The notes under the pieces were generated by a model. That model was not told where the DNA came from and did not search any database. It was given only the letters and a program-made list of their open reading frames with translations. This document shows, piece by piece, positions 1-64,000 of a stretch of 64,000 nucleotides of DNA (within the stretch, counting starts at the first letter, position 1; each line of letters starts with the position of its first letter). The DNA comes from Stratiformator vulcanicus (GTDB lineage: Bacteria; Planctomycetota; Planctomycetia; Planctomycetales; Planctomycetaceae), in NCBI RefSeq assembly GCF_007744515.1, contig NZ_CP036268.1:1126529-1190528 (forward strand), written 5' to 3'. The position numbers and the translations under genes are program-made.

Positions 1-774
1 GTCTGCCGGCTCAACGAGGGCGTTGTCGAGGTCGACGACTTTGAGCGTATCGGCCCGCTGGACGAGGTGCTTCAGGCCGCCCTCCCAGGTCAGGATCGCT
101 TCGCCGAGTTTGATGTGCTTGAGATTCGGGCAGGTCGAAAGGTGCTCCAACGTCTTATCACCAGTTTTTCCTTCCCACCAGGCACCCATTTGAATCGTTT
201 CGAGCGTCGGATGATTGCGGAGGTGAGCCATGCCTTCATCGGTGGCCTGCACGTGCCAGATCCGAAGCGACTTCAGTTGGTCGAGATCGGCACACGCCTT
301 CAGCCCGCCGTCGCCGAATCCGCCGCCCGCTAGGGTCACATTTGAAAGCTGGTCAAGCTCGGTCAAATACTTCAGCCCCGAGGCGTCGAAGTTTTCGATC
401 GGCTGGCTGCGATCAAAACCGTTGCTGTTGTGCCACAGCGTCAATCGCTGAAGCTCCGTGAAAGCGGCGAACGGCTTGAACTCTTCGTTCGAGAATCCCG
501 CCGAATTCGACGTCACATAAATGACGTGTCCGCTGGCGGGATCGTACGTGATTGTGCAGGTGCCGATGTCTTTCTTGGCCGCCTTCAAATTCTTGACGGT
601 GTATTCCTTCCGCTTTCCGCTGCGATCGGGCTTCTCGACCGGATCCGTTTTGAATCGATCGGCAATCTGCTCCCAAGCCGCCTGCTCGGCCGGATCGGCA
701 AGCTGAGCCTGAGCGAGGGGGGCGAGCAAACCGACAAAAAGCAATCCCGCAATGACACGACTAACCATCATCAT
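1..774 (-). CDS. Secreted leucine-rich-repeat-like protein, C-terminus cut by window edge
   Basis: This reading frame has no stop before base 1, so the 3' part lies outside the window; 258 codons are visible. The start is one of three consecutive ATG codons at 774-766. A GCAGGA Shine-Dalgarno-like run overlaps the first, so the third (768) has the best spacing. The N-terminus is a signal peptide (hydrophobic core, then AQAQ). From about residue 90 the protein shows degenerate 23-26-residue repeats of the type 'L..L.L......D.GL..L' (for example YLTELDQLSNVTLAG and DLDQLKSLRIW), as in bacterial leucine-rich-repeat proteins. A periplasmic or surface protein-protein interaction role is inferred. 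No enzyme motif is visible in the part present. Confidence 0.75.
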   Translation of the reverse strand, partial: MMMVSRVIAGLLFVGLLAPLAQAQLADPAEQAAWEQIADRFKTDPVEKPDRSGKRKEYTVKNLKAAKKDIGTCTITYDPASGHVIYVTSNSAGFSNEEFKPFAAFTELQRLTLWHNSNGFDRSQPIENFDASGLKYLTELDQLSNVTLAGGGFGDGGLKACADLDQLKSLRIWHVQATDEGMAHLRNHPTLETIQMGAWWEGKTGDKTLEHLSTCPNLKHIKLGEAILTWEGGLKHLVQRADTLKVVDLDNALVEPAD

Positions 775-905
775 TCCTGCGAAAGTATTGGGCTGATGAA
801 ATCACCGAACATTGATGCATATCAGCACCCTGCCGCGGCGATGTCTAGTCTCTGCTTTACCATATCTTGCAATTTCCGTTGGTCGCCGCGGACGATTGCG
901 GCAAC

Positions 906-1019
906 TCAGTCGGACGATGCAGGCGTTGCCAGCGCCTCCAAGACGGCCGGGTCAATGTCCTCGTCCACCCAGCGGACCGAGCCGTCGGCGTACGCGAAGA
1001 AGCAGAGACTTTGGATCGA
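906..1019 (-). pseudogene. Remnant of DUF1559 (H-X9-DG) pseudopilin-like gene, C-terminal scrap
   Basis: The last 37 codons before the stop at 906 read like the C-terminus of a planctomycete DUF1559 protein: the motif YADGSVRW followed by IDPAVLEALAT is the usual 'DGSVRF...ID...LRALAT' ending. DUF1559 proteins are normally about 300-400 residues with an N-terminal pilin-type signal. Here nothing recognisable precedes the motif, and the frame upstream is low-complexity. The scrap directly abuts the distal end of the cassette array at about 1171, suggesting that the array edge or an older rearrangement removed the rest. Confidence 0.6.
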
Positions 1020-1170
1020 GCAGATGAAACGAGCGCTGCAGAATCCGGTGGATGGAGCGGTAGCACGCATGCATGCGGACGACCTGCTTCGGCGTTGGCC
1101 TTGGCTTAAGCCTGAAGCGCTGCTTGCCATTGAGAGGCTAGTCAGAACATAGGCCCTTGACCGCATTGAC

Positions 1171-1263
<93 letters not shown>

Positions 1264-1264
1264 C

Positions 1265-1822
1265 CTATTCGGGCAACGATGCGAATTCGGCATCGTTGGA
1301 CTTGATGTAAGCATTGAGTTTTTTCATGACGCCATCCATCGCATCGAAATACAAGGCATCCGGCGAAGACTTGTCCTTGATTGCGTCCATCAGTTTGTAT
1401 TTTGATTGCCACATTTCCAGACGGCGGTCGATGTCGGCTGGCGGCGTGGAATTCGGGAATACGGCAAAAGCCTTCTCGAACGCAGCGGAAGCAGCTGAAG
1501 CACCGATGGTCTTGTAGGCTTGTCGGGTAAGCAGGAATTCAGGATCACCGGGAAAGTCACCTTCAAACAAATACTGAAACCCACCATTACCGATAATGCC
1601 GAAGGAGTGATAAACAAGCATCACCGTTTGTTGCGGTTTCGCAATCTTCGATGGGTCAACATCGTCACCGTGTTGCTTGAGGATACGTTCAAAAGTGACG
1701 TCGGCAAGATCGATGTCTGCCATCGGCGAGTCCTCATTTGCGTTAGATGTTGGGTTTGAAGTCTCCGCCCCACATCCAAGCAGCGTCGTAAGGGAAATCG
1801 CGATCAGTGCGATACGATGCAC
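1265..1822 (-). CDS. Cassette 5: DUF4375/DMP19-like lipoprotein
   Basis: This 185-residue protein starts at a GTG. It opens with a lipoprotein signal (lipobox LLGC, Cys about residue 17), so it is probably membrane-anchored and exported. Residues about 60-150 contain VYHSFGIIGNGGFQYLF followed by a helical stretch ending in FPN, which resembles the DUF4375 (DMP19) family, whose 'NGGF.Q.' motif is typical. The family function is not established. The gene sits alone between two attC-like sites (1171-1263 and 1843-1948), oriented like every other cassette, so it is best read as an integron gene cassette. No promoter is visible; expression may depend on upstream read-through. Confidence 0.65.
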   Translation of the reverse strand: MHRIALIAISLTTLLGCGAETSNPTSNANEDSPMADIDLADVTFERILKQHGDDVDPSKIAKPQQTVMLVYHSFGIIGNGGFQYLFEGDFPGDPEFLLTRQAYKTIGASAASAAFEKAFAVFPNSTPPADIDRRLEMWQSKYKLMDAIKDKSSPDALYFDAMDGVMKKLNAYIKSNDAEFASLPE

Positions 1823-1842
1823 GGCTGGAGTCTCATGCTGGC

Positions 1843-1948
1843 ATGACGTAAAAGGCTCAGTTGCCGGCCGCCCGCGGGAGCGAGCTCCAAACCGACAACA
1901 ACACCATATCGCGGGTGTCGCCGGTCAACTGCAGCCGGTGGTTAGGGG
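1843..1948 (-). other. attC-like site of cassette 4
   Basis: On the minus strand the site runs from CCCTAACCACC to TTTTACGTCATG. The arms are GGCTGCAGTTGACCGG and GCCGGCAACTGAGCC. They pair except for unpaired bases in the first arm, as in attC sites. It closely resembles the neighbouring site at 2419-2527. The right-hand core reads GTCA instead of GTTA, so the site may be recombination-defective. Confidence 0.75.
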
Positions 1949-1952
1949 GTAC

Positions 1953-2408
1953 CTACCAGCGAAACACGACGACTGGATAGCCCGGCAAAGGGTTCCGGTC
2001 GAGATCAAGCAGGACTGCGGCCAGGACTCTCTCGTCGTCAATCTTGCCTTCGCCATATTCGCGGTAAACCTTATCGAGCGTGCGACCGGCAATCTCGGGA
2101 TATCTCGCCCGCAAAGACCTGGCGAGCTTGCGTAGCGAGAAGAACTGATCGCCAAAAGGATCATCCGGGTCAGAATCCGGGAACTCCTCAACGAGCAAGC
2201 CAATCGAGTCGCCTTCGCTCAACTCGCCAACGACGCTTTCAAGCTTCTGTGGCGAGAGAGCTTGATAAGAGAATTGGAAGAACGTCTCTCGATCGGCACA
2301 CCCTTGAAGCGGCTCATGTTTGTACGCGGCGATGATCTGGTCCCGTAGGGGGTCGTCTGTGCCGGCGACGACGTCATCGACGCCACGCATGTCAACGGAA
2401 AAGCTCAT
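1953..2408 (-). CDS. Cassette 4: hypothetical acidic protein
   Basis: This 151-residue protein starts at ATG 2408. The purine-rich end of the preceding attC core (GTTAGGGGGC) lies 7-9 bases upstream and could serve as its ribosome binding site. The sequence is soluble, acidic and has no signal peptide or membrane segment. I do not recognise a family. Its placement between two attC-like sites, with no other gene in the unit, marks it as a gene cassette. Orphan proteins of this kind are the usual cargo of chromosomal integrons. Confidence 0.6.
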   Translation of the reverse strand: MSFSVDMRGVDDVVAGTDDPLRDQIIAAYKHEPLQGCADRETFFQFSYQALSPQKLESVVGELSEGDSIGLLVEEFPDSDPDDPFGDQFFSLRKLARSLRARYPEIAGRTLDKVYREYGEGKIDDERVLAAVLLDLDRNPLPGYPVVVFRW

Positions 2409-2418
2409 CGCCGAAGCC

Positions 2419-2527
2419 CCCTAACGTAAAAGGCTCAGTTGCCGGCCGCCTGCGGAGAGCAAGCGCCAAACCAACAACATCATTCTACTCGCGGGCGTTG
2501 CCGGTCAACTGCAGCCGGTGGTTAGCT
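2419..2527 (-). other. attC-like site of cassette 3
   Basis: On the minus strand the site begins at AGCTAACCACC, where the TAA is also the stop codon of the cassette 3 gene, and ends at TTTTACGTTAGGGGGC, a consensus-like GTTRRR core. The arms GGCTGCAGTTGACCGGC and GCCGGCAACTGAGCC pair with extrahelical bases. This site and the one at 1843-1948 are clearly related in sequence. Confidence 0.8.
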
Positions 2528-3112
2528 GCTGACCCAGATCAACCCCAGATGTCTATTGACCACGTCCCGTGTTGAATCTGCGAAATCGGAAAATTCCTTG
2601 ACAAGCTCGTCACACTCGTCATCCGACGGTTCGAAGGTTTCCCCTTGCGTTCGAAGCCACTCGGTGTAGCGTGACTTGATTGCTGGAGGGTCTACTGCAG
2701 CGATCAACTTGGCCAACTTAGGAAGCTGCTCGCTCTTGAAGGCGTAATCTTCCCCAGTTAAGTTGATCGCTGAGTGCTTATGATTTGTAAGCCAAGTTTG
2801 GAAGATGGAACCACTTCCATCGACAAACTCGGAAGTTCCATTGAGGAGCAAGTGGTATAGGTCGACGTTCCGGTGGTTCACCTCGGGGCCAATCATGATA
2901 GCCTCAGAATCCGGCCAATCTTCAGGAACCACCGCCGCTGGTTGCTTAGCGACCGACTGTCCTGTCAGACGCTGCCACAATGTGCGCTTGAGGCGCTTAG
3001 GCTGGATTTCCGGCATACTGCCCTCAACATAGGCCCAGAGCGAGTCTGGATTCGACTTGATGAAATCGATGTGATGGTCTGGTGCTACAAAAATGCATAG
3101 ATAGGTTGCCAT
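2522..3112 (-). CDS. Cassette 3: DUF1877-like protein
   Basis: The protein is 196 residues and soluble. The start chosen is ATG 3112 (a TTG sits one codon upstream) with AGAGGGG as ribosome binding site. The N-terminus (YLCIFVAP followed by a helix with SLWAYVEG) and the C-terminal half (KLAKLIAAVDPPAIKSRY, then an acidic stretch, then GLIWVSS at the end) have the layout of DUF1877 proteins, a family of unknown function often found near effector/immunity loci. I see this as resemblance, not proof. The TAA stop lies inside the left core of the following attC-like site, a common cassette arrangement. Confidence 0.6.
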   Translation of the reverse strand: MATYLCIFVAPDHHIDFIKSNPDSLWAYVEGSMPEIQPKRLKRTLWQRLTGQSVAKQPAAVVPEDWPDSEAIMIGPEVNHRNVDLYHLLLNGTSEFVDGSGSIFQTWLTNHKHSAINLTGEDYAFKSEQLPKLAKLIAAVDPPAIKSRYTEWLRTQGETFEPSDDECDELVKEFSDFADSTRDVVNRHLGLIWVSS

Positions 3113-3126
3113 CAAGCCCCTCTAAG

Positions 3127-3219
3127 CAGCTAACGACCCGCATCACGGGGCGGCGGGAGTCAACTTTGTTTTCACAATCCGCTGGCCACCGCCGCTCCCG
3201 TGCATGCGATGGTTCGCCC
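3127..3219 (-). other. attC-like site of cassette 2
   Basis: On the minus strand the site begins GGGCGAACC and ends GGGTCGTTAGCTGC. The arms GCATGCACGGGAGCGGCGG and CCGCCGCCCCGTGATGC are complementary apart from two bases missing in the second arm, giving the extrahelical bases expected for attC. The spacer between arms is about 32 bases. The GGGAGCGGCGG portion is shared with the sites at 1171-1263 and 3688-3781. Confidence 0.8.
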
Positions 3220-3231
3220 AGTAGATGGTTT

Positions 3232-3672
3232 TCAAAAGTAGCGCCCCAATGTTACCTGAATGGTTCCGTTCACTACGCTGCCGACGACGGCACCGGCGCC
3301 AGGCAGCAGACACCACGGCAGCGGAAACAACCCGGCAAACATACAGCCGATGGCGATAATGATCACAGCTTTAACACCATCTTCGATCACCGATTCACCA
3401 AGCAAACAGAATAGACCGGCAAAAGCACAGGACGCAATTCCCAGTGCTGCGTGCAACCGGCCAACATTGAAATCATAGCCAAGGGCAAGACCATGCATGG
3501 CCCAGAACACCGCCCCAATCAATGTGATCCCGATCACAGCATTTCGGATAGCGTTCTTCTGAATGACCGGCCAGCGTCGAGTATCGCCACGGACAGATTC
3601 CGCGAGCAATTCCGGCGGCACCGCTTCCGGGTCTCGATCGGCAATTTCACGGACTCTCGCCTTCCATCCCAT
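3232..3672 (-). CDS. Cassette 2: small integral membrane protein
   Basis: The start is placed at ATG 3672 (protein beginning MGWKARVREI). An in-frame start further upstream would lie inside the preceding attC-like site and would translate it. The 146-residue product has a charged N-terminal 40 residues and then about three hydrophobic segments (around VIGITLIGAVFWAM, AALGIASCAFAGLFCLL and VIIIAIGCMFAGLF), so it is an inner-membrane protein. No family is recognised. It occupies a single-gene unit between the attC-like sites at 3127-3219 and 3688-3781. Confidence 0.6.
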   Translation of the reverse strand: MGWKARVREIADRDPEAVPPELLAESVRGDTRRWPVIQKNAIRNAVIGITLIGAVFWAMHGLALGYDFNVGRLHAALGIASCAFAGLFCLLGESVIEDGVKAVIIIAIGCMFAGLFPLPWCLLPGAGAVVGSVVNGTIQVTLGRYF

Positions 3673-3687
3673 TAGTGCTCTCGTGTG

Positions 3688-3781
3688 GGCGAACGTCCGA
3701 GCTAACCGGGCGGCGGACAGCGAATTTCGAAAACCACTACACGCGCCCAACCGCCGCTCCGGTTGAGCGATTTGTTATGCG
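3688..3781 (-). other. attC-like site of cassette 1
   Basis: On the minus strand the site reads GCATAACAAATCGCTC at its left end and GGTTAGCTCGGACGTTCGC at its right end. The arms GCTCAACCGGAGCGGCGG and CCGCCGCCCGGTTAGC pair with bases missing in the second arm. Left and right core regions, paired arms and spacer are all in the order expected for attC, and the TAA of the cassette 1 gene lies in the left core. Confidence 0.82.
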
Positions 3782-4578
3782 ATACTCTTCGCAGGGGATA
3801 CAAGGCCAGCTCGTTCCGAGATGTAACGATGTAGATGCGGTATTCCCGCGATGCCGACAGTTTTGATCTCTAAGGCCAACGCTGCGACAGTGACTGCCGG
3901 GACATACGTTACCCAAGGCAGACTGGTTGTGACATCACTCAGGGCAGGGGTCTCGCCGTTATCACCCATAATAAAAAGCGTTTTGTCGGAGAACTCTTCG
4001 GCCATCCACCGAGACTCGAATTCGACAATCGGTGACTCCGTTCGAGTATCCAAAACGACTAGCGCTACGCAATCTGCAATCTTGCGAACACTGTCCTTCC
4101 AAGTTTGGTCATCGTCATCAAAAGTGCGAAATACGTGCCCTGCGTATCGGAAGTTGCCATCACTTGCCGCGTTTACGTTGAGGAGAGTTGCGACGATTCC
4201 ACCATGCAGAAGAGAGATGAGACCTCTCTGAAGTCGGAACAAAGAGTCTGATGACGTGCCCAACAGGAGAACGATAGGAACTCGCCCAGCAAATAGCGCC
4301 CTGGCAACTGCAAGTGCTGCGAAGGAGCCACCAATAAGTGTCCCGACTCCACCGAAGTAAAAGCCGATGAGTGCGACCGAGAGGTATTGGACGATCTCCC
4401 GTGCAAATGATGTCCTCTTTCTTCCCGGGGCGGAAGCGCGTTTCGAACGGCCATGGATGCGCCACATCGTTGGAACGACGGGCAAGAACTTCCAGCCGTA
4501 GCAGCGAATCATCGGCACCCAAGAATACATCGCAATCGCAATGAGTGCGAACCAAGAGATGTAGAACAGGTAACTCAT
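3775..4578 (-). CDS. Cassette 1: membrane-anchored protein with a Rossmann/TIR-like cytosolic region
   Basis: This 267-residue protein begins at ATG 4578, 26 bases after the attI-like crossover point. It has an N-terminal hydrophobic segment (residues about 3-25), a basic loop, and a second hydrophobic region (about 66-95). A soluble domain of about 170 residues follows. That domain alternates predicted strands and helices (VPIVLLLGTSSDSLFRL, CVALVVLDTRTESPIVEFE, KTLFIMGDNG), and its SPIVEFE segment sits where TIR-like or nucleotide-binding effector domains carry a catalytic acid. That comparison is by eye and weak. The stop codon is within the attC-like site. As first cassette it should be the best expressed if a promoter lies in the integrase/attI region. 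Confidence 0.6.
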   Translation of the reverse strand: MSYLFYISWFALIAIAMYSWVPMIRCYGWKFLPVVPTMWRIHGRSKRASAPGRKRTSFAREIVQYLSVALIGFYFGGVGTLIGGSFAALAVARALFAGRVPIVLLLGTSSDSLFRLQRGLISLLHGGIVATLLNVNAASDGNFRYAGHVFRTFDDDDQTWKDSVRKIADCVALVVLDTRTESPIVEFESRWMAEEFSDKTLFIMGDNGETPALSDVTTSLPWVTYVPAVTVAALALEIKTVGIAGIPHLHRYISERAGLVSPAKSIA

Positions 4579-4603
4579 GGTGAATGTGATGACTCTATCG
4601 CAG

Positions 4604-4640
4604 AACTAGTGTTTATCAGGAATGATTCCGAATAACGTGC
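4604..4640 (-). other. Putative attI integration site
   Basis: The 37 bases read on the minus strand from GCACGTTATTCGG to ACTAGTT match 31 of 37 bases at 11020-11056 on the plus strand. The match stops exactly at GTT, the trinucleotide where integron recombination cuts (G^TT). After GTT the two loci are unrelated, each leading into a different small gene. It lies between the integrase remnant and cassette 1, where an attI site belongs. The tail of the integrase reading frame overlaps it. Confidence 0.6.
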
Positions 4641-4995
4641 GCACGATATTCGGAATGAAATTGGACGAAGTCGGCCGGGCTGCGGACGCCGCGACTGCCA
4701 CTATTGAGTCCATGCGTGTCGACCATTGTCGTCCGAACGTCCCGCTGTAATTCGATAACCTGTGGCCAAGGAGTTCCTGCACCGTTCGGATATCGTAACC
4801 GGCTTCGATCAAGTGCGTCGCGAACGAGTGCCGGAACGTGTGGGCTCTGACTCTCTTCGTGATATAGCTCCGAATGGTTGCGGCTCGAATTGACCTCGAC
4901 ACGGACGACTCGTGCGGGTGATGGCGGCGGCGCATCCCGGCGGCAGCGTTCCGAGCGCGATTGAGTGTCGCTGCGATCACAATCTCGAAGACAAA
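4616..4995 (-). pseudogene. intI: Integron integrase (IntI) remnant, frameshifted and 5'-truncated
   Basis: About 110 codons of the C-terminal catalytic part survive. In one frame RRRHHPHES and then [28 protein letters not shown] are strongly IntI-like: HxxR is at 4834-4845 and the LLGH histidine at 4762-4764. A 17-base insertion (4745-4761) then shifts the frame. In the new frame RDVRTTM and [12 protein letters not shown] continue the IntI ending. The catalytic Tyr of the YTH motif is Asp (VDTH). The N-terminal core-binding domain, first catalytic Arg and Lys are absent. The gene is therefore dead. It points in the same direction as the cassettes, the inverted layout reported (from memory) for Treponema denticola and some planctomycetes. 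Confidence 0.85.
4625..4656. repeat. Near-perfect 32-bp palindrome at the integrase end/attI
   Basis: The left half ATTCCGAATAACGTGC and the right half GCACGATATTCGGAAT are reverse complements with a single mismatch in 16 base pairs. The palindrome covers the left part of the putative attI site and the last codons of the integrase remnant. It could be a binding site for the recombinase, an operator, or a weak transcription stop. It is not U-tailed like a standard terminator. Confidence 0.7.
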
Positions 4996-5174
4996 ATTTG
5001 CCGAGCAACGTGCCACGGAATCACACCTGAGTACAACGTCGACTGTTACTGGGTTCAGCATAAGACGCTGACGCTCACACCGAAACAGTATTTGGATTCC
5101 AGACTCCCATTCGCGCCGACGGCGATTGCGGCGAAGATGCAGCCGCGCTGTCAGGCCACAGGGAAGGGGACGCG

Positions 5175-6011
5175 ATGGGGAACGGATTTGAGCGGCTGGC
5201 GATTTTGATGTGCCCGCCTGATTACTTCGGGATCGAGTACGAGATCAATCCGTGGATGAGCCGCTCGCGGCAGAGTGATCATGACGAGGCGGTCCGGCAA
5301 TGGCAGGCGCTTCGCGAGGTCTTTGACAGGCTCGGCGTCGACATCCGAGAAATGGAGCCGAAGCCGGGGTTGCCCGATCTCGTCTTCACGGCCAACGCGG
5401 GATTGATCCATCGACAAACGGTTTACTTGTCGCGGTTCCGCCACGCAGCCCGGCAGGGCGAGACGCCGCTCAATAAAGAGTGGTTCGAGTCGGCGGGATT
5501 CGAGCCGATCGAACTGCCCGAGGGCTTTGACTTCGAAGGCGCGGGCGACGCGCTGTTCTGCGGAGAGACACTATTCGCCGGTTACATCTTTCGCTCACAC
5601 GCCAACGCGATGCAGTGGGTGGGGGACCAGATCGGCTGCCGGGTGATTCCGCTGCAACTCGTCGATGAGCGGTACTATCATCTCGATACCTGCTTCTGCC
5701 CGCTCGATGCCGAAACGGCGATCTACCATCCGGCGGCGTTCGACGACTACGGTCGCTCTGCGCTCGAAGCAGCCGTGCCGAAATTGATTGCCGTCGACCC
5801 GGTCGAAGCGCAGCGGTTCTGCTGCAACGCCGTCGTGATCGGTCGGCACGTCGTACTCAACACGGGCTGCCCGCTGCTGGAACAGTCGCTGCACGACATC
5901 GGATTCGATACGACAGCGACCCCGCTCGATGAATTTCTCAAGGCGGGCGGCAGTGCGAAGTGCCTGACGTTAAGGCTCGACGGAGAAGAAGCCGCCGTTT
6001 GGTCGGGCTGA
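5175..6011 (+). CDS. Arginine dihydrolase-type guanidine-modifying enzyme (ArgZ/AgrE N-domain family)
   Basis: The protein is 278 residues with a clear ribosome site (AGGGAAGGGG) before ATG 5175. It matches the amidinotransferase/DDAH fold. Residues [17 protein letters not shown] (11-27), the substrate-binding FTANAG (71-76, Asn74), FEGAGDAL (120-127), the catalytic His in HLDTCF (His169) and the nucleophile Cys263 in GGSAKCLT are all present. This combination is what I know from cyanobacterial arginine dihydrolase ArgZ/AgrE, which converts arginine to ornithine, ammonia and CO2. The Asn in FTANAG is associated with dihydrolase rather than deiminase activity. A citrulline-forming or dimethylarginine-hydrolysing activity cannot be excluded. 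The 3' end overlaps the convergent gene by 42 bp. Confidence 0.8.
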
Positions 6012-7208
6012 CGTCAACGGCAAACGCCTCAGGCCGGATGTGTTACGTCGGCCCGTCAGTCGTTCGTCGTGGAGGTACGGCGAACCTGTCCGCACTCGGA
6101 GCGACTCCCGCAACCCCGATTCATCTCGCAGCAGCAGCGAAATGGGTTCGGCTTCAAAGACGCCCTCGCCCGGCACAGTCAATTGGACGAACAGCGTTGC
6201 CTCCGCAGTGACGTTCGGATTGTGCGCCGGCACCGGGGAGGTCAGCCGCAGCGCGATGAAGTCCGCATTTCCCCGCTCAAAAGACCGCGTCCAGGTCGCC
6301 AGTTGCTTCGGTCGGCCGAGTTGTTTGGTGACATAGCCATCGGTGACCGGAATCGTTCGCTGAGCGCGTGCAACGAGTCGAAAGCGAGCCGTCCCGCCCG
6401 GAAATCGCATCGGCCCTGCCGATGCCGCGAACGGGACCCTGACGGCAATCGCGGTGACGTCGGCTGTACCGCCCGTCCGCAGCGGAATCGCTTCGACCCG
6501 CAATTGTCCGATCGGCGCTGCCGCCCGTCCGGGAACCTCAGCCGCTGGCAATGGAACATCGGGCGGCAACGCCGGGGAATCAAATTGGAAAAGTGTGGGC
6601 GCAATGATTTGCTGCACGCGGGCGGCTCGCGCGGCCCCCAATAGCACCGCGGCTTCACGCGGTGCTACCGGACCGGCTTCTGGCGGTAGGAGATCACGAT
6701 ACGCCGCCAACGGATCGGGCCGAGCGCCGAGTACTACGGCATCGACGGGGCGATACGCCCGGGAGAACGGCCGCACGATGACAGCGGGCCGCGGGACAGC
6801 CGGTCCGTCGCACGAGTGATTTCGCTCGGGACCGTGGACGGGCCGAGAGGCAGTTTCAATACCAGCCAGAGGCGCAAGCCGATGGTCGATCAACCAGTGA
6901 TTTTCCCGACGGCTTGCGCCTCGGGCTTGTAGGTCAGACGATTTGAGATCGCTTCGCGAGCCCGAGGGCACCCGTTTTCGCGTGATCACGATTCGACCGT
7001 CGTCGGAGCGGAGTCGGCGTTCATCCGCTTCGGCACCGACCGATGCTTCCATCGTCGAGCCCGCCAACGCCTGCTCGACACCGAACGTCGGCGAGTCCGT
7101 CAGGATGATCAGCGCGATCGCCATTCCGGCCGCGAATTGGGCCGGCGTTAGGAATCGCGAATCGCCCCGCTGAGATTGTCGGCGGAGGAACTCGAGGTGG
7201 CGGAGCAT
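5970..7208 (-). CDS. Hypothetical exported protein, Pro/Ala/Arg-rich
   Basis: This 412-residue protein starts at ATG 7208. A hydrophobic segment at about residues 24-38 (AQFAAGMAIALIILT) acts as a signal anchor or uncleaved signal. The C-terminal half (about 235-375) has alternating hydrophobic strands (DVTAIAVRVPF, ARFRLVARAQRTIPV, AEATLFVQLTVPG) suggestive of a beta-sandwich domain. I know no named family for it. It converges on the arginine dihydrolase-like gene and overlaps its last 42 bp, so each transcript runs antisense to the end of the other. Confidence 0.6.
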   Translation of the reverse strand: MLRHLEFLRRQSQRGDSRFLTPAQFAAGMAIALIILTDSPTFGVEQALAGSTMEASVGAEADERRLRSDDGRIVITRKRVPSGSRSDLKSSDLQARGASRRENHWLIDHRLAPLAGIETASRPVHGPERNHSCDGPAVPRPAVIVRPFSRAYRPVDAVVLGARPDPLAAYRDLLPPEAGPVAPREAAVLLGAARAARVQQIIAPTLFQFDSPALPPDVPLPAAEVPGRAAAPIGQLRVEAIPLRTGGTADVTAIAVRVPFAASAGPMRFPGGTARFRLVARAQRTIPVTDGYVTKQLGRPKQLATWTRSFERGNADFIALRLTSPVPAHNPNVTAEATLFVQLTVPGEGVFEAEPISLLLRDESGLRESLRVRTGSPYLHDERLTGRRNTSGLRRLPLTSARPNGGFFSVEP

Positions 7209-7581
7209 GGCGAAAACTGAAAGTGTCGTGGATGGCTTCGGCCATCATCACCACGCAAATCACAGTCCCGAGGCCTCCCCGGCCAAATCCCCTCGTCTTC
7301 CGTCAGAACCGATTGTCGTTTTGTTCAAATCGTTGCACAGCCGCCGAACGGATGTTGCCCTAAGGCCACAGTGTCGTTTCGCATGTTGCCGAATGGCCTC
7401 ACCTCCGCGGCATCAGAAATCAGGGGCAACTTGACACTTTCGGGCCGCATCGGGATGATTCCCACTGTCAAATCGGGCGATCTGCATGTCATCCGTCGTG
7501 AGCCTGCCTCTCGGCGGGCCAGATACCGTTCGTCACTTTTCGTATTTCATTTTTGGATCGCTCCCCAAAAGGTGGTGCCGC
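7209..7581. other. Intergenic region between divergent genes
   Basis: About 370 bases separate the divergent starts at 7208 (minus) and 7582 (plus). Promoters for both sides are expected here. I see no clear repeat, RNA gene or terminator in it. A GGTGG purine run lies just upstream of ATG 7582. Confidence 0.4.
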
Positions 7582-7941
7582 ATGTCCGCAGCCAGTCATC
7601 GCCGCATCGACGTTGAAGAGATCGGTGACGTCACGATCGCGCGCTTCGTCGACAAGAAAATCTTGGATGAGACCAACATCCAGATTATCGGCAACCAGTT
7701 ATTCGGGCTCGTCGATGAAGACGGTCGCCAGAAGATCATTCTGGACTTCGCCAATGTCGAGTACCTCTCGAGTGCGGCGCTCGGCAAACTCATCACGTTG
7801 GATAAGAAGGTCAAATCAGCCAAGGGCAAGCTGCGGCTGTGCAATATCCGGCCAGACATCTACGAAGTTTTTGCGATCACGCGACTCAACAAGCTGTTCT
7901 CGATGTACGACGATCAAGAAAAGGCGCTGGCCGGGTTCTAG
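7582..7941 (+). CDS. Anti-anti-sigma factor, STAS domain (RsbV/SpoIIAA-like)
   Basis: The protein is 119 residues from ATG 7582, chosen because AAGGTGG precedes it and the STAS fold begins immediately after (an upstream in-frame ATG at 7486 would add 32 unrelated residues). A STAS domain fills the protein: strands around DVTIARFVD and IILDFANVEYLSS, with the phosphoacceptor region YLSSAALGKL. In partner-switching systems the unphosphorylated form binds the anti-sigma kinase and frees the sigma factor, while phosphorylation of the Ser blocks binding. The likely kinase partner is encoded 117 bp downstream on the same strand. Confidence 0.85.
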   Translation: MSAASHRRIDVEEIGDVTIARFVDKKILDETNIQIIGNQLFGLVDEDGRQKIILDFANVEYLSSAALGKLITLDKKVKSAKGKLRLCNIRPDIYEVFAITRLNKLFSMYDDQEKALAGF

Positions 7942-8058
7942 TTGAAACCCGAAGCCCGCTCGTCCGTCACGGGCGATGCGAGGCCCTTGCCGAGGCTGCC
8001 GCACGGAGGCAGCGAGACCAGATTGCCGAACTGAGCCGTGACAGCGCGAGCGAAAAAT

Positions 8059-8496
8059 ATGGCCTGGGTTGAAGAATTCGAGATCACGATTCCCAACGAC
8101 ACCGCTGAGGGTCAGCGCGTGCAGGAGAGGATCGTTGCGAAGCTCGAAGAACTCGACTTTCCCGAGCGCGACGTGTTCGGCGTGCGCCTGGCGCTCGAAG
8201 AAGCCCTCGTCAACGCGATCAAACACGGCAACGGGATGGACGAGGAGAAAACCGTCCAGATCGGTTGCTGGATCAGTGACGATCGCGTCCGCATCGAAAT
8301 CGAAGACGAAGGTCCGGGCTTCGACCCGGGCGATGTGCCCGACCCCACACTCGACGAAAATCTCGAGCGACCCTGCGGCCGCGGCCTGATGCTCATTCGC
8401 AGCTTCATGAGCCGGTGCGAGTATGTCGGGCGCGGAAACAAGGTGATCCTGGAGAAAGAACGCGCGCCCGCGACGACCGAAAAAACCGGGTCATGA
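8059..8496 (+). CDS. Anti-sigma factor serine kinase, RsbW/SpoIIAB-like GHKL ATPase
   Basis: The protein is 145 residues from ATG 8059 (an in-frame GTG at 8038 is an alternative). Typical GHKL ATPase boxes are visible: the N-box EEALVNAIKHGNG (about 52-64), the G1 box EDEGPGFDP (about 83-91) and the G2 box GRGLMLIRSFM (about 111-121). Proteins of this HATPase_c_2 type bind a sigma factor and phosphorylate the STAS antagonist. The STAS gene directly upstream supports a partner-switching module, although no sigma factor gene is adjacent; the ECF sigma at 37.1 kb is not obviously linked. Confidence 0.85.
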   Translation: MAWVEEFEITIPNDTAEGQRVQERIVAKLEELDFPERDVFGVRLALEEALVNAIKHGNGMDEEKTVQIGCWISDDRVRIEIEDEGPGFDPGDVPDPTLDENLERPCGRGLMLIRSFMSRCEYVGRGNKVILEKERAPATTEKTGS

Positions 8497-8599
8497 CGCC
8501 CTCGGCCAGCTCTTTCGGCGAACCTGTCCGCCACGACCGGCCTCCAGCCTTGAAACCGGCGGCATCGTTACTAATCATGGCGAATTCAACGCAGCATAT

Positions 8600-8672
8600 T
8601 CCCCGATAGCTCAATCGGTAGAGCGGCGGACTGTTAATCCGTAGGTTGTAGGTTCGAGTCCTACTCGGGGAG
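8600..8672 (+). tRNA. tRNA-Asn (GTT anticodon)
   Basis: The 73-base cloverleaf has acceptor arms TCCCCGA (8600-8606) and TCGGGGA (8665-8671) with discriminator G, D-loop AGCTCAATCGGTAGAGC, anticodon loop CTGTTAA with GTT at 8633-8635, and T-arm GTAGGTTCGAGTCCTAC. CCA is not encoded. An integrase gene ends 16 bases beyond its 3' end, so the tRNA is probably the attachment target of the element to its right. Confidence 0.97.
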
Positions 8673-8687
8673 CTTCCGAAGTCTTAA

Positions 8688-9902
8688 TCAATTAGCGACT
8701 TGCGGCGACCGATCAGGGTCGCCGTTTTTCGTTTCCGGCCCGGTGATAGCCAATGTGTTAGCTGGCCGCGCCGCCCATACAATATCGGCCGCGTCGTCGG
8801 CTTCGATGCCGACGTAATAGCTCATCGTCGTGTTGATCGAGGCGTGCCGCATGAGCTGCTGCAGGACCGCCGGTTTGACCCGCTGTGCCCACCGGGTACC
8901 GAACGATCGCCGCAGGTCGTGGGCACTCGCGAACTTCACTTTGCCGGACTTCGATTCGGCGACCTTCACGCCAGCTTTCCGGCCGATCTTGACGAGCGTT
9001 TTGCTCATCGTGCCCCACGTCACCCGGCCGCACTTCTTCGATCGCAACCAAGGGTTGAAGACGAAGCCGGTTCGCTGATCGTCGGGGATCTTCGAGAGCA
9101 GATCAGCGAATTCCGGAGCAACAGGCAACATGCGATCCTTGAAGCCCTTGTCGGCCCCCGCCCGAATCCGAAACATTGGCCGACGGCCCGACAGATCGAC
9201 GCACAACTCCCGGTCATCGGTCCAGTGTAGGCGGTAGGCTTCGCGGATTCGCAGGCCGGACCACCACAGCCCGCGAATTAAATCTTCCCACCCACCGACA
9301 GCATCCGCCGGCACAACGGTCGGAACTTTCGCGATCATCCGGTCGAGCTCTTCCGCGGTGATCGCTCGCCCCTTCATCTTCGGCACTCTCTTCGGCATGT
9401 CGATTTCCGGGGCGCGGCCGATCAGCCCGACCTTTGCCGCCCATCGCAGCGACGATTTGAGGTGAGCCAGATACGAAGCGATCGTCGCTTCGCTGAGTTG
9501 TTCTTTGCGTAGCATCCCCTGCATTCGCGAGATTTGACCGCTGTCGAGTGCGGCCAAGTTCTTCGGGTCAATCGTGCGTTCGACCGCTGCGAACGCACAC
9601 GCGGCCTTCTGGCCGGTCGATTCGGCCTTGCCGCTCAGAAACTCCGATTCGTATCTCTCGCGGAAGTCTTCCCAGCCGGTGAGTTGGGTTCCGATGAATG
9701 TGCCCTCTTCGAGTTCTCGCTCGAGCTTTGCCGCCTTGCGTTCGGCGTCACGCCGGACCGGCGTTTTGAGCGACTTCGTTTTCTTCCGACCGGTCACCGG
9801 GTCGACCCACTGACCAACGTAATTCTTCCGGTTCTTTGGCCTAAAGCATGAAACTTTCATTCGACCCGCCCCCCTGTCACGCTGTTGTCTTGTTTTCGTC
9901 AC
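8688..9902 (-). CDS. Tyrosine recombinase (phage/island integrase) next to tRNA-Asn
   Basis: The product is up to 404 residues from GTG 9902; an in-frame ATG at 9860 (MKVSCFRPK) is an equally good start. An N-terminal SAM-like core-binding domain spans roughly residues 75-180, and the catalytic domain follows. All catalytic elements are seen: Arg in WWSGLRIREAY, Lys in GADKGFKDR, HDLRRSF (HxxR), the His of LMRHASINTT, and Tyr in MSYYVG. The enzyme looks intact. Its stop lies 16 bp from tRNA-Asn, the standard arrangement for an integrated genomic island with attL at the tRNA 3' end. It is unrelated to the IntI remnant at 4.6-5.0 kb. Confidence 0.9.
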   Translation of the reverse strand: MTKTRQQRDRGAGRMKVSCFRPKNRKNYVGQWVDPVTGRKKTKSLKTPVRRDAERKAAKLERELEEGTFIGTQLTGWEDFRERYESEFLSGKAESTGQKAACAFAAVERTIDPKNLAALDSGQISRMQGMLRKEQLSEATIASYLAHLKSSLRWAAKVGLIGRAPEIDMPKRVPKMKGRAITAEELDRMIAKVPTVVPADAVGGWEDLIRGLWWSGLRIREAYRLHWTDDRELCVDLSGRRPMFRIRAGADKGFKDRMLPVAPEFADLLSKIPDDQRTGFVFNPWLRSKKCGRVTWGTMSKTLVKIGRKAGVKVAESKSGKVKFASAHDLRRSFGTRWAQRVKPAVLQQLMRHASINTTMSYYVGIEADDAADIVWAARPANTLAITGPETKNGDPDRSPQVAN

Positions 9903-9965
9903 GGTGAATCCGAAAAGAGACGCCCCGGCAATACACGCGGGGCGTCTCGTCAGAAGCCGTTCACG

Positions 9966-10391
9966 CTATGCGTGAGCCGCGTACGGATCGGGTGCCGCTT
10001 CCAGCCCGACCTTGATTCCGGTGTGCTGTTCGTAGAGGTCGCACACTCGGCTCATCGTCGCGTCGTCGTCTTTCTCGACCGTGAGGCCGATCGCGACGGT
10101 GTAGCCGGCGTCCTCTTCGCCCACCGGGGGATATGACCCGACGCCGAAGCAAGCGACACCCTCCCCCTCGCACGCTTCGACGAACGCCGCGTGAGCTTTT
10201 CCGCGCGGGCCCTTCGTCCCGTAGGAATCGTCAACTCGGTCAGCCTCGACCGGGTTGTTGTTGACGATCGCGAGCAGACCGTCGACTTCGTCCACGTCAT
10301 CGAGGCACGCCCGGAAGCGAAAGCGGTCGGACTCGTGAACCTCTTTCGCGACATCGTTCAAAATCTCTTCGTTGGTCCGTTCTTCGGCCAT
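9966..10391 (-). CDS. Island cargo: hypothetical acidic protein
   Basis: The start chosen is ATG 10391 (MAEERTNEEIL); an upstream in-frame ATG (10445) would add residues that do not look coding. The 141-residue product is very acidic with no signal peptide or membrane segment. It has a helix-rich N-terminus (NEEILNDVAKEVHESDRF) and a C-terminal half with the strand-like GYTVAIGLTVEKDDD. I do not recognise the family. It lies 63 bp upstream of the integrase gene on the same strand and is probably part of the same integrated element. Confidence 0.55.
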   Translation of the reverse strand: MAEERTNEEILNDVAKEVHESDRFRFRACLDDVDEVDGLLAIVNNNPVEADRVDDSYGTKGPRGKAHAAFVEACEGEGVACFGVGSYPPVGEEDAGYTVAIGLTVEKDDDATMSRVCDLYEQHTGIKVGLEAAPDPYAAHA

Positions 10392-10486
10392 TGTTCTACC
10401 TATCAATTCAGGGTTTGAATGCAGCCGCGACATTGCGGACCGCACGTTCAGTTACCGTTGCCGTTTGAAAATTCCGATTCAAGTGT

Positions 10487-10858
10487 TCATGCCGCCTTGG
10501 ATTCGTCCGGGGCCGCCGCGGCTTTCCGTTTTTCGATGAATTGGTCGACCTTCACCTCGATCGAGTGGGACGCATCGAGCAAGACGCCCTCGATCGATCG
10601 CATCAGTTCGGACGTGTCGTGCCAGCGGTCCCGGTCCGGGTCGGCTTCGTCGACGTCTTCCCAACCCGTCAGGTATTGGGCAGAGTACAGAGAGCATCGC
10701 CCCATCTTTTCGAACAGCCGTTGCCGAACTCGGTTGACGAGCCACGCGGCATCGTCGTCGGCCGCCGCGGCGAGCCGGTCGAGGTCTGTCGGGTATCGCC
10801 GGGGCGGCGAGTCATCGGCGACTTCGACGCCACGCTTTTCGCGAAAAGCGGTGATCAC
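10487..10858 (-). CDS. Island cargo: hypothetical protein, probably 5'-truncated by a repeat element
   Basis: The frame is open far upstream, but everything beyond 10860 is a repeat element whose translation has no protein character. The first plausible start is GTG 10858, two bases from the element's end. The remaining 123 residues are soluble and helical (DLDRLAAAADDDAAWLVNRV, SIEGVLLDASHSIEVKVDQF). I do not recognise a family. Either the element inserted into the original 5' region and the gene now starts at a fortuitous GTG, or the gene is broken. Confidence 0.5.
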   Translation of the reverse strand: MITAFREKRGVEVADDSPPRRYPTDLDRLAAAADDDAAWLVNRVRQRLFEKMGRCSLYSAQYLTGWEDVDEADPDRDRWHDTSELMRSIEGVLLDASHSIEVKVDQFIEKRKAAAAPDESKAA

Positions 10859-10860
10859 GG

Positions 10861-11014
10861 CGGGTGGCCCGACCGTGAAAACACCCGGGTCACGAAGCGA
10901 CGGGATGTGGTTCGACACCGTTCGGCTGACTGATCCGTCTCGCGTAAATCGGGAGGTTCTCGAACCACATCTTGTGCCTGTCGTCACCCGGCCGAGAATC
11001 GGCCGGGCCACCCG
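10861..11014. repeat. Inverted-repeat element family A, copy 1 (154 bp, MITE-like)
   Basis: The element starts with CGGGTGGCCCG and ends with the exact reverse complement CGGGCCACCCG. It contains a strong hairpin near the right end (CCGGCCGA/TCGGCCGG). It is closely similar over its length to 11537-11690 and shares its 11-bp ends with 34541-34736. It encodes nothing. No target duplication is evident at its edges. Confidence 0.75.
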
Positions 11015-11019
11015 TGGTT

Positions 11020-11056
11020 GTACGTTATTCGGAATGATTCTTGGTAAATACTCGTT
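11020..11056 (+). other. Second attI-like site, solo, with one downstream gene
   Basis: Thirty-one of 37 bases match the minus-strand sequence at 4604-4640, from ACGTTATTCGGAAT through TAAA.ACT to GTT. The last GTT belongs to GTTAGGC, a perfect match to the attC/attI core consensus GTTRRRY. Homology ends at GTT. There is no integrase gene beside it; the upstream side is occupied by an inverted-repeat element ending at 11014. Confidence 0.55.
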
Positions 11057-11069
11057 AGGCTTCACGCAT

Positions 11070-11444
11070 ATGGGTCGCCAAATTCAATTGTACGTCTGTC
11101 CTTTGATGCGAGAGGCAATCGTTTCGGAGGCGAAGCGTGTCGGCGCGAAGCTCGTCAGCCATAGCGCGGCGGGCGCTGATATCGAGTTCTCGACTAATTT
11201 CGGCGGCTCGCCGGAAGGTCGAATTTGGACAGAGGCAGCCGACCCATCGCAGTATCTGGCTCTATGTCGCGCCGCGAAGCGAGGCGCGGCCTATGACCGC
11301 GAGGCCAAACTTTGGGTGAAGCGAGCGTCTCAAGAAGAATTCCGTGCGTACTGGGTCGCACGGCAGAAGTCGCTCGACGAGTTGGTCGCACGAAATCGAA
11401 AGTTTTACATTGAGGTGCTTGGTGGCAGGCCGGTAAAACCATGA
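11070..11444 (+). CDS. Orphan small protein behind the second attI-like site (possible cassette gene)
   Basis: The protein has 124 residues from ATG 11070, only 14 bases after the G^TT of the attI-like site. The frame is open further 5', but that part translates repeat sequence. The protein is soluble and basic (RQIQLYVCPLMREAIVSEAK ... ASQEEFRAYWVARQKSL), alternating short strands and helices. I do not recognise a family. The context suggests an integron cassette. The 3' flank has an inverted repeat (AATCGCTGC/GCAGCGATT, about 11458-11517) that is only weakly attC-like. Confidence 0.55.
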   Translation: MGRQIQLYVCPLMREAIVSEAKRVGAKLVSHSAAGADIEFSTNFGGSPEGRIWTEAADPSQYLALCRAAKRGAAYDREAKLWVKRASQEEFRAYWVARQKSLDELVARNRKFYIEVLGGRPVKP

Positions 11445-11536
11445 ACGCCAGTCAAATCGCTGCGGCGAAACCCAGCCCCGCTTTGAAACTGGACGGTTCG
11501 GATTATTTGGCAGCGATTGTTCTGCTCACTTATCGG

Positions 11537-11690
11537 CGGGTAGCCCGGGCGCACGACCGGCCGGGTCGCGAAGCGACAGGATGTTGTTCGAAACCATTCC
11601 GCTGACTGATCGGTCTTGTGCAGATCGGAAGGTTCTCGAACCACATCTCGTGCCTGTCGGCACCCGGCCGAGAATCGGCCGGGCCACCCG
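11537..11690. repeat. Inverted-repeat element family A, copy 2 (154 bp)
   Basis: It is clearly similar to 10861-11014 over its whole length, of the same size, with ends CGGGTAGCCCG (one mismatch) and CGGGCCACCCG. The internal hairpin CCGGCCGA/TCGGCCGG is conserved. It stands between the orphan gene ending at 11444 and the PPK2 gene. No coding content is seen. Confidence 0.75.
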
Positions 11691-11750
11691 TTGGCAATTG
11701 AAACAAGGCTACTCTTAAGAGAAGAAGGCATAGCCGTCCATGATACCCGG

Positions 11751-11832
11751 CGGGTGGCTGCGAACGGTCTCGTAGAGCCGCCCCCAGCGAGCGCGGGGTA
11801 AGGCTGCTGTTGTTATTTACCCCAGCCACCCG
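11751..11832. repeat. Short inverted-repeat element family B, complete copy (82 bp)
   Basis: It is bounded by CGGGTGGCTG and its exact reverse complement CAGCCACCCG. The left 55 bases recur at 13349-13403 with few changes (GGTCTCGTAGAGCCGCCCCC is common to both). Confidence 0.65.
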
Positions 11833-11929
11833 TCGCGGCACCCGTAGAATCGCTTGGGCAAAATGTCCAACCGCGGGAAATTTGCGACATACGCAACCGG
11901 AGAATCAGACGGACCCATCTGCCGAGAAA

Positions 11930-12865
11930 TTACCATTTGTCGTCTTGATAAACTTCCTCCTTCTTACCGATTAAGTTCGACTCGGGTTGGCCGACAACAT
12001 CCGTGTCTTTGTTGAGATAGGGCACGGCATTGAGGACGTACTTCATACAGGCCAGCCGAGCGCGCTTCTTGTCGTCACTTTTGACGACCGTCCAGGGCGA
12101 AAACGTCGTGTCGGTCGACATAAACATTGACTTCTTGGCTTCCGTGTAGTCGTCCCACATGGCCAGCCCCTGCGCGTCGACCGGGCTGAGCTTCCATTGT
12201 TTGAGAGCGTCGTGTTCTCGAGATTTGAAGCGCCGAAACTGTTCTTCCCGGCTGACTGAGAACCAGAATTTAAACAGGCGAATCCCGTCGTCGATCAGCA
12301 TATTCTCAAGCATCGGCACCTGTCGCAAAAACGCATGGTGTTGCGACTGAGTGCAAAAACCCATCACCGGCTCGACAACGGCGCGGTTGTACCAGGAGCG
12401 ATCGAACAGCACGATCTCTCCGTTCGTCGGTAGCTGTTTAATATAACGTTGAAAGTACCACTCGCCGCGTTCGGTCTCACTCGGCTTACCCAATGCGACG
12501 ACCCGGGCATTTCGCGGATTCATATGTTCCATAAACCGTTTAATAGTGCCGCCCTTGCCAGCCGCGTCCCGACCTTCAAACAGCATCACGATCCGCTCGC
12601 CGTTGGTTTCCACCCAGTGCATCATCTTCAGCAATTCGACCTGCAGTGCGTGCTTCTCGCGTTCATAAGTTGCTGTATCGATCTTTTTGCTATACGGATA
12701 ACCTGATCCTAAGACCCGACCCTTGCGGGCCTTTTTCACGCGATTGCGAACTTCTTTAGGTACCACGTGGTCTTGAATGGCGACCGTGGCTAGGCCGGTT
12801 TGTGAACCGTTGCCGTTCGTCGAGAACCCGTTGCCCACGGATTTTGCAGACTTATTTCCAGACAT
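11930..12865 (-). CDS. ppk2: Polyphosphate kinase 2 family protein
   Basis: The protein is 311 residues from ATG 12865 (another ATG three codons upstream is possible). It has the PPK2 P-loop fold: Walker A GRDAAGKGGT (about 98-107), the lid Arg region (FMEHMNPRNARVVALGKPSE), and Walker B IVLFDRSWYNRAVVEPVMG. Single-domain PPK2 enzymes transfer phosphate between polyphosphate and nucleoside di- or monophosphates; the sequence alone does not settle which direction or nucleotide. The length fits a one-domain class I/III enzyme. The first 30 or so residues are a low-complexity Asn/Gly/Ser extension. It stands alone, with a long upstream non-coding region. Confidence 0.9.
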   Translation of the reverse strand: MSGNKSAKSVGNGFSTNGNGSQTGLATVAIQDHVVPKEVRNRVKKARKGRVLGSGYPYSKKIDTATYEREKHALQVELLKMMHWVETNGERIVMLFEGRDAAGKGGTIKRFMEHMNPRNARVVALGKPSETERGEWYFQRYIKQLPTNGEIVLFDRSWYNRAVVEPVMGFCTQSQHHAFLRQVPMLENMLIDDGIRLFKFWFSVSREEQFRRFKSREHDALKQWKLSPVDAQGLAMWDDYTEAKKSMFMSTDTTFSPWTVVKSDDKKRARLACMKYVLNAVPYLNKDTDVVGQPESNLIGKKEEVYQDDKW

Positions 12866-13631
12866 CGCACGCATTCAACCAAGAACTGGAGCCATTCTCA
12901 GGAGCGCGGAGAAAAGCCGGAAAGGGAGATGGAGCGGATGCCACGCAATGTGGCGGTCCATCAGGCGATCAGGAATCCCTTCCGGGCGGGCAAGACATGA
13001 CGATCGAACAAATCCAGACCATCAAAGCCCGCGAATCGACTGCTGACACCAATTGAGCAAAACACGTACCACACTTTTGCCGGAGAAGATCATCAGCAGT
13101 ACGACGATCATCTTCCGGGAGGGGCAAGTTCAAGGAACCGCATAGATTACTCGCGAGGAGATCACGGGCCGAATTCTCAATTCTTCGACTAAGACGTGTC
13201 GGCCATGCGAGTGGCCGTTCATGGGGTCGAGTTCGATGGGCAGGCTGCTTAACAACCGGGCACGCTAGTGTGGCTCCTCACAAGCCCGTCACTCCCTGCC
13301 GGATGTGAGAACTTCTGGGCAGTTCAGCCGAAGTCTTGGGCCGTCGGCGGGTGGCTGGGGACGGTCTCGTAGAGCCGCCCCCATCGAGCGCGGGTTAAGG
13401 CTTAGGATGTGGATCATCAATTGCGTTCTCGGCCCGAAGGTATCATTGGGCGAGCGGTTGGGCCGCAATGTATGGTCAACTTCAACAGCAGCGCGTCCTG
13501 AGATGACCGCTGGTTCGGCGGAGAGTGGATGATTGATCTACTATGAGCTAGAGTCATCCGGTTCAAGCCTTGCTCCGCCGTTCTGGAGGGCCGTGCCCTG
13601 TTAAAGGGGATTCAATGCCCGGAGGTTTCTG
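12866..13631. other. Long non-coding region
   Basis: About 765 bases separate the PPK2 start and the sulfatase start. A partial family B repeat is at 13349-13403. I see no convincing gene, tRNA or riboswitch in the rest. GGAGG at 13621-13625 is the ribosome site of the sulfatase. Confidence 0.5.
13349..13403. repeat. Family B repeat, left part only
   Basis: It matches the left 55 bases of the element at 11751-11832, beginning with the same CGGGTGGCTG end and finishing at TAAGGCT. The right inverted end is missing, so this copy is truncated. Confidence 0.6.
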
Positions 13632-15023
13632 ATGTCGTCGCGCCGCTTAATGTTGTCTTCCACTTTCGCGTTCCTGCTGACCTGCCTGAATGCTGTCGGC
13701 AGGGCGGATGAGCCGAACGTCCTGCTCGTCATGCTGGACGACGCCGGCTGGACCGACTTTGGCTGCTACGGCTCCGACATCGACACGCCGAATATCGATG
13801 CGTTGGCGGGCGAGGGAGTCCGATTTACAGACTGTCACGCTGCGGCCCCGAACTGCTCGCCGTCTCGCGCCGGGATGCTCACGGGGCGGATGCCGACGCG
13901 GGCGGGAATTTATTCCTATATTCCCCCCGGCCATCCGATGCACCTTCGCAATGAAGAGGTCACGCTTGCCGAAGTTCTTAAAGAGCATGGCTACGCGACC
14001 GGTCATTTCGGCAAGTGGCATCTCTCACAGGTCGGCAGCGATCAGCAACCGCAGCCGTCCGATCAGGGGTTCGATCATTCCCTCGGCACCACCAATAACG
14101 CGAAGCCCAATCATCTTAATCCGACCAACTTCTACCGCAATGGACAGAAGCTCGGCCAAGTGAAGGGCTATTCGTGCGACATCGTTGTTAATGAATTCGA
14201 CCAATGGTTGAGCGACGTGCCACAGGAGCAGCCGTTTCTCGGCGTGGTCTGGTTTCACGAGCCTCACACGCCGATCGCTTCGCCGCCTGATCTTGTTGCA
14301 AAGTATCGAGACCGCGGTTTAACAAAGAAGAAAGCCAAGTACTTCGCCAATATCGAAAATGTCGATCGCGCGATGGGCCGACTGCTTCACCTTCTTAAAA
14401 GTGCCGGACGTGCCGACAACACGTTTCTCTTCCTGACGTCCGACAATGGCGGCGTGAATGACTGGTCGAACCAAGGTCTTCGCGGTCGAAAGTCGTTCGT
14501 CTATGAAGGCGGCCAGCGTGAGCCGGGGATTCTATGGTGGCCCGACAAGATTAAGGCCGGCACCGTTTCCGATGAGACGGTCAGCCATCTCGACCTGTTC
14601 CCCACGATCTGTGAAATTACGGGGGCCTCGCCGCCGGCCGATCGCTCGCTCGACGGGACGAGTTGGCTGCCGCACCTCGTAGAAGGGGAGGCTTTAACTC
14701 GGGAGACGCCCCTGCTGTGGTACTTCTATCGGGTCGCGCCCGCTGCGGCCATGCGGGACGGCGACTATGTGCTGCTCGGCTATCTCGATGACCCGATTCA
14801 CAAGCACTCTCACGCGCTGACAAAGCCCGATATGCCGATGATTAAATCGGCCCCCCTGCACCGCTTTGAACTTTATAACTTGGCGACCGACCTTGATCAG
14901 ACGACCGATTTATCCCTTGAGCATCCGCAGCGCCTGCAAAAAATGATGCAAACGATGCAGCGAATGCACCGCGAGGTGGTGAGCGAAGGACCGAGTTGGA
15001 ATCTCGACGACTGGCGGCGTTAA
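13632..15023 (+). CDS. Secreted sulfatase (arylsulfatase family S1)
   Basis: The protein is 463 residues from ATG 13632 with GGAGG upstream. A signal peptide is followed by the sulfatase core at about residue 28 (PNVLLVMLDDAGW, metal-binding Asp-Asp). The formylglycine site is Cys75 in CSPSRAGMLTGR, matching CxPxR; the Cys would need oxidation by a maturation enzyme that is not encoded in this window. GHFGKWHL and TSDNGG, the other conserved blocks, are present. It should hydrolyse sulfate esters in the periplasm; the substrate cannot be read from sequence. It is followed by an unrelated regulatory-looking gene on the same strand. Confidence 0.92.
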   Translation: MSSRRLMLSSTFAFLLTCLNAVGRADEPNVLLVMLDDAGWTDFGCYGSDIDTPNIDALAGEGVRFTDCHAAAPNCSPSRAGMLTGRMPTRAGIYSYIPPGHPMHLRNEEVTLAEVLKEHGYATGHFGKWHLSQVGSDQQPQPSDQGFDHSLGTTNNAKPNHLNPTNFYRNGQKLGQVKGYSCDIVVNEFDQWLSDVPQEQPFLGVVWFHEPHTPIASPPDLVAKYRDRGLTKKKAKYFANIENVDRAMGRLLHLLKSAGRADNTFLFLTSDNGGVNDWSNQGLRGRKSFVYEGGQREPGILWWPDKIKAGTVSDETVSHLDLFPTICEITGASPPADRSLDGTSWLPHLVEGEALTRETPLLWYFYRVAPAAAMRDGDYVLLGYLDDPIHKHSHALTKPDMPMIKSAPLHRFELYNLATDLDQTTDLSLEHPQRLQKMMQTMQRMHREVVSEGPSWNLDDWRR

Positions 15024-15130
15024 TCGTCCGGGACTCATTCAGTCGTTCGCTGTGGCGCTTCCCTCTAGCATCGTGAGCGCGTACGTTTCTATATTGTCAC
15101 CAACGAATCGAACCCTCGGGCACACATCGG

Positions 15131-16756
15131 ATGAACCAAAATCCTTTCCCCAGCCTGAGCGATGACGAAATGTCGTGCCTGCAGCAATATGGCACATGTC
15201 GTCAGTTCGACGATGGCGAGTCGCTCTTCGAGGCGGGAGACCGCGACTATTCATTCTACGCGATCAAGTCGGGCGAGGTCGTCGTGCTCGACCGGACCGG
15301 TGACGACGAAAAGGAAGTCGCTGTCCATCAGGAAGGCGAATTCACCGGCGATGTGTCGCTGCTGACCGGTCAACCCGCTGTCGTCTCTGCCGTCGCCCGA
15401 GGTGGGTGTGAAACGTTTGAAGTAAAGGCAGATCGAGTTCGGTTTCTTTTAAGCGAACTTCCCGGCCTGAGCGAAAAGTTGCTCGAGGCGTTTCAAATTC
15501 GTCGGCAAATTCTGGAGGGCTCTGATTTCCAAGGGCTGCGGGTCGTCGGCCCGCTGAATTCAATGCCGACGAATCAACTGCTGGAGTTTTTATATAAGAA
15601 CAAAATTCCTCACACGTTCTACGATATCGCAGATGAACAGGGGGAAAAGCTTGCCGACAAGCTCGATGTTTCAACGGACGAGACGCCGTTTTTAGCCTGC
15701 AATGAGAAGGTGGTGAAACGGCCGTCACTGGCGGGTCTCGCCGAGTGCCTCGGCATATCACGAGATATCGACGACCGACTTTATGACACGGTGGTGATCG
15801 GAGCCGGGCCGTCTGGTTTGGCCGCCGCGATCTATGCGGGGTCGGAAGGCCTCGACACCGTCCTGCTCGACAGCATGGGGCCTGGTGGTCAAGCCGGGCA
15901 AAGCTCCAAGATCGAGAACTATATGGGGTTTCCGGCCGGACTCTCCGGCGCGGAGCTTGGAAATCTCGGCTATCTTCAAGCCATGAAGTTCGGGGTGACC
16001 TTTACGGCGCCGGTGATCGCCCGTGATATTGAATCGACCGACGAGGGACATCTGCGAATTAAGCTTTGCACCGGCCAGAATGTGCGCACGAAAACGGCCC
16101 TCATCGCGACGGGCGTTTCTTACCGCCGACTGCCAATTGATGATATCGAGCGATTCGAGGGGGCCGGCGTTTACTACTCTGCGACCTCAGTGCAGGCCCG
16201 GATGTGCCGCGACGCGACGGTCGTTGTTGTTGGCGGAGGAAATTCCGCGGGTCAGGCCGCCCTTTATTTGAGCCGACATGCCGAGCGTGTGTTGATGCTG
16301 CTGCGTGGTGACAACCTGCGAAAGAGCATGTCCGACTATCTCGCCAAGCGGATTGAAAACAGTGACCGGATTGACGTGCGGTTTCATACCGAGGTTGAGA
16401 GCGTTGGCGGTGAGGATCAGCTTGCCGGCGTCGGGCTCGTCAATAACCAAAGCGATGAACGCGAGCAGATCGACTGTGCCGGGCTGTTCGTGTTCGTGGG
16501 CGCGAAACCGCACACCGAATGGTTACCCGATTCGGTGGTGCTCGATGACCGCGGCTATGTGCTGACCGGCCCTCGGATTCAAAAATGCGACTGCTGGCCG
16601 CTCGACCGCACGCCATGCGAGTTGGAGACGACGCTCCCAAGCGTCTTCGCCGCGGGCGACGTTCGCAGCGGCACCACCAAACGCTGCGCGTTCGCCGCCG
16701 GCGATGGTGCCATGAGCGTCAGTTGCATGCACGAAGTGCTGGAAGACCTGTCGTAA
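15131..16756 (+). CDS. Fusion of cyclic-nucleotide-binding domain, glutaredoxin-like domain and thioredoxin-reductase-like flavoprotein
   Basis: There are 541 residues in three parts. Residues about 10-115 form a Crp-type cNMP-binding domain (FEAGDRDYSFYAIKSGEVVV, EGEFTGDVSLLTGQPA). About 135-205 resemble a glutaredoxin/thioredoxin fold without cysteines. About 218-541 are a thioredoxin-reductase-like FAD/NAD(P)H enzyme: GAGPSGLAAAIYAGSEGL (FAD), GPGGQAG, VVVVGGGNSAGQAALYLSR (NADPH) and FAAGDVR. The CxxC disulfide motif of true reductases is replaced: around residues 347-352 the sequence is YYSATS where YCATC is normal. It may be a redox or nucleotide sensor rather than a disulfide reductase. 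Similar fusions are known in bacteria, with role unproven. Confidence 0.88.
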   Translation: MNQNPFPSLSDDEMSCLQQYGTCRQFDDGESLFEAGDRDYSFYAIKSGEVVVLDRTGDDEKEVAVHQEGEFTGDVSLLTGQPAVVSAVARGGCETFEVKADRVRFLLSELPGLSEKLLEAFQIRRQILEGSDFQGLRVVGPLNSMPTNQLLEFLYKNKIPHTFYDIADEQGEKLADKLDVSTDETPFLACNEKVVKRPSLAGLAECLGISRDIDDRLYDTVVIGAGPSGLAAAIYAGSEGLDTVLLDSMGPGGQAGQSSKIENYMGFPAGLSGAELGNLGYLQAMKFGVTFTAPVIARDIESTDEGHLRIKLCTGQNVRTKTALIATGVSYRRLPIDDIERFEGAGVYYSATSVQARMCRDATVVVVGGGNSAGQAALYLSRHAERVLMLLRGDNLRKSMSDYLAKRIENSDRIDVRFHTEVESVGGEDQLAGVGLVNNQSDEREQIDCAGLFVFVGAKPHTEWLPDSVVLDDRGYVLTGPRIQKCDCWPLDRTPCELETTLPSVFAAGDVRSGTTKRCAFAAGDGAMSVSCMHEVLEDLS

Positions 16757-16783
16757 TCGACCGGTCGCATGGGCGGGACTCGT

Positions 16784-18217
16784 CTATTCGCTTAATAGCC
16801 GATCCAGCTCGGCTTGCAGCGATGGAAGAATGGGCGGCGTTTCAGATCCGCTCAGCAAATTGCGCATCTCATAGGGATCGTTCTTTAGGTCATAGAGTTC
16901 ATCCATGCCTTTAAGATCATTATACCGGATGTACTTCCAGCGTGAGGTTCGCACCGCGTGGTAGCCCATGTTCTTAACGCGTGGGAAGACGGTGTCGGTG
17001 TTGTATTCGACAAGTAGCGAATCTCGCCAGTCGTCCGGTGACTCTCCCTTAAGCAGCGGAACAAGGCTGCGGCCGTCCAATTTTCGATCCACACTCACTT
17101 CGGCGAATTCGAGGAGTGTCGGAGCAAGATCGACGATCGCGGCCATCTCGTCGACGACCTGACCCGCAGGCACCGCCCTCGGATAGCGGACCAATAGTGG
17201 AACACGAAGCGCCTCTTCATACGCCAGTCGCCGCTCGACGCTTAAGCCGTGCTAGCCATACCAGTAACCGTTATCGCTGGTGAAAACGAAGATGGTGTCG
17301 TCCAACTTCTTTGATTCCTTGAGCGACTTCAGAAGCATCCCCACGCCTTCATCGACGGCGGCCAACATCCGCAGCCGATCGCGAATCGTCTCGTCATCGG
17401 TCCCGGTCGCTCGACTCAGGGGCGGAAGCCCCTCGATCTCTAGCTGCAGAGCCGGTTTATCGCTGATGTCGTCAGTGACATTAAGCCGCCGCGGGATCGG
17501 ATCGTCTCGGTAGAGGCCCTCATGTCGCTGGGCGGGGAGGAATCGTGCCGCGGAAGGATCGGAAATACTGCCGTCATCATATTGAATTAACTCGGGATGA
17601 AGCGCTTTCTGGGCGACGTAAAGGCAAAAGGGCGTTTCTCGCTCGCGTCCTGCGAACTCGGCTGCATACCGGTTTAAAACATCGGTCGTGTGCCCTTCGT
17701 GTGAAACGAACTTTCCGTTGATGTTTAATTCAGGATTGAACGAAGTTCCTTGCCCTTTAATACCGACCCAATGATCGAAGCCGGGTCGGGCGGAGGCATC
17801 GTTCCCCATGTGCCACTTCCCGACATAACCCGTTTCGTAGCCGGCCGCCTGCAGTTCCCGTGGGAAGGTCTGCAAGCGATAACTCTGTTCGCTGCGGTCG
17901 GTGTTATCGCGAATGCCGTGATTCTTTGTGTATAGACCGGTCAGCAGGCAGGCACGCGCGGGCGAACATAATGGGGTGTTGCAAAATGCATTGCGAAAGC
18001 GTGCACCCTCATAAGCCAGACGATCAATATGCGGCGTTCTTACAATAGGATGCCCCGCACAACCGATGTCGTCCCAGCGCAAGTCATCGACCAGAATGAC
18101 AATGATATTGGGTCGGGGGATGTTGGGTCGGGGGTGGTCCGCCGCATCAGCGACGCAATGGGACACGCAGAGCGCGAGCGCGACGGCCGCGATGACGGCT
18201 GATTGAGGAATGATCAT
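16784..18217 (-). pseudogene. Secreted sulfatase interrupted by one in-frame amber codon
   Basis: The frame from ATG 18217 encodes a signal peptide and a complete sulfatase N-terminal domain with formylglycine site Cys84 in CSPARACLLTG, GYVGKWHMG and TSDNGYWYG. A TAG at 17252-17254 (codon 322 of 478) then follows. Translation continues in the same frame with HGLSVERRLAYEEALRVPLL and a normal C-terminal domain to 16784. In intact relatives this position is the Glu of GEHGL, so a single GAG-to-TAG change explains the stop. No other lesion is visible, so the mutation is recent, or is a sequencing error, or is read through. It converges with the preceding gene, leaving 27 bp. Confidence 0.88.
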
Positions 18218-18375
18218 TGGTGTTATCGACAAGGCCTGTTGAGTTGAGCGCCGCGGGACGATTCCACGATGCGGCGACCGGCCTTACGATGTCAAGCCCG
18301 GCCCCTGAATTTGGCGATGGCTCCGCGGTCGCCAAATTTCCGAGGCTGCGCCTCATGTCGTGCGAAAAACGGCTG

Positions 18376-19383
18376 TCAATCTAAGGTTTCGCGCGGAAAG
18401 ATCTTGTTCCAATCACGCCGCATATCGACAATTAGCCAACCGTGCTTTTCTGCTTCGTCGAGAGCTTTGTCGGAGCGACCGATTAATGAATCACGGTCGT
18501 AAGCGTACTCTCGCGTTGCGTCGGTGTGATGGATTAGGATCGCCATTCCGGGGCCAACCGTGTTCGCGGCCCACTGAAGCATTTGGAGGTCGCCGTCGGA
18601 GTTGCCGCCGGCAATGACGGGGCGACGACCGATGACCTGTTGAATTCCGACCGGCTTGCCGGGGCCATCATCGATGAGATCGATCTGCGGCAATTTCATT
18701 AATACTGGCTGCCCGTACCGTTGATCGAATTTGTATTTCCCTCGGGAACCGACGACCTGCTCGGGTGGGATGCCGTAGACTTCTTCGCACCATGCCCGCA
18801 CGAAGTCGACGCCACCACCCGTAACAATGTAGGTCTTAAAGCCGTTCGCCCGTAGAAAGGCAAGCAATTCGACCATCGGTTGATAGGTCATTTCGGTGTA
18901 GAGCAGCCCGGTCTCGGGGTGACGAGCTGACGCAATCCATTCGTTGACGATCGATCGAAATTCGTCGACGCTCATGCCGGAGTGCGTCGCCGCGATAATT
19001 TTCGCCAAGCCCGGCTTCCCCAATTTCTTAAGGGACGCCATATCACCTTCCAAGACCGACTTGTAAGGCTCTTCGTTTTTCCATTCCGGGTGGGCCTCGG
19101 CCATCGCCTTAATTCGGTCGATCGCGAACACAAGTTGCACGTAGGCCGGCTGCTCGCACCAGAGGGTGCCATCGTTGTCAAAGACGGCGATGCGCTCGGC
19201 GGGCGGTATAAACCCTTCCGAACCTTCAGTGGTTGCCTGTTCGACGAAGTCGACGATCGACTGCTTGGTGGCATTGTCGTTCCAAGAGGGCAATGGTTGG
19301 GTAGATTCTTCCGCGACCAGTGCGTGACACCAACATCCCACGAAGAGGAGACTGACCGCTATTGGGGTTGCAAACTGATTCAT
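18376..19383 (-). CDS. Exported HAD-superfamily phosphatase
   Basis: The start is ATG 19383 with GAAGGA upstream; the product is 335 residues with a signal peptide ending near residue 25. HAD motifs are intact: motif I FDNDGTLW, motif II TGGG within YIVTGGGVDF, a Lys region, and motif IV GGNSDGDLQML. The arrangement resembles phosphoserine-phosphatase-like HAD enzymes found exported in many bacteria. The substrate is unknown; a periplasmic phosphomonoesterase is likely. It begins 17 bp after the DUF502 gene and on the same strand, so the two are probably co-transcribed. Confidence 0.85.
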   Translation of the reverse strand: MNQFATPIAVSLLFVGCWCHALVAEESTQPLPSWNDNATKQSIVDFVEQATTEGSEGFIPPAERIAVFDNDGTLWCEQPAYVQLVFAIDRIKAMAEAHPEWKNEEPYKSVLEGDMASLKKLGKPGLAKIIAATHSGMSVDEFRSIVNEWIASARHPETGLLYTEMTYQPMVELLAFLRANGFKTYIVTGGGVDFVRAWCEEVYGIPPEQVVGSRGKYKFDQRYGQPVLMKLPQIDLIDDGPGKPVGIQQVIGRRPVIAGGNSDGDLQMLQWAANTVGPGMAILIHHTDATREYAYDRDSLIGRSDKALDEAEKHGWLIVDMRRDWNKIFPRETLD

Positions 19384-19400
19384 CGTTTTTCCTTCAAGTC

Positions 19401-20063
19401 TTACCCGTCTGTCGCAGTTGGCGGTGTCGGGGCGGCAGTTCGAGTGGCTGGCCCGTCCTCGGTTGGCTTTAAGGTGTTCACATAACATAGGGAGTCACGG
19501 CCGAGACGTTCGAACGTCGCCATGACGTCGCCGACCTCGCCCTCGATCGGTTTGACCCGGTCGACCGTCACAAAACCGACATGTCCCGCCCACGGGTCGG
19601 GTGAACTCGGCAGGTAGAGTGTGACAAGTTCGTCAGACCGCTCGACTTCGAACGCGATCCTCGTCGTATCGATCATCTCGACGAGGACCGGCTTAAGACG
19701 AGACTTTGCAAATTCCCCGCCAATCCCGCCCGAGACCTGATCTTTATAGATCGAATACCGTGGGAAGATGAGGGTCAAATGCTTCTCGACGAACTCTCCC
19801 AGCCGCCTGCTGATCGCAAGTTGTGCGGCCAGCCCCGCTGCAAAACAGAGCAGGAGTACGAGTGCGACGGCCGCGATGAGCAACACGAAGTAGCCGTAAG
19901 CGGTCTCAATCCCGAGGGTGTCACGCAGTATTCCAGCGACAACTAGGACTACCTGGCTCACCTTGCCGAGCAACACTCCGATCACGATCAGAGGCAAGAG
20001 GAAGACCAGCCCGCCGATTGCAGTCGTTCTGAGAAAGCCAATCGATTTTGTCACCGCTTCCAA
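19401..20063 (-). CDS. DUF502 family membrane protein
   Basis: The protein has 220 residues. Two long hydrophobic segments (about 13-45 and 55-85) are followed by a soluble domain with PRYSIYKDQVSGGIG, VTLYLPSSPDPWAGHVGFV and VKPIEGEVGDVMATFERLG. The PSSPDPWAGHV block is typical of DUF502, a two-helix membrane protein family found widely in bacteria and plants with no agreed function. A basic/Pro-Thr tail ends the protein. It lies directly upstream of the HAD phosphatase gene, suggesting an operon. Confidence 0.85.
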   Translation of the reverse strand: MEAVTKSIGFLRTTAIGGLVFLLPLIVIGVLLGKVSQVVLVVAGILRDTLGIETAYGYFVLLIAAVALVLLLCFAAGLAAQLAISRRLGEFVEKHLTLIFPRYSIYKDQVSGGIGGEFAKSRLKPVLVEMIDTTRIAFEVERSDELVTLYLPSSPDPWAGHVGFVTVDRVKPIEGEVGDVMATFERLGRDSLCYVNTLKPTEDGPATRTAAPTPPTATDG

Positions 20064-20094
20064 GTTGCGACTCCATCACCTCGGCATTAAAGAC

Positions 20095-20128
20095 GGCGAA
20101 CCCGACCGGGTTTCAGATCGGGCTCGCC
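20095..20128. terminator. Hairpin between sulfatase and DUF502 genes
   Basis: The arms GGCGAACCCGA and TCGGGCTCGCC form a stem with one mismatch and a 12-base loop. It lies just 3' of the minus-strand sulfatase stop (20150) and upstream of the DUF502 start. There is no strong U-run, so it could be an intrinsic terminator of the sulfatase transcript or an mRNA-end stabiliser. Confidence 0.5.
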
Positions 20129-20149
20129 GCGATAGGTTGACCGAAGATA

Positions 20150-21757
20150 TTAACGCCCCCGGGCCGCGTTCTCGATCTGCTCTTGCACCTTTTCGAGATT
20201 AAACGACCCGGCCTTCTGGCTCGGCGGATACTCCTGCAGAGACTTAAAGAACTTACCGGCGATTTGCTGCATGGGGACGATCGCGAATGCACGATCAAGC
20301 ACCCAATCGTTGTAAACGGTCGCGTTGTGCTGAGCTTTCTCGAACGGATCGCGACGCAGGTTAAAGATCAGCGGTACGCGCAGCTCCGTAAACGGTTCCC
20401 GCCACACCTCGAACGCCATGCCCCTGTTTTCGAGGAACACGCCCTTCCAATCGCCCAAGCGGATCGCAACGACCGCCCCGTCGTCATTGACATAGAAGAA
20501 CTGTTTACGCGGTGACGCCTTAATGTTCGCTTCGATGCTCTTATAACTGTCGGCATTGGCCAGATACTCGGTCAGATCATGCCCGTCCAAGTGCTGGCGG
20601 TATTCTCGGCCGATGGCCTCGTAGCCGTCGAGCATGTCCTCTTTCAGGTCTTTCTTGCCGGCGGCGGCGGCGAAGGTCGGCATCCAGTCTTCGTGGGCCA
20701 CAATCCCATTGACCGTCGCGCCGGCGGGCCATTTGTCCGGCCAGCGTGCGAAGGCCGGGACGCGATACGCGCCCTCCCAGTTGCTGTTTTTCTCGTTGCG
20801 AAACGGCGTATACCCCGCATCGGGCCACGTGTTGAAGTGCGGCCCATTGTCGGTGGAGTAGAGAACGATTGTATTGTCAGCAATACCGAGATCGTCGAGC
20901 AACGTGAGCAATTCGCCGACGTGGCCGTCGTGTTCGACCATGCCGTCGTGATATTCATCCCCGCTGCTGCCGCTAATTCCCTTATTCTCTTCTTTAACGT
21001 GCGTGCGGAAGTGCATTCGCGTCGCATTCCACCAGCAGAAGAATGGTTTGTCGCCATTCTGCTTACGCTCGATGAAGTTCTTGGCCGCCGCGACCGTTTC
21101 CTCGTCGATCGTCTCCATCCGCTTTTTTGTCAGCGGGCCGGTGTTCTCGATCGTCTGGGTTCCATCGGGATTGGCTTTGGCTTTCAAGACGCCGCGGGGG
21201 CCGTACTGCTCAAGAAATGTCTTCCCGTTCGGCAGCTTCATCTCGCCGGGGTAGTCGCGGTTCTCCGGCTCCTCTTCGGCATTGAGGTGATAGAGGTTGC
21301 CGAAGAACTCATCGAAACCGTGATTTGTCGGCAGGTGTTCGTCGCGGTCGCCGAAATGGTTCTTTCCGAACTGCCCGGTGGCGTAACCTTGCTCTTTAAG
21401 CACGGCGGCGATGGTGATGTCCTGCTCCTGCCAGCCTTCCTTGGCTCCGGGGAGGCCGACTTTCGTCATCCCGGTCCGCACGGGAACCGTGCCGCCAATG
21501 AACGCCGCCCGCCCGGCCGTGCATGATTGCTGGCCGTAATAGTCGGTGAAGCTGATGCCCTCGCGCGCGATGCGGTCGATGTTCGGCGTGGCGTAACCCA
21601 TCATCCCACGGTTGTTGTGGCTGATGTTCCACGTGCCAATGTCGTCACCCCAGATGACCAAAATATTCGGTTTCTCCGCAGCGTCTGCGGCTGGGGTCGC
21701 CAGAGATAGCGAAAGCAGCAAAGCTGCCAAGAACTTCAACCGTGGGTAAGCTCCCAT
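20150..21757 (-). CDS. Secreted arylsulfatase, CxAxR type
   Basis: The protein is 535 residues from ATG 21757 (GAGAGGAA upstream). A signal peptide ends near AADAAEKPN. The metal site is WGDDIG, and the formylglycine residue is Cys79 in [12 protein letters not shown], a CxAxR rather than CxPxR motif. [20 protein letters not shown] and [14 protein letters not shown] are further conserved blocks. This subfamily is often labelled arylsulfatase A-like; the substrate is uncertain. It is transcribed divergently from the M16 peptidase gene and shares a roughly 210-bp upstream region with it. Confidence 0.92.
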
Positions 21758-21919
21758 GACTGTTCCTCTCAAAGAATTGTTGTGCCGGGCCCGGCTTTTG
21801 ATGTGGATGACTCTCATAGGTTGCCGCCCCCCCCGACCGCATTGCAAGTCATTTCGGGTTGCTGCTTCGACCGGGCGATTGATTCTCAGCCGCGTGACGA
21901 ACTCCGGCCTTCACGCCAT

Positions 21920-21945
21920 AATCCCTTGCTTGCGCTGCGGGCTTG
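21920..21945. repeat. Single arm of dispersed repeat C
   Basis: These 26 bases, beginning AATCCCTTGCTTGCG, are identical to the right arm of the element at 27921-28027. The arm lies alone upstream of the M16 peptidase gene. Confidence 0.65.
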
Positions 21946-21971
21946 ATTCACACGTTTTTGAGAAACGCGAC

Positions 21972-23213
21972 ATGCACTTCCACCAAACCACGCTCTCCAA
22001 TGGTCTCGACGTCGTCGCCGAGGTGAATCCCAAGGCGAAATCGGTCGCGGCGGGGTTCTTCGTCAAGGCGGGGAGTCGGGATGAGACGCCTGATGTATCG
22101 GGGGTCAGTCACTTTTTGGAGCACATGGCTTTCAAAGGGAACGAGCGGTATTCGGCGGATGATGTGAACCGCATCTTCGACGAGATCGGGGCCGACTATA
22201 ACGCCAGCACCGGCGAGGAGGTGACGACCTATTACGCCGCGGTTTTGCCGGAGCATCTGCCGACGGCGTTCGAACTGCTTTCGACCCTGGTCCGGCCGAC
22301 GCTGCGGCAGGAGGACTTCGATTTGGAGAAGAACGTCATCTTGGAGGAGATCGGGATGTACGACGACCAGCCGGCGTTTCTGGCCTATGACAAAGCGATG
22401 GCGGCTCACTTCGCCGGGCACCCGCTGGGGCGGAGCATTCTCGGATCGAACGAGTCGATCTCAGCCCTGACGGCGGACGCGATGCGGAAATATCACGCCG
22501 GGCAATATGTCGGGGGAAACATCACGCTGGCCATCGCGGGCAATGTCGGCTGGGATGAGATCCAGGCATTAGCCGGAAGATATTGCGATGCGATTCCCGA
22601 GGGGGACTTGGAGCGGGAAGTTGAAGAGGCCCGCCCCGTCGGTGGAACCACGGTTTTGACCCGCGACAATACCACGCAGCAATACGTCATGCAGATGGCT
22701 CCCGCGCCGTCAGCCGAGAGTCCGCTGCGATTTGCGGCGGAGCTCTTAAGTGTTGTCGTGGGGGATGACTCGGGGAGCCGGCTCTACTGGGACATCGTCG
22801 ACCCCGGCCACGCGGAAGCCGCCGAGTTGGGCTTTAACGAATACGACGGCAGCGGCAGCTGGCTGACCTTCCTCGCCGGTACTCCGGAAGAAACGACGGC
22901 GAATCTCGACCGCATCGCGGCCATCTATGAAAAAATTAATGCCGAAGGCATTTCTGAGAAAGAACTGGAACAGGCCAAGAACAAGGCACTCTCCCGCGTC
23001 GTCTTAAGAAGCGAACGCCCGATGGGCCGGCTCTCGTCGCTCGGCAGCAACTGGGTTTATCGCAAGAGCTACGAGAGCGTGGATGCTGACCTCGAAGCGG
23101 TGAAACGCGTCACCACCCACGACGTGCGAGACTTGCTGTCCGTCTACCCGCTGAAACAATTAACAACCGTGGCAATCGGCCCGCTCGATGAGTTGCAATG
23201 GCAAGCGTCTTAA
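21972..23213 (+). CDS. M16 family zinc peptidase (processing-peptidase-like)
   Basis: The protein is 413 residues from ATG 21972; the frame is open far upstream but the family begins at [17 protein letters not shown]. The inverted zinc motif HxxEH is HFLEH (residues 47-51), and the third ligand is in NVILEEIG (about 121-128). The length matches the 45-kDa single-subunit class (PqqL/YmxG or mitochondrial beta-MPP-like). No signal peptide is seen, so it is probably cytoplasmic. The C-terminal non-catalytic domain, with the R/Y-pair region (WVYRKSYES), is complete. Confidence 0.92.
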
Positions 23214-23417
23214 TACAAGCCAAGTTTGCTGAGAACCGCGGGCCGCATTGGGGAACACATTACCAAGACACGTCCCCGCCTCCCGACGCGCTCGATCCGC
23301 ACTTCACAGGAAGTGCGGCTTGTTGTTGGGTGACCTGTCGCTTCTCCTCCCAAGCCGAGGTTCCTGAGAACCGCGGACTTATTGAGATTTCGAAAAGAGA
23401 GTTCCTTTACGACCAAC

Positions 23418-24296
23418 TCATCGCGGTTTCATCGGGACACGATCAATTGCACTGCAACTGGCGGCATTTGAAAAATTTGAACCGTCCTTCTTCGCCATGA
23501 TGAGCGACGTGAAGAGCGTGGCGGAGAACTCGGGTCTGTCCACGATGTAATCGCGGCCGCCCGGAACGAGCATTGATTTGAGCCGTGCGCGTTCATGTTC
23601 CGGGGTGTGGTCCCCGACGAGTGACCACAGTTCTGTTAAGGCAATATCGAAAAAACGCCGGTCGATCCGCGAGAGCGGGGATAGTCGATCAAAGCCGAAT
23701 GAATAACGCTTCGGATTCCTCCAGCCGTTTCGTTTGAGAATGCGGTAGGCGTATCGGCTGAAGCAAAGCCCATCGATCCCGGCGGATCGGCGTTCAAACG
23801 CCGTGGCCAGTGCCTGCTGAACGATTCCTTCATCGCGCGGGTCGAGTGGCAATACCATCCGATGCATCCCGTCATCTTCCAGTATGACGAGTCGGCCGCC
23901 GGGCTTGAGGACCCGATTCATCTCTTTGAAGAGGCGTTCGTGATTCGAGAGCGTTTCGAGGCTGTAAGCAAAGAAAACGAGGTCGAAGAACTCCGGGGGA
24001 ATCGGCATGCGATACGCCGACGCATTCAGGAAGGCGACGTCTCGGCCGAGTTGATTCACGCAGACGCTGTGAGCGTTTTCTAAGGCATTGACGTCGGTAT
24101 CAACGCCCAGGATCGTGGCCGACGGATTCAGCCCGCTCAGCAGGCGGGTGAAGAACCCCCTTCCGCAACCAACGTCGAGTACGCGATGCCCCGGCTCGGA
24201 AGGAACTCCGCGAAGCATTGTTTCGTATTCTTCATCGAACGCCGCTTCGCGGGCATCGAGAGCGCTGATTTCCGAGTCGATCATCACCGACCACAT
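23418..24296 (-). CDS. SAM-dependent methyltransferase (class I)
   Basis: The protein has 292 residues. The SAM-binding motif I is VLDVGCGRGFFTRLL (about 39-53), the acidic residue ends strand 2 in ILGVDTDVNAL, motif III is around FFDLVFFAYSLETLSN, and GGRLVILEDDGMHR follows. The C-terminal third (from about 180) carries the substrate region and is not recognisable. The acceptor is unknown; Methyltransf_11-type enzymes act on small molecules, lipids or quinones. The terminal 30 residues look poorly conserved. An alternative ATG lies four codons inside. Confidence 0.85.
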   Translation of the reverse strand: MWSVMIDSEISALDAREAAFDEEYETMLRGVPSEPGHRVLDVGCGRGFFTRLLSGLNPSATILGVDTDVNALENAHSVCVNQLGRDVAFLNASAYRMPIPPEFFDLVFFAYSLETLSNHERLFKEMNRVLKPGGRLVILEDDGMHRMVLPLDPRDEGIVQQALATAFERRSAGIDGLCFSRYAYRILKRNGWRNPKRYSFGFDRLSPLSRIDRRFFDIALTELWSLVGDHTPEHERARLKSMLVPGGRDYIVDRPEFSATLFTSLIMAKKDGSNFSNAASCSAIDRVPMKPR

Positions 24297-24673
24297 CCGT
24301 ATCTGGCGGGGAGAGTCTTGTTGTTGCTCAGGCGGAGGGCCAAGTTCTACTCAGGCTTGGCGATGCCGATGGCAAATAAGGCGAATCATGAGACATCCTC
24401 TGATAAAAACTTGGGGATTGGCGCGCGAGATCGAATCGAGGTCGGGACGCGACCGCATTTCAGAATGCAATCACCGTTCCGGATGAAAAAAGCAGTGTTT
24501 TGCACGATTTCCCCGGTCCCGACCTCATCGTTTCTGGTGGCGGAGCGTCCAATCTGTGCCGAGTGCGGCCAGTCACTCTCATCGACCAAGGCGATAAGGC
24601 TTGAGTCCGGTCTGCTTTGATGGTGAGATCAACGTCCCTTGATGCGGCATCCAACCTGAATTTCGAAGTGCTC
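24297..24673. other. Intergenic region between divergent genes
   Basis: About 375 bases lie between the methyltransferase start and the heme-protein start. Promoters for both are expected. I see no repeat family, RNA gene or terminator. A TTG/ATG-led extension in the frame of the following gene begins at 24617 but does not look like protein before the signal peptide at 24674. Confidence 0.4.
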
Positions 24674-27600
24674 ATGATCCGTCAAATCCTGCTTTTCCTG
24701 ATCGCAACCTCGGCAGCGTTCCAACTCGCACCCTCCCGCTCGGCGGCCGAGGCGTTGGTGGAGATCGCGCCGAACGAGCGAATTGCGCTGGTCGGCAACG
24801 GTCTTGCCGAGCGGATGCGACTGTTCGGGAACTTCGAAGCGATGTTGCAATCGAATTTCCCGGAGAAAGCGATCTCGGTCCGGAACTTCGGCTGGCCCGC
24901 CGATGAGGTGGGCAAGCAGCAGCGCCCCAACGACTACACCCACATCGACGACCCGCTGAAGGTCTACTCGCCCGACCGGTTGATCTGCTTCTTCGGCTTC
25001 AATGAGTCGTTCGCCGGCCCTGAGGGCATCGACCGCTTCCGGCGGAACTTGAAGCATTACGTCAAAGAGTCGACCGACCGGCTCGATCGGTTGGCGAAAC
25101 CACAATTCGTGTTCGTCTCGCCGATTGCCTACGAATCGACCGGCGATCCGCATCTGCCAGAGGGAGTCGAAGAGAACGAAAATCTCGCTCTCTATGCCGA
25201 CGCAATGCGAGAGGTTGCCGCTGAGCTTGAGGTCCCGTTCGTCGATCTGTTCACGCCGACGAAATCGCAATTCGCAAAGCAACCGGGCAATCAATACACG
25301 ACTGACGGCGTTCATTTGAATGCCGATGGTGATCTCGCCGTCGCGACGCTGCTTAGCGAAGCGCTGTTCGGAGAGTCCAGCACCGCTGATCCGAAGAGCG
25401 CGACTTTCGAACATTTAAGAGAAGCGATCGTCGATAAAGAATGGCATCACCAGCAGGACTACCGGATGGTCAACGGTTGGTATGTGTACGGCGGCCGTAG
25501 TTCGCCGTTCGGCGAAGTCAACTTCCCCGAGGAGTACGCCAAAATTCGCCAAATGGTCGCGCTGCGTCAGGAGCGGATCTGGAAGATCGCCCGGGGTGAA
25601 AAGGTCTCGGAGGAAGTCGATGACTCACAGACACTGCCGCTCAAACCGGTCCCTTCGACATTTGGCACGAAAACCTATTCGGAACCCGAAGACCTGCGGT
25701 TCTTAAGTCCGGAGGAGGCCCTCGGTGCCATGACGGTCGCGCCCGGCTATCGGGTGCAGACGTTCGCCGACGAAGAGCGATTTCCCGAGTTAGCCAATCC
25801 GGTGCAAATTAATTTCGACAATAAGGGGCGATTATGGGCGTCGTGCATGCCGACTTATCCGCAGTGGCATCCTAATGAAGCCCGACCGAATGACCGCCTC
25901 TTAATTTTTGAAGACACCGACGGAGACGGCCGCGCCGATGACGTGAAAGTCTTTGCGGACGACCTCCATATTCCAACCGGCTTTGCCTTCTGGAACGGCG
26001 GCGTGATTGTCGTCGATCAGCCGCGGCTTGTGTTCTTGAAGGATACCGACGGCGATGACCGGGCCGATGTGAAAGAGGTCCTGCTTGACGGCTTCGCCAC
26101 CGACGACACGCACCACGCGATCGGGGCGTTCGAATTAACGCCCGGCGGCGAGGTGTTAATGCTCGAAGGAGTTTCGATGTCGACGGCTGTTGAAACGCCG
26201 CGGGGTCCGTTTCGCAATCATGGCCGGTCAACGATCTATCGTTACGACCCGCGAACGAGGAAGATCGAAAAGCACATTCAACCGGCTTTCGCCAACCCGT
26301 GGTGCGCGACTCACAATGACTGGGGCCAGCAGTTCGTCGGTGACGGCACCGGCGCCACTCAGTTCTGGGCGACGCCGCTCTCGGGCAAGGTCTATCCCGG
26401 TCGGAAGGGCATCGGGCAGTTCGTGCATTATTCCGGCGGGCGGATGCGACCGGCGATCGGGTGCGAATTCCTGTTCTCACGGCACTTCCCGGAGGAAGCC
26501 CGCGGAAACTACATCTACGCCTGCGTCATTAACCTAAACGGCATTCTGCAGTTTGAGGTTGAGGACGAAGGAGCCGGCTATCGCGGCGACCGAATCACCG
26601 ACATCGTCAATTCGACCGACCGCAATTTTCGTCCCGCCGATCCTCAAATCGCCCCGGACGGAACTCTCTACTTCGCCGACTGGCACAACCCGCTGATCGG
26701 CCACATGCAATACTCGCAGCGCGATCCCAATCGCGATCACCGCCACGGCCGCATTTATCGTTTGAGCGCCGTCGACCGCCCGACGGTTGAGCCTGCGACT
26801 CAGCATGGAAAGTCGATCGAAGAATTACTCGAGCAGTTCCGCGAATATGAACCGCGTACCCGCGAGCGGGCCCGGCGGGAGCTGCGTGATCGAGACTCCG
26901 GCGAGGTGGCCAAGGCGATCGACCGCTGGGCGGCTGATCTTGACGAGACCGACCCGCTTTATGATCAACTGCTGACGAATGCCCTGTGGGTGCAGCAGGG
27001 GCATCATCGGGTGACCGAGGAGCTGGCCCAATATGTTCTGAATGCTCGAACGCCTGACGCCCGCGCGGCGGGTATTAATGTCGTTGTCTCGGAGCGCGCG
27101 TATCTGCCGACTGCGTTTCAGATGATCGCACCACTCGTCGATGACGATCACCCGCGGGTTCGGCTTGAAGTCGTGCGGGCGATGAGCTTTTTCCCCACGA
27201 ACGAAGCGATCGAAGTCGCCTTACGTGCAGCTGATAAGCCGATGGACGAAATGCTGGATTACACGCTGGAAAGCACGCTCGCTGCGAATGAATCGGTGTG
27301 GCGAAGAGCAATAGCCAACGGTATCTCAATTGGCAGCCCCAAGTCGAAGGGCCGTCAAATCTTAGCCCGATTGGCGGGCAAATCAGATTACGGCCCTCGC
27401 GCGACCAAAGTTCTCAAACAGATTCTCGAAGGCAAGAATCTGCGGATCGATCGGAAGCTCGCGCTTTACGACTCGATCTCCAGTATGAGCGGCGACCACT
27501 CGGCGGGTGCGAAAGTCTTTAAACGGGCATGTGCAGCATGCCATAAAGCCGGAGAAGCCGGGGCCAAATATGCCCCGAATCTTTCCGACGTTGGCAAGCG

Positions 27601-27907
27601 ACTCAAACCCGCGGAACTCGTCGAATCAATCCTCTATCCGAACGCAAAATTGAATCCTGACTATCAAACGGTCAACGTGCTGACTGTCGACGGGATTATC
27701 GTCACCGGTTTAATTGTCGAAGAGACCGATGAGGCTGTGACGGTTCACGTCGGGGCAGACAAAATTAAGAAGGTGCCGCAGGACGATATTGAAGAGATCA
27801 TCAAGGTCCGGGTCTCCAGCATGCCGGAGAAGTTAAACGAGACGATGTCGGGGGAAGAGTTCGTGGACTTGTTGGCGTTCTTAAAAAGCCGGCGCACGAA
27901 GCCCTAA
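24674..27907 (+). CDS. PVC-type CxxCH heme protein with SGNH hydrolase, beta-propeller, HEAT and cytochrome c domains
   Basis: There are 1077 residues from ATG 24674, starting with a signal peptide. Order: SGNH/GDSL-like hydrolase domain (about 27-230: GNGLAERM block, FFGFNESF, TDGVHLNADGD with the catalytic Asp-His pair); the planctomycete 'membrane-bound dehydrogenase' six-blade beta-propeller (about 350-690, with calcium-like DTDGDGRADDVK loops); HEAT-like repeats (about 700-920); and a cytochrome c domain with CAACH near residue 953 and a Met-rich segment after it. Proteins of this build are abundant in planctomycetes and are thought to act in periplasmic sugar or polysaccharide oxidation. 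The actual substrate is unknown. Confidence 0.92.
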   Translation: MIRQILLFLIATSAAFQLAPSRSAAEALVEIAPNERIALVGNGLAERMRLFGNFEAMLQSNFPEKAISVRNFGWPADEVGKQQRPNDYTHIDDPLKVYSPDRLICFFGFNESFAGPEGIDRFRRNLKHYVKESTDRLDRLAKPQFVFVSPIAYESTGDPHLPEGVEENENLALYADAMREVAAELEVPFVDLFTPTKSQFAKQPGNQYTTDGVHLNADGDLAVATLLSEALFGESSTADPKSATFEHLREAIVDKEWHHQQDYRMVNGWYVYGGRSSPFGEVNFPEEYAKIRQMVALRQERIWKIARGEKVSEEVDDSQTLPLKPVPSTFGTKTYSEPEDLRFLSPEEALGAMTVAPGYRVQTFADEERFPELANPVQINFDNKGRLWASCMPTYPQWHPNEARPNDRLLIFEDTDGDGRADDVKVFADDLHIPTGFAFWNGGVIVVDQPRLVFLKDTDGDDRADVKEVLLDGFATDDTHHAIGAFELTPGGEVLMLEGVSMSTAVETPRGPFRNHGRSTIYRYDPRTRKIEKHIQPAFANPWCATHNDWGQQFVGDGTGATQFWATPLSGKVYPGRKGIGQFVHYSGGRMRPAIGCEFLFSRHFPEEARGNYIYACVINLNGILQFEVEDEGAGYRGDRITDIVNSTDRNFRPADPQIAPDGTLYFADWHNPLIGHMQYSQRDPNRDHRHGRIYRLSAVDRPTVEPATQHGKSIEELLEQFREYEPRTRERARRELRDRDSGEVAKAIDRWAADLDETDPLYDQLLTNALWVQQGHHRVTEELAQYVLNARTPDARAAGINVVVSERAYLPTAFQMIAPLVDDDHPRVRLEVVRAMSFFPTNEAIEVALRAADKPMDEMLDYTLESTLAANESVWRRAIANGISIGSPKSKGRQILARLAGKSDYGPRATKVLKQILEGKNLRIDRKLALYDSISSMSGDHSAGAKVFKRACAACHKAGEAGAKYAPNLSDVGKRLKPAELVESILYPNAKLNPDYQTVNVLTVDGIIVTGLIVEETDEAVTVHVGADKIKKVPQDDIEEIIKVRVSSMPEKLNETMSGEEFVDLLAFLKSRRTKP

Positions 27908-27920
27908 TGTCGACACCCCA

Positions 27921-28027
27921 CAAGCCCGACGCGCAAGCGAGGGATTCGCGGGGGGGGGCGTCCGCGCAGATTCCACACGTTTAAGTGGGAGCGCTCCGAG
28001 TAAATCCCTTGCTTGCGCTGCGGGCTT
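27921..28027. repeat. Dispersed inverted-repeat element C (107 bp)
   Basis: The left arm (27921-27946, starting CAAGCCCGACGCGCAAGC) and the right arm (28002-28027) are reverse complements with about three mismatches in 26. The right arm is repeated exactly at 21920-21945. The element fills the space between the convergent heme-protein and UbiB-kinase genes. Confidence 0.7.
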
Positions 28028-28042
28028 GTTGAGGAGTGACTC

Positions 28043-29692
28043 TTAAAGCGAGCCGCTGCGGATGATGCCGTAGACGAGCCACAGGCCGAGCACGCTCGAC
28101 AAGATAAAGATCGGAATCGCGAACCAGGCGTTGCCCGGGCCGGAATGAATTAAGAGCGCGGAGGCGACGATCAGCGACGCCATCGCGAGGCTGACGGTGA
28201 CCCGGTTGCCGGTTCGGTCGATCTCGTTGGTCAATCGCTCCAAGCCAGCCGGTCGGACCTCGATCTCAAATTTATCGCGAGACATCTTATCAGCAATGAT
28301 GTCGAGATAGCCCGGCAAACGTCGGGCCACTCCGCCGATCTCAAAGGCCTCCTCGAAGAATTCGGACGCAAGTCGATCGGGGCGATAGCGATCCTGCAGG
28401 ACCTGTTTCACAAAGGGACCAAGAGCGTTGGCCAAATTAAAGTCGGGACTGAGGGCCCGTCCGGCGCCCTCCAGCGCGACAAGGGCCCGGATCAGCATCA
28501 TTAGATTCCCGGGGCAACGGATCCCGTGAGCCGACAGAATGCCAAGGAAATCGCTGAGCAAATTGGCGACGCTGACCTGGTCGAGCGGCACACCGTAATA
28601 CGCTCCCAGAAAGTCACGCACATCGGTCCGCAGCAGTTTCGTATTAACCTCGCCAAGCGGCTCGCCGATCTCGACCATCAGGCGTGAGACTTTCGGCACG
28701 TTGCGATTCGCGATGCCGGCGAACAGATCGACCAGGTCTTCGCGGAGTTCATCGTCGAGGTAACCGATCATGCCGTAGTCGAGCAGGCAGAAGGCTCCTT
28801 CTTTTAACACCCGCACGTTCCCCACGTGGGGGTCAGCGTGAAAGATACCGAACTTAAAAATCTGTTCCATAAACAACTTCGAGCCGACCTCGGCGATGTG
28901 ATGCGGGTCGATGTCGAGTTCGGCCATCTGCTCGTGGTCGCTGACATGCAGTCCGTCGACGAACTGCATCGTGAGGACTTTTTCGGACGACAGCTCGAAA
29001 TAGACGTTCGGAACGGCGAACTCTTTATTGTCGGCAAACTGACGACGGAACTCGTCCATCGAGCGGGCTTCGCGTACGAAATCAATTTCGCGACGGATCG
29101 TCCGGCTGAAGTGTTTCACGAGGCCCATCGGGTCGAAGATTCTCGCTTCGGGCACGCGATGCTCCAACAGCGCGGCCAAATCGACCATTAACATCAGGTC
29201 GCGCTCGATCGTTTCAACGACTCCCGGCCGGCGCACTTTCACCGCGACGGGTGTACCGTCGCGATGCACGGCCCGGTGAACCTGAGCCAGCGATCCCGCG
29301 GCCATCGGCTCCCGATCAAATTTCAGGAAGAGCTCGTCGACGGTGCCGCCCAGCGAGGCTTCGACCTCGGCAACGGCCTGTTCGCTGGGAAATGGCTTCA
29401 CGTCTTCCCGCAAGCGTGACAGTTCCTCGATCACCTCGGGGGGAACGAGGTCAGGGCGAGTGCTGATCACCTGCCCCAATTTGACGAACGCCGGGCCGAG
29501 TTTCTCGAGTGCCATGCGAAGCCGTTGCGCCAGCGACAACTCTTTAACGCGTGGCGAGCGGCTGCTTCGACTGAACAGTCGCTGCAACTTCGTCCGCCGT
29601 AGCAAATCGCCGAAACCATGCGCAGCAAAGACGGAAACGATCTCTCGTGTCCGATTGAGGTTGCGGATCAGACGAACGGGGCGGGGCTGCAT
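28043..29692 (-). CDS. ABC1/UbiB/AarF family atypical kinase
   Basis: The protein has 549 residues. The KxGQ signature is [19 protein letters not shown] (residues about 65-83), the Ala-rich loop [11 protein letters not shown] replaces the usual glycine loop, AVKVRRPGV provides the nucleotide Lys, and [12 protein letters not shown] plus CLLDYGMIG are the catalytic and metal-binding loops. Two hydrophobic helices end the protein (about 500-545), as in membrane-bound UbiB. UbiB proteins support ubiquinone or other isoprenoid lipid metabolism through ATPase activity. No ubiquinone genes are nearby, so the lipid partner is unknown. Confidence 0.93.
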
Positions 29693-29766
29693 GAGGCGTG
29701 GGTTTTAGGGGCAATGAGCGAGGAGTTAGTAGTTAGAAGTCTGAAGCCGACGCGGGAAGGGGCGAA

Positions 29767-30132
29767 TCAAAGTGAATCGCGGCGGATGGCTTTTGTATAG
29801 CCGTCGAGGAGTTTCGACACCTGCTCGATCTGCAGAAAAAGCTCTTCGGGATCGAGAAAGCCGGGGTCTCGGGCGAGAATCAGAAAGTAACGAGTTTCGT
29901 CGAGCGATGCTTCGGCGATGTTCAAGAAACGCAGCTTGTCATTCTTTCCTCGTTTCCGGAACCCTTCGGCGATATTTGCAGGTACCGAGTACGCGGCTCG
30001 ACGAACTTGAGAAGTGATTCCGTAGATCTCCCTTCTTGGGAATGCCTCAGTCCGGCGATAAATGTCGAGCGTCAAAGCGTGCGATTTTTGCCAAACAACG
30101 AGGTCTTCGAACCGCCGAGCTGGATTTCGCAT
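29767..30132 (-). CDS. Four-helix-bundle protein (S23/IVP family)
   Basis: The protein has 121 residues. FEDLVVWQKSHALTLDIYR at the start, then FPRREIYGITSQVRRAAYSVPANIAEGF and ARDPGFLDPEE, are the hallmark blocks of the TIGR02436 four-helix-bundle family, first noted in rRNA intervening sequences. The function is unknown; a nucleic-acid or protein-binding role has been suggested. Here the gene is not inside an rRNA. It lies between UbiB and the AAA+ ATPase, in the same direction. Confidence 0.93.
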   Translation of the reverse strand: MRNPARRFEDLVVWQKSHALTLDIYRRTEAFPRREIYGITSQVRRAAYSVPANIAEGFRKRGKNDKLRFLNIAEASLDETRYFLILARDPGFLDPEELFLQIEQVSKLLDGYTKAIRRDSL

Positions 30133-30286
30133 GGGTCGGTCTCAATCAGCCTAAACAAAACCTGCCATGTTCGGTTTCAACTTTACATTCTGCCGAAGCA
30201 AATGTCTCCCACCTCCCCATTTGCCACTCCTGCCTTCTATCTTCTGTCTTCTAACTTCTGCCGCCCTGCTCCCCGCTCCCCGCTCC

Positions 30287-31849
30287 TCACATCACCGAGA
30301 AGTAATTCTCCACCGCGAAGTCAAAAGCCTGCGGGCTGAGTTTCTTCGGCTCTTTCTTGTAGACGCAGTAGTTGCGGACCTGGAGCAGCAGGTCGCGGGG
30401 ATGGCAGGCCCGAAAGGGGCGCCCCGCGGCGTGATAGTGGGTCTCGATCAAATACTCGACCGACTCTCGGTCCTCGCGGTCGTAACTGAAACCCATTTTC
30501 GGAGCGAACAGCTCCGTCAATTTGCGGAACAAATCAGCCGAGGGGTCGGTCACTTCGATTTTGTACGGGATGCGGCGCAGAAACGCGCCGTCGACGAGGT
30601 CTTTCGGTTCCAAGTTGGTCGAGAAGATGATCAGTTGGTCGAACGGAACCTGAACCTTCTTGCCGCTCGGCAGGTTGAGAAAGTCGTAGCGCTTCTCTAA
30701 AGGCACAATCCAGCGATTCAGCAGCACGTCGACCGGCATCGTCTGCCGACCAAAGTCGTCGATCACCAAGGTTCCACAGTTGCTCTTAAGTTGCAGCGGG
30801 GCCTCGCAGATCTTGGTCTGCGTGTTCTGGCAGACTTCGAGCTCCTTCATCGTCAGCTCGCCCCCGGCAATAACCGTCGGCCGCGTGACTTGCACCCAAC
30901 GCTGATCGACGCCGGAGAGATCGAAGATGCCGTCGTCCTGAGGGTCTTCGATTAATTCATGCACACCGGGGTCGTAAAGCCGGATGATGTCGCCGTCGAT
31001 CCCGATCGCTCGTGGAATCCAAATCGTGCTGCCGAAGCACTTGGTGATTCGTTCGGCGACACTCGTTTTGCCGTTGCCCGGCTCGCCGAACAGGAACATC
31101 CCGCGGCCCGAATTAATCGCCGGGCCGAGCTTGTCCATCATTTCGGGTTCGAGGATCAGATCGCTAAACGCCCGCGCGAGGTCTTCTTCGGTCACCTCCT
31201 GCTTGGCGATGCTCTGCCGCTCCATCGCCTGAAGATAATCCTTAAGCTGCACCGGCGCGGCACCGAAATAGGTGCACTCTTCGGAGTACCGCCGGGCCCG
31301 TTCGCGACCGTAATCGGTAATCTGAAATTCATAGTCGCCCATCTCCGCGGCTCCGCGGAAACCGACGAGTTGCTCCTGCTTCAATTGCTTTAAGATCGGG
31401 TCGACCAGCGCGAAGGGCAATCGCATCTGCTGGCAGATTTCCCGCCCCGGTGCCGAGCCTTTCGCTAGAAGAAATTTTAAGGCCAGTCGTTCGACCTCGT
31501 CGGCCATTAAGCCGGTTTCTTCGAGCGATTCCGGAACCGGCGGGCGGAACGTGACTTCCTGCTGAGACTTCGACCCCAGCAGGTCGTGCACGCGGTCGAA
31601 CAGTTGTGATAGCCGAGCGTTGTGAGCCGCCGCCTTGGGCTTCGCCTGCCCGTCTTCGTCCGCCGTCTGACCGGAAGGCTCACCGCTTGAATCATCGCCC
31701 GAAAACGATTCCTCAAGGTCGTCGAGATTGATGTCGAGGTCGTCCAGCGCACCGAGAACCTGCTCGTCGCTGAGATGATCGACCCCCGCCTGACCCTTTA
31801 ATTCGGCCAGAAACTCAGCGGGCGACAGTTTGAGATGTTCGTCGGACAT
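30287..31849 (-). CDS. AAA+ ATPase with N-terminal winged-helix-like region
   Basis: The protein has 520 residues from ATG 31849; the open frame upstream is not protein-like. The N-terminal 80 residues are acidic and disordered. Residues about 105-200 look like a helix-turn-helix region ([20 protein letters not shown]). The AAA+ core follows with Walker [12 protein letters not shown], Walker B-like LVIDDFGRQ and sensor-like [10 protein letters not shown], and a C-terminal lid ([18 protein letters not shown]). This ATPase type is common in planctomycetes near type IV pilus or secretion genes. No such genes are adjacent here, and the role is unknown. Confidence 0.82.
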
Positions 31850-32206
31850 AGATGTCGGAGGTGAGGCGTCAAAGAGAGGCGCATGGGAGTGCGGCGAATG
31901 GCCGTTTGCCCAAGGCAACGCTACGTCACGCCCGGCGTCGAGGTTCCGCAACGCCCCACTCCCGCCGGCGTCCGCTCCCTCCCCCGCTCGGGCCATGCGA
32001 CTTGTCGCGACTGTAGCGATTCTGCACCCGCTATTTTGCGTCAGAAATCGATACGCACTTCCAGTGACAATTCGATATCGATCGATCCCGGACGAGTAAG
32101 AACCGTAATCGCCAAAGGCCCTACGACCCGAAGAAGCGAGACTTTTGCGGCCCGGCCTCGTACACTTGCCGCATTGATCACGAGCCTCCGGAACCGCGAG
32201 TTCACT
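31850..32206. other. Intergenic region between divergent ATPase and propeller genes
   Basis: About 355 bases with open frames on both strands that lack protein character. I see no repeats or RNA structure. Promoters for the two divergent genes are presumed to lie here. Confidence 0.4.
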
Positions 32207-33538
32207 ATGCGCAGCAAGTTCGTCTCAGCCGTCGCCCTCACACTCTCGACGTTGATGGCCACCTGTTCGTTCGCCGAAGACTGGCCGCAGTGGATGGGCC
32301 CCCAGCGTGACAACGTGTGGCGGCAATCGGGCCTGATCGAAAATCTCGACGACGCCGAAGTCGTCTGGCGACAACCAATCGCCTGGGGCTACGCGGGCCC
32401 GGCTGTCGCCGATGGCACCGTCTTCATCAACGACTTCGTCACCGATGCGAACGTCAAAGTCTCGAACTTTCAACGACGAGGCTTCGACGGCACAGAACGT
32501 CTCACCGCCCTCGACGCAGCCACCGGTGAGGAAAAATGGACGTTCGAGTATCCGATGACGATCACCGCGTCGTACCCCGGCGGGCCGCGCTGCACGCCCG
32601 TGGTTGAAGACGGACGGGTCTACTCCCTCGGTGCGGAAGGATTCCTCGCCTGCCTTAATGCGGAAGACGGAACAAAGATCTGGTCGGTCGATCTGAAAGA
32701 ACAATACAAAGTCAACTCGCCGCTGTGGGGCTATGCCGCCCACCCACTGATCTATAAAGACAAATTAATTACGCTCGCCGGGGGAGAAGGCACGCACGCC
32801 GTCGCGCTTGATACGAAGACCGGCGAAGAGCTGTGGCGAACGCTGAGTTCCGAGCAACAGGGCTACGCCCCGCCGACGTTAATCGAGCACGGCGGCATCC
32901 TTCAACTCATTCTCGCCAAGCCGGACGAGGTCGCGTCGGTCAATCCCGACACCGGCGACGTCTATTGGAGCGTCCCCTATCAGGCGACCAACGGCTCGAT
33001 CATCATGTCGCCGGTTTTATTTAAGGATCATCTCTTCGTCGGCGGGTACTCGCAAAAGACGATGCTCTTAAAATTAATTTCCGCCGCCGAGCAGAATGAC
33101 GGCAAGCCAGGTGCAACAGTCGAATGGCAGGACAAGGGTCGGGCGGGGATCTCGCCGGTGAATGTGCAGCCGATCGTGACCGACGGCGTGATGTACGGCT
33201 TCGACCAGAACGGCCAACTCTACGCCGTCGAACTGCCGAGCGGCAAGCGGCTGTGGAACACGCCCGAACCGGTCAGCAAACGCCCCCTGGGAACCGGCTC
33301 GGGCTTCATCGTCCGACAGGCCGAGACCGACGTCTATTGGATCTTCACCGAAGCCGGCGACCTCACCCGCTGCCGCCTGACCAAGGACGGCTTCGAAGAA
33401 CTCTCCCGCACCCACCTCCTGGACCCCACCAACTCCGCCTTCGGCCGAGCCGTCGTCTGGTCCCAACCCGCCTTCGCCGGCCAGCGAGTTTATGTAAGGA
33501 ATGATAAAGAGATCATGGCGGTTGATTTGGGGGAGTGA
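32207..33538 (+). CDS. Exported PQQ-binding-like beta-propeller repeat protein
   Basis: The protein is 443 residues from ATG 32207 with a signal peptide. It begins the mature chain with [14 protein letters not shown], the standard opening of planctomycete PQQ-like propellers ('WPQWRGP'). Repeated blade motifs are seen: [65 protein letters not shown] and [14 protein letters not shown]. No catalytic residues typical of true quinoprotein dehydrogenases can be assigned, so it may be a scaffold or binding protein. A strong terminator follows at 33552. Confidence 0.92.
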
Positions 33539-33551
33539 GGGTGGGGGAATT

Positions 33552-33587
33552 AAGCCGACGGCTATCAGCTTTCAGCCGTCGGCTTTT
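33552..33587 (+). terminator. Rho-independent terminator of the propeller gene
   Basis: The stem AAGCCGACGGCT/AGCCGTCGGCTT, with an 11-12-base loop, is followed by TTTT-C, 14 bases after the stop codon at 33538. Confidence 0.85.
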
Positions 33588-33604
33588 CGATAGGGCAATG
33601 TGTG

Positions 33605-33751
33605 CCACTGCGGTCTCGTTCCGCAGTGCTGCGACTAAAGAATACTTGCCCCGCCGTTGCAAAGAGTCCCCCGTTATCGGGGGACTCGGAACGATGTAAT
33701 AACGGATCGCACCCTAAGAGCGAGCCGCACTGCGGGACCAGCCTGCATTGG
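33605..33751. repeat. Inverted-repeat element D (147 bp)
   Basis: The left end CCACTGCGGTCTCGTTCCGC (25 bases in full) and the right end GCACTGCGGGACCAGCCTGC are imperfect reverse complements. An internal hairpin TCCCCCG/CGGGGGA occurs at 33668-33684. GTGCC/GGCAC motifs continue to about 33800. It is non-coding, although a frame is open through it. Confidence 0.55.
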
Positions 33752-33804
33752 CATCCGGTGCTTGTGTGGACGGCACAATCACTGGCAAAGCAAGTGCCAC
33801 CCGC

Positions 33805-33967
33805 CCGCGTTCACTTGGGGGAAGTCGTAAATGACGATCTGATACAAGTCGTTTGGAAGGAGGTAATTGACGAAGATGTGTATACAACCCTACCAAGAAC
33901 GCTTGGGAAGGCGATTCCTCAAGCGATTAAAGACGCAATGCCTGAACTTGCAGATTGGATATTCTAA
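33805..33967 (+). pseudogene. 5'-truncated ORF coupled to the next gene (possible toxin C-terminus remnant)
   Basis: The frame is open from 33602, but the first two thirds translate the repeat element. Only the last 50-55 codons look like protein (DDLIQVVWKEVIDEDVYTTL, KAIPQAIKDAMPEL). Its stop overlaps the next start as TAATG, so the pair were translationally coupled. A small C-terminal fragment tightly coupled to a short acidic gene is typical of polymorphic-toxin and immunity pairs; this is inference, and I do not recognise the toxin fold. Confidence 0.4.
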
Positions 33968-34521
33968 TGAATAAAAATGAAGCCGATGTCGATCGACTCG
34001 ACGGGTGTGAAGAGGCGAAATCCAACTGGCAGCGGCAAATGTCGATTAGGATGTTTCTCGGCGATGTCTATGATGAATGCCCTTCTTTATCCGAAGACGG
34101 ATTTCCGATACGGATATCCTTCGATGAAAAATACGTACGTGAATATAACGAGTTTCTTGATCGACTATTGGACGAACATGGAATCCCAGAGTGGAACCCG
34201 GGACGTGTCATCGGAGACGAGTCGAATCGGACGCAGTGTATGGATAACGGCCAAGATTTTGAAAGTTTTTGCGAACAAGTTCAAGCAGAAGATTTAGCAA
34301 GGGTGCTTCGTGCAGTCGAACAATCTTGGAAGAAGCTCGAAGGAGCCAGACCGCTCCGCGCATCGTACTGCCTTAATGGCCGGTACATTATCGTTGGCGG
34401 GGATATCAATCGGGGGACTCGATTCGACCTCGTTGATGCTCGTGAAGGAGAGTGGACGTGTGCAGATCTTGAATTAGACGAAAACTGGATTGCTGAACGC
34501 CGACGGGGCCCCGCCGAGTAG
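33967..34521 (+). CDS. Hypothetical acidic protein, immunity-like context
   Basis: The protein has 184 residues from ATG 33967, which shares its A with the TAA of the preceding frame. It is acidic, soluble, without signal or membrane segment, and rich in Trp/Asp/Glu (MSIRMFLGDVYDECPSL, YCLNGRYIIVGGDINRGTRF, REGEWTCADLELDENW). No family is recognised with confidence. The gene order, acidity and coupling fit an immunity protein left after loss of most of its toxin. Inverted-repeat elements flank the pair on both sides (33605-33751 and 34541-34736), so it may have been brought in by recombination. Confidence 0.5.
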   Translation: MNKNEADVDRLDGCEEAKSNWQRQMSIRMFLGDVYDECPSLSEDGFPIRISFDEKYVREYNEFLDRLLDEHGIPEWNPGRVIGDESNRTQCMDNGQDFESFCEQVQAEDLARVLRAVEQSWKKLEGARPLRASYCLNGRYIIVGGDINRGTRFDLVDAREGEWTCADLELDENWIAERRRGPAE

Positions 34522-34540
34522 CCGGGGCGAGGGCTGAACG

Positions 34541-34736
34541 CGGGTGGCCCGGAGGTTGCACCTCCGGATCGCGGAGCGACAAGAGGTCGCAGAGTGGCGT
34601 TTCGATAAACGGCGCGACTGTGAGATTCGGTGAGGGTCAGCTTTGGTCGTCCGCGGTGCTTAGTCTGTTTAATGAAGCTCCACACCAAACCTCTTGCGGC
34701 TGCGCCGTCCGGACGTGGTAACGTCCGGGCCACCCG
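34541..34736. repeat. Inverted-repeat element family A, divergent copy 3 (196 bp)
   Basis: It has the same perfect 11-bp ends as copy 1 (CGGGTGGCCCG and CGGGCCACCCG), but the interior differs. Each end carries its own hairpin (CCGGAGGT/ACCTCCGG on the left, CCGGACGT/ACGTCCGG on the right). Confidence 0.65.
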
Positions 34737-34757
34737 CGGTATGGTCGCAAATTGTGT

Positions 34758-36221
34758 TCATCCAATCAATGCTTTCACTACATCCATATCTCGCAGTTTC
34801 ATTCTAAGGTCTTTAGGCTCAAGTGAGTCTTGAGTCACTTTGACCTCGGAATCACTTTCTGCTGATTCATCCATCTCCGGGTCAGTGTCGCCACCCTCAG
34901 CCTCCGCAGCTTCTTGGACCATCCCCGCTGTGAATGTTGACCCAAACACCTTCTCGTATACCGTTAAGAATTGCCCTGAGCGACGAAACTCGCGAAATAG
35001 GGGCCATGTGTGATACGCAGACTTTGTAACGAGATCACCCTTTTTTCCGATCTCGGTCATCAGGCACGCTGCGTCCTCAAAATTGCCACGAAGTACCTCG
35101 ACAGCTAAATTAAAGTCTTTTGATGCAGCGGACCAATCTTCCGCCGAAAGCACGTCTTCGCACCGGCGTTCATTTCCTGAGAAGCGATAAGCGATCGCGC
35201 TGTTTATTACACGAATTCGGCGGTCACGCTCATTGGCCTTTCCCTCTACAGTTCCGGCAAATTCCGAAATCAGGATAGCACGATCCCACCTTTCAATTTG
35301 TAGTGATTGATACACAGGGTCGATCAGATGGCTATTCGCGATATGATGCTCGTTCGGAAAGACTTTGCGCCAAAGTGTTTGTCCAAGTTTGAGAGTGACC
35401 TCATATAGAACAGAGCATGACCGCAGTAAGTAGCCGAGGGAAACACTGAGTTGGTCACCCTCCATCAAGTCTTGCTGTATCTCTGTACCATGCTTCGCAC
35501 ACACTTGTAGATATTGCTTGGAGACCACGCCTTCGCAGTGTGTGATAAGGTTGCGACGCTGTCCTATTTCTACGAACTCACTCCAAGATTCAAGAGATCG
35601 CAAGGGCAATCCAAACCGCTTTTCAAGCAACTCGAACTGTTCTACATAACTCTTTCTCCTGAACGCGTCTATCTCATCTGCTAGCACAGCTTTTTTGAGA
35701 TCGTCAAAAGTGTCGAAGCGAAGTATTTCGCTGAGCGGGACTTCTGCATTGAGTGATTCGAGCAGGTCTGGACGGCGAAGATATATGGCTGAAAGCAGAT
35801 TCCCAGTGAATGCGTCAAAGGCGGAGAAAAGACCCAGGAATAGGCTTACGTTAAGAGTTCGTGGAAGATTCGCCTCCGCAACACGGTCGATCACGAGCAT
35901 GGCATCGTCTAAGTTCGCGGCAAGATTGCCGTCGCCGCAATCTTCTTCGCCCCCCTCGTCTATTTGTTTGCGTGCGGTTTCAAACACGTCGTTCGCCGAC
36001 TGAAAAATGTCCTTCTGGAGCTTTGCTGCAGCAGGAACAAGTAGCCTGGAAACCGCTTCGATATCCCGGTATCGGTGCAAAGCGGTGTCAATGGCATCTT
36101 CTATAGGATGCTTTTTCTCTTCATCGTCAACCTCCGAATTCGGGTTATCGACTACTTGTGCATCCGCTAGTTGATCACGATTCGCGTCGCCTTGATTGTC
36201 ATTTTCTTTGGTTCCCGACAA
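34758..36221 (-). CDS. HEPN-type protein, possible RNase effector
   Basis: The protein has 487 residues and starts at TTG 36221 with GGAGAA eight bases upstream. It is acidic at both ends. Residues about 122-230 look like a HEPN helical bundle: LFLGLFSAFDAFTGNLLSAI, then the motif RNLITH at 223-228, an Rx4H with a polar residue after Arg as in HEPN ribonucleases. About 230-420 is further helical, repeat-like sequence. HEPN RNases cut RNA in abortive infection and toxin-antitoxin systems. No antitoxin nucleotidyltransferase is adjacent. Cytoplasmic location is likely. The gene is single and sits among repeat elements, consistent with an acquired defence gene. Confidence 0.55.
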   Translation of the reverse strand: MSGTKENDNQGDANRDQLADAQVVDNPNSEVDDEEKKHPIEDAIDTALHRYRDIEAVSRLLVPAAAKLQKDIFQSANDVFETARKQIDEGGEEDCGDGNLAANLDDAMLVIDRVAEANLPRTLNVSLFLGLFSAFDAFTGNLLSAIYLRRPDLLESLNAEVPLSEILRFDTFDDLKKAVLADEIDAFRRKSYVEQFELLEKRFGLPLRSLESWSEFVEIGQRRNLITHCEGVVSKQYLQVCAKHGTEIQQDLMEGDQLSVSLGYLLRSCSVLYEVTLKLGQTLWRKVFPNEHHIANSHLIDPVYQSLQIERWDRAILISEFAGTVEGKANERDRRIRVINSAIAYRFSGNERRCEDVLSAEDWSAASKDFNLAVEVLRGNFEDAACLMTEIGKKGDLVTKSAYHTWPLFREFRRSGQFLTVYEKVFGSTFTAGMVQEAAEAEGGDTDPEMDESAESDSEVKVTQDSLEPKDLRMKLRDMDVVKALIG

Positions 36222-37075
36222 AACTTCTTCTCCCGTGTCATGAACTTATCTTACTGCTGATAAGACTTGGCTATGCAAGTTGTTGGAGACATCTTTAATT
36301 TCGGCAGGTGGCATTGGCTCCGCTAGTGTTTGTGCTCGTAGCGCGCTCTCGACTCGAATCAAACGTCAGAGCAACCAACAGTCATAACCAGTTCGCTTCG
36401 ACATCATCACTGCGCGTTCGCACTGGCAGAGCCAGTGGCACCCTTTGCATCCGCTTCCCATTCCCCAACATTCCCCGCACTTTCTCGGAATTCTGTTTGA
36501 GAGTTGCGCAATCGGTGGCGATTCTCCCCCGTTCAGTGTTTATCTGAACCCGTCACTGTGGGGGCGTCAAGCGTCCTTGGAAAGGCGAGTGGCGAGTGTC
36601 TAGGGGCGAGAGAAAGGGGGATTGCTGCGGTTGCGGGGGGCGGGGGTGGTTGCAGGGGGACAATCGACTTGTGGGGGTGCTGTGTCGTGTTTCCCTCGTG
36701 AGCCTCGGCGCAACGTGGTTGGCGGGGGAGGTTGTCCCCGGTGGGGGGAGGGGAATCGACGCCGTGAGAGGGGGGGCGAGCTGCGCTCGGGTTTAGAGGT
36801 GAGAGGTGAGAGGTGAGGACTCGCTGCGCTCGTCGTAGGGGGCGCGAGAGGAGTCGGGGGAGTGGCGTGGGGGTGAGGTCCCCGTGGTCCCCTCATCCGC
36901 CTTCGGCACCTTCTCCCGAGGGAGAAGGAACTGTGGGGACTCGCTGCGCTCGTCGTAGGGGGGCGTGTGAGGTGTTGGGGGAGTGGCGTGGGGGTGAGGT
37001 CCCCGTGGTCCCCTCATCCGCCTTCGGCACCTTCTCCCGAGGGAGAAGGAACTGTGGGGAGCTTACTCTTGGTCT
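36222..37075. other. Repeat-rich non-coding region
   Basis: About 850 bases contain no convincing gene. The stretch from about 36590 to 36800 is unusually G-rich on the plus strand (runs of GGGGG), followed by the tandem duplication at 36818-37058. Frames that are open here on both strands are low-complexity. Confidence 0.6.
36818..37058. repeat. Tandem duplication, two copies of about 120 bp
   Basis: Copy 1 (36818-36937) and copy 2 (36938-37058) both begin GACTCGCTGCGCTCGTCGTA and end GGGAGAAGGAACTGTGGGG. They are almost identical apart from a short variable part after the first 24 bases. Each contains the hairpin-forming CTTCTCCCGAGGGAGAAG. Confidence 0.85.
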
Positions 37076-37702
37076 TCAGTTTGGCTCGGGTTCGCCGAGG
37101 ATGGTGCGGAGGCGTTTAAGGGCTCGGAGGTGTCTCATGCCTGCCGCTGCGGGGCTGATTCCGAGGGCTTCGGCCGCTTCGCCGTTGCCGAGTTGCTCGA
37201 AGTGCCGCATCAGCAGGATGTCGCGATCGTCTTCGTCCATCTCATCGAGTGCGGCGAGGAAGCGTTCCTGCAGTTCCTTGCGGATCGTCGCAGCCGCGGG
37301 CGTTAGCTCGGGATCACGAAGCTGGGCGGCGAGTTCGATGGAGGATTGATCGCCGAACTGTTGCGATTGGAGCGGGCGTTCTTTGTCGACGCTGCGTTTC
37401 GCCGCCGCGCGGTGCCTGCGATGCATGTCGATGATGCGATCGCGAGCAAGGTGGCGAATCCAGAGGTGGAACGGCATGGAGCCGTCCTTGAAGTACTCGG
37501 GCAGCCGCTGATGGGCTTCGAGCATGACGTCCTGCACGACGTCGCTGGCATCGACACGGCGGATGAGCCGCCGGTCGAGCCGCAACTGGACGAGCCTGCG
37601 GAGCGAACCGCGGTGCCGCTCCAACAGAGCCTGCACGGCGTCTGCATCGCCGTCACCGGCGTTTTGCAGCAGAACTTGCGTCTCGTCGGCAGTCGGCCAC
37701 AT
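37076..37702 (-). CDS. ECF-type RNA polymerase sigma factor
   Basis: The protein has 208 residues. Region 2 is ALLERHRGSLRRLVQLRLDR, VDASDVVQDVMLEAHQRL and FHLWIRHLARDRIIDMHRRH; region 4 is LDEMDEDDRDILLMRHFEQL, GNGEAAEALGISPAAAGMRH. The short linker and the S/R-rich region after region 2 fit planctomycete-enriched ECF groups. No anti-sigma factor gene is adjacent, and the downstream sequence is the tandem repeat. Targets are unknown. The stop is 18 bp from the repeat, so read-through into it is likely. Confidence 0.92.
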   Translation of the reverse strand: MWPTADETQVLLQNAGDGDADAVQALLERHRGSLRRLVQLRLDRRLIRRVDASDVVQDVMLEAHQRLPEYFKDGSMPFHLWIRHLARDRIIDMHRRHRAAAKRSVDKERPLQSQQFGDQSSIELAAQLRDPELTPAAATIRKELQERFLAALDEMDEDDRDILLMRHFEQLGNGEAAEALGISPAAAGMRHLRALKRLRTILGEPEPN

Positions 37703-37833
37703 CGGACTTCCATCTGTCTGTTGGCCTTCGGGCGAGTCACTCTGAAGACATTTGCCAGGTTCCGTTCACCGCAATCTTCCGGGGGCAGCGAAAGCGCTGT
37801 CCCCGGCCACCCGCCGCAGGCACGTGACGTGCC

Positions 37834-39036
<1,203 letters not shown>

Positions 39037-39230
39037 GTCAGAAGTTCCTCAAAGCGTCAGTGGGCCGGTGTCGGCATGCTTGTACTTATTGATCAGTTTG
39101 ATGAGCGATGTATTTGGTCGCCCGCGGTATCAGGTTGTCTGCGCTAATGTAGCCGTCGCGGTTAGGAACGCAAGGTTCGGTGTTGCGGATGACGGAGACG
39201 ATCTCGAAGATGTTTGGAAGGAGGTGATTG

Positions 39231-39962
39231 ATGAGTTCCGTTCATTCGACCGATCATGCAGCTTCGCCGGCCGATGCCGAGACGGCGCGTCGACTTGAGC
39301 GTGTGTCGTTCCCACTGAAGTCGGGCGACCACCTGACGCAGGAAGAGTTTCACCGCAGGTATGAGGAGACTCCGCCAGGCTTTCGCGCGGAGTTGATCGG
39401 GGGGATCGTTTACGTGTCGTCACCAGTATCTGCCAATCACGGAAAGCCGGATAACACGATCTCGACATGGCTCGGCGTCTTCGCCGCCCGGACTGCCGGT
39501 GTCGATGCCTACACGAACACGACCGTCATCTTACTCCACGACGGAGAACCGCAGCCGGACGGATGCCTGGTCGTCGAGGGTGGCGGCGCGGAGTTGGTCG
39601 AGCAAAAGACCCGTCACGGCCGAAACAAGCTCTATCTGAAAGGGGCTCCCGAACTCGTTGTGGAAGTTGCTATCAGCAGCGCCGACATCGATTCATTTGA
39701 AAAGAAAGACGATTACGAGAAGGCGGGCGTGAAGGAATATGTCCTCGTCTTATTGGAAGAGCATGAGGTGCGGTGGTGGCGGAATTCATTGGATGAGGAA
39801 CAAGAGGAGCGAAGCTTCTCTGAGATCGAGCCTGATGGCGTCGGAATTTATCATTCAATACAGTTCCCGGGATTGTGGTTGAATTCAAAAGCGTTTCTCG
39901 ATGGAGATGCTGCAGGTGTGCTGGCAACATTGGAACAGGGGTTAAAGGCGAGGAACGACTAG
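39231..39962 (+). CDS. Uma2 family endonuclease (DUF820)
   Basis: The protein has 243 residues from ATG 39231 with a near-perfect ribosome site (GGAAGGAGGT). LTQEEFHRRYEETPPGFRAE (about 35-54), the PD-(D/E)xK-type core QPDGCLVVEG, LVVEVAISS and DYEKAGVKEYVLV are typical of Uma2, a very large nuclease-like family in cyanobacteria and planctomycetes. The family fold is that of restriction endonucleases, but the biological role is unproven. It is single, between pgk and the DUF5060 gene, with no partner gene. Confidence 0.92.
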   Translation: MSSVHSTDHAASPADAETARRLERVSFPLKSGDHLTQEEFHRRYEETPPGFRAELIGGIVYVSSPVSANHGKPDNTISTWLGVFAARTAGVDAYTNTTVILLHDGEPQPDGCLVVEGGGAELVEQKTRHGRNKLYLKGAPELVVEVAISSADIDSFEKKDDYEKAGVKEYVLVLLEEHEVRWWRNSLDEEQEERSFSEIEPDGVGIYHSIQFPGLWLNSKAFLDGDAAGVLATLEQGLKARND

Positions 39963-40190
39963 CCGATTTTCTACTTAGCGGCGAGTGGCGATCGACGATT
40001 TCAGGTCGCAGTTCGGAAATACATTCATTACAAATTGTGACAGAGCCACCGCTCAAAGGATGCAAGTTATTTAATTCGGAATTCGGCACGATCTTGACAG
40101 TGCAGCTCTATAAGTGAGCGGGCACAACTTAGAAGACACGAATCTTGACCGACAAATCAACCGCAAACCGATCTCCTTGAGAAAAAAGTC

Positions 40191-41999
40191 ATGACGCTCG
40201 CGCTGACCGTCGCACTGCTGGCTACCGTTTCCGCCGCCGAAGTTGACGGCGAAGCCGTGCAGTGGGAAGAGACCGTTCTCACTTTTAGCGGACCTCGTTG
40301 CGCGGAGGGCGGAACGCCGAGTCCGTTCACTGATGTGCGTGCCACGGTCACGTTTTCGCATGAGGAATCTGGTAAGTTGCTCAGCGTTCCCGCTTACTTC
40401 GCCGCCGATGGCAACGCGGCCCAGAGCGGCGCAACCGAAGGCTCTAAGTGGCGGGCCCATTTTCGTCCGCACCTATCCGGCCGATGGACGTATCGGATCG
40501 ACATCCGTGTCGGCAAGGGCGTCGCGATTTCAGACAAACAGATGCCGGGCGAAGCGTTTGGCGAGGGCGACGATGGTGCGAGTGGGAAAATCGACATTGA
40601 AGGGGCCGTCTTCACTCAGCCGGTGCCGGGACCGATGATCGCGCCGCGTTATGTCGACGAGCGGTACTTGAAAGACGTCGCGACCGGGCAGTATTGGTTA
40701 AAGCTGGGTGCCGGCAGCCCGGAGAATTTTCTCGCCTACGCCGACTTCGATGGGACACGGTCGGTCAAGGGCGAAGTCCGAAGCCGTAAGAATGATCACA
40801 AACGAACGGTCGGCTTTCTTCATCGATACGAGCCACATATTAAAGACTGGAACGACGGTGACCTTGTCTGGCACACTTCCAAGGGAAAGGGAATCATTGG
40901 CGCCATCAATTATCTCTCGTCTCGGGGCGTTAATAGCATCTATATGCTGACAATGAACGTCATCGGAGACGGACAGGATGTGTGGCCGTGGACCGGTCCT
41001 GAAGAGCGTGATCGGTACGACGTCTCGAAGCTTGCTCAATGGGAGATCGTCTTCGACCATATGGACCGTAAAGGCATGATGATCAATCTCATCACGCAGG
41101 AGCAGGAGAACGATCAGTTATTAGACGGTGGCGAACTTGGGCCTGAGCGAAAATTGTATTACCGCGAATTAATCGCTCGCTTTGCACATCACCGGGCGAT
41201 CACGTGGGACCTCGGTGAGGAAATTACGAATACTGAAGAGCAAACAATCGCGTTTGCCGATTACTTTTCGAAGCTCGATCCTTACGGGCATCTGATTTCG
41301 GTTCACACTTTCCCGAAAGATCAAGAGAAGCGTTATCCGCCGCTGCTCGGCGACAAATCGAAAGTGACTGCGACCGCCATCCAAACCAGCGGCGGAAAAT
41401 CCCAGGTCGCACAGAGTGTGCAGCGTTGGGTCAAAGAATCGGCGGCAGCGGGCAAGCCTTGGGTCGTGATGGTCGATGAACCGGGCACGGCAGGAGAGGG
41501 CGCTAAGCCCGATGCGGACGCTCCCAATCGCGACTTTGATCGCCGCTATCACCTTTGGCCGGCTTTAATGAGCGGTGGCGGGGGAATCGATTGGTATTTC
41601 GGCTACAAGTTTCCGCATCACGACCTCAATTTAGAAGACTTTCGCAGCCGCGACGAACTATGGCGACAATCGAAAGTCGCGATCGACTTCTTTCACGAGA
41701 ATCTGCCATTCGCGCGGATGGAAAGTGCGGATGATCTCTTAAAAACTGATTCCAAATACGTGCATTGTCTGGCCGAAACGGACGAAATCTATTGTGTATT
41801 CGCTCCCAAGGGAGCAGAGTTCTCCTTGAAGCTCGGGCACGGCCGATATCAGGCTCACGAGTTCGACCCGATCAAAGGCGGCCCGCTACGACCACTCTAT
41901 AAAGCGGAGGTTGACGGTAATGACTTTACGCGACCGCCCAAGGGCGCTGCTAATCGCGATCGCGTTGTGCTGTATCAGCGGGTTCGCCGAGACGGATGA
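40191..41999 (+). CDS. Exported DUF5060/glycoside-hydrolase-like protein
   Basis: The protein has 602 residues with a short signal peptide (LALTVALLATVSA). Residues about 18-130 form the DUF5060 beta-sandwich (WEETVLTFSGP, FRPHLSGRWTYRI). About 150-500 is a TIM-barrel like those of GH140-type or apiosidase/DUF4038 relatives (YWLKLGAGSPENFLAYADFD, TWDLGEEITNTEEQ with a likely catalytic Glu, VMVDEPGTAG with a second acid). The last 90 residues are a small beta domain (DDLLKTDSKYVHCLAETDE) as in DUF5060-containing hydrolases. It probably cleaves a plant or algal polysaccharide in the periplasm. Its end overlaps the next gene by 80 bp. Confidence 0.85.
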   Translation: MTLALTVALLATVSAAEVDGEAVQWEETVLTFSGPRCAEGGTPSPFTDVRATVTFSHEESGKLLSVPAYFAADGNAAQSGATEGSKWRAHFRPHLSGRWTYRIDIRVGKGVAISDKQMPGEAFGEGDDGASGKIDIEGAVFTQPVPGPMIAPRYVDERYLKDVATGQYWLKLGAGSPENFLAYADFDGTRSVKGEVRSRKNDHKRTVGFLHRYEPHIKDWNDGDLVWHTSKGKGIIGAINYLSSRGVNSIYMLTMNVIGDGQDVWPWTGPEERDRYDVSKLAQWEIVFDHMDRKGMMINLITQEQENDQLLDGGELGPERKLYYRELIARFAHHRAITWDLGEEITNTEEQTIAFADYFSKLDPYGHLISVHTFPKDQEKRYPPLLGDKSKVTATAIQTSGGKSQVAQSVQRWVKESAAAGKPWVVMVDEPGTAGEGAKPDADAPNRDFDRRYHLWPALMSGGGGIDWYFGYKFPHHDLNLEDFRSRDELWRQSKVAIDFFHENLPFARMESADDLLKTDSKYVHCLAETDEIYCVFAPKGAEFSLKLGHGRYQAHEFDPIKGGPLRPLYKAEVDGNDFTRPPKGAANRDRVVLYQRVRRDG

Positions 42000-42444
42000 A
42001 AGAGTCTTCGCCGGAGATCAAGAGTCGGACATTTCAGTCGACTTGAAAGACGAAGTCCTCCTCGTCCGAATCGCCGACAGGGACGGAATCGGTCGGCTGA
42101 CGGTCGAACGACCGTCAGCCGGCTGGCCCCAAGCGATTAAACTGCGGCTTCATCTGAGTGGTCTGGAATCTTTGACGATTGGTAACGGTAAACAGACTTT
42201 GCGCGTCTCAGTCCAGAGCTACGGCAAACACCGTCAGATCATCAATCTGCTTGAAAACGGCGAGGAGATCGCCGTCGACAAAAAGAGCCCTTACTGGTTA
42301 AAGGTCGGCTCGTTAACAGCGAAGTCGAAGACTTCCGACGACCCCGCCCAGGCCGCCGGGTTCGAAGTTACACTGCCGGACAAGATGACTTCTCAAGATC
42401 CAAAGTCGCTCGAAATTCGCTGGATCGATTTCTACCGAAATTGA
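41920..42444 (+). CDS. Small exported protein overlapping the DUF5060 gene
   Basis: The protein has 174 residues from ATG 41920, 80 bases inside the end of the upstream gene in another frame. A signal peptide (ALLIAIALCCISGFA) is followed by two beta-rich halves (ISVDLKDEVLLVRIAD, WPQAIKLRLHLSGLESLTI, GFEVTLPDKMTSQDPKSLEI, ending RWIDFYRN). The C-terminal RWIDFYR matches a recurring ending of planctomycete secreted proteins I have seen as hypotheticals. The long overlap implies co-expression with the glycoside-hydrolase-like protein. The function is unknown. Confidence 0.7.
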   Translation: MTLRDRPRALLIAIALCCISGFAETDERVFAGDQESDISVDLKDEVLLVRIADRDGIGRLTVERPSAGWPQAIKLRLHLSGLESLTIGNGKQTLRVSVQSYGKHRQIINLLENGEEIAVDKKSPYWLKVGSLTAKSKTSDDPAQAAGFEVTLPDKMTSQDPKSLEIRWIDFYRN

Positions 42445-42538
42445 ACCTTAGCGAGATGATCGAGATCGGTTTCTCAAGCGAACGAACTGCCAATGTCATT
42501 TAATCACGGAGTCATCTCTATCTGAGTGAGTGTCTCGC

Positions 42539-43780
42539 TTAAGAACTCGCAACCTGTTCGGCGACGGGGTAACGGTATTGGGCGGCCAATTCCGAACTTT
42601 CAGGCAGGTCTTCCGGTTCGACATAGTAGACGGTTCCACCGTACTGCAGCACGCGGTTAACGATGTCTTCGATTGCGTTGCGATGTTCGCCGCGGCTCGA
42701 TGATGTCCCCGCCTCGCCCGCTTCCCCCGTCCGGATCAGAACACGATTGGAATCATCCGCCTGACCGGAAATCCAAGCTTTCTTCGACACGTAGAGCGTC
42801 TCGACGGCACCGTCCAGACTTGAAGCGAAGACCTTGTCGGGGTCGGTCTCACCCAGGTCGGTTGTGACGGCCTTCGACAACCGCTCCAGTTTTTCGTCCA
42901 AGCCGGTACGATATTGCTGATGGACCAGTGGCCAAGCTTTCTCGAATAGATCTTGGGCCGAAAGGTCGTCCGGATTGCCAGCAACGGGTTCATCCAGCAG
43001 CGCCGAGTAGCGGGTCGCCTCTTTGAAGATCGGATAGAGATACTCCACGCCTGCAAAGACGAGTGGTGCCTCTCCGGTGCCAAGGGCTTCGGCAAGCGCA
43101 TCGTCAATTCTGCGAAAGTACGAGGTCAATTCGGTGGCCTTGCGGCGATCGAGGTCGCTGCCGCCCTGGCCGTGATAAATCGCGTCGCCGCCCGACGAGT
43201 CTGCCCCGACGGAGTGGAACTGCAGATGCTCTTTATACTCGTCGATCCTCAACGCTTCGACGAGGTTCTCGGGCATCGCGGCGTGCTCGATTTCGGTGAG
43301 TCCGAACCGACTTCCTTCGAACAGTCGGACTCGGTTGGGGCTGACTGCGAGAACGAAATACCGACCGTCGCCTTGGACGACCTGCACCAGCGGGGCAACG
43401 TCGGGCCGGTGATCGACAACGCAGCGTGACTCGAATTCGACAGGCATCCGATACGTGGCGAACAAATCAGCTTCGCCGCTTTTCACCCCGACGAAAGCGA
43501 CGAGCCCGTCACCCTGATGCTCCCAGAAATTCTCGTCATCCTGCAGCTCAACGAGCGGCCGAAGGGTCGTTTTTTGCACAGACTCGTCGGCGTTGAATTC
43601 CTCCAACTGCCCCTGTGCTTCGTTAAGCAAGTTTTTGAAGCGGATTCGATCTTCTCTGAGTTCCGGCCCGCCGGTGCGGTGGGTCGGCATCGTGATTGTC
43701 AGGACGACGTCTCCCCGGTAGGCGAGCAGTTTGTCGAGTTCTTTCCGAGTAAAGCGATCCACGGTGAGCGTTTCCTTCAA
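42539..43780 (-). CDS. Bacterial archaeo-eukaryotic release factor-like protein (BaeRF family 3-like)
   Basis: The protein has 413 residues and starts at TTG 43780 with CGAGG eight bases upstream. Sequence features match the BaeRF group of eRF1/Pelota homologues: an N-terminal FTRKELDKLLAYRGDVVLTITMPTHRTG block, FWEHQGDGLVAFVG and YFVLAVSPNRVRLFEGSRFG (eRF1-like central domain), YHGQGGSDLDRRK in place of the GGQ loop, and a C-terminal L7Ae-like EDIVNRVLQYGGTVYYVE. These proteins are thought to act on stalled ribosomes or in stress response. The gene is single. No hibernation or stress factor gene adjoins it. Confidence 0.82.
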   Translation of the reverse strand: MKETLTVDRFTRKELDKLLAYRGDVVLTITMPTHRTGGPELREDRIRFKNLLNEAQGQLEEFNADESVQKTTLRPLVELQDDENFWEHQGDGLVAFVGVKSGEADLFATYRMPVEFESRCVVDHRPDVAPLVQVVQGDGRYFVLAVSPNRVRLFEGSRFGLTEIEHAAMPENLVEALRIDEYKEHLQFHSVGADSSGGDAIYHGQGGSDLDRRKATELTSYFRRIDDALAEALGTGEAPLVFAGVEYLYPIFKEATRYSALLDEPVAGNPDDLSAQDLFEKAWPLVHQQYRTGLDEKLERLSKAVTTDLGETDPDKVFASSLDGAVETLYVSKKAWISGQADDSNRVLIRTGEAGEAGTSSSRGEHRNAIEDIVNRVLQYGGTVYYVEPEDLPESSELAAQYRYPVAEQVASS

Positions 43781-44085
43781 AATCCGGACCTCGGTCAGAC
43801 TGATGTCAAATCACTGAGCTAAGGCGGGACGGGGGGCGGCAAGGGATTGAGGCAGACCTCATCTGCCTCCTTAACGCCGCAATTGGCATTCCGACATGGG
43901 TTGGAACTGCGAATGCAGGCCAAGCAGGCGTCAGTTTTTGGCCCTGATGCGTGCCGAGAAGTCAGCTTGGTCGCATGGCGACCAACTGCTTGGTCGGTGA
44001 TCGCTTGCGATTCAGTCGGCGGAGCGTCACAACAAAGAGACTTTGCAGCCGCACATTTTCGATCTCCTGTCGCTTTGAGAACGGT
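43781..44085. other. Intergenic region between divergent genes
   Basis: About 305 bases between the BaeRF start and the glycoside hydrolase start. I see no repeat family or RNA structure. Promoters are presumed. Confidence 0.4.
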
Positions 44086-46314
44086 ATGAACTACGCACTT
44101 CGCTCGCTCGCCTCAGCTCTGTTCGCAACATCGGTCGCCCTTTTTCTGGCAGTGACGGCCTCAGGCGAAGAGTCATTCGTCGAATATCAATACGACTGGA
44201 ACAACACTGCCGGCTCAGTGACTGACATGTCGCACTATCTGGATGCCCCGGCGGGGAAGAACGGTTTCATTCGGGTCGATGGTGACGATCTCGCTACTCC
44301 GGACGGCTCCCGATTTCGCATTTGGGGCATGAATGTCGGCGGGAATGAGTGCTTCCCGTCGCATGAAGACGCCGCGGGATTTGCAGGCGACCTCGCGCGG
44401 ATGGGTGTCAACGTCGTACGGTTTCATCACCTCGATTCGAAGCGTGAGAAAAGCACGATTGATTACTCAAAGGGAGACTCCCGGCATCTCGACTTGAACG
44501 ACCTCGACAAGCTCGACTTTTACATCGCCGAACTGAAGAAGCGCGGCGTCTATACGAATCTCAATTTAAATGTCTCTCGACGATTTATGCCAGGAGATGA
44601 CGTTCCCGGGTGGAATGAAATCGGAATCGCCAAAGGGGCGACTTTATACGATGACCGGCTGATCGAACTGCAGATGGAATATGCCCGCAACCTGCTGACG
44701 CACGAGAATCCTTACACTGGAATGCGATACTGTGACGACCCTGCGGTCGCGGTTGTGGAACTGGTTAACGAAAATTCGATGTTCGAGTCGTGGTGGCAGG
44801 GACGACTCTCCGGCAGCTCGGACCGCGCCGGTTTCATGGGCGATACGTGGGCGCCGCTGCCCAAAGCTATGACGGACGTTCTCGACAACAAATATAACAA
44901 ATGGCTGAAGGACAATTTAAAACAGGAACAGCTCGCCGAATTGCAAATCGAAGTTGACGCCGCCCTCGACGGGCGCATTCCGCGATTGGAACCGTCCGAG
45001 TTCGCTGCCGCCTCCAAATTAAGATTTCACTCCGAATTGAAATTCCTAATGGAGTTGGAAGCCGAATACTTTGAGCGGATGAGAAAATTGCTGCGAGACG
45101 AAATCGGATTGAAATGCCTGATCGTCGGTTCGGCCGATCACAATGACTGGATCAGCCCGTTCCCCATCGTAAAAAACCTTTTAATGTTCGATATTGTCGA
45201 CGGTCACGGATATTGGCATCACCCGCAACTGGGAACACCGACGTGGTTCGGTATGCACTACCCGATGGTCAATGACCCGCTCGATTCGTCGTTCGTCCAG
45301 TTTTCGAGAACGCCAGTGCATGGCAAGCCGTTCGTCAGTTCGGAAACCAACGAGCCCTTTCCGCACCGCTTCACCGCGGAGAACTTTCCGATCGTCGCGG
45401 CCTACGGACTCTTGAATGATTGGGACGGAATTTATTGGTTCGCGTGGGGCGACGGTCGTGAAGCGAAACCGGAGGAGGGGCTTCCGACGAATCGCTGGTT
45501 CGACGTGGCCAACGATCCGGTGAAAATGACCAATCTCGCCGCCCTCGCTCCGATGTGGTATCGCGGCGACGTTAGAGAGGCGGAAACCGAAATCGTCCGC
45601 GAAATGACCGACGAAGTTATGCTGGAAAGCGCCCGGCTCGATCGCAAAAATTTCCGACCGTTCTTCACTCCCGACTTCGCCCTTTCGACACCGTTGCGAC
45701 ACCGCGTCAGTTGGAAGGTCGGCGACAAAACTGCGACCGAGTTTCCCGCGGCGATTCCCGTCCTCGATCACATCCCTTCCGACACCGGAGAATTGAACTG
45801 GGATAATGTCGACAAACGAGCCGGTATCGTTTCGATTAACACGCCAAAGACGCAGGGGTTGGTCGGCTTTGTGAAAGGGTCCGGCATTGACACGCCCGTT
45901 CTTAAGCACGAACTCGAAACCCCGTTTTGCTCCTTAATTCTAACGTCACTTGATGGAAAAAGACTTTCGAAGAGCAGCCGCATCTTATTGGCGGCCTGTG
46001 ACTGGGCGACAAACACTGATTTCGAATGGAGCGTCGATAAAAACGTCGTCAAGAACTGGGGCAAAGGTCCGACTGTGATCACACCTGTGAAAGGGCGTAT
46101 CTATCTTGCCGATGGATTTGCCGGTGTCAGCGAAAATGCGATTCAAGTGACGCCATTGACACCGGAGGGGCGAGAAGGCGGAACGACCCTGAAAGTAACA
46201 TTAAAAGACCCACAGTCGCCAAGTTCGGCCAAACGCCGCGAAGGGCTGCCGTCATTCGAGATCGGTGATCCGGCTACGACTTGGTATTTGATTGAAGTCA
46301 AGCGGCCCGAGTGA
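44086..46314 (+). CDS. Secreted glycoside hydrolase, GH5-like clan A TIM barrel
   Basis: The protein is 742 residues from ATG 44086, with signal peptide to about residue 28. The core (about 60-470) has the GH5/clan-A layout: FRIWGMNVGGNECFPSHEDA, GVNVVRFHHLDSKREKST (strand 2-3), AVVELVNENSMFESWW with the acid/base Glu, and PFVSSETNEPFPHRF with the nucleophile Glu, then DWDGIYWFAWGDG. The C-terminal 250 residues are beta-rich. The substrate is unknown (a beta-mannan or glucan is plausible). Such large cellulase-like enzymes are frequent in planctomycetes degrading algal matter. Confidence 0.85.
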   Translation: MNYALRSLASALFATSVALFLAVTASGEESFVEYQYDWNNTAGSVTDMSHYLDAPAGKNGFIRVDGDDLATPDGSRFRIWGMNVGGNECFPSHEDAAGFAGDLARMGVNVVRFHHLDSKREKSTIDYSKGDSRHLDLNDLDKLDFYIAELKKRGVYTNLNLNVSRRFMPGDDVPGWNEIGIAKGATLYDDRLIELQMEYARNLLTHENPYTGMRYCDDPAVAVVELVNENSMFESWWQGRLSGSSDRAGFMGDTWAPLPKAMTDVLDNKYNKWLKDNLKQEQLAELQIEVDAALDGRIPRLEPSEFAAASKLRFHSELKFLMELEAEYFERMRKLLRDEIGLKCLIVGSADHNDWISPFPIVKNLLMFDIVDGHGYWHHPQLGTPTWFGMHYPMVNDPLDSSFVQFSRTPVHGKPFVSSETNEPFPHRFTAENFPIVAAYGLLNDWDGIYWFAWGDGREAKPEEGLPTNRWFDVANDPVKMTNLAALAPMWYRGDVREAETEIVREMTDEVMLESARLDRKNFRPFFTPDFALSTPLRHRVSWKVGDKTATEFPAAIPVLDHIPSDTGELNWDNVDKRAGIVSINTPKTQGLVGFVKGSGIDTPVLKHELETPFCSLILTSLDGKRLSKSSRILLAACDWATNTDFEWSVDKNVVKNWGKGPTVITPVKGRIYLADGFAGVSENAIQVTPLTPEGREGGTTLKVTLKDPQSPSSAKRREGLPSFEIGDPATTWYLIEVKRPE

Positions 46315-46374
46315 ACTGACTTCGGAGCGGCTCTCGCATCGGGCTTAGGCAATTAATGAAAACGAGGGATTTTC

Positions 46375-47574
46375 TTGGCGGAAACCGATCAGAATTTGAC
46401 GTCCGATGCGACCGCTCCCGATCCGGAGCTGCGGGTCCAAACGATTTGCCTGCTCGTCATGACCGCGGCCCTCGTCGGCGGATTGGTTTATCTGCTTCGG
46501 CCGGTGCTTCTACCGTTGGTTGTCGCGGTCTTTGTCGTCAGCGGCGTGACACCGGTTCTGAAATTTATTGAAAAGACGTTGGGCGCGGGCCGGTGGACGG
46601 CGGTCGTTATTACGGTGCTCGGCGGATTGGTCGGAATGACCCTTCTAAGTTGGCTGCTATGGCTCTCGATCGGTGAATTGCAGGCATATCAGACCCAGTA
46701 CCGTGAGCGAGTCCAGGGTCTCATCACTTGGGCCGAAGGGTTGGCCGACTTCGAATGGTCGATCTTCGACGATCGCACCTCAACCGACACTGATAAAAAC
46801 GCTGATTCCCCTGTCGAAGCGATCCGACCGGAGGAGGACGCGGCTGCCGCAGCCGCTCGACATGAGGCTGCGTCGCGCGAAGCGCGAAAGGCACTCGACT
46901 TAATGGTGCAGCGCGGTGCGTCTGTCGTGACCGGGACGTTGCTTGACATGTTTTCCGTGGGCATCATCGTCTTAATCTACGTTTTCTTTCTGCTAATTGG
47001 CGCCCCGACACTTCCTGAGCAGCGAACGCCGATGATGCGAGAAATGGATCTCTTGATCCGAAATTATTTGGCTCTTAAGACAGTAATTTCGCTGTTCACG
47101 GGACTCGCGTTCGGCGGAGTCTTGTGGATATTCGGCGTGCCGATGGCCGTGGCATTCGGAATGCTTGCGTTTCTGCTGAACTACATTCCCAACCTGGGGC
47201 CGCTCATCGCGATAGTTTTGCCGATCCCGCTCATCCTTCTTCATCCCGACGGCACGATTATCTGGATGACGATGGTCATCACGCTTGCGGCGCTCGTGCA
47301 GTTCGTCAGCGGCAACGTGATCGAACCGAAAATCATGGGCGAATCGGCCGACCTGCATCCGATCGTCATCCTCTCCGCGTTGATGTTGTGGGGAACGATT
47401 TGGGGGTTGATGGGGATGTTCCTCGCAACGCCGATTACTGCCGGAATTAAAATTGCACTTGCTCGGAATCGACGGACCCGCTCAGTCGCCGACTTTATGG
47501 CCGGTCGATGGGACGCGTTTGACAAGTCGAGTGAAAGCAGTGAGTCCGCCACGTCCCTTGTATCCGCGGATTAA
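46375..47574 (+). CDS. AI-2E family permease
   Basis: The protein has 399 residues and starts at TTG 46375, supported by GAGGGA seven bases upstream; the ATG at 46356 is in another frame. It has eight or so hydrophobic segments, with the family pattern of paired N-terminal helices (LLVMTAALVGGLVYLLRPVL), a long soluble loop (about 95-180) and the C-terminal block (GVPMAVAFGMLAFLLNYIPN, LGPLIAIVLPI, EPKIMGESADLHPIVIL). Members export small molecules or exchange sodium for protons; autoinducer-2 export is proven for few. It is at the inner membrane. The loop is enriched in Ala/Glu. Confidence 0.93.
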   Translation: MAETDQNLTSDATAPDPELRVQTICLLVMTAALVGGLVYLLRPVLLPLVVAVFVVSGVTPVLKFIEKTLGAGRWTAVVITVLGGLVGMTLLSWLLWLSIGELQAYQTQYRERVQGLITWAEGLADFEWSIFDDRTSTDTDKNADSPVEAIRPEEDAAAAAARHEAASREARKALDLMVQRGASVVTGTLLDMFSVGIIVLIYVFFLLIGAPTLPEQRTPMMREMDLLIRNYLALKTVISLFTGLAFGGVLWIFGVPMAVAFGMLAFLLNYIPNLGPLIAIVLPIPLILLHPDGTIIWMTMVITLAALVQFVSGNVIEPKIMGESADLHPIVILSALMLWGTIWGLMGMFLATPITAGIKIALARNRRTRSVADFMAGRWDAFDKSSESSESATSLVSAD

Positions 47575-47651
47575 CGAATTGAGGCCTTCATCAACAGTTT
47601 TAAGGGGCTGAGTCTTCAGCTGGCTGTCTCACTGCAAATTTTACTTACCGT

Positions 47652-48668
47652 ATGAAAAGGAAAAAGATGTCGTTAAAGTTTAATCCTTCAGCATGTCGAC
47701 CCGCGACGGCCTTGTGCATCGGGGCACTCTTCGCGGCATCTTGCATCGCCGGTGAAAAGGCCTATACGTCGGCGGACGATGCCCCGTCCAGTATTAAGAT
47801 TCAAGGCGAGTATGTCGGTACAATCGAGTATGACGACGCACCTTTGAGGTTGGGCGTACAAGTCGTCGCGCTCGGCAATCAGAAGTTCAAATTTACTGTC
47901 TGTCCCGGCGGGCTTCCCGGCGCGGGATTTGTCGGTACTGACAAACTGGAAACGGAAGGCATTCTAGAAGAGGGTAAAATCAAATTCGGCGACGATGAGA
48001 AAAGCGGTGTGTGGGAAAAAGGGAAAATCGCCTGCTACCTCGGCGACAAGAGCGTCGGCACACTTGATCGGATCGAACGGGAAAGCGAGACGCTCGGTAA
48101 GGCACCGCCCGAAGGCGCCGTCGTACTGTTCGATGGAACGTCGACCGATGCTTGGAAAAATGCTTCCATGACCGAAGACGGCTTGCTGAATGTCGGAACG
48201 ACTTCAAAGCAAAAATTCGGCGATCACTCGGTTCACTTGGAATTCCGCACGCCCTACATGCCGGCGTCTCGCGGGCAGAAACGGGGCAACAGCGGCGCTT
48301 ATCTGCTGGGCCGCTATGAAGTGCAAGTCCTTGATTCGTTCGGATTGGAAGGTAAAGACAACGAGTGCGGCGGGATTTACAAGGTCTCGAAGCCGCGGAT
48401 GAGTATGTGTTTCCCTCCTCTAACTTGGCAGACTTACGATATTGACTTTAAGGCCCCGCGCTTCGACGACGCTGGCATGAAGACCGAAGACGCGAGAATA
48501 ACTGTCCGCCACAATGGCGTCTTAATTCACAATGATATCGCCGTGCCCAAGATTACGCAGGGGGGGCGCGGAAGCGAAGAAGTTCCGACCGGCCCGCTCT
48601 ACCTGCAAAATCACGGCAACCCGGTCCACTACCGCAATGTGTGGGTTGTCGAAACGCCGCAAGGTTAA
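47652..48668 (+). CDS. Exported DUF1080 (3-keto-disaccharide hydrolase-like) protein
   Basis: The product is 338 residues from ATG 47652; ATG 47667, with AAGGA upstream, may be the real start. After a signal peptide (to about residue 33), residues 45-150 form a beta-rich domain that I do not recognise, and about 155-335 are DUF1080: VVLFDGTSTDAWK, a block with FRTPYMPASRGQKRGNSGAY, LLGRYEVQVLDSFG, and PLYLQNHGNPVHYRNVWV. DUF1080 is a concanavalin-like fold linked to 3-keto-sugar cleavage and very common in planctomycetes. Periplasmic sugar processing is likely. Confidence 0.92.
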   Translation: MKRKKMSLKFNPSACRPATALCIGALFAASCIAGEKAYTSADDAPSSIKIQGEYVGTIEYDDAPLRLGVQVVALGNQKFKFTVCPGGLPGAGFVGTDKLETEGILEEGKIKFGDDEKSGVWEKGKIACYLGDKSVGTLDRIERESETLGKAPPEGAVVLFDGTSTDAWKNASMTEDGLLNVGTTSKQKFGDHSVHLEFRTPYMPASRGQKRGNSGAYLLGRYEVQVLDSFGLEGKDNECGGIYKVSKPRMSMCFPPLTWQTYDIDFKAPRFDDAGMKTEDARITVRHNGVLIHNDIAVPKITQGGRGSEEVPTGPLYLQNHGNPVHYRNVWVVETPQG

Positions 48669-48677
48669 GTTGCGCGA

Positions 48678-49454
48678 TTATTGAGGCGGGCCAATACCGA
48701 TTGCGAGCGGTGTCCACAGACTCGTCCGAACGCCGGCCGACTTGACCACATCGTTCGCCCAGGCATTACAGGTATAAAACAGAGTGTAATTTCCACGGGC
48801 TTCATAGAAGGCATCCGCCGGGCCGTAGGCAGCGCCGGGAAGGACCGTGGCTGCCCCGTCCATCGGGGCGGCCACGTAACTCTTGACATGTTGAACGAGT
48901 CGCAGGTACGCATCGCGACTCAGCATCACCCGGCGGAAATGATCGCTTTGCTTAGGACGTGGAGAGTGGGTGACGTGCAACACCGTCGGCGTGGGCCAGA
49001 GTATGGCTTTTAACGTCGGTCCGAGGCGAACATCACTCCACTGCGGCGTACTCGGGTAGAAGTCGCGGTCACCCCAACCGATGCCGATATAATCGCCGCC
49101 GTCTGGTTGGACTCTAATGTCGGTCAGACTAAAGATATCGCCCCAATCGACTAGATCAGTCTTCCGGGGAATGAAGACTTCGCTGTGGGCGATATCCGCA
49201 TAGACAAATATTTCAATTCCGTCGTCAGCCTCACGATGATCGAGGTTGACCGGAATCTGCCCGACAGCGATGGCAACCACCGGAATCGCCAAGACACCAA
49301 CGGCAGATAGAACAATCTTTTTGAGCAGTGATTGCTTTGGTTCAGATTCTATATCGGGATCACCCAAGGCATTTGTTCTCCGCGAATACGTCCGCGATTT
49401 CTCAGCAAACCCGTCGGATTGTACCGATCTCGCTGTCTGCTCCGACTTGGTCAT
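48678..49454 (-). CDS. DUF2459 membrane-anchored protein
   Basis: The protein has 258 residues. A basic N-terminal 45 residues precede one transmembrane helix (IVLSAVGVLAIPVVAIAVG). The extracytoplasmic part has IEIFVYADIAHSEVFIPRKT, YIGIGWGDRDFYPSTPQW, and the C-terminal FYTCNAWANDVVKSAGVRTS, a fingerprint of DUF2459 (TIGR02117), whose Cys/His/Asn residues resemble NlpC/P60-like cysteine peptidases. The function is unproven. It converges on the DUF1080 gene with about 9 bp between stops. Confidence 0.88.
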   Translation of the reverse strand: MTKSEQTARSVQSDGFAEKSRTYSRRTNALGDPDIESEPKQSLLKKIVLSAVGVLAIPVVAIAVGQIPVNLDHREADDGIEIFVYADIAHSEVFIPRKTDLVDWGDIFSLTDIRVQPDGGDYIGIGWGDRDFYPSTPQWSDVRLGPTLKAILWPTPTVLHVTHSPRPKQSDHFRRVMLSRDAYLRLVQHVKSYVAAPMDGAATVLPGAAYGPADAFYEARGNYTLFYTCNAWANDVVKSAGVRTSLWTPLAIGIGPPQ

Positions 49455-49547
49455 CAGTGCGGCGAAATCGCATGGGATAGACTGATCTTAATGCAAACTC
49501 CGGGCGCTGACGCTTCCGGCTCGCTGAAAATTCTTTTGACTACTTTG

Positions 49548-51590
49548 TCAGCTTCGTTCCTTTGCGTCGCCGCGGGCGAAGATGCTGGCGACGTATTGCA
49601 GTACGTCAGTGGCGCTTTCGTCGTTGTAGCCGAAGTCGCGAATGAGGCGGCTCTTAACGATGTCGATCTTCTCCTGCGTCGCCTGATCCATCGTGTTGGA
49701 GACGAGGCTCGTTAATTTGATCGTGTCCTTCTGGTCCTCAAAGAGTTTCATTTCAAGGGCCTTCTGCAGCCGCTCATTGGTGCGATAATCGAACTTCTTC
49801 CCGTCGAGCGAGAGGGCACCGATATAATTCATGATCTCCCTGCGGAAATCATCTTTGCGGGTATCGGGAATATCGATTCGTTCCTCGATCGAACGCATGA
49901 GCCGTTCGTCGGGTTGTTCTTCTTCTCCGGTAAACTTGTTCTTGACCTTCTCCCGCTGCGTATAAGCCTTTACGTTGTCAATGTAATTCGCGCAAAGCCG
50001 TTCGAGGGCTTCTTCATCGGCAGCGATCGCGCGCTGCACCTCGTTCTTGACGATGTCGGTGTACTCTTCCTTCACGGCGTTAATGAGCTGCCGGTAATGT
50101 TCTTTCAGCTCTTCACTGTGGATCAGGGAGTGGTGTTTGAGGCCGTCTTCCATCTCCTTAAGAACCATGAACGGGTTCAAACTCGTCGCGTCGCTATTGA
50201 CAACGAGGGCGTTCGAAATTTTGTCCTGCACATAGCGTGGACTGATGCCTTCCAGGCCTTCGTGCCTGGCTTCACGGCGGAGTTGGACGACGTTATCGCT
50301 CGTAAAGCCCGGAAGGCTCTTGCCATTATAAAGCTTCAATTTCTGCAAAAGCGTGAGCCCCGCATGATTGGGCTGCTCCAATCGCGTGAGAACCGCCCAC
50401 ATTGCGGCGATCTCCAGGGTATGCGGGGCAATGTGCTTGCCGCGCACGCGACGGGTGTTGTAATCCTTCTCATAGATCTTCACTTCTTCGGTCAGCGTCG
50501 TGACGTAAGGAACGTCAATTTTGATCGTCCGGTCACGGAGCGCTTCCATGAATTCGTTTGATTGGAGCTTCTTATACTCCGGCTCATTCGTGTGGCCGAC
50601 GATGACTGTGTCGATGTCGGTTTGCGCGAATTTCTTCGGCTTAATCTTATGTTCCTGAGAAGCCCCGAGCAGGTCGTACAGGAAGGCGACGTCGAGCTTT
50701 AAGACTTCGATAAACTCGATCATCCCGCGATTGGCGACGTTGAATTCGCCGTCGAAGTTAAACGCCCGCGGGTCGGACTCTGAACCGTACTCAGCGATCT
50801 TGCGGAAGTTGATGTCGCCGGTCAGTTCGGTCGAGTCCTGATTCTTTTCATCCTTCGGCTGGAACGTGCCGATGCCGATCCGATCCTGCTCAGACAGCAG
50901 CAGCCGTTTGACGACGATCTGATCAACGACTTTGGTCCAATCGCCGCCGGACTTCTCGAGGCGTTCATTAAACACATATCGGGAGAGCGGACAGACTTCG
51001 CCTTTAATTTCAATGTCATATTCGTGCTCAACGCCATCGGCGATCCACTCGCAGACGGCAGTTCGATGCTTAAACGGCACGAGTTGCAGCGGGTCGCTGT
51101 GCATGGGGTCCCACTGGATTGATCCGTCGTCTTCTTTCCAGCCGAATGTATAGATTGCCCCCTCATCGGCCCGGCTGTAGCGTTCGAGCCCACGTTTCAA
51201 GAGGCGGGCGATCGTTGATTTGGACGAGCCGACCGGTCCGTGCAGCAAAATGACCCGGCGCTCGGTGCCGTACTTAAGGGCGGCCGACTTCAGCACGTTG
51301 ACGAATTCGATCAGCGTTTTCGTCAGGCCGAAGATTGCGTCTTTACCGTCGTTGTCGGGGTCGTCGAAAAAGCGGTAGCGGATGAGGCCCTCTTTGGTAC
51401 TGCCGACCGAATAGGTCCCGTACGACATGATCATGTCGTACATCCGCTGGTAGGCGGTCCGGGTATATCCCGGGTTCTGCTTGACGAGGTCGAGATATTC
51501 GTCAAACGAGCCGGTCCAGTGCTCCTGCTGGTACTGATCGAGCTTCTGGTCTTCGGCAATTTGGTCGAGAATTGCGCGGCCTGCACTCAT
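49548..51590 (-). CDS. prkA: PrkA family serine protein kinase (AAA+)
   Basis: The protein has 680 residues, the usual size. The N-terminal AAA+ part has Walker [11 protein letters not shown] (117-126) and [20 protein letters not shown], with the Arg/Asp block [20 protein letters not shown]; the C-terminal part is the kinase-like PrkA region. In Bacillus and enterics prkA is a stress/nutrient kinase usually found beside yeaH/yhbH (DUF444) and spoVR. Neither neighbour is in this window, so the module is split here. It phosphorylates protein on Ser, or acts as AAA+ protease according to recent work on Bacillus. Cytoplasmic. Confidence 0.95.
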
Positions 51591-52052
51591 CGATCTGTGC
51601 TCCTTATTTCAGAACACCGGTCACTCAGCCGCCCGCTTCCGCCCCAACCGCACTCTCCGGTTCGCGGACGCGCAGGCGAAAGAACCTCAATGTCGCACTC
51701 AATCGCGACGTGAGGTCTCAGGCAGCCGTCCATGGCCGAGTGCGTGTTGTGAACTAGCGGGGGCCGACTGTCCGGCAGGACACCGGCCGTTACGAGTGGT
51801 TCGTGGTGGGGCGCCTGTGGCGCCGGTTGCGAGCCATTCCCAATTATCCGGCTCAAGCGCTTGGCGACAAGATCAGATTCTTACGAAAGTTGTAAGTCGG
51901 GCAATGCGATCGGTGGACGGGGCGAGGGGGCGAAACAAGAAACCGCCCCCGCGACTTGCGCGGGGGCGGTTTGAGCGTGAACGGCGAAATCCTTTTCGCG
52001 AAGGGCAACGCTCACGATCGGCGGCCTTGCCGATCGAAGATTCATCTTGTCC
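51591..52052. other. Non-coding region with a terminator
   Basis: About 460 bases between PrkA and the Cys-rich lipoprotein gene contain the strong hairpin at 51941-51972 and otherwise nothing I can assign. PrkA's promoter should lie near 51600-51900. Confidence 0.5.
51941..51972 (-). terminator. Strong terminator of the Cys-rich lipoprotein gene
   Basis: The perfect stem CCGCCCCCGCG/CGCGGGGGCGG has a 5-base loop, flanked by AAA and TTT. On the minus strand it is followed by a T-rich run (TTTCTTGTTT). It lies about 80 bases past the stop at 52053. Confidence 0.85.
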
Positions 52053-52601
52053 CTAATAGATGCCGTCTTTGTCCAGGAAGAAGTCGTCCGGACCTTTGGG
52101 GGTGAAGTACGGATACTGAACCATCGCGCCGGGAGTTCCCGGCCCCATACCGCCACCCGCGGCGGTGCCGGCCGGATAGGTGCCGGGGGGATAGACGAGA
52201 TTGCCCGGGTTCTTGTAGCTGACCGAATATTTGTGATCGGGCATCCAATTGCCTTTCCCGCCGAGAAGTCCGGGGTAGAGGCCGCTGAACATGCATTTTT
52301 TGCAGCCATGGCCACCGCAGATGGGGCATGGGCTGTAGTGACCGCCGAAGCCCTTATATTGGCAAGAGTTGCAGCCGGAGCCCTGGCACATGCCGCAGGC
52401 GGTCGTATCGCAGCTCGGTTTGCCCCAATGGCCGACTTGCTGAACCTGCGGGTTCTGATAGCCGGCGGGTGTTGGCAGTGTCGGCGGGCCTTGCATCGTC
52501 GGCGGGTTCTGCCCGCGAACAAGGTTCGCTTGCTGAGCACATCCGACTGTCAGCGGAAGCGCAAAGGCGGCGAGAAGGGCGGTTTTTAAAAAGATTTGCA
52601 T
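52053..52601 (-). CDS. Cys/Gly-rich lipoprotein with DnaJ-type zinc-finger-like repeats
   Basis: The protein has 182 residues from ATG 52601. It starts with a lipoprotein signal peptide (lipobox LTVGC, Cys about 21). Residues about 60-105 carry CDTTACGMCQGSGCNSCQYK and CPICGGHGCKKC, repeats of the CxxCxGxG kind seen in DnaJ zinc centres. The rest is Pro/Gly/Tyr-rich. A membrane-anchored metal-binding or structural role is inferred. Many planctomycete lipoproteins have such Gly/Cys repeats, with no function known. A clear terminator follows. Confidence 0.75.
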   Translation of the reverse strand: MQIFLKTALLAAFALPLTVGCAQQANLVRGQNPPTMQGPPTLPTPAGYQNPQVQQVGHWGKPSCDTTACGMCQGSGCNSCQYKGFGGHYSPCPICGGHGCKKCMFSGLYPGLLGGKGNWMPDHKYSVSYKNPGNLVYPPGTYPAGTAAGGGMGPGTPGAMVQYPYFTPKGPDDFFLDKDGIY

Positions 52602-52895
52602 CGTCGCACGTCCTGTTTGCGTCGTTTCGCGGCGTCGGTTGGTCGAACTGCACGCAGCGGCGCGGGGTCCCGCACCGTCCTCATTGGTGTTATCGGCAAA
52701 TCCGGCTCGCGACCTGACACAAGACATACATTCGCTGCGGACCGATCAGGCGGCATGATGGTCAGATCGATTCTATCTTGCAGGGACCTCCTGATCGGAA
52801 TACTCTGCCCAGTCTCTCACCGCGGGACGGCTCCCGCTGATTTCCCACCGAGCAGGCATTTCATTTCGCCTCGTCCGGACTGAAGGAGTGTACTG

Positions 52896-53639
52896 TTGTT
52901 TGTTGCCGTTTCGTTGCAGTCGTTTTGGGACCTTTCGCTCGAAAAAGCGCTTGAGCTGGCCGAAGAAACCGGGTTCGACAAGGTCGAACTCTGGTTCGAC
53001 GATCAACAGGGCATGATTCGCTCAGCCGATGTGGCTGCCGCGCCCGAATCGTTCGTCAATAAAATCCGCGACTTGACGCGACTGACGCCGATCGCTTTTC
53101 AGCTTGATAAAAATGTCACCCCCGAAGTGATGACGGGGATCGCAAAGGCGGCCAAACTGCTGCGAGTGGCCCAGGTAACGGTCCCCTCGTCGCCGTTGGG
53201 CACACCGTTTAATGAAGAGGTCGATCGACTTCGGGCACTCGTCGGGGCCGCATCGCCGGACGGCGTCCGTGTCTCGGTCAAGACGAAGACCGGCGACCTG
53301 ACCGAGGATCCGGACACGACCCGGTCCCTGTGCGATTCGGTCAAGGGGCTGGGTGTGACGCTCGACCCGAGTTACTTCTTGTGTGGCCCACACCGCGGCG
53401 TCGATTATGACGTGCTGTTCGAGCGGGTCTACTTGATGCACCTGCGGGATACGAGCACCGAGAGTGTGCAGGTTCCCGTCGGGCTGGGCGAGATCGATTA
53501 CAGCCGGCTCATCAACAAAGTCGGCCACTATCGCAATGATGCGATCCTGAGCGTGAATCTCATCCCGGAGTTCACCGACCCCGAGACCCGCGGGCTGGAG
53601 CTGCGGAAGCTGCGAATGCTGCTTGATACGCTGCTTTAA
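52896..53639 (+). CDS. Sugar phosphate isomerase/epimerase-type TIM barrel
   Basis: The protein has 247 residues, starting at TTG 52896 with GAAGGAG eight bases upstream. The xylose-isomerase-like TIM barrel is visible from MFVAVSLQSFWDLSLEKALELAEETGFDKVELWF through MTGIAKAAKLLRVAQVTV, VSVKTKTGDLTEDPDTTRSL, GVTLDPSYF and VYLMHLRDTS. The metal-binding acids and His (ELWF, LDPSYFL, MHLRD) fit AP_endonuc_2-type enzymes that isomerise keto/aldo sugars or hydrolyse sugar acids. The exact substrate is unknown. It is divergent from the lipoprotein gene. Confidence 0.8.
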   Translation: MFVAVSLQSFWDLSLEKALELAEETGFDKVELWFDDQQGMIRSADVAAAPESFVNKIRDLTRLTPIAFQLDKNVTPEVMTGIAKAAKLLRVAQVTVPSSPLGTPFNEEVDRLRALVGAASPDGVRVSVKTKTGDLTEDPDTTRSLCDSVKGLGVTLDPSYFLCGPHRGVDYDVLFERVYLMHLRDTSTESVQVPVGLGEIDYSRLINKVGHYRNDAILSVNLIPEFTDPETRGLELRKLRMLLDTLL

Positions 53640-53705
53640 GCGTGGCCTCAATTATGGGGCGGGCCCACGGGGCGGTGCCCGTGGGCTTTGAGGGCTTATT
53701 CGCCC

Positions 53706-55832
53706 TTATTTGAAGTCGTCGGGGTTTCCGAACAGGCCGCCGCTGGATTCGCCCCCGGTGTTGCCACCCCGCAACGGCCCTTTGCGTTTCCGCTTATAGG
53801 GTTCGGGAGGAGGGCCCGAGTCCTGTTGCCGTGAGGCCCCCTCGGGCTTCGGTTTGAGAGCTTTGAGTGAAAGCGCGATCCGCTTGCGGTTCGGCTCGAC
53901 CGAGAGCACTTTCACATCAATCTGATCGCCGACATTCACGACTTCATCGACCGTCCCGACGCGGCGATAGTCTAATTCGCTGATGTGGACCAGCCCTTCG
54001 ACGCCCTTCTCTAATTCAACGAAGGCCCCGAAATCGGTCGTGCGGGTCACTTTGCCGTTGACCTCGGACCCGATGGCGAATTTGCTTTCCGCGTCGCTCC
54101 ACGGGTTGGCTTCGAGTTGCTTCATGCCGAGGCCGATCTTGCGAGCCTCGGGATCGAGCTTGACGATTTTCACTTCGACCTGCTGGCCGACGGAGAGCAC
54201 CTCGGACGGATGCCCGATGCGATTCCAACTGATTTCGCCGACGTGCAAAAAGCCGTCGACGCCGCCCAAATCGATGAAGACGCCGTAATCTTTGATCGTC
54301 TTGACGGTTCCCGATCGTGACTGACCGATAGCCAACTCTTCCCAAAGCTGCTTCTCGCCTTCGCGACGTTCTTCTTCGAGAATGGCCCGCCGACTGACGA
54401 TCAGATTGCGTTTCTGAGGATTCACCTCCGTGATTTTGACCGTCACCTTCTGACCGACATACGCGTCGAGGTTCTCGACGAATCCGATGTCGACCTGGCT
54501 GGCCGGGAGGAAACCGCGGATGTTGCTGATCGAGACTTCCAGACCACCCTTGTTCGTCTTGGTGACCATGCAGTCGACGATTTGACCGGCGGCAACGGCT
54601 TCCCAATTCCCGGCCGGTTTTCGTTTCGCCTTCGGCGGGCTCAGCGTGACCGTGCCTTCGGCGTCATTGATCGTGTCGACGACCATCGAAAGCGAGTTGC
54701 CGACCTGCGGCTTCTTGTTCTCCGGGAATTGTCGAAGTTGGGCGATGCCGGTGTTTCGGATCCCCGTGATCTTGAAGAACACATCTTCCGCAGTGACCGT
54801 ATCAACGATCGCATTGATCCGCTGTCCGGGCTCGAGCTTGTCGCCGGCATTGGCGATCTCCGCGTCTGTCGCCGGTTGCTTCTCGGCGGTGTCTCCAGAA
54901 GATTCGGTTTTCGCTTGCAGCTCGGCCGGAGCACCTTCCGGTTTTGCCCGACCGACCTGCTGCTCGACGACCGGCGGGTTCTCTGGCGACGGAGTGACAG
55001 GCGCCGCGGATTCAGACCCTTCGGGAGAACTCGGCTCCGGCTTCGCGGCCGGTGGCTGATCAGAACTCTTCAGCGCTTCGTCGAGCGATGCGGCCATCTT
55101 GTCGTCGAGCGGCACGTCTTTGGGAATCTCGACGTTCAGAGGGCCGCTCCGGGCGACAGCCGCCTGCTTGGCCTCTTCCGTCTCTGGCACATTAGGAATC
55201 GCCTGAGCGTCCTTCACCCCAATTTGCGGCCGCTTCCGAGAAGCGTCGTCACCCGCGGGTGTCACGTCCGCTCCAGGTGCAGTCGGCGATTCTTCTTGGA
55301 CGCCCGCTTTTTCGGCTTGTTGCGAGACTTCCGCGGCAATTTGTGTCGTCTGCTGGGTCGGAGCCGTCGGCGGTGTTGGGTCGGGCGGCGCTTGTTCCGT
55401 CACGGTCGTCGGAGCGTCGAGTGCGGCGTCGACGAGTGTGCTCGTTTCTGATTTCGCTTGTTGTGCGGATTCTTGTGCGGGCGCGGCCTGTGAAATCGTC
55501 GGCTCGGCGGAAGAGTCGGTTGGCGGATCGGCTGACGCCGACGCTACGGCCGCCGAAGTTTCGGCGTCCAAGGGCGAAGACGCAGCAGGGGAACTCTGCT
55601 TGGTCGCATCGTCGCCTGCAGGATCGGGCGGTGGCGGACTTTGCAGCGCGGCGTCGGCTTTCACGTCATCGGCAGACGCACCATCCGCGGAAGTGCCGTT
55701 GCTGTCGGGCGAGAGGGTACCGGACGAATGCTGCGGTTTCGCCACGGCATCGACCGTAGTCGATTCGGTTTCCGACGTTTGAGGCTGATCCTCTAACGCC
55801 GACTCAGGAGAACGCGTCTGATCCGGGCTCAT
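53706..55832 (-). CDS. S1-domain RNA-binding protein with long disordered N-terminus
   Basis: The protein has 708 residues from ATG 55832. The first 330 or so residues are low-complexity (Ala/Pro/Ser/Thr/Glu/Asp), probably disordered. Four S1 domains follow: about residues 340-410 ([20 protein letters not shown]), 430-500 ([20 protein letters not shown]), 520-590 ([20 protein letters not shown]) and 605-680 ([20 protein letters not shown]). Ribosomal protein S1 has six such domains in most bacteria; this four-domain version with a long tail may be the planctomycete S1 or a paralogue. It binds single-stranded RNA, for translation or transcript handling. Confidence 0.88.
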
Positions 55833-56162
55833 CACCAACCACATACTTGCGAAGACGTTTCGCTCGAACTTCTGACCGAGACATCGGCCCGCCAGCCGCA
55901 TTCCCGAGCCCTCGGTAAACGGCCACGAATCGAGTTCGTCGAAACGAACCAACTGCGCGCGTCAGAATAGTCGAACATATACGGAATCTCTACCACCTAT
56001 TGTGTTTTCGCGAAACTCTCGGTGAGTTTCTCGCATGATTTTTTCCGATTGCTGCCCCCTTTGAGGAGGCCGCCAAACTCGGCAGAATGGGACTGCTTCA
56101 CGCTGAGCGGTCGGCCAGCCTGAGTGGAACTACCAAGCAAACTCTCTCTGAAATCCTCTGAC
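55833..56162. other. Intergenic region with a hairpin
   Basis: About 330 bases between the S1 protein start and the isochorismatase start. At 56012-56035 the arms CGAAACTC/GAGTTTCTCG form a stem with a small bulge followed by ATGATTTTTTCC; it may be a terminator reading plus or a regulatory leader. Nothing else is assigned. Confidence 0.4.
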
Positions 56163-56741
56163 ATGTCAGATATGAACAATGTTCGCAGCCCCGGACTTCT
56201 CGGGGCTACGCAGACGACCTTGTTTGTGATTGACATTCAAGAACGCATGCTGCCGCATATTCATCGAGGCGACGACGTCGTTGCTCGATGCGGAATGTTG
56301 GTCACGGGCGCGAAAATGCTCGGTATTCCGGTCATTGCCACGGAGCAATATCCTCAAGGGCTTGGCGCGACGGTCCCGGCATTGAGGGAATTGCTTCCCG
56401 CGGAACTCCCTTCGAAGAAACGCTTCAGCGCCGCAGCGGCGTCCGGACTGCTCCCCGTCGGCGAGCGCGACGATGGGCGTGATCGCGTGCTGCTGTGCGG
56501 TATTGAGACCCACGTGTGCGTATTGCAGACGGCATTCGACCTCGTGTCGCTCGGTTACCGCGTCGGCGTTGCCGCTGACGCGGTGTCGAGTCGCCGCGAT
56601 TTCGATCACGACCTTGCTTTGCAGCGGATGCGCGACTCGGGGATCGACTTGGTTTCGTCCGAGGGCGCTCTGTTCGAGTGGTGCGAAACCGCGGAGCACC
56701 CGGCGTTCAAACAGATCAGTGCCCTCGTCAAAGAGAATTGA
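56163..56741 (+). CDS. Isochorismatase family hydrolase
   Basis: The protein has 192 residues from ATG 56163. The catalytic triad is visible: Asp24 in FVIDIQ, Lys85/86 in PSKKRFSA and Cys119 in GIETHVCVLQ, with the conserved ATEQYPQGLG. Family members hydrolyse amides or vinyl ethers (nicotinamide, isochorismate, ureidoacrylate). The specific substrate is not readable. A cis-peptide region (GIETHVCV) is preserved, so it should be active. The next gene converges with only 5 bp between stops. Confidence 0.9.
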   Translation: MSDMNNVRSPGLLGATQTTLFVIDIQERMLPHIHRGDDVVARCGMLVTGAKMLGIPVIATEQYPQGLGATVPALRELLPAELPSKKRFSAAAASGLLPVGERDDGRDRVLLCGIETHVCVLQTAFDLVSLGYRVGVAADAVSSRRDFDHDLALQRMRDSGIDLVSSEGALFEWCETAEHPAFKQISALVKEN

Positions 56742-56746
56742 GCCGC

Positions 56747-57421
56747 TCATTGGCCCGACTCGCCCGCCGGCTTTTTCTTCCGCTTCCGATTTGATCGGCG
56801 ACGGCGTTTTCGAGGCGGTCGTTTTTCAGAATTTGAAGTCTCGTCCTCCGACGGTCCTTGCTTTGGATCGATCGTCGACTCCCGTTCTGCCTCGACCGAT
56901 TCGGAACTGCCGGTTTCAGATTCCTTCAACTCTACCTCAGCCGGAGCAGCGGCTTCGTCCGGTCGATTTTCGGACGTGACGTCACCCGCTAGCGACGAGA
57001 GATGCGATTTCGCCGAGTCGTCGTTCGATTCGGTTTGCGGCTCGGCCGCGGGCACAACCTCGGCGGTCTCAACCGTTTCCGGCTCTGAATCTTTCTCTTC
57101 AGATGCCGGTGCTTGATCCGGCTCGGAGGGCGTCGGGTGTCCCGATTCGTCCATGTGGTCGGAGCCGACGACCGCGGCAATCCGTTTCTTGGCTTCATGC
57201 GCGACATGGTCGAAGGGTGATCTGGTCTTCCCCAGTTCTTTGACCAGTTCGCAAAAGACATCGGGGTGGCGGTGATCGCCACAACGCAATTGTTGAACGT
57301 CGCCGTCCCGAAACTCTTCCCGCCCGCACTCCGGGCACCGCCAGTGCCGGCGTACATCGAGGGCGTGGCGGAATCCCGGTCCTTTCACGAGCAATGACCC
57401 TTGCTGAGTGTCATCGAGCAC
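56747..57421 (-). CDS. Hypothetical protein: zinc ribbon plus basic disordered tail
   Basis: The protein has 224 residues from GTG 57421. Residues about 28-50 contain CPECGREEF...LRCGDHRHP, a zinc-ribbon-like Cys pattern. Residues 85-195 are acidic and disordered. The end is a very basic run (PPRKRRRRSNRKRKKKPA) that could bind nucleic acid. It resembles a family of planctomycete hypotheticals with the same order. No function is proposed. Confidence 0.65.
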   Translation of the reverse strand: MLDDTQQGSLLVKGPGFRHALDVRRHWRCPECGREEFRDGDVQQLRCGDHRHPDVFCELVKELGKTRSPFDHVAHEAKKRIAAVVGSDHMDESGHPTPSEPDQAPASEEKDSEPETVETAEVVPAAEPQTESNDDSAKSHLSSLAGDVTSENRPDEAAAPAEVELKESETGSSESVEAERESTIDPKQGPSEDETSNSEKRPPRKRRRRSNRKRKKKPAGESGQ

Positions 57422-57674
57422 TGCGAGCCGGCGGAGGCCAGCTCAGACGCCGCGTATTGCCACCGGATATCCCGAGAGACGACAATCGCCGAGGATGTTT
57501 GGACAACCATCCGCAGTGCTTCTGTGTGATGGGAAAGTAATCCGAGGGCATGAGTCCGTGATCGTGTCATCGCCTGCACGATCCGGCTCGCCCCGATCGA
57601 GCGAACCCGGTACGATCCACGATCGCAGGGAGTACCAAGTCCACCTCACGGAACAAACTACTGTGTCAACCGTC

Positions 57675-58700
57675 ATGGAAGACGACAAGGCAACGCCAAC
57701 CGATCATACCTCAGAAGCAGAATCGGGCGCCGCCTCAGCAGGGTCCGATGTTGTTGCGCTAGCGAAATCGAGCGCGGCTCATTTCGGACGCGGCATTCTG
57801 ATGGGCGGTGCCGATATCATCCCCGGCGTCTCCGGGGGTACCGTCGCGCTGATCGTGGGAATTTATGACCGCTTGGTTCGCGCCGTCAGCCGGGTCGACG
57901 GAACGTTAATCCGGATGATTCTCCGGCTCGACGTCGTCGGCGCCGCGAAATATCTCGACCTGATGCTGTTGATTCCGCTTGTGCTGGGAATCGGCGTCGG
58001 AATCCTGAGTTTATCAGGCGTGATCGAGTATCTGTTGACCGACCAACGAGAACCGACCTTCGCCACGTTCTTTGGTCTGATCGTCGGCTCAGCCGTTCTC
58101 GTCGGTCGCATGGTCACGGCGTGGACATGGAGCCGGGCGGGCATTGCTGCCGCGGCGGCAGTCACCGCCTTCGTTCTGGTCGGGCTGCCGTTCCTGTCCG
58201 ATCCGCCAAGTCATCCGGCCTATCTGTTCGTGTGCGGGGCGATCGCAATTACGGCGATGATTCTTCCCGGGATCAGTGGCTCCTATCTGCTGCTCGTCCT
58301 CGGTGCTTACGGCACCGTGCTCGAAATGCTGAACGGCATTCGGGCCGGGGATGTCACCGGCAGCGCGATTGCTTCGCTCGCAGCGTTCGGAGCAGGAATC
58401 GTTGTCGGAATCCTGTCCTTCAGTAAATTACTGCGCTGGCTTCTCGAGCATTACTATGCCGTCACGATGGCCGCTCTCACCGGCCTGATGATCGGATCGC
58501 TTCGTCGGCTGTGGCCGTTTCAGGTCGACCTGACTCCCGACATCGAAAAGCTGGGCCATAAAAGATATGAACTGGTCATGCCGGAGTTCGGCGATGCCAC
58601 CACGTGGATCGCGCTCGGTGGGGCCATCGCCGGATTTGCTGTTATCTTGCTGCTCGATCGCTTCGCCAATCGGCAAAGCGCATCGATCGAATCGAAATAG
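57675..58700 (+). CDS. DUF368 polyprenyl-phosphate transporter-like protein (PopT family)
   Basis: The protein has 341 residues from ATG 57675; the frame is open earlier but not protein-like. After a short acidic N-terminus, GILMGGADIIPGVSGGTVAL (about 42-61) and the internal repeat ITAMILPGISGSYLLLVLG are the two signature loops of DUF368. Eight to nine membrane helices follow. DUF368 proteins (PopT) were recently identified as flippases that recycle undecaprenyl phosphate for cell-wall and glycan synthesis. The next gene, 20 bp downstream, is a phospholipid synthase, so an envelope-lipid operon is likely. Confidence 0.92.
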   Translation: MEDDKATPTDHTSEAESGAASAGSDVVALAKSSAAHFGRGILMGGADIIPGVSGGTVALIVGIYDRLVRAVSRVDGTLIRMILRLDVVGAAKYLDLMLLIPLVLGIGVGILSLSGVIEYLLTDQREPTFATFFGLIVGSAVLVGRMVTAWTWSRAGIAAAAAVTAFVLVGLPFLSDPPSHPAYLFVCGAIAITAMILPGISGSYLLLVLGAYGTVLEMLNGIRAGDVTGSAIASLAAFGAGIVVGILSFSKLLRWLLEHYYAVTMAALTGLMIGSLRRLWPFQVDLTPDIEKLGHKRYELVMPEFGDATTWIALGGAIAGFAVILLLDRFANRQSASIESK

Positions 58701-58720
58701 CCAAAGCGACCACACAGCCT

Positions 58721-60193
58721 GTGATCCCCTTCGTGCCCCCGCCCGCCCAATTGTGGGAAGAGACTTCGTGGACCGCGCTCGGCGTCACCGTTTTCGGTTA
58801 TTTGCTGACGCTCCTGTTGATCCGCTGGGTCCTGTTGACGCGAAAGGAGAATCCCGGCGCGACGGTGGCCTGGATCATGGCCATCGTCTTCGTTCCGATT
58901 TTCGGTGCTCTGCTGTTCTTAATGTTCGGTGTCAATCGCGTCGATCGGCGACTCGCGATGAGGCAGGAGTCCGATCGAGAGTTTAAGCAGACGCTGCCGG
59001 TCATTACCGTTGACCGCGTTTTCGCGGCTGAATCATCTCAGGAGATCGATCGCACGTTGATGACCGTCGCGACCAACGTGGGCCGCTACCCTGCCACAAA
59101 TGGTAATTCGGCGCAGATCCTTAGCGATACGAATCAAGCGTTGGGATTAATTGAGCAGGCGATTCATCGTGCCGAAAAATCGATTCACCTACAGTTTTAT
59201 ATGTGGAAGCAGGACGCCACCGGCACCCGCGTCCGTGATCTGCTTGTCGAAAAGGCCAAGCAGGGGGTAACGGTCCGATTCCTTTACGATGCGTTGGGTT
59301 CGTCGTTTCCGGGACGAGAATTCTTTCGCCCCATGCGCTCGGCCGGTATTCGCGTTGCTTCAACCGCGCCGGGATCGGGCCTGTTCGGGCACTGGAGCAT
59401 TAACCTCCGCAACCATCGCAAGATCGTGATCTGCGACGGGAAGGTCGGTTTCACCGGCGGTATGAATATCGGTGACGAGTACTTGGGAATCACCGAGAAG
59501 CGCGGATACTGGCGCGATACGCACTTACGGTTGGAAGGCCCGGTCGTTTCTCACCTACAGCAGATTTTTGCCGAAGACTGGTATTACGCGACCGAAGAAG
59601 CACTTTCGGACCGGCAGTATTATCCGGAGCCTTCTGGCAACGGCACCGACACCGTGCAAATGCTTTCGGGGCAGCCGACCAACGAAGCGAACGCGATTCG
59701 AACCGTCATGTTCGCGGCGATCAACGAAGCACGTTCGCGAATCTTAATTACGACCGGCTATTTCGTTCCCCCGTTCGCCATCGTTCGATCGCTCGAAGCG
59801 GCGGCTTACCGCGGCGTTCGCGTCGCCTTAATGGTTCCGGGGACGTCGACGTACTTCTATACGATGTGGGCGGGCCGGTCGTATTACGACTCACTGCTCG
59901 AAGCCGGAGTCGAAATTTACGAGTATCAACGAGGTGCGCTACACGCCAAGACGATGACGGTTGATGGGCAATATTCGATCGTCGGCAGCGCCAATCTCGA
60001 CAATCGGAGCCTGCTGCTTAATTTCGAAGCCTCGGTCGCTATTTTTGATGACCGGCAGGCCGAACAGCTCGACCGCGATTTCAAGTCCGATATCAAAAAC
60101 GCCAAGCGGATTGATCTTGCGGAATGGACGAAACGATCGAAGACACGCGTCATGGGCGAAAACGTCTGCCGCATGTTTTCGCCGATTTTGTAG
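58721..60193 (+). CDS. cls: Cardiolipin synthase (phospholipase D family)
   Basis: The protein has 490 residues from GTG 58721, 20 bp after the DUF368 stop; the open frame before it overlaps DUF368. Two N-terminal membrane helices (LGVTVFGYLLTLLLIRWVLL; VAWIMAIVFVPIFGALLFLM) are followed by two HKD motifs: NHRKIVICDGKVGFTGGMN and HAKTMTVDGQYSIVGSANLD. The layout is that of bacterial ClsA. It joins two phosphatidylglycerols into cardiolipin at the inner membrane. Confidence 0.95.
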   Translation: MIPFVPPPAQLWEETSWTALGVTVFGYLLTLLLIRWVLLTRKENPGATVAWIMAIVFVPIFGALLFLMFGVNRVDRRLAMRQESDREFKQTLPVITVDRVFAAESSQEIDRTLMTVATNVGRYPATNGNSAQILSDTNQALGLIEQAIHRAEKSIHLQFYMWKQDATGTRVRDLLVEKAKQGVTVRFLYDALGSSFPGREFFRPMRSAGIRVASTAPGSGLFGHWSINLRNHRKIVICDGKVGFTGGMNIGDEYLGITEKRGYWRDTHLRLEGPVVSHLQQIFAEDWYYATEEALSDRQYYPEPSGNGTDTVQMLSGQPTNEANAIRTVMFAAINEARSRILITTGYFVPPFAIVRSLEAAAYRGVRVALMVPGTSTYFYTMWAGRSYYDSLLEAGVEIYEYQRGALHAKTMTVDGQYSIVGSANLDNRSLLLNFEASVAIFDDRQAEQLDRDFKSDIKNAKRIDLAEWTKRSKTRVMGENVCRMFSPIL

Positions 60194-60260
60194 TGCGTGG
60201 AGTAACACGCAATCGCAGTGCATGACCGAACCTATCTCGGCACCGATCTCGGCTCAGTGC

Positions 60261-60307
60261 CCCGGAAACTTAGTGCCCCGGAGATTCAATCTCCCGGAAA
60301 TTTAGTG
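60261..60307. repeat. Short direct repeat with hairpin at the convergent gene ends
   Basis: CCCGGAAACTTAGTG (60261-60275) recurs as CCCGGAAATTTAGTG (60293-60307). Between them is the hairpin CCGGAGAT/ATCTCCCGG. It separates the convergent cls and sulfatase genes and reaches into the sulfatase stop. It may serve as a bidirectional transcription end. Confidence 0.6.
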
Positions 60308-62179
60308 TTCGGGAGATGTCGAAAATTGCATCTGGAATACGCCGTGGGGATTCGTGCCGTTTTCTCCCACGATCGCGGCAGCCAAGCTATGTTTGCCAGT
60401 AGGAAGTTCAACGCCTTTAAGCGTGACTTGGTTCCACTCCCGATTCGGCCGCGCCCGGTCCGTTGTCGCTTGGGCAATCGTCTCACCGTCGACCGTGATT
60501 TCGACGGCTCGATCAGTCTCACTCGGCGAGTAAGTGACGAGAACGTCAAACGGGCCGCCGTCTTTAATGTCAACGACCCAACGTCCACGATCGAATTTTT
60601 GCCATCCGGCGTCGCGCCAATCTTGACGGGTTAATGTCACCGGAGATTCTCGTTTCAGATCGATCACGATCCTCGGCGGCGCATAATTCTCGTCACGCGT
60701 TGAAGAGACATCGCTAAACCATTCTTCATAGTCCGCTCTCAATTCATTGGCGATCTCCGGATGGTTTTCGATCAGGTTCCTTGTTTCACCGGGGTCCTCT
60801 TTGAGATCGTGCAACCGCAGCGGGATTTGGTCTAAAGAAGGAGAATTGCCCCGGAATCTGTCGGGGTTCAGCAATTTCCAACGGCCCTTTCGGATTAAGA
60901 AGTGATTGTACATTTGGGGTTCGTCGCCGCGGTGCCATTGGAGCGCGATGGGGCGGGAGTTGAAGTCAAACTCGGAATCTCGCCCCTCCACAATTGGCAG
61001 GAAACTGCGGCCGTCCAGCGCCAGGGCATCCGGCTTTTCAATTCCTGCCGCCTCCAAAATTGTAGGCAGCACATCAACATGCGCCGTCGGGGCGTCCGAC
61101 TTGATGCCCGGCCGAATTCGCTCCGGCCAACGCAGCCACATGACAGTCCTGACGCCACCCTCGAAAGTATCACTCTTCATGCCACGAAACGGACCCGCGT
61201 ATCGCATCGTATTGGGGCCGTTGTCAGTTAAGAAGATAATTAATGTATTGTCGGCGACCCCAAGTCGATCGAGCCGTTGCAGCAAACGGCCGAAATTCTC
61301 ATCGACGTTGGAAATCATTGCGGCGATCCGGCGGAGTTTCTCGTGCTCGGCCTCTCGGTTCTTATGCCGCTCGGCGCTCCAGTACTTCATGATCGAAGTC
61401 ATATCGACCGTCTGGTAATAGTCGAGCCAGCCCTTCGGGACGTCATAGTACGGCCCATGCGGGGCATTCGTCGCGATGTACGTGAAGAACGGTCGGTCTG
61501 CTTCGACCGACTTGCGAATGAAGTCGGTCGCGGAATTGAAATAAACGTCGGTGCAATATCCGTTCGTTGGGGTGAGTACCCCATTATTTACTAAAACGGG
61601 GTCAGTATACCGGCCTTCATTTTCGATCGGATCACCGGGTTGTGCCAGTCCGCCACCGCGGTGGACGAGCGACTCACCAAATCCTTGATCCATCGGCCGG
61701 AGAGGATAGTTGTCGCCCAAGTGCCACTTGCCGAAAATCCCGGTCGCGTAGCCGGCGTCCCGCAGTAGTTCGGCGATCGTGACCTCGTCGGTGTCCATCA
61801 TGGCCCGGCCGAGGTAAGTGTCGATCGCTTTCGTCCGAAAATTCCAACGACCGGTCATTAAAGAGGCCCGTGTCGGAGTGCAAACCGGGCTGACGTAAAA
61901 ATCGGTCATCCACGCTCCGGACGTCGCGAATTCATCCAGGTTTGGCGTTCGGATTAATTCGTTACCGGTCGCGCCGAAGTCGCCCCACCCCTGGTCGTCG
62001 GTCATGACCAAAATGACGTTCGGACGGGCCGCTTGCTCGGCCATAAGTGAATTCATGAAAGCGAGTTGCGATAGAGCGATCCCCGCCAACAAAAGAGCCT
62101 GAGCAGCCATTTTGCGTTTCGACCTGCGATAGAGAGACCTGCCGCAACAGGCTCGCGTGCTGAGAAAGACTTCAAGCAT
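60302..62179 (-). CDS. Secreted sulfatase with C-terminal beta-sandwich module
   Basis: There are 625 residues from ATG 62179 (ATG 62110 is an alternative that makes a shorter N-terminus). A signal peptide is followed by ARPNVILVMTDDQGWGDFGA (metal Asp-Asp) and the formylglycine site Cys100 in CTPTRASLMTGR. GIFGKWHLGDNYPLRPMDQG and FLTDNGPNTMRYAG are conserved. Residues about 510-625 form an extra beta-rich module (DWRDAGWQKFDRGRWVVDI, FDVLVTYSPSETDRAVEITV), possibly a carbohydrate-binding domain. It follows the DUF1552 gene by 38 bp. Confidence 0.92.
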   Translation of the reverse strand: MLEVFLSTRACCGRSLYRRSKRKMAAQALLLAGIALSQLAFMNSLMAEQAARPNVILVMTDDQGWGDFGATGNELIRTPNLDEFATSGAWMTDFYVSPVCTPTRASLMTGRWNFRTKAIDTYLGRAMMDTDEVTIAELLRDAGYATGIFGKWHLGDNYPLRPMDQGFGESLVHRGGGLAQPGDPIENEGRYTDPVLVNNGVLTPTNGYCTDVYFNSATDFIRKSVEADRPFFTYIATNAPHGPYYDVPKGWLDYYQTVDMTSIMKYWSAERHKNREAEHEKLRRIAAMISNVDENFGRLLQRLDRLGVADNTLIIFLTDNGPNTMRYAGPFRGMKSDTFEGGVRTVMWLRWPERIRPGIKSDAPTAHVDVLPTILEAAGIEKPDALALDGRSFLPIVEGRDSEFDFNSRPIALQWHRGDEPQMYNHFLIRKGRWKLLNPDRFRGNSPSLDQIPLRLHDLKEDPGETRNLIENHPEIANELRADYEEWFSDVSSTRDENYAPPRIVIDLKRESPVTLTRQDWRDAGWQKFDRGRWVVDIKDGGPFDVLVTYSPSETDRAVEITVDGETIAQATTDRARPNREWNQVTLKGVELPTGKHSLAAAIVGENGTNPHGVFQMQFSTSPEH

Positions 62180-62217
62180 AATGGTGCCGTTTCTAAGTTC
62201 TCTGCGATTGCGAACCG

Positions 62218-63540
62218 TTATGAATTCAGCAGTTCCGGTAGTGGTCCGGTGCTGTCGCCGAATTCGTCGAGTGGTACTCCCGCAAGCTGCGCCGTGGTGA
62301 CGAACAGGTTTGCCATCGGCGTATTGGCGGCAAGTTGCACGTGCCGGCCACCTTGAATCGCACCGCGAGCGTGGCCGGCGATCACACACGGAATCCGGCC
62401 GTGATCGTGCTTGCGGCCGTCGCCCATCCCGCTGCCGAGCGTCACCAGGCAGCTGTCGAGCAACGTGCCGTCCCCTTCAGGAATGTTTCCAAGTCGGGCA
62501 ACGAAGCGGGCATACTCGGCGACGGTGAATTCGTCGATCTTTTGAATGTCCGCTTCCTGACCCGTGCTGTGGGTCAGTTGATGATGGCCCGATTTCACAC
62601 CGAGGTTTTCGTAGGCGCGGTTCGTTTGCGAGTTCGCGAGCATGAATGTCATGACTCGCGTTGCGTCGGTTTGAAAGGCCAGCGCCAGTAGGTCGTACAT
62701 CAGGCGAGTGTTCGTGACGAAGTCGGCCGATTCGCCGTCGGGCCGACTTTCTGGCGGGACATTAATCGGCGGCAGGCGAGACATCTGGCCGATCTGCCGC
62801 TCCACCGCACGGACGCTTTCAAAGAACTCGTCGAGTTTGCGACGGTCGGTCGTTCCCACTCGGCGTTGCAGCCGCCGGGCATCTTCGGCAACGAAGTCCA
62901 ATACGCTTTGTCGCGACGCCGCACGTTGACGGACGCGTTCCCCCTCTGCGCCCGACGCACCGAAGAGGCGATCAAAAGCCCGCCGCGGATTAATCTCAAC
63001 GCCGCTCGGCTGCGTGGGGCTGCGCCAGGAGATGTTCGACATGTAAATGCAGCTATAGCCCGAATCGCAACGGCCTCCTTTGCGGTTCGGCTCCGTGCCG
63101 AGTTCCACCGAGGGCAGCCGTGTGTGTCGACCGATCTGCCGCGCGAGGAGTTGGTCGATCGAGACGCCCAGATGAATGTCCTTACCACCGGTTTTCTTGG
63201 CCTGCACGGCGGTAAGAAACGTCGCGCCTTCCCGCGCGTGCTCTCCGGCACCATCCCCGTTGCCACGTGCTTTATCGTGCGCGAGATTCGAAATGAGCGT
63301 GACGTGTTCGCGGACGTCGGCCAGCGGGGCGTTGGTCTTATTGAACTGAAAGTCGCGTCCTTCGCCCTGTGGGGTCCAGAATTCGCGCACCATGCCGTTC
63401 GGAAAATAGACCCAAGCCAGGCGCAGCGGCGGTCGGACTGATTCGGCCGCGCGCCCTCTGGGCAGCATCGCGTCGAGGAACGGCAGACTCATCGCGGCAC
63501 CGAGACCGCGAAGCAGAGTTCGTCGGGGAATTGGTTTCAT
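62218..63540 (-). CDS. DUF1552 exported protein
   Basis: The protein has 440 residues, starting MKPIPRRTLLRGLGAAMSLP, a twin-arginine-type signal. PPLRLAWVYFPNGMVREFW, YSCIYMSNISWRSPTQPSGV, INPRRAFDRLFG and LGSGMGDGRKHDHGRIPCVI are DUF1552 landmarks. DUF1552 proteins almost always sit beside DUF1592/1588/1585/1587 proteins in planctomycetes and other environmental bacteria. The pair is assumed to act on an extracytoplasmic polymer; a chemical activity has not been shown. The order here is DUF1588/1585, DUF1552, sulfatase. Confidence 0.95.
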   Translation of the reverse strand: MKPIPRRTLLRGLGAAMSLPFLDAMLPRGRAAESVRPPLRLAWVYFPNGMVREFWTPQGEGRDFQFNKTNAPLADVREHVTLISNLAHDKARGNGDGAGEHAREGATFLTAVQAKKTGGKDIHLGVSIDQLLARQIGRHTRLPSVELGTEPNRKGGRCDSGYSCIYMSNISWRSPTQPSGVEINPRRAFDRLFGASGAEGERVRQRAASRQSVLDFVAEDARRLQRRVGTTDRRKLDEFFESVRAVERQIGQMSRLPPINVPPESRPDGESADFVTNTRLMYDLLALAFQTDATRVMTFMLANSQTNRAYENLGVKSGHHQLTHSTGQEADIQKIDEFTVAEYARFVARLGNIPEGDGTLLDSCLVTLGSGMGDGRKHDHGRIPCVIAGHARGAIQGGRHVQLAANTPMANLFVTTAQLAGVPLDEFGDSTGPLPELLNS

Positions 63541-63564
63541 GGTTGCTCCCTCCGGCAGTGGCCC

Positions 63565-64000
63565 TCAGCGGGCATGAGTCGTGCCCCTCATGCGGAATGG
63601 TCGGCTCAGGACGACCTCTCGGATGAGGTCTTGAAACCGGTGGCTGCGGGGCTTGGTCCGCTGCACGATCTCGTCGAGTGCGACTCGGTCATAATACTCG
63701 ACGCCGCGGCCGATTGCGAAAGTTAGTAATTTACCCGAGAGGTGCCGCACGAAGTCTTCCTCCCGCTTGGAAAGAATCGCGATCAATTCCCGCGATGATT
63801 GAAACGATTCACCGGAAGGCAGGTCGCCCGCCGAGTCAATCGGGCGGTCCTTGTCGTGATCTCGCCAGCGGCCGATGGCGTCGAAGTTCTCAAAGCCGAA
63901 GCCGATCGCATCCATCGTGCGATGACATGACACGCACGACGGGTTCACCCGGTGCTGTTCCAACTGTTCGCGAAGCGAAAGATCGGGCGCGGCGGCTTGC
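63565..64000 (-). CDS. DUF1588/DUF1585 protein, C-terminal part only
   Basis: The frame is open to the right edge of the window; at least 144 codons are present. Near the visible start is a CxxCH-like heme motif in NPSCVSCHRTMDAIGFGFEN, then FDAIGRWRDHDKDRPIDSAG, the transition from DUF1588 to DUF1585, and LSGKLLTFAIGRGVEYYDR and LSRPFRMR, the family ending. Complete members are around 700-900 residues and exported, with a planctomycete cytochrome C domain at the N-terminus. It is directly upstream of the DUF1552 gene (24 bp) and is surely its operon partner. Confidence 0.92.
   Translation of the reverse strand, partial: QAAAPDLSLREQLEQHRVNPSCVSCHRTMDAIGFGFENFDAIGRWRDHDKDRPIDSAGDLPSGESFQSSRELIAILSKREEDFVRHLSGKLLTFAIGRGVEYYDRVALDEIVQRTKPRSHRFQDLIREVVLSRPFRMRGTTHAR

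Follow-up and report, generated by a model that had tools for sequence, protein, structure and literature searches.

The question raised by this locus is whether a short sequence near 11 kb in a 64,000-nucleotide stretch of Stratiformator vulcanicus DNA (the window, which is part of the single contig of a 5.23 Mb genome) is an attI site, and if so, how it came to lie away from its integrase.

The 37-bp match and its surroundings

As had been claimed in a sequence-only reading of the window, 31 of the 37 bases at 11020–11056 (plus strand) are identical to 4640–4604 (minus strand); the next-best 37-mer match in the 64-kb window was 22/37, and the maximum score obtained with 200 shuffled 37-mers was 25. 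The GTT of the core at 11054–11056 lies within GTTAGGC, the perfect GTTRRRY described in that reading, and the small unrecognised gene it placed just past the core is a 124-aa orphan ORF with an ATG at 11070, 13 bases past GTT. The inverted-repeat element reported on the left side is likewise present (10861–11014) and ends five bases before the match. The absence of an adjacent integrase was also borne out, the nearest being of the phage type (8688–9902) and absent from the TIGR02249 matches listed, and no intI sequence remains at 11 kb. A tRNA-Asn is found beside this phage-type integrase gene (window 8600–9902). The suggested tie to a tRNA-Asn island was not recovered, as a second tRNA 3' end, marking an island that ended beyond 11 kb, was sought in the window and not found. 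The features of the two loci are as follows (window coordinates):

9966–10445 and 11930–12874: genes flanking the 11 kb unit
10861..11014, plus: MITE-A, left copy (CGGGTGGCCCG...CGGGCCACCCG)
11020..11056, plus: very probable attI, eroded (right palindrome half, linker and G^TT core), from identity to the 4.6 kb attI
between 11054 and 11055: expected crossover in the 11 kb attI
11057..11060, plus: AGGC completing the R-box GTTAGGC, expected from the incoming cassette; weak R-box-like identity among copies
11070..11444, plus: 124-aa ORF in the first-cassette position
11537..11690, plus: MITE-A, right copy (direct), at the expected place of the cassette attC
4603..4661, minus: full attI of the window's own integron, with G^TT at 4606–4604
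4667..4971 (upper limit approximate), minus: intI C-terminal stub, with a 17-nt insertion frameshift and catalytic Tyr to Asp
3688..3780, minus: attC 1 of the 4.6 kb array
3128..3218, minus: attC 2 of the 4.6 kb array
2419..2527, minus: attC 3 of the 4.6 kb array
1841..1947, minus: attC 4 of the 4.6 kb array (weak, 29 bits)
1171..1261, minus: attC 5 of the 4.6 kb array

The 11 kb site keeps the right palindrome half ACGTTATTCGGAA, the linker and the G^TT core with several base changes, and the left half is gone. BLAST matched it to five other copies in the genome (E 1e-6 to 8e-5), and under model R2, which was built on the whole attI site and used for the genome search, it was the weakest copy (16 bits, E 9.5; 78 bits for the 4.6 kb attI). 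The integrase implied at 4.6 kb in the sequence-only reading is actually a dead, frameshifted C-terminal stub. In the 4.6 kb array, the cassette ORF at 1265–1822 has a match to Pfam DMP19 (PF14300), while no family was found for the other cassette ORFs scanned.

Copies of the site, their palindrome and their attC arrays

Where two attI copies had been proposed, the copies stand and the number does not, as the genome holds some 12, with at least ten full and at least two half sites (copy numbers from genome searches are lower bounds). The full sites are found at genome positions 102312, 104450, 109767, 111650, 1131131 (the 4.6 kb site of the window), 1557566, 3695939, 3803140, 4577969 and 5194002, and the half sites are that at 11 kb in the window and a second at 108955 (G000:C1:108955–109014). 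Among the full sites, divergence is greatest at 3695939 and 4577969, the former with TTT in place of GTT. When 11 genome copies were aligned on GTT, mean pairwise identity was 0.76 over the 18 preceding bases, decayed over a few core-like bases past GTT, and was 0.26 beyond +18 (random expectation 0.255). The proposed stop of homology at G^TT is thus retained with the addition of a few core bases, and the further copies found with the genome search also end within a few bases of GTT, none continuing beyond GTT and the core. The junction at G^TT with differing DNA beyond, as left by cassettes, was seen in these 11 copies and in cross-species pairs. We found no such attI in plasmid and viral collections, and a tree of the attI and stub region was too short for most forks to be resolved.

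We located attC sites by a hairpin scan and then by a covariance model (R1) built from 14 sites with strong covariation. At least 15 attC were identified in the genome, all of them in arrays which start at an attI and lie on the same strand. Across 13 planctomycete genomes, attC were found within 1.5 kb downstream and on the correct strand at 24 of 39 attI (in draft genomes, the number of attI counted is affected by contig breaks), with attC upstream at 4/39 sites, in tandem arrays, and wrong-strand attC nearby at none of the 39. In two related genomes, G073 and G014, the same attI is immediately preceded by the end of an intact IntI, and the integrase gene therefore reads toward attI. The site also occurs in Blastopirellula marina DSM 3645, where the IntI is truncated and the site is followed by attC. 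In a comparison of two species of another genus (G007 and G060), homology to the left of GTT runs for 50–230 bp and stops 3–6 bases into the core, and in one pair of loci a common segment is found downstream of attI at differing distances from it, which would fit cassette movement.

Because homology stops at GTT and correctly oriented attC arrays follow, we regard the sequence at 11020–11056 as very probably an attI. A dispersed repeat, terminator or protein-binding palindrome resembling attI would also be multi-copy and might contain so striking an inverted repeat, but the ends of the aligned copies at GTT, the right-strand attC in 24/39 cases and the intact IntI directly preceding the site in two genomes make this scarcely credible; the sequence is indeed repeated, yet its copies head cassette arrays. 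The description of the 11 kb site as an attI away from its integrase is therefore upheld.

The palindrome (in this genome, TTCCGAATAACGTGC|GCACGTTATTCGGAA) is centred approximately 34 bases upstream of the core, and its symmetry is kept in other genomes by two-sided compensatory changes (7/13 pairs), with 92% of cells paired in the true palindrome compared to 29–46% in slid versions. The inner AAC...GTT is nearly invariant and has a symmetric AAC–8 bp–GTT layout, and we suggest that the palindrome is a putative accessory integrase-binding pair. A palindrome general to all planctomycete intI was considered and rejected, as only the G073-type integrase has a clear one. At a locus in another genome (L077 in G071), a weaker palindrome is followed by ACACTGGTT about 220 bases after the IntI motif, and this points to a divergent version of the attI, next to a further intact IntI.

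In the half attI at 108955 the right palindrome half is missing, cut at the same point as the 11 kb break, two bases right of the palindrome centre, and the two sites retain complementary halves (the left at 108955 and the right at 11 kb). This common break point may reflect breakage at the palindrome.

Integrase loss, MITEs and the origin of the 11 kb unit

Among the matches listed for the genome, none represents an intact IntI, the best TIGR02249 score being 95 bits (cut-off 265), and so no complete integron with a functional intI was identified; nor was an integrase able to act in trans found among these matches in the present genome. None of the approximately 12 attI of this genome has an intact IntI beside it; apart from the intact IntI of G073 and G014, stubs adjoin most copies. 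The stubs at 4.6 kb and 111 kb have in common a 17-nt frameshifting insertion and the change of the catalytic Tyr to Asp, neither of which is present in the other genomes aligned; in the stub at 1557 kb, the insertion takes an in-frame form and the catalytic Tyr is retained. The lesions common to 4.6 and 111 kb therefore point to one dead integron ancestor or to conversion to the same allele, and gene conversion between stubs could mimic common dead ancestry. The first cassettes of these two arrays differ despite the common lesions, which suggests that cassette exchange took place after the death of the integrase.

Model R1 run with filters off found no attC around the 11 kb unit (10800–12200). 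The 124-aa ORF is therefore not followed by attC in the manner of a gene cassette, and we ascribe cassette status to it from its position alone; it is probably the gene of a cassette once inserted at G^TT, the attC having since been lost. It matched no Pfam family, and a search for homologues in 348 genomes of the class produced only one marginal match (E 0.009) interrupted by stops.

MITE-A is 154 bp long with terminal repeats CGGGTGGCCCG/CGGGCCACCCG, and has an outer repeat in common with the related MITE-B. At least eight copies of MITE-A are >80% identical and cluster at attI loci, with one such copy 9 kb away from the closest attI; shorter, partial copies are numerous and scattered over the genome. 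At 8 of the 12 attI, the left end is directly adjoined by MITE-A or MITE-B or has one of them no more than about 30 bases away; seven of these eight keep the attI core, and all seven have a MITE to the right of the cassettes as well. The exact 8-mer CGGGTGGC occurs within 200 bases upstream of 6/11 attI compared to a background of 5 in 44 kb, an enrichment (calculated by hand) that is far beyond chance even allowing for kinship. One attC (G000:C1:110025–110191) has MITE-A in place of its 3' arm, and this MITE-A copy is in turn interrupted by a second MITE.

At 102k, 104k and 109.0k, the MITE-A/stub junction is identical and the left flanks are unrelated, which shows block copying of MITE and attI together at several loci other than 11 kb. 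It should be noted that MITE insertion with an adjacent deletion could leave the same junction. The order at 11 kb is MITE, half attI, ORF and MITE, with the same MITE on both sides in direct orientation (10861–11014 and 11537–11690), and no clear target-site duplication for the MITE-bounded unit was seen by eye, nor was an empty site found.

We consider that the 11 kb site is probably a fragment of the MITE-bounded, integrase-less integron units spread in this genome, and assign a probability of about 0.65 to the whole copied-unit account. An ancestral planctomycete integron with intI reading into attI would have lost its integrase, after which units of MITE, intI stub, attI, cassette(s) and MITE would have reached further chromosomal locations, either through transposition as a MITE-bounded unit or through recombination between MITEs. 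Gene conversion or MITE recombination could look like transposition in this material, which is one genome of the genus. Cassettes at several copies would have changed later, presumably via an integrase in trans, and the G^TT at 11 kb would mark a former cassette insertion point. The 11 kb unit is among the most eroded and is probably inactive today, judging from the half palindrome, the base changes and the lack of attC behind the ORF.

An account we find doubtful is that a second integron, complete with intI, attI and cassette, decayed in place at 11 kb, with MITE-A inserted on both sides and deletions removing intI, half of the attI and the attC, and no duplication at all. Many related genomes do contain several attI whose intI stubs are truncated at various positions, the MITE-A inside the attC at 110 kb means that such elements insert into integrons, and the 11 kb palindrome is broken near its centre as palindrome breakage would give. 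Against this, the complete absence of intI sequence at 11 kb and the three other copies in which MITE and attI were copied as a block favour a copy, and a second integron 6.4 kb from the first and in the opposite orientation is less economical.

It is quite improbable that the site is a stray made by an integrase, either as a cassette of the delta-attI type or by insertion of an attI-bearing circle at a secondary G^TT site. Mobile delta-attI cassettes are known from class 1 and 2 integrons (PMC12901181), and tandem attI–cassette units are found at 102–112 kb here and in a related genome (G084). In the latter (locus L113 on contig G084:C15, approximately 89700–90107) a cassette ORF continues into a C-terminal stub of intI that ends at a second attI, and this gives the tandem units. 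But the stub joins inside the cassette ORF, which looks like ordinary rearrangement, and at 11 kb the left edge is a MITE end with no G^TT junction and the attI precedes the ORF rather than following it.

A bolder extension of the copied-unit account is that the attI of this planctomycete lineage are independent mobile landing pads, MITE-bounded and integrase-less, which multiply in the chromosome and still take up or exchange cassettes via an integrase supplied in trans. We think this rather unlikely, and if true, a single genome would operate numerous small docking sites rather than one long array.

Comparison with known integron systems

These observations provide an attI signature for one planctomycete integron group, with a palindromic candidate accessory site, and indicate that there are genomes in which attI outnumber working integrases, so that part of the integron record escapes surveys that count intI or attC. 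In this genome, numerous sites for gene docking appear to have outlived the integrase that acts on them, and they offer concrete loci at which carriage of integron fragments by MITEs, and continued gene capture by orphan attI, could be examined. In the open-licence literature searched we did not find a palindromic attI, or several orphan attI per genome outnumbering intact integrases as in the 13 related genomes. CALINs, MITE-flanked class 1 integrons, delta-attI cassettes, archaeal downstream attI and inward-reading integrases have each been described.

Cassettes join the attI1 of class 1 integrons at G^TT, with further integrase boxes upstream of the core, and the accessory sites there are direct repeats, instead of which the sites here have the symmetric palindrome some 34 bp from the core. 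The attI outside class 1 integrons are poorly described and fall outside the search of standard software (PMC9024848). In the Treponema-type chromosomal integron, in the same cluster as which the Blastopirellula marina IntI has been placed, intI reads toward attI (PMC3607928), and attI downstream of intI has been described in archaea (PMC9668308). The orientation of intI is the likeness with the Treponema type, from which the present case differs in having about 12 attI in one genome, none with an intact intI, and a covarying attI palindrome.

CALINs are attC clusters without an integrase (PMC9024848, PMC8618304), and those with at least two attC are found here at 104k, 111k, 1131k, 1557k and 3803k. 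The arrays without intact intI at 102–112 kb, 1131 kb, 1557 kb and 3803 kb resemble them but keep a recognisable attI and intI stub, whereas the 11 kb unit, with zero attC, is an attI without attC and the reverse of a CALIN. Delta-attI cassettes have a truncated attI downstream of the ORF in place of attC (PMC12901181); the 11 kb site is similarly a truncated attI away from its normal place, but lies upstream of the ORF and adjoins a MITE. In Acinetobacter class 1 integrons, MITE copies bound the unit and have been proposed to mobilize the integron (PMC10969869 and papers cited there). The likeness to these is in the MITE-bounded layout, and the units described here differ in being chromosomal, planctomycete and integrase-less, with several in one genome.

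Follow-up and report, generated by a model that had tools for sequence, protein, structure and literature searches.

The Stratiformator vulcanicus gene at 15131-16756 (+) encodes a fusion of 541 residues, in which a cyclic nucleotide-binding-like (CNB) domain, a glutaredoxin (Grx)-like domain and a thioredoxin reductase (TrxR)-like FAD/NAD(P)H domain follow one another. It belongs to a family in which the active-site CxxC of TrxR is absent throughout and one cysteine, Cys359 of the query, is kept almost without exception; these features are family-wide and not a matter of chance. We see about an even chance that the protein is an NAD(P)H-dependent FAD oxidoreductase on the TrxR fold, which has dropped the dithiol relay and would deliver its electrons to an outside acceptor. 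This is the most likely reading, followed by a disulfide reductase working through a single thiol and then by a redox sensor. The query is an unremarkable member of a family that is widespread, widely annotated and little studied and for which an NCBI name already exists, and the main interest lies in the family rather than in this member.

The gene is a single open reading frame with exactly these coordinates in the 64-kb window, which is the whole stretch of DNA analysed (64,000 nucleotides). Its domains were delimited from the translation, Pfam and an AlphaFold model (one best model from 57 aligned rows, with pLDDT of 93.1 and pTM of 0.91). The CNB-like domain comprises residues 24-108 (15200..15454, +; Pfam PF00027 cNMP_binding, 2.1e-15), the Grx-like domain residues ~136-208 (15536..15754, +; bounds from the secondary structure of the model), and the reductase domain residues 217-541 (15779..16753, +), of which Pfam assigns residues 218-522 to Pyr_redox_2. 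Both cNMP_binding and Pyr_redox_2 are present in 57/57 members, and Pfam Glutaredoxin scores in only four of the 57, with no match in the query itself. Nevertheless, the middle domain of the model has a Grx-like β-α-β-α-β-β-α fold. The domain order given by an earlier sequence-only reading is thus upheld, by Pfam for both ends and by the modelled fold for the middle. A sequence comparison with solved structures gives thioredoxin reductases as the top matches; these span residues 216-540 only, and none of the matches listed is a chain of the whole fusion. A promoter scan of the locus returned no match, and terminators were at chance level.

The site of the CATC motif of canonical TrxRs is SATS in the query (residues 350-353; 16178..16189, +). 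As a control, CATC occupies this site in 17/17 canonical TrxRs from viral contigs, an alignment from which L157 was excluded for its unknown bases. The relatives aligned with the query number 103, made up of nine individually fetched sequences, 80 loci from a contig scan and 14 from a further scan; the 80 are the best 80 of 586 relatives, and the sample, to which all counts over 103 relatives refer, is biased towards query-like sequences. It spans numerous bacterial phyla, with two records from archaea, and includes L011 (with frame breaks) and L031 (short), both of which were excluded from the family tree. CxxC at the canonical site was found in 0/103 of these relatives. Residue 350 is Ala in 51, Gly in 26, Ser in 13, Trp in 11, and Glu and Val in one each, and cysteines at the neighbouring sites are confined to L062 (position 353) and to L013 and L040 (position 351). 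A CxxC inside residues 340-365 of L031 and L118 is composed of Cys359 and a cysteine three residues on. The Grx-like domain also lacks CxxC, at residues 132-160 of the query and of all 103 relatives; a glutaredoxin active site of CxxC or CxxS type is absent, and the stretch between residues 94 and 189 of the query is devoid of cysteine. Both substitutions had been described correctly from the single sequence, and the alignment that was then proposed shows the loss to be general, in 103 of 103 relatives.

In a tree of the reductase parts (44 chosen rows, with CAxC in the near relatives L015, L017 and L018), the CNB proteins are separated from all canonical sequences by a branch of length 1.21 with support of 100/100, and their side of the branch also holds related stand-alone proteins from viral contigs. 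Because none of the 103 relatives has CxxC and this single branch is fully supported, the loss is old and shared, and a lineage-specific loss of the cysteines was ruled out on the same grounds. Among the relatives on viral-classed contigs (L127-L142), several are reductase-only and have no CNB domain, and some carry HYACT, with Cys one position past the first CxxC cysteine. The CDGFF residues of TrxR have likewise been replaced in the query, with the acidic residue and both Phe gone. Two Phe contact thioredoxin in the TrxR of D. radiodurans according to PMC8945050, and these are probably the Phe of CDGFF.

Compared to the dithiol site, the cofactor sites are well preserved. The GxGxxG motif for FAD (residues 224-229; 15800..15817, +) has G224 and G226 invariant in both alignments, and together with the NAD(P) motif GGGNSAG (residues 368-374; 16232..16252, +) its glycines are invariant or nearly so, in agreement with the early view of both sites as intact. 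Superposition using VIA-align 2 against two crystal forms of L. lactis TrxR, FR (5mh4) and FO (5mjk), showed that the query model follows the FR form, with 1.6 Å over 302 residues (Z 34.8), compared to 7.1 Å over 301 residues for the FO form. By contrast, a canonical CATC control model (one best model from 17 aligned rows, pLDDT 86.4) handled by the same procedure follows the FO form, with 2.1 Å over 299 residues, against 6.7 Å over 300 for the FR form. These fits suggest that the query is modelled in the flavin-reducing form, where NADPH would meet the flavin, and the CATC control in the form where the disulfide would meet the flavin. In addition, the query model superimposes on the TrxR-like ferredoxin/flavodoxin NADP+ reductase 8c16 with 2.6 Å over 305 residues at 24% identity. 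We take 8c16 to be a TrxR-like fold without a CxxC relay and without a CNB or Grx-like domain.

In the favoured outside-acceptor reading, NAD(P)H would reduce FAD directly while the domains are in the FR arrangement. From the flavin, electrons would then go to an acceptor outside the enzyme, which could be a protein, a quinone, a small molecule or oxygen, bypassing CxxC and thioredoxin. The degenerate CNB-like and Grx-like domains may act as docking or regulatory modules, with neither a classical cAMP/cGMP switch nor a dithiol site, and Cys359, just behind the helix that bears CxxC in TrxR, could serve either structurally or as a lone thiol in contact with the partner. The reading is supported by the absence of CxxC from all 103 relatives behind one deep, fully supported branch, the retained FAD and NAD(P) motifs, the fits to the FR form and 8c16, the replaced CDGFF, the members with a single cysteine, and a separate canonical TrxR with CAVC in the S. 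vulcanicus genome. Against it stand the reduction of thioredoxin and DTNB by ATII-TrxR reported in PMC6544261, the conservation of Cys359, far stricter than a mere structural role needs, and the candidate partner gene of the family, a UBP-type zinc finger (zf-UBP), which is below cut-off in the S. vulcanicus genome.

Cys359 (16205..16207, +) is found in 101 of the 103 relatives (best 80 of 586 included), and the two exceptions are sister sequences with Cys at 351. From this alignment, the conservation looks like a strong constraint on one residue. The notion that the protein had lost all redox cysteines is too strong as worded, as the query has 13 cysteines in total and Cys359 is so widely kept. 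In three full-length members of 548-568 residues (L028, L029 and L069), Cys359 is the sole cysteine, which excludes an obligatory internal disulfide, and these mono-cysteine sequences point to a single thiol as the probable requirement. As stand-alone relatives from viral contigs either carry Cys at 351 but lack one at 359 (L136 and L141) or lack both (L135), the constraint is specific to the CNB fusions and does not extend to the whole clade.

The remaining cysteines are less constant. Cys302 and Cys468 occur together in 38 of the 50 sequences having either, and Cys190 and Cys206 together in 31 of 47 (both counts including the best 80 of 586). The idea that the family works through an internal disulfide moved to another site was rejected, since neither pair occurs throughout the family, positions 302 and 468 of the query are both Ser, and Cys359 is the only cysteine of three members. 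Cys496 (16616..16618, +) and Cys532 (16724..16726, +) occur in one identical set of nine sequences, the query and eight planctomycetes; the co-occurrence is weak evidence, because the carriers form one clade. Where the last helix begins, K517-R518-C519 (16679..16687, +) is aligned to the canonical R-Q-A. Lys517 and Arg518 are each present in 101/103 relatives, and Cys519, which aligns with the Ala, in 6/103, all in the planctomycete clade (best 80 of 586 included). R-Q-A presumably sits near the flavin in TrxR.

A search of the openly licensed PMC literature on CxxC loss, the CNB fusion and the zf-UBP link yielded, among the titles listed, only one directly relevant paper, PMC6544261. There, ATII-TrxR is described as a FAD-bound dimer of 552 residues with Crp and TrxB domains, produced in E. 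coli and sharing 87% identity with a C. metallidurans protein. It is reported to reduce thioredoxin with a Km of 1.03 μM and a kcat of 28.4 per s, to reduce DTNB, and to accept NADPH or NADH. The model shown there draws Cys206-Cys223 and Cys376-Cys467, with Cys376 in a redox centre, and the term “CXXC” appears nowhere in the main text. A C. metallidurans CH34 homologue has cysteines 187, 204 and 357 (counted from the last start), which become 206, 223 and 376 upon addition of 19. Solely via this homologue, Cys206, Cys223 and Cys376 of ATII-TrxR are placed at query positions 190, 206 and 359, and Cys467 as drawn lacks an exact-register cysteine in the homologue. ATII-TrxR is probably a member of the family. 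The reported use of both NADPH and NADH would also fit R392-G393 of the query (16304..16309, +), where the first Arg of the TrxR HRR motif is kept and the second lost; Arg392 is present in 102/103 relatives and Arg393 in 6/103 (best 80 of 586 included).

If the activity reported in that account is right, thioredoxin is reduced without CxxC. An enzyme of this kind, in which CxxC is replaced by Cys359, acting by itself or together with a second thiol supplied by another domain, the other subunit or the partner, and disulfides are still reduced, is a possible but clearly less probable explanation than the outside acceptor. It would account for the near-invariance of Cys359 in 101/103 relatives (with the best 80 of 586 among them) and the Cys351 of both exceptions, for the ATII-TrxR activity with Cys376 in register with Cys359, and for the WCGPC thioredoxin gene that adjoins that of the reductase on plasmids of Streptomyces and Rhodococcus. 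Against it count the three members that have Cys359 only, the lack of an exact-register counterpart of Cys467 in the C. metallidurans homologue, and the loss of the acidic residue and both Phe of CDGFF; moreover, the former CxxC region would face away from the flavin in the predicted FR-like pose. ATII-TrxR was also obtained from E. coli, a host with its own TrxB, and carry-over of the host enzyme, if present, would mean that the activity need not reflect CxxC-free reduction. A near-FAD cysteine together with thioredoxin activity was the combination that the sequence-only reading had named as speaking against it, and half of it is in print, in the reduction of thioredoxin and DTNB and the redox centre with Cys376 given in PMC6544261. 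The conflict between this activity and the missing CxxC is the most useful one for the family: either a single cysteine can suffice for disulfide reduction in a TrxR fold, or database annotation and publication alike need correcting.

Within the CNB-like domain, the phosphate-binding cassette (residues ~71-92) has Ala83 in place of an arginine. Ala83 aligns with the phosphate-binding arginine in PRAAT of the PKA regulatory subunit, which we take to hold the cyclic phosphate. Arg at this position was found in 0/103 relatives (best 80 of 586 included), four of which are gapped there; L114-L118 align from query residue 133 only and are mostly gaps at the CNB positions. Because the cassette arginine is absent from the query and its relatives, classical binding of cAMP or cGMP is unlikely, and regulation by these nucleotides through the classical contacts is disfavoured; the domain may bind some other ligand. 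The cyclic-nucleotide domain recognized initially therefore holds as a fold and not as a classical ligand site. The functions first proposed, namely NAD(P)H oxidase, electron donor or redox/nucleotide sensor, hold in part: an NAD(P)H flavoprotein bypassing the dithiol fits, given the universal loss of CxxC, the NAD(P) motif, the FR pose and a candidate partner gene beside many relatives, whereas a cyclic-nucleotide sensor is not supported, given the missing arginine. Altogether, the original observation was partly confirmed and its first interpretation partly supported.

A gene for a small UBP-type zinc-finger protein lies within 400 bp (<=400 bp) of the reductase gene in 27 of 77 loci (best 80 of 586 included). 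The 77 are 84 loci minus seven with <1 kb on one side, and two of the seven, L048 and L087, also carry the gene. The linkage occurs in Actinomycetota, Bacteroidota, Acidobacteriota, Pseudomonadota, Gemmatimonadota, Bdellovibrionota and Myxococcota, and in the planctomycete genome G046 the only zf-UBP match above cut-off sits immediately 5' of the reductase gene. None of the 19 other genomes searched, S. vulcanicus included, has a match above cut-off; a partner elsewhere in the S. vulcanicus genome was rejected, the best candidate being one weak match of 13.5 bits below the cut-off. In the linked lineages, the linkage provides good evidence of a common task; this does not extend to the S. vulcanicus genome. 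The zinc-finger proteins keep a near-C-terminal cysteine preceding a tyrosine in 28/29. Relatives of clpB and dnaJ are near the reductase in 18/84 loci (best 80 of 586 included), all in Actinomycetota, where a grpE-dnaJ-cbpM-clpB-trxA-UBP-zinc-finger cluster often surrounds it, also on plasmids (L019, L022, L033, L042, L052, L066, L102 and others). On Agrobacterium/Rhizobium plasmids (L020 and L168), a sigma-factor-like gene lies just 5' of the zinc-finger and reductase pair.

It is conceivable, though unlikely, that the mono-cysteine flavoprotein in its FR pose and the UBP zinc-finger protein act as a pair on protein thiols that are damaged or zinc-bound, reducing them with no dithiol relay, in Actinomycetota as part of DnaK-ClpB-thioredoxin stress islands. 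If true, this would be a TrxR-derived electron route with a ubiquitin-reader fold as bacterial acceptor or adaptor. A sensor or regulator, whose FAD/NAD(P)H core would read the redox state of pyridine nucleotides and whose N-terminal domains would relay it to a partner with turnover incidental, seems to us rather improbable. The adjacent zf-UBP (27/77) and nearby chaperone genes (18/84; both counts with the best 80 of 586) and the resemblance of the CNB-like and Grx-like domains, devoid of catalytic and ligand residues, to interaction modules would suit it; nevertheless, the NAD(P)H and FAD motifs are preserved in the way seen in enzymes, turnover is reported for ATII-TrxR, the cyclic-phosphate arginine is missing, and no neighbour is shared in the S. 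vulcanicus window.

The closest annotated proteins are those named by NCBI “cyclic nucleotide-binding domain-containing thioredoxin-disulfide reductase” or “FAD-dependent oxidoreductase”, which share the three-domain order, the lack of CxxC, and Cys359. The query has the domain order, full-length homology, missing CxxC and Cys359 of such CNB-containing TrxR-like FAD oxidoreductases. The 40 plasmid matches listed span 98-100% of the query, and the annotated ones mostly carry these names; many family members are database-named thioredoxin-disulfide reductases despite missing the residues that define the reaction. Streptomyces angustmyceticus WP_260640578.1 is 44% identical over 98% of the query; the Streptomyces gene lies inside the chaperone cluster described above, whereas that of S. 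vulcanicus is outside any such cluster. Canonical low-molecular-weight TrxR (TIGR01292) has the reductase fold and the FAD and NADPH motifs in common with the query, which differs in scoring 218.8 bits, below the cut-off of 343.45, in lacking CxxC beside the flavin, and in its opposite predicted pose. The top rows of a whole-model Foldseek comparison are AhpF, which likewise has a thioredoxin-fold domain before the TrxR core. AhpF presumably has CxxC centres in both parts, and the query in neither.

A decaying, functionless copy of a redundant TrxR paralogue that has lost its cysteines is very improbable. The canonical CAVC enzyme retained in the genome and the patchy occurrence of the gene within the phylum (15 of 294 genomes at E 1e-90) are what such a copy might leave; yet the reading frame is intact and full-length, the protein is 59-60% identical to L025 and L105, and the loss of cysteines is common to the clade across many phyla.

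The S. vulcanicus gene is flanked by sulfatases, with HAD, DUF502 and PPK2 genes nearby in the window, and none of the neighbour proteins tested was found within positions 7001-25000. The polyphosphate kinase 2 gene is at 11930-12874 (-) (PF03976, 4.7e-97). The sulfatase frame at 16784-18232 (-) is broken by one in-frame TAG at 17254-17252; its Sulfatase part (17252-18229) and SGSH_C part (16784-17194) share one frame on the minus strand, which indicates a nonsense change or a sequencing error.
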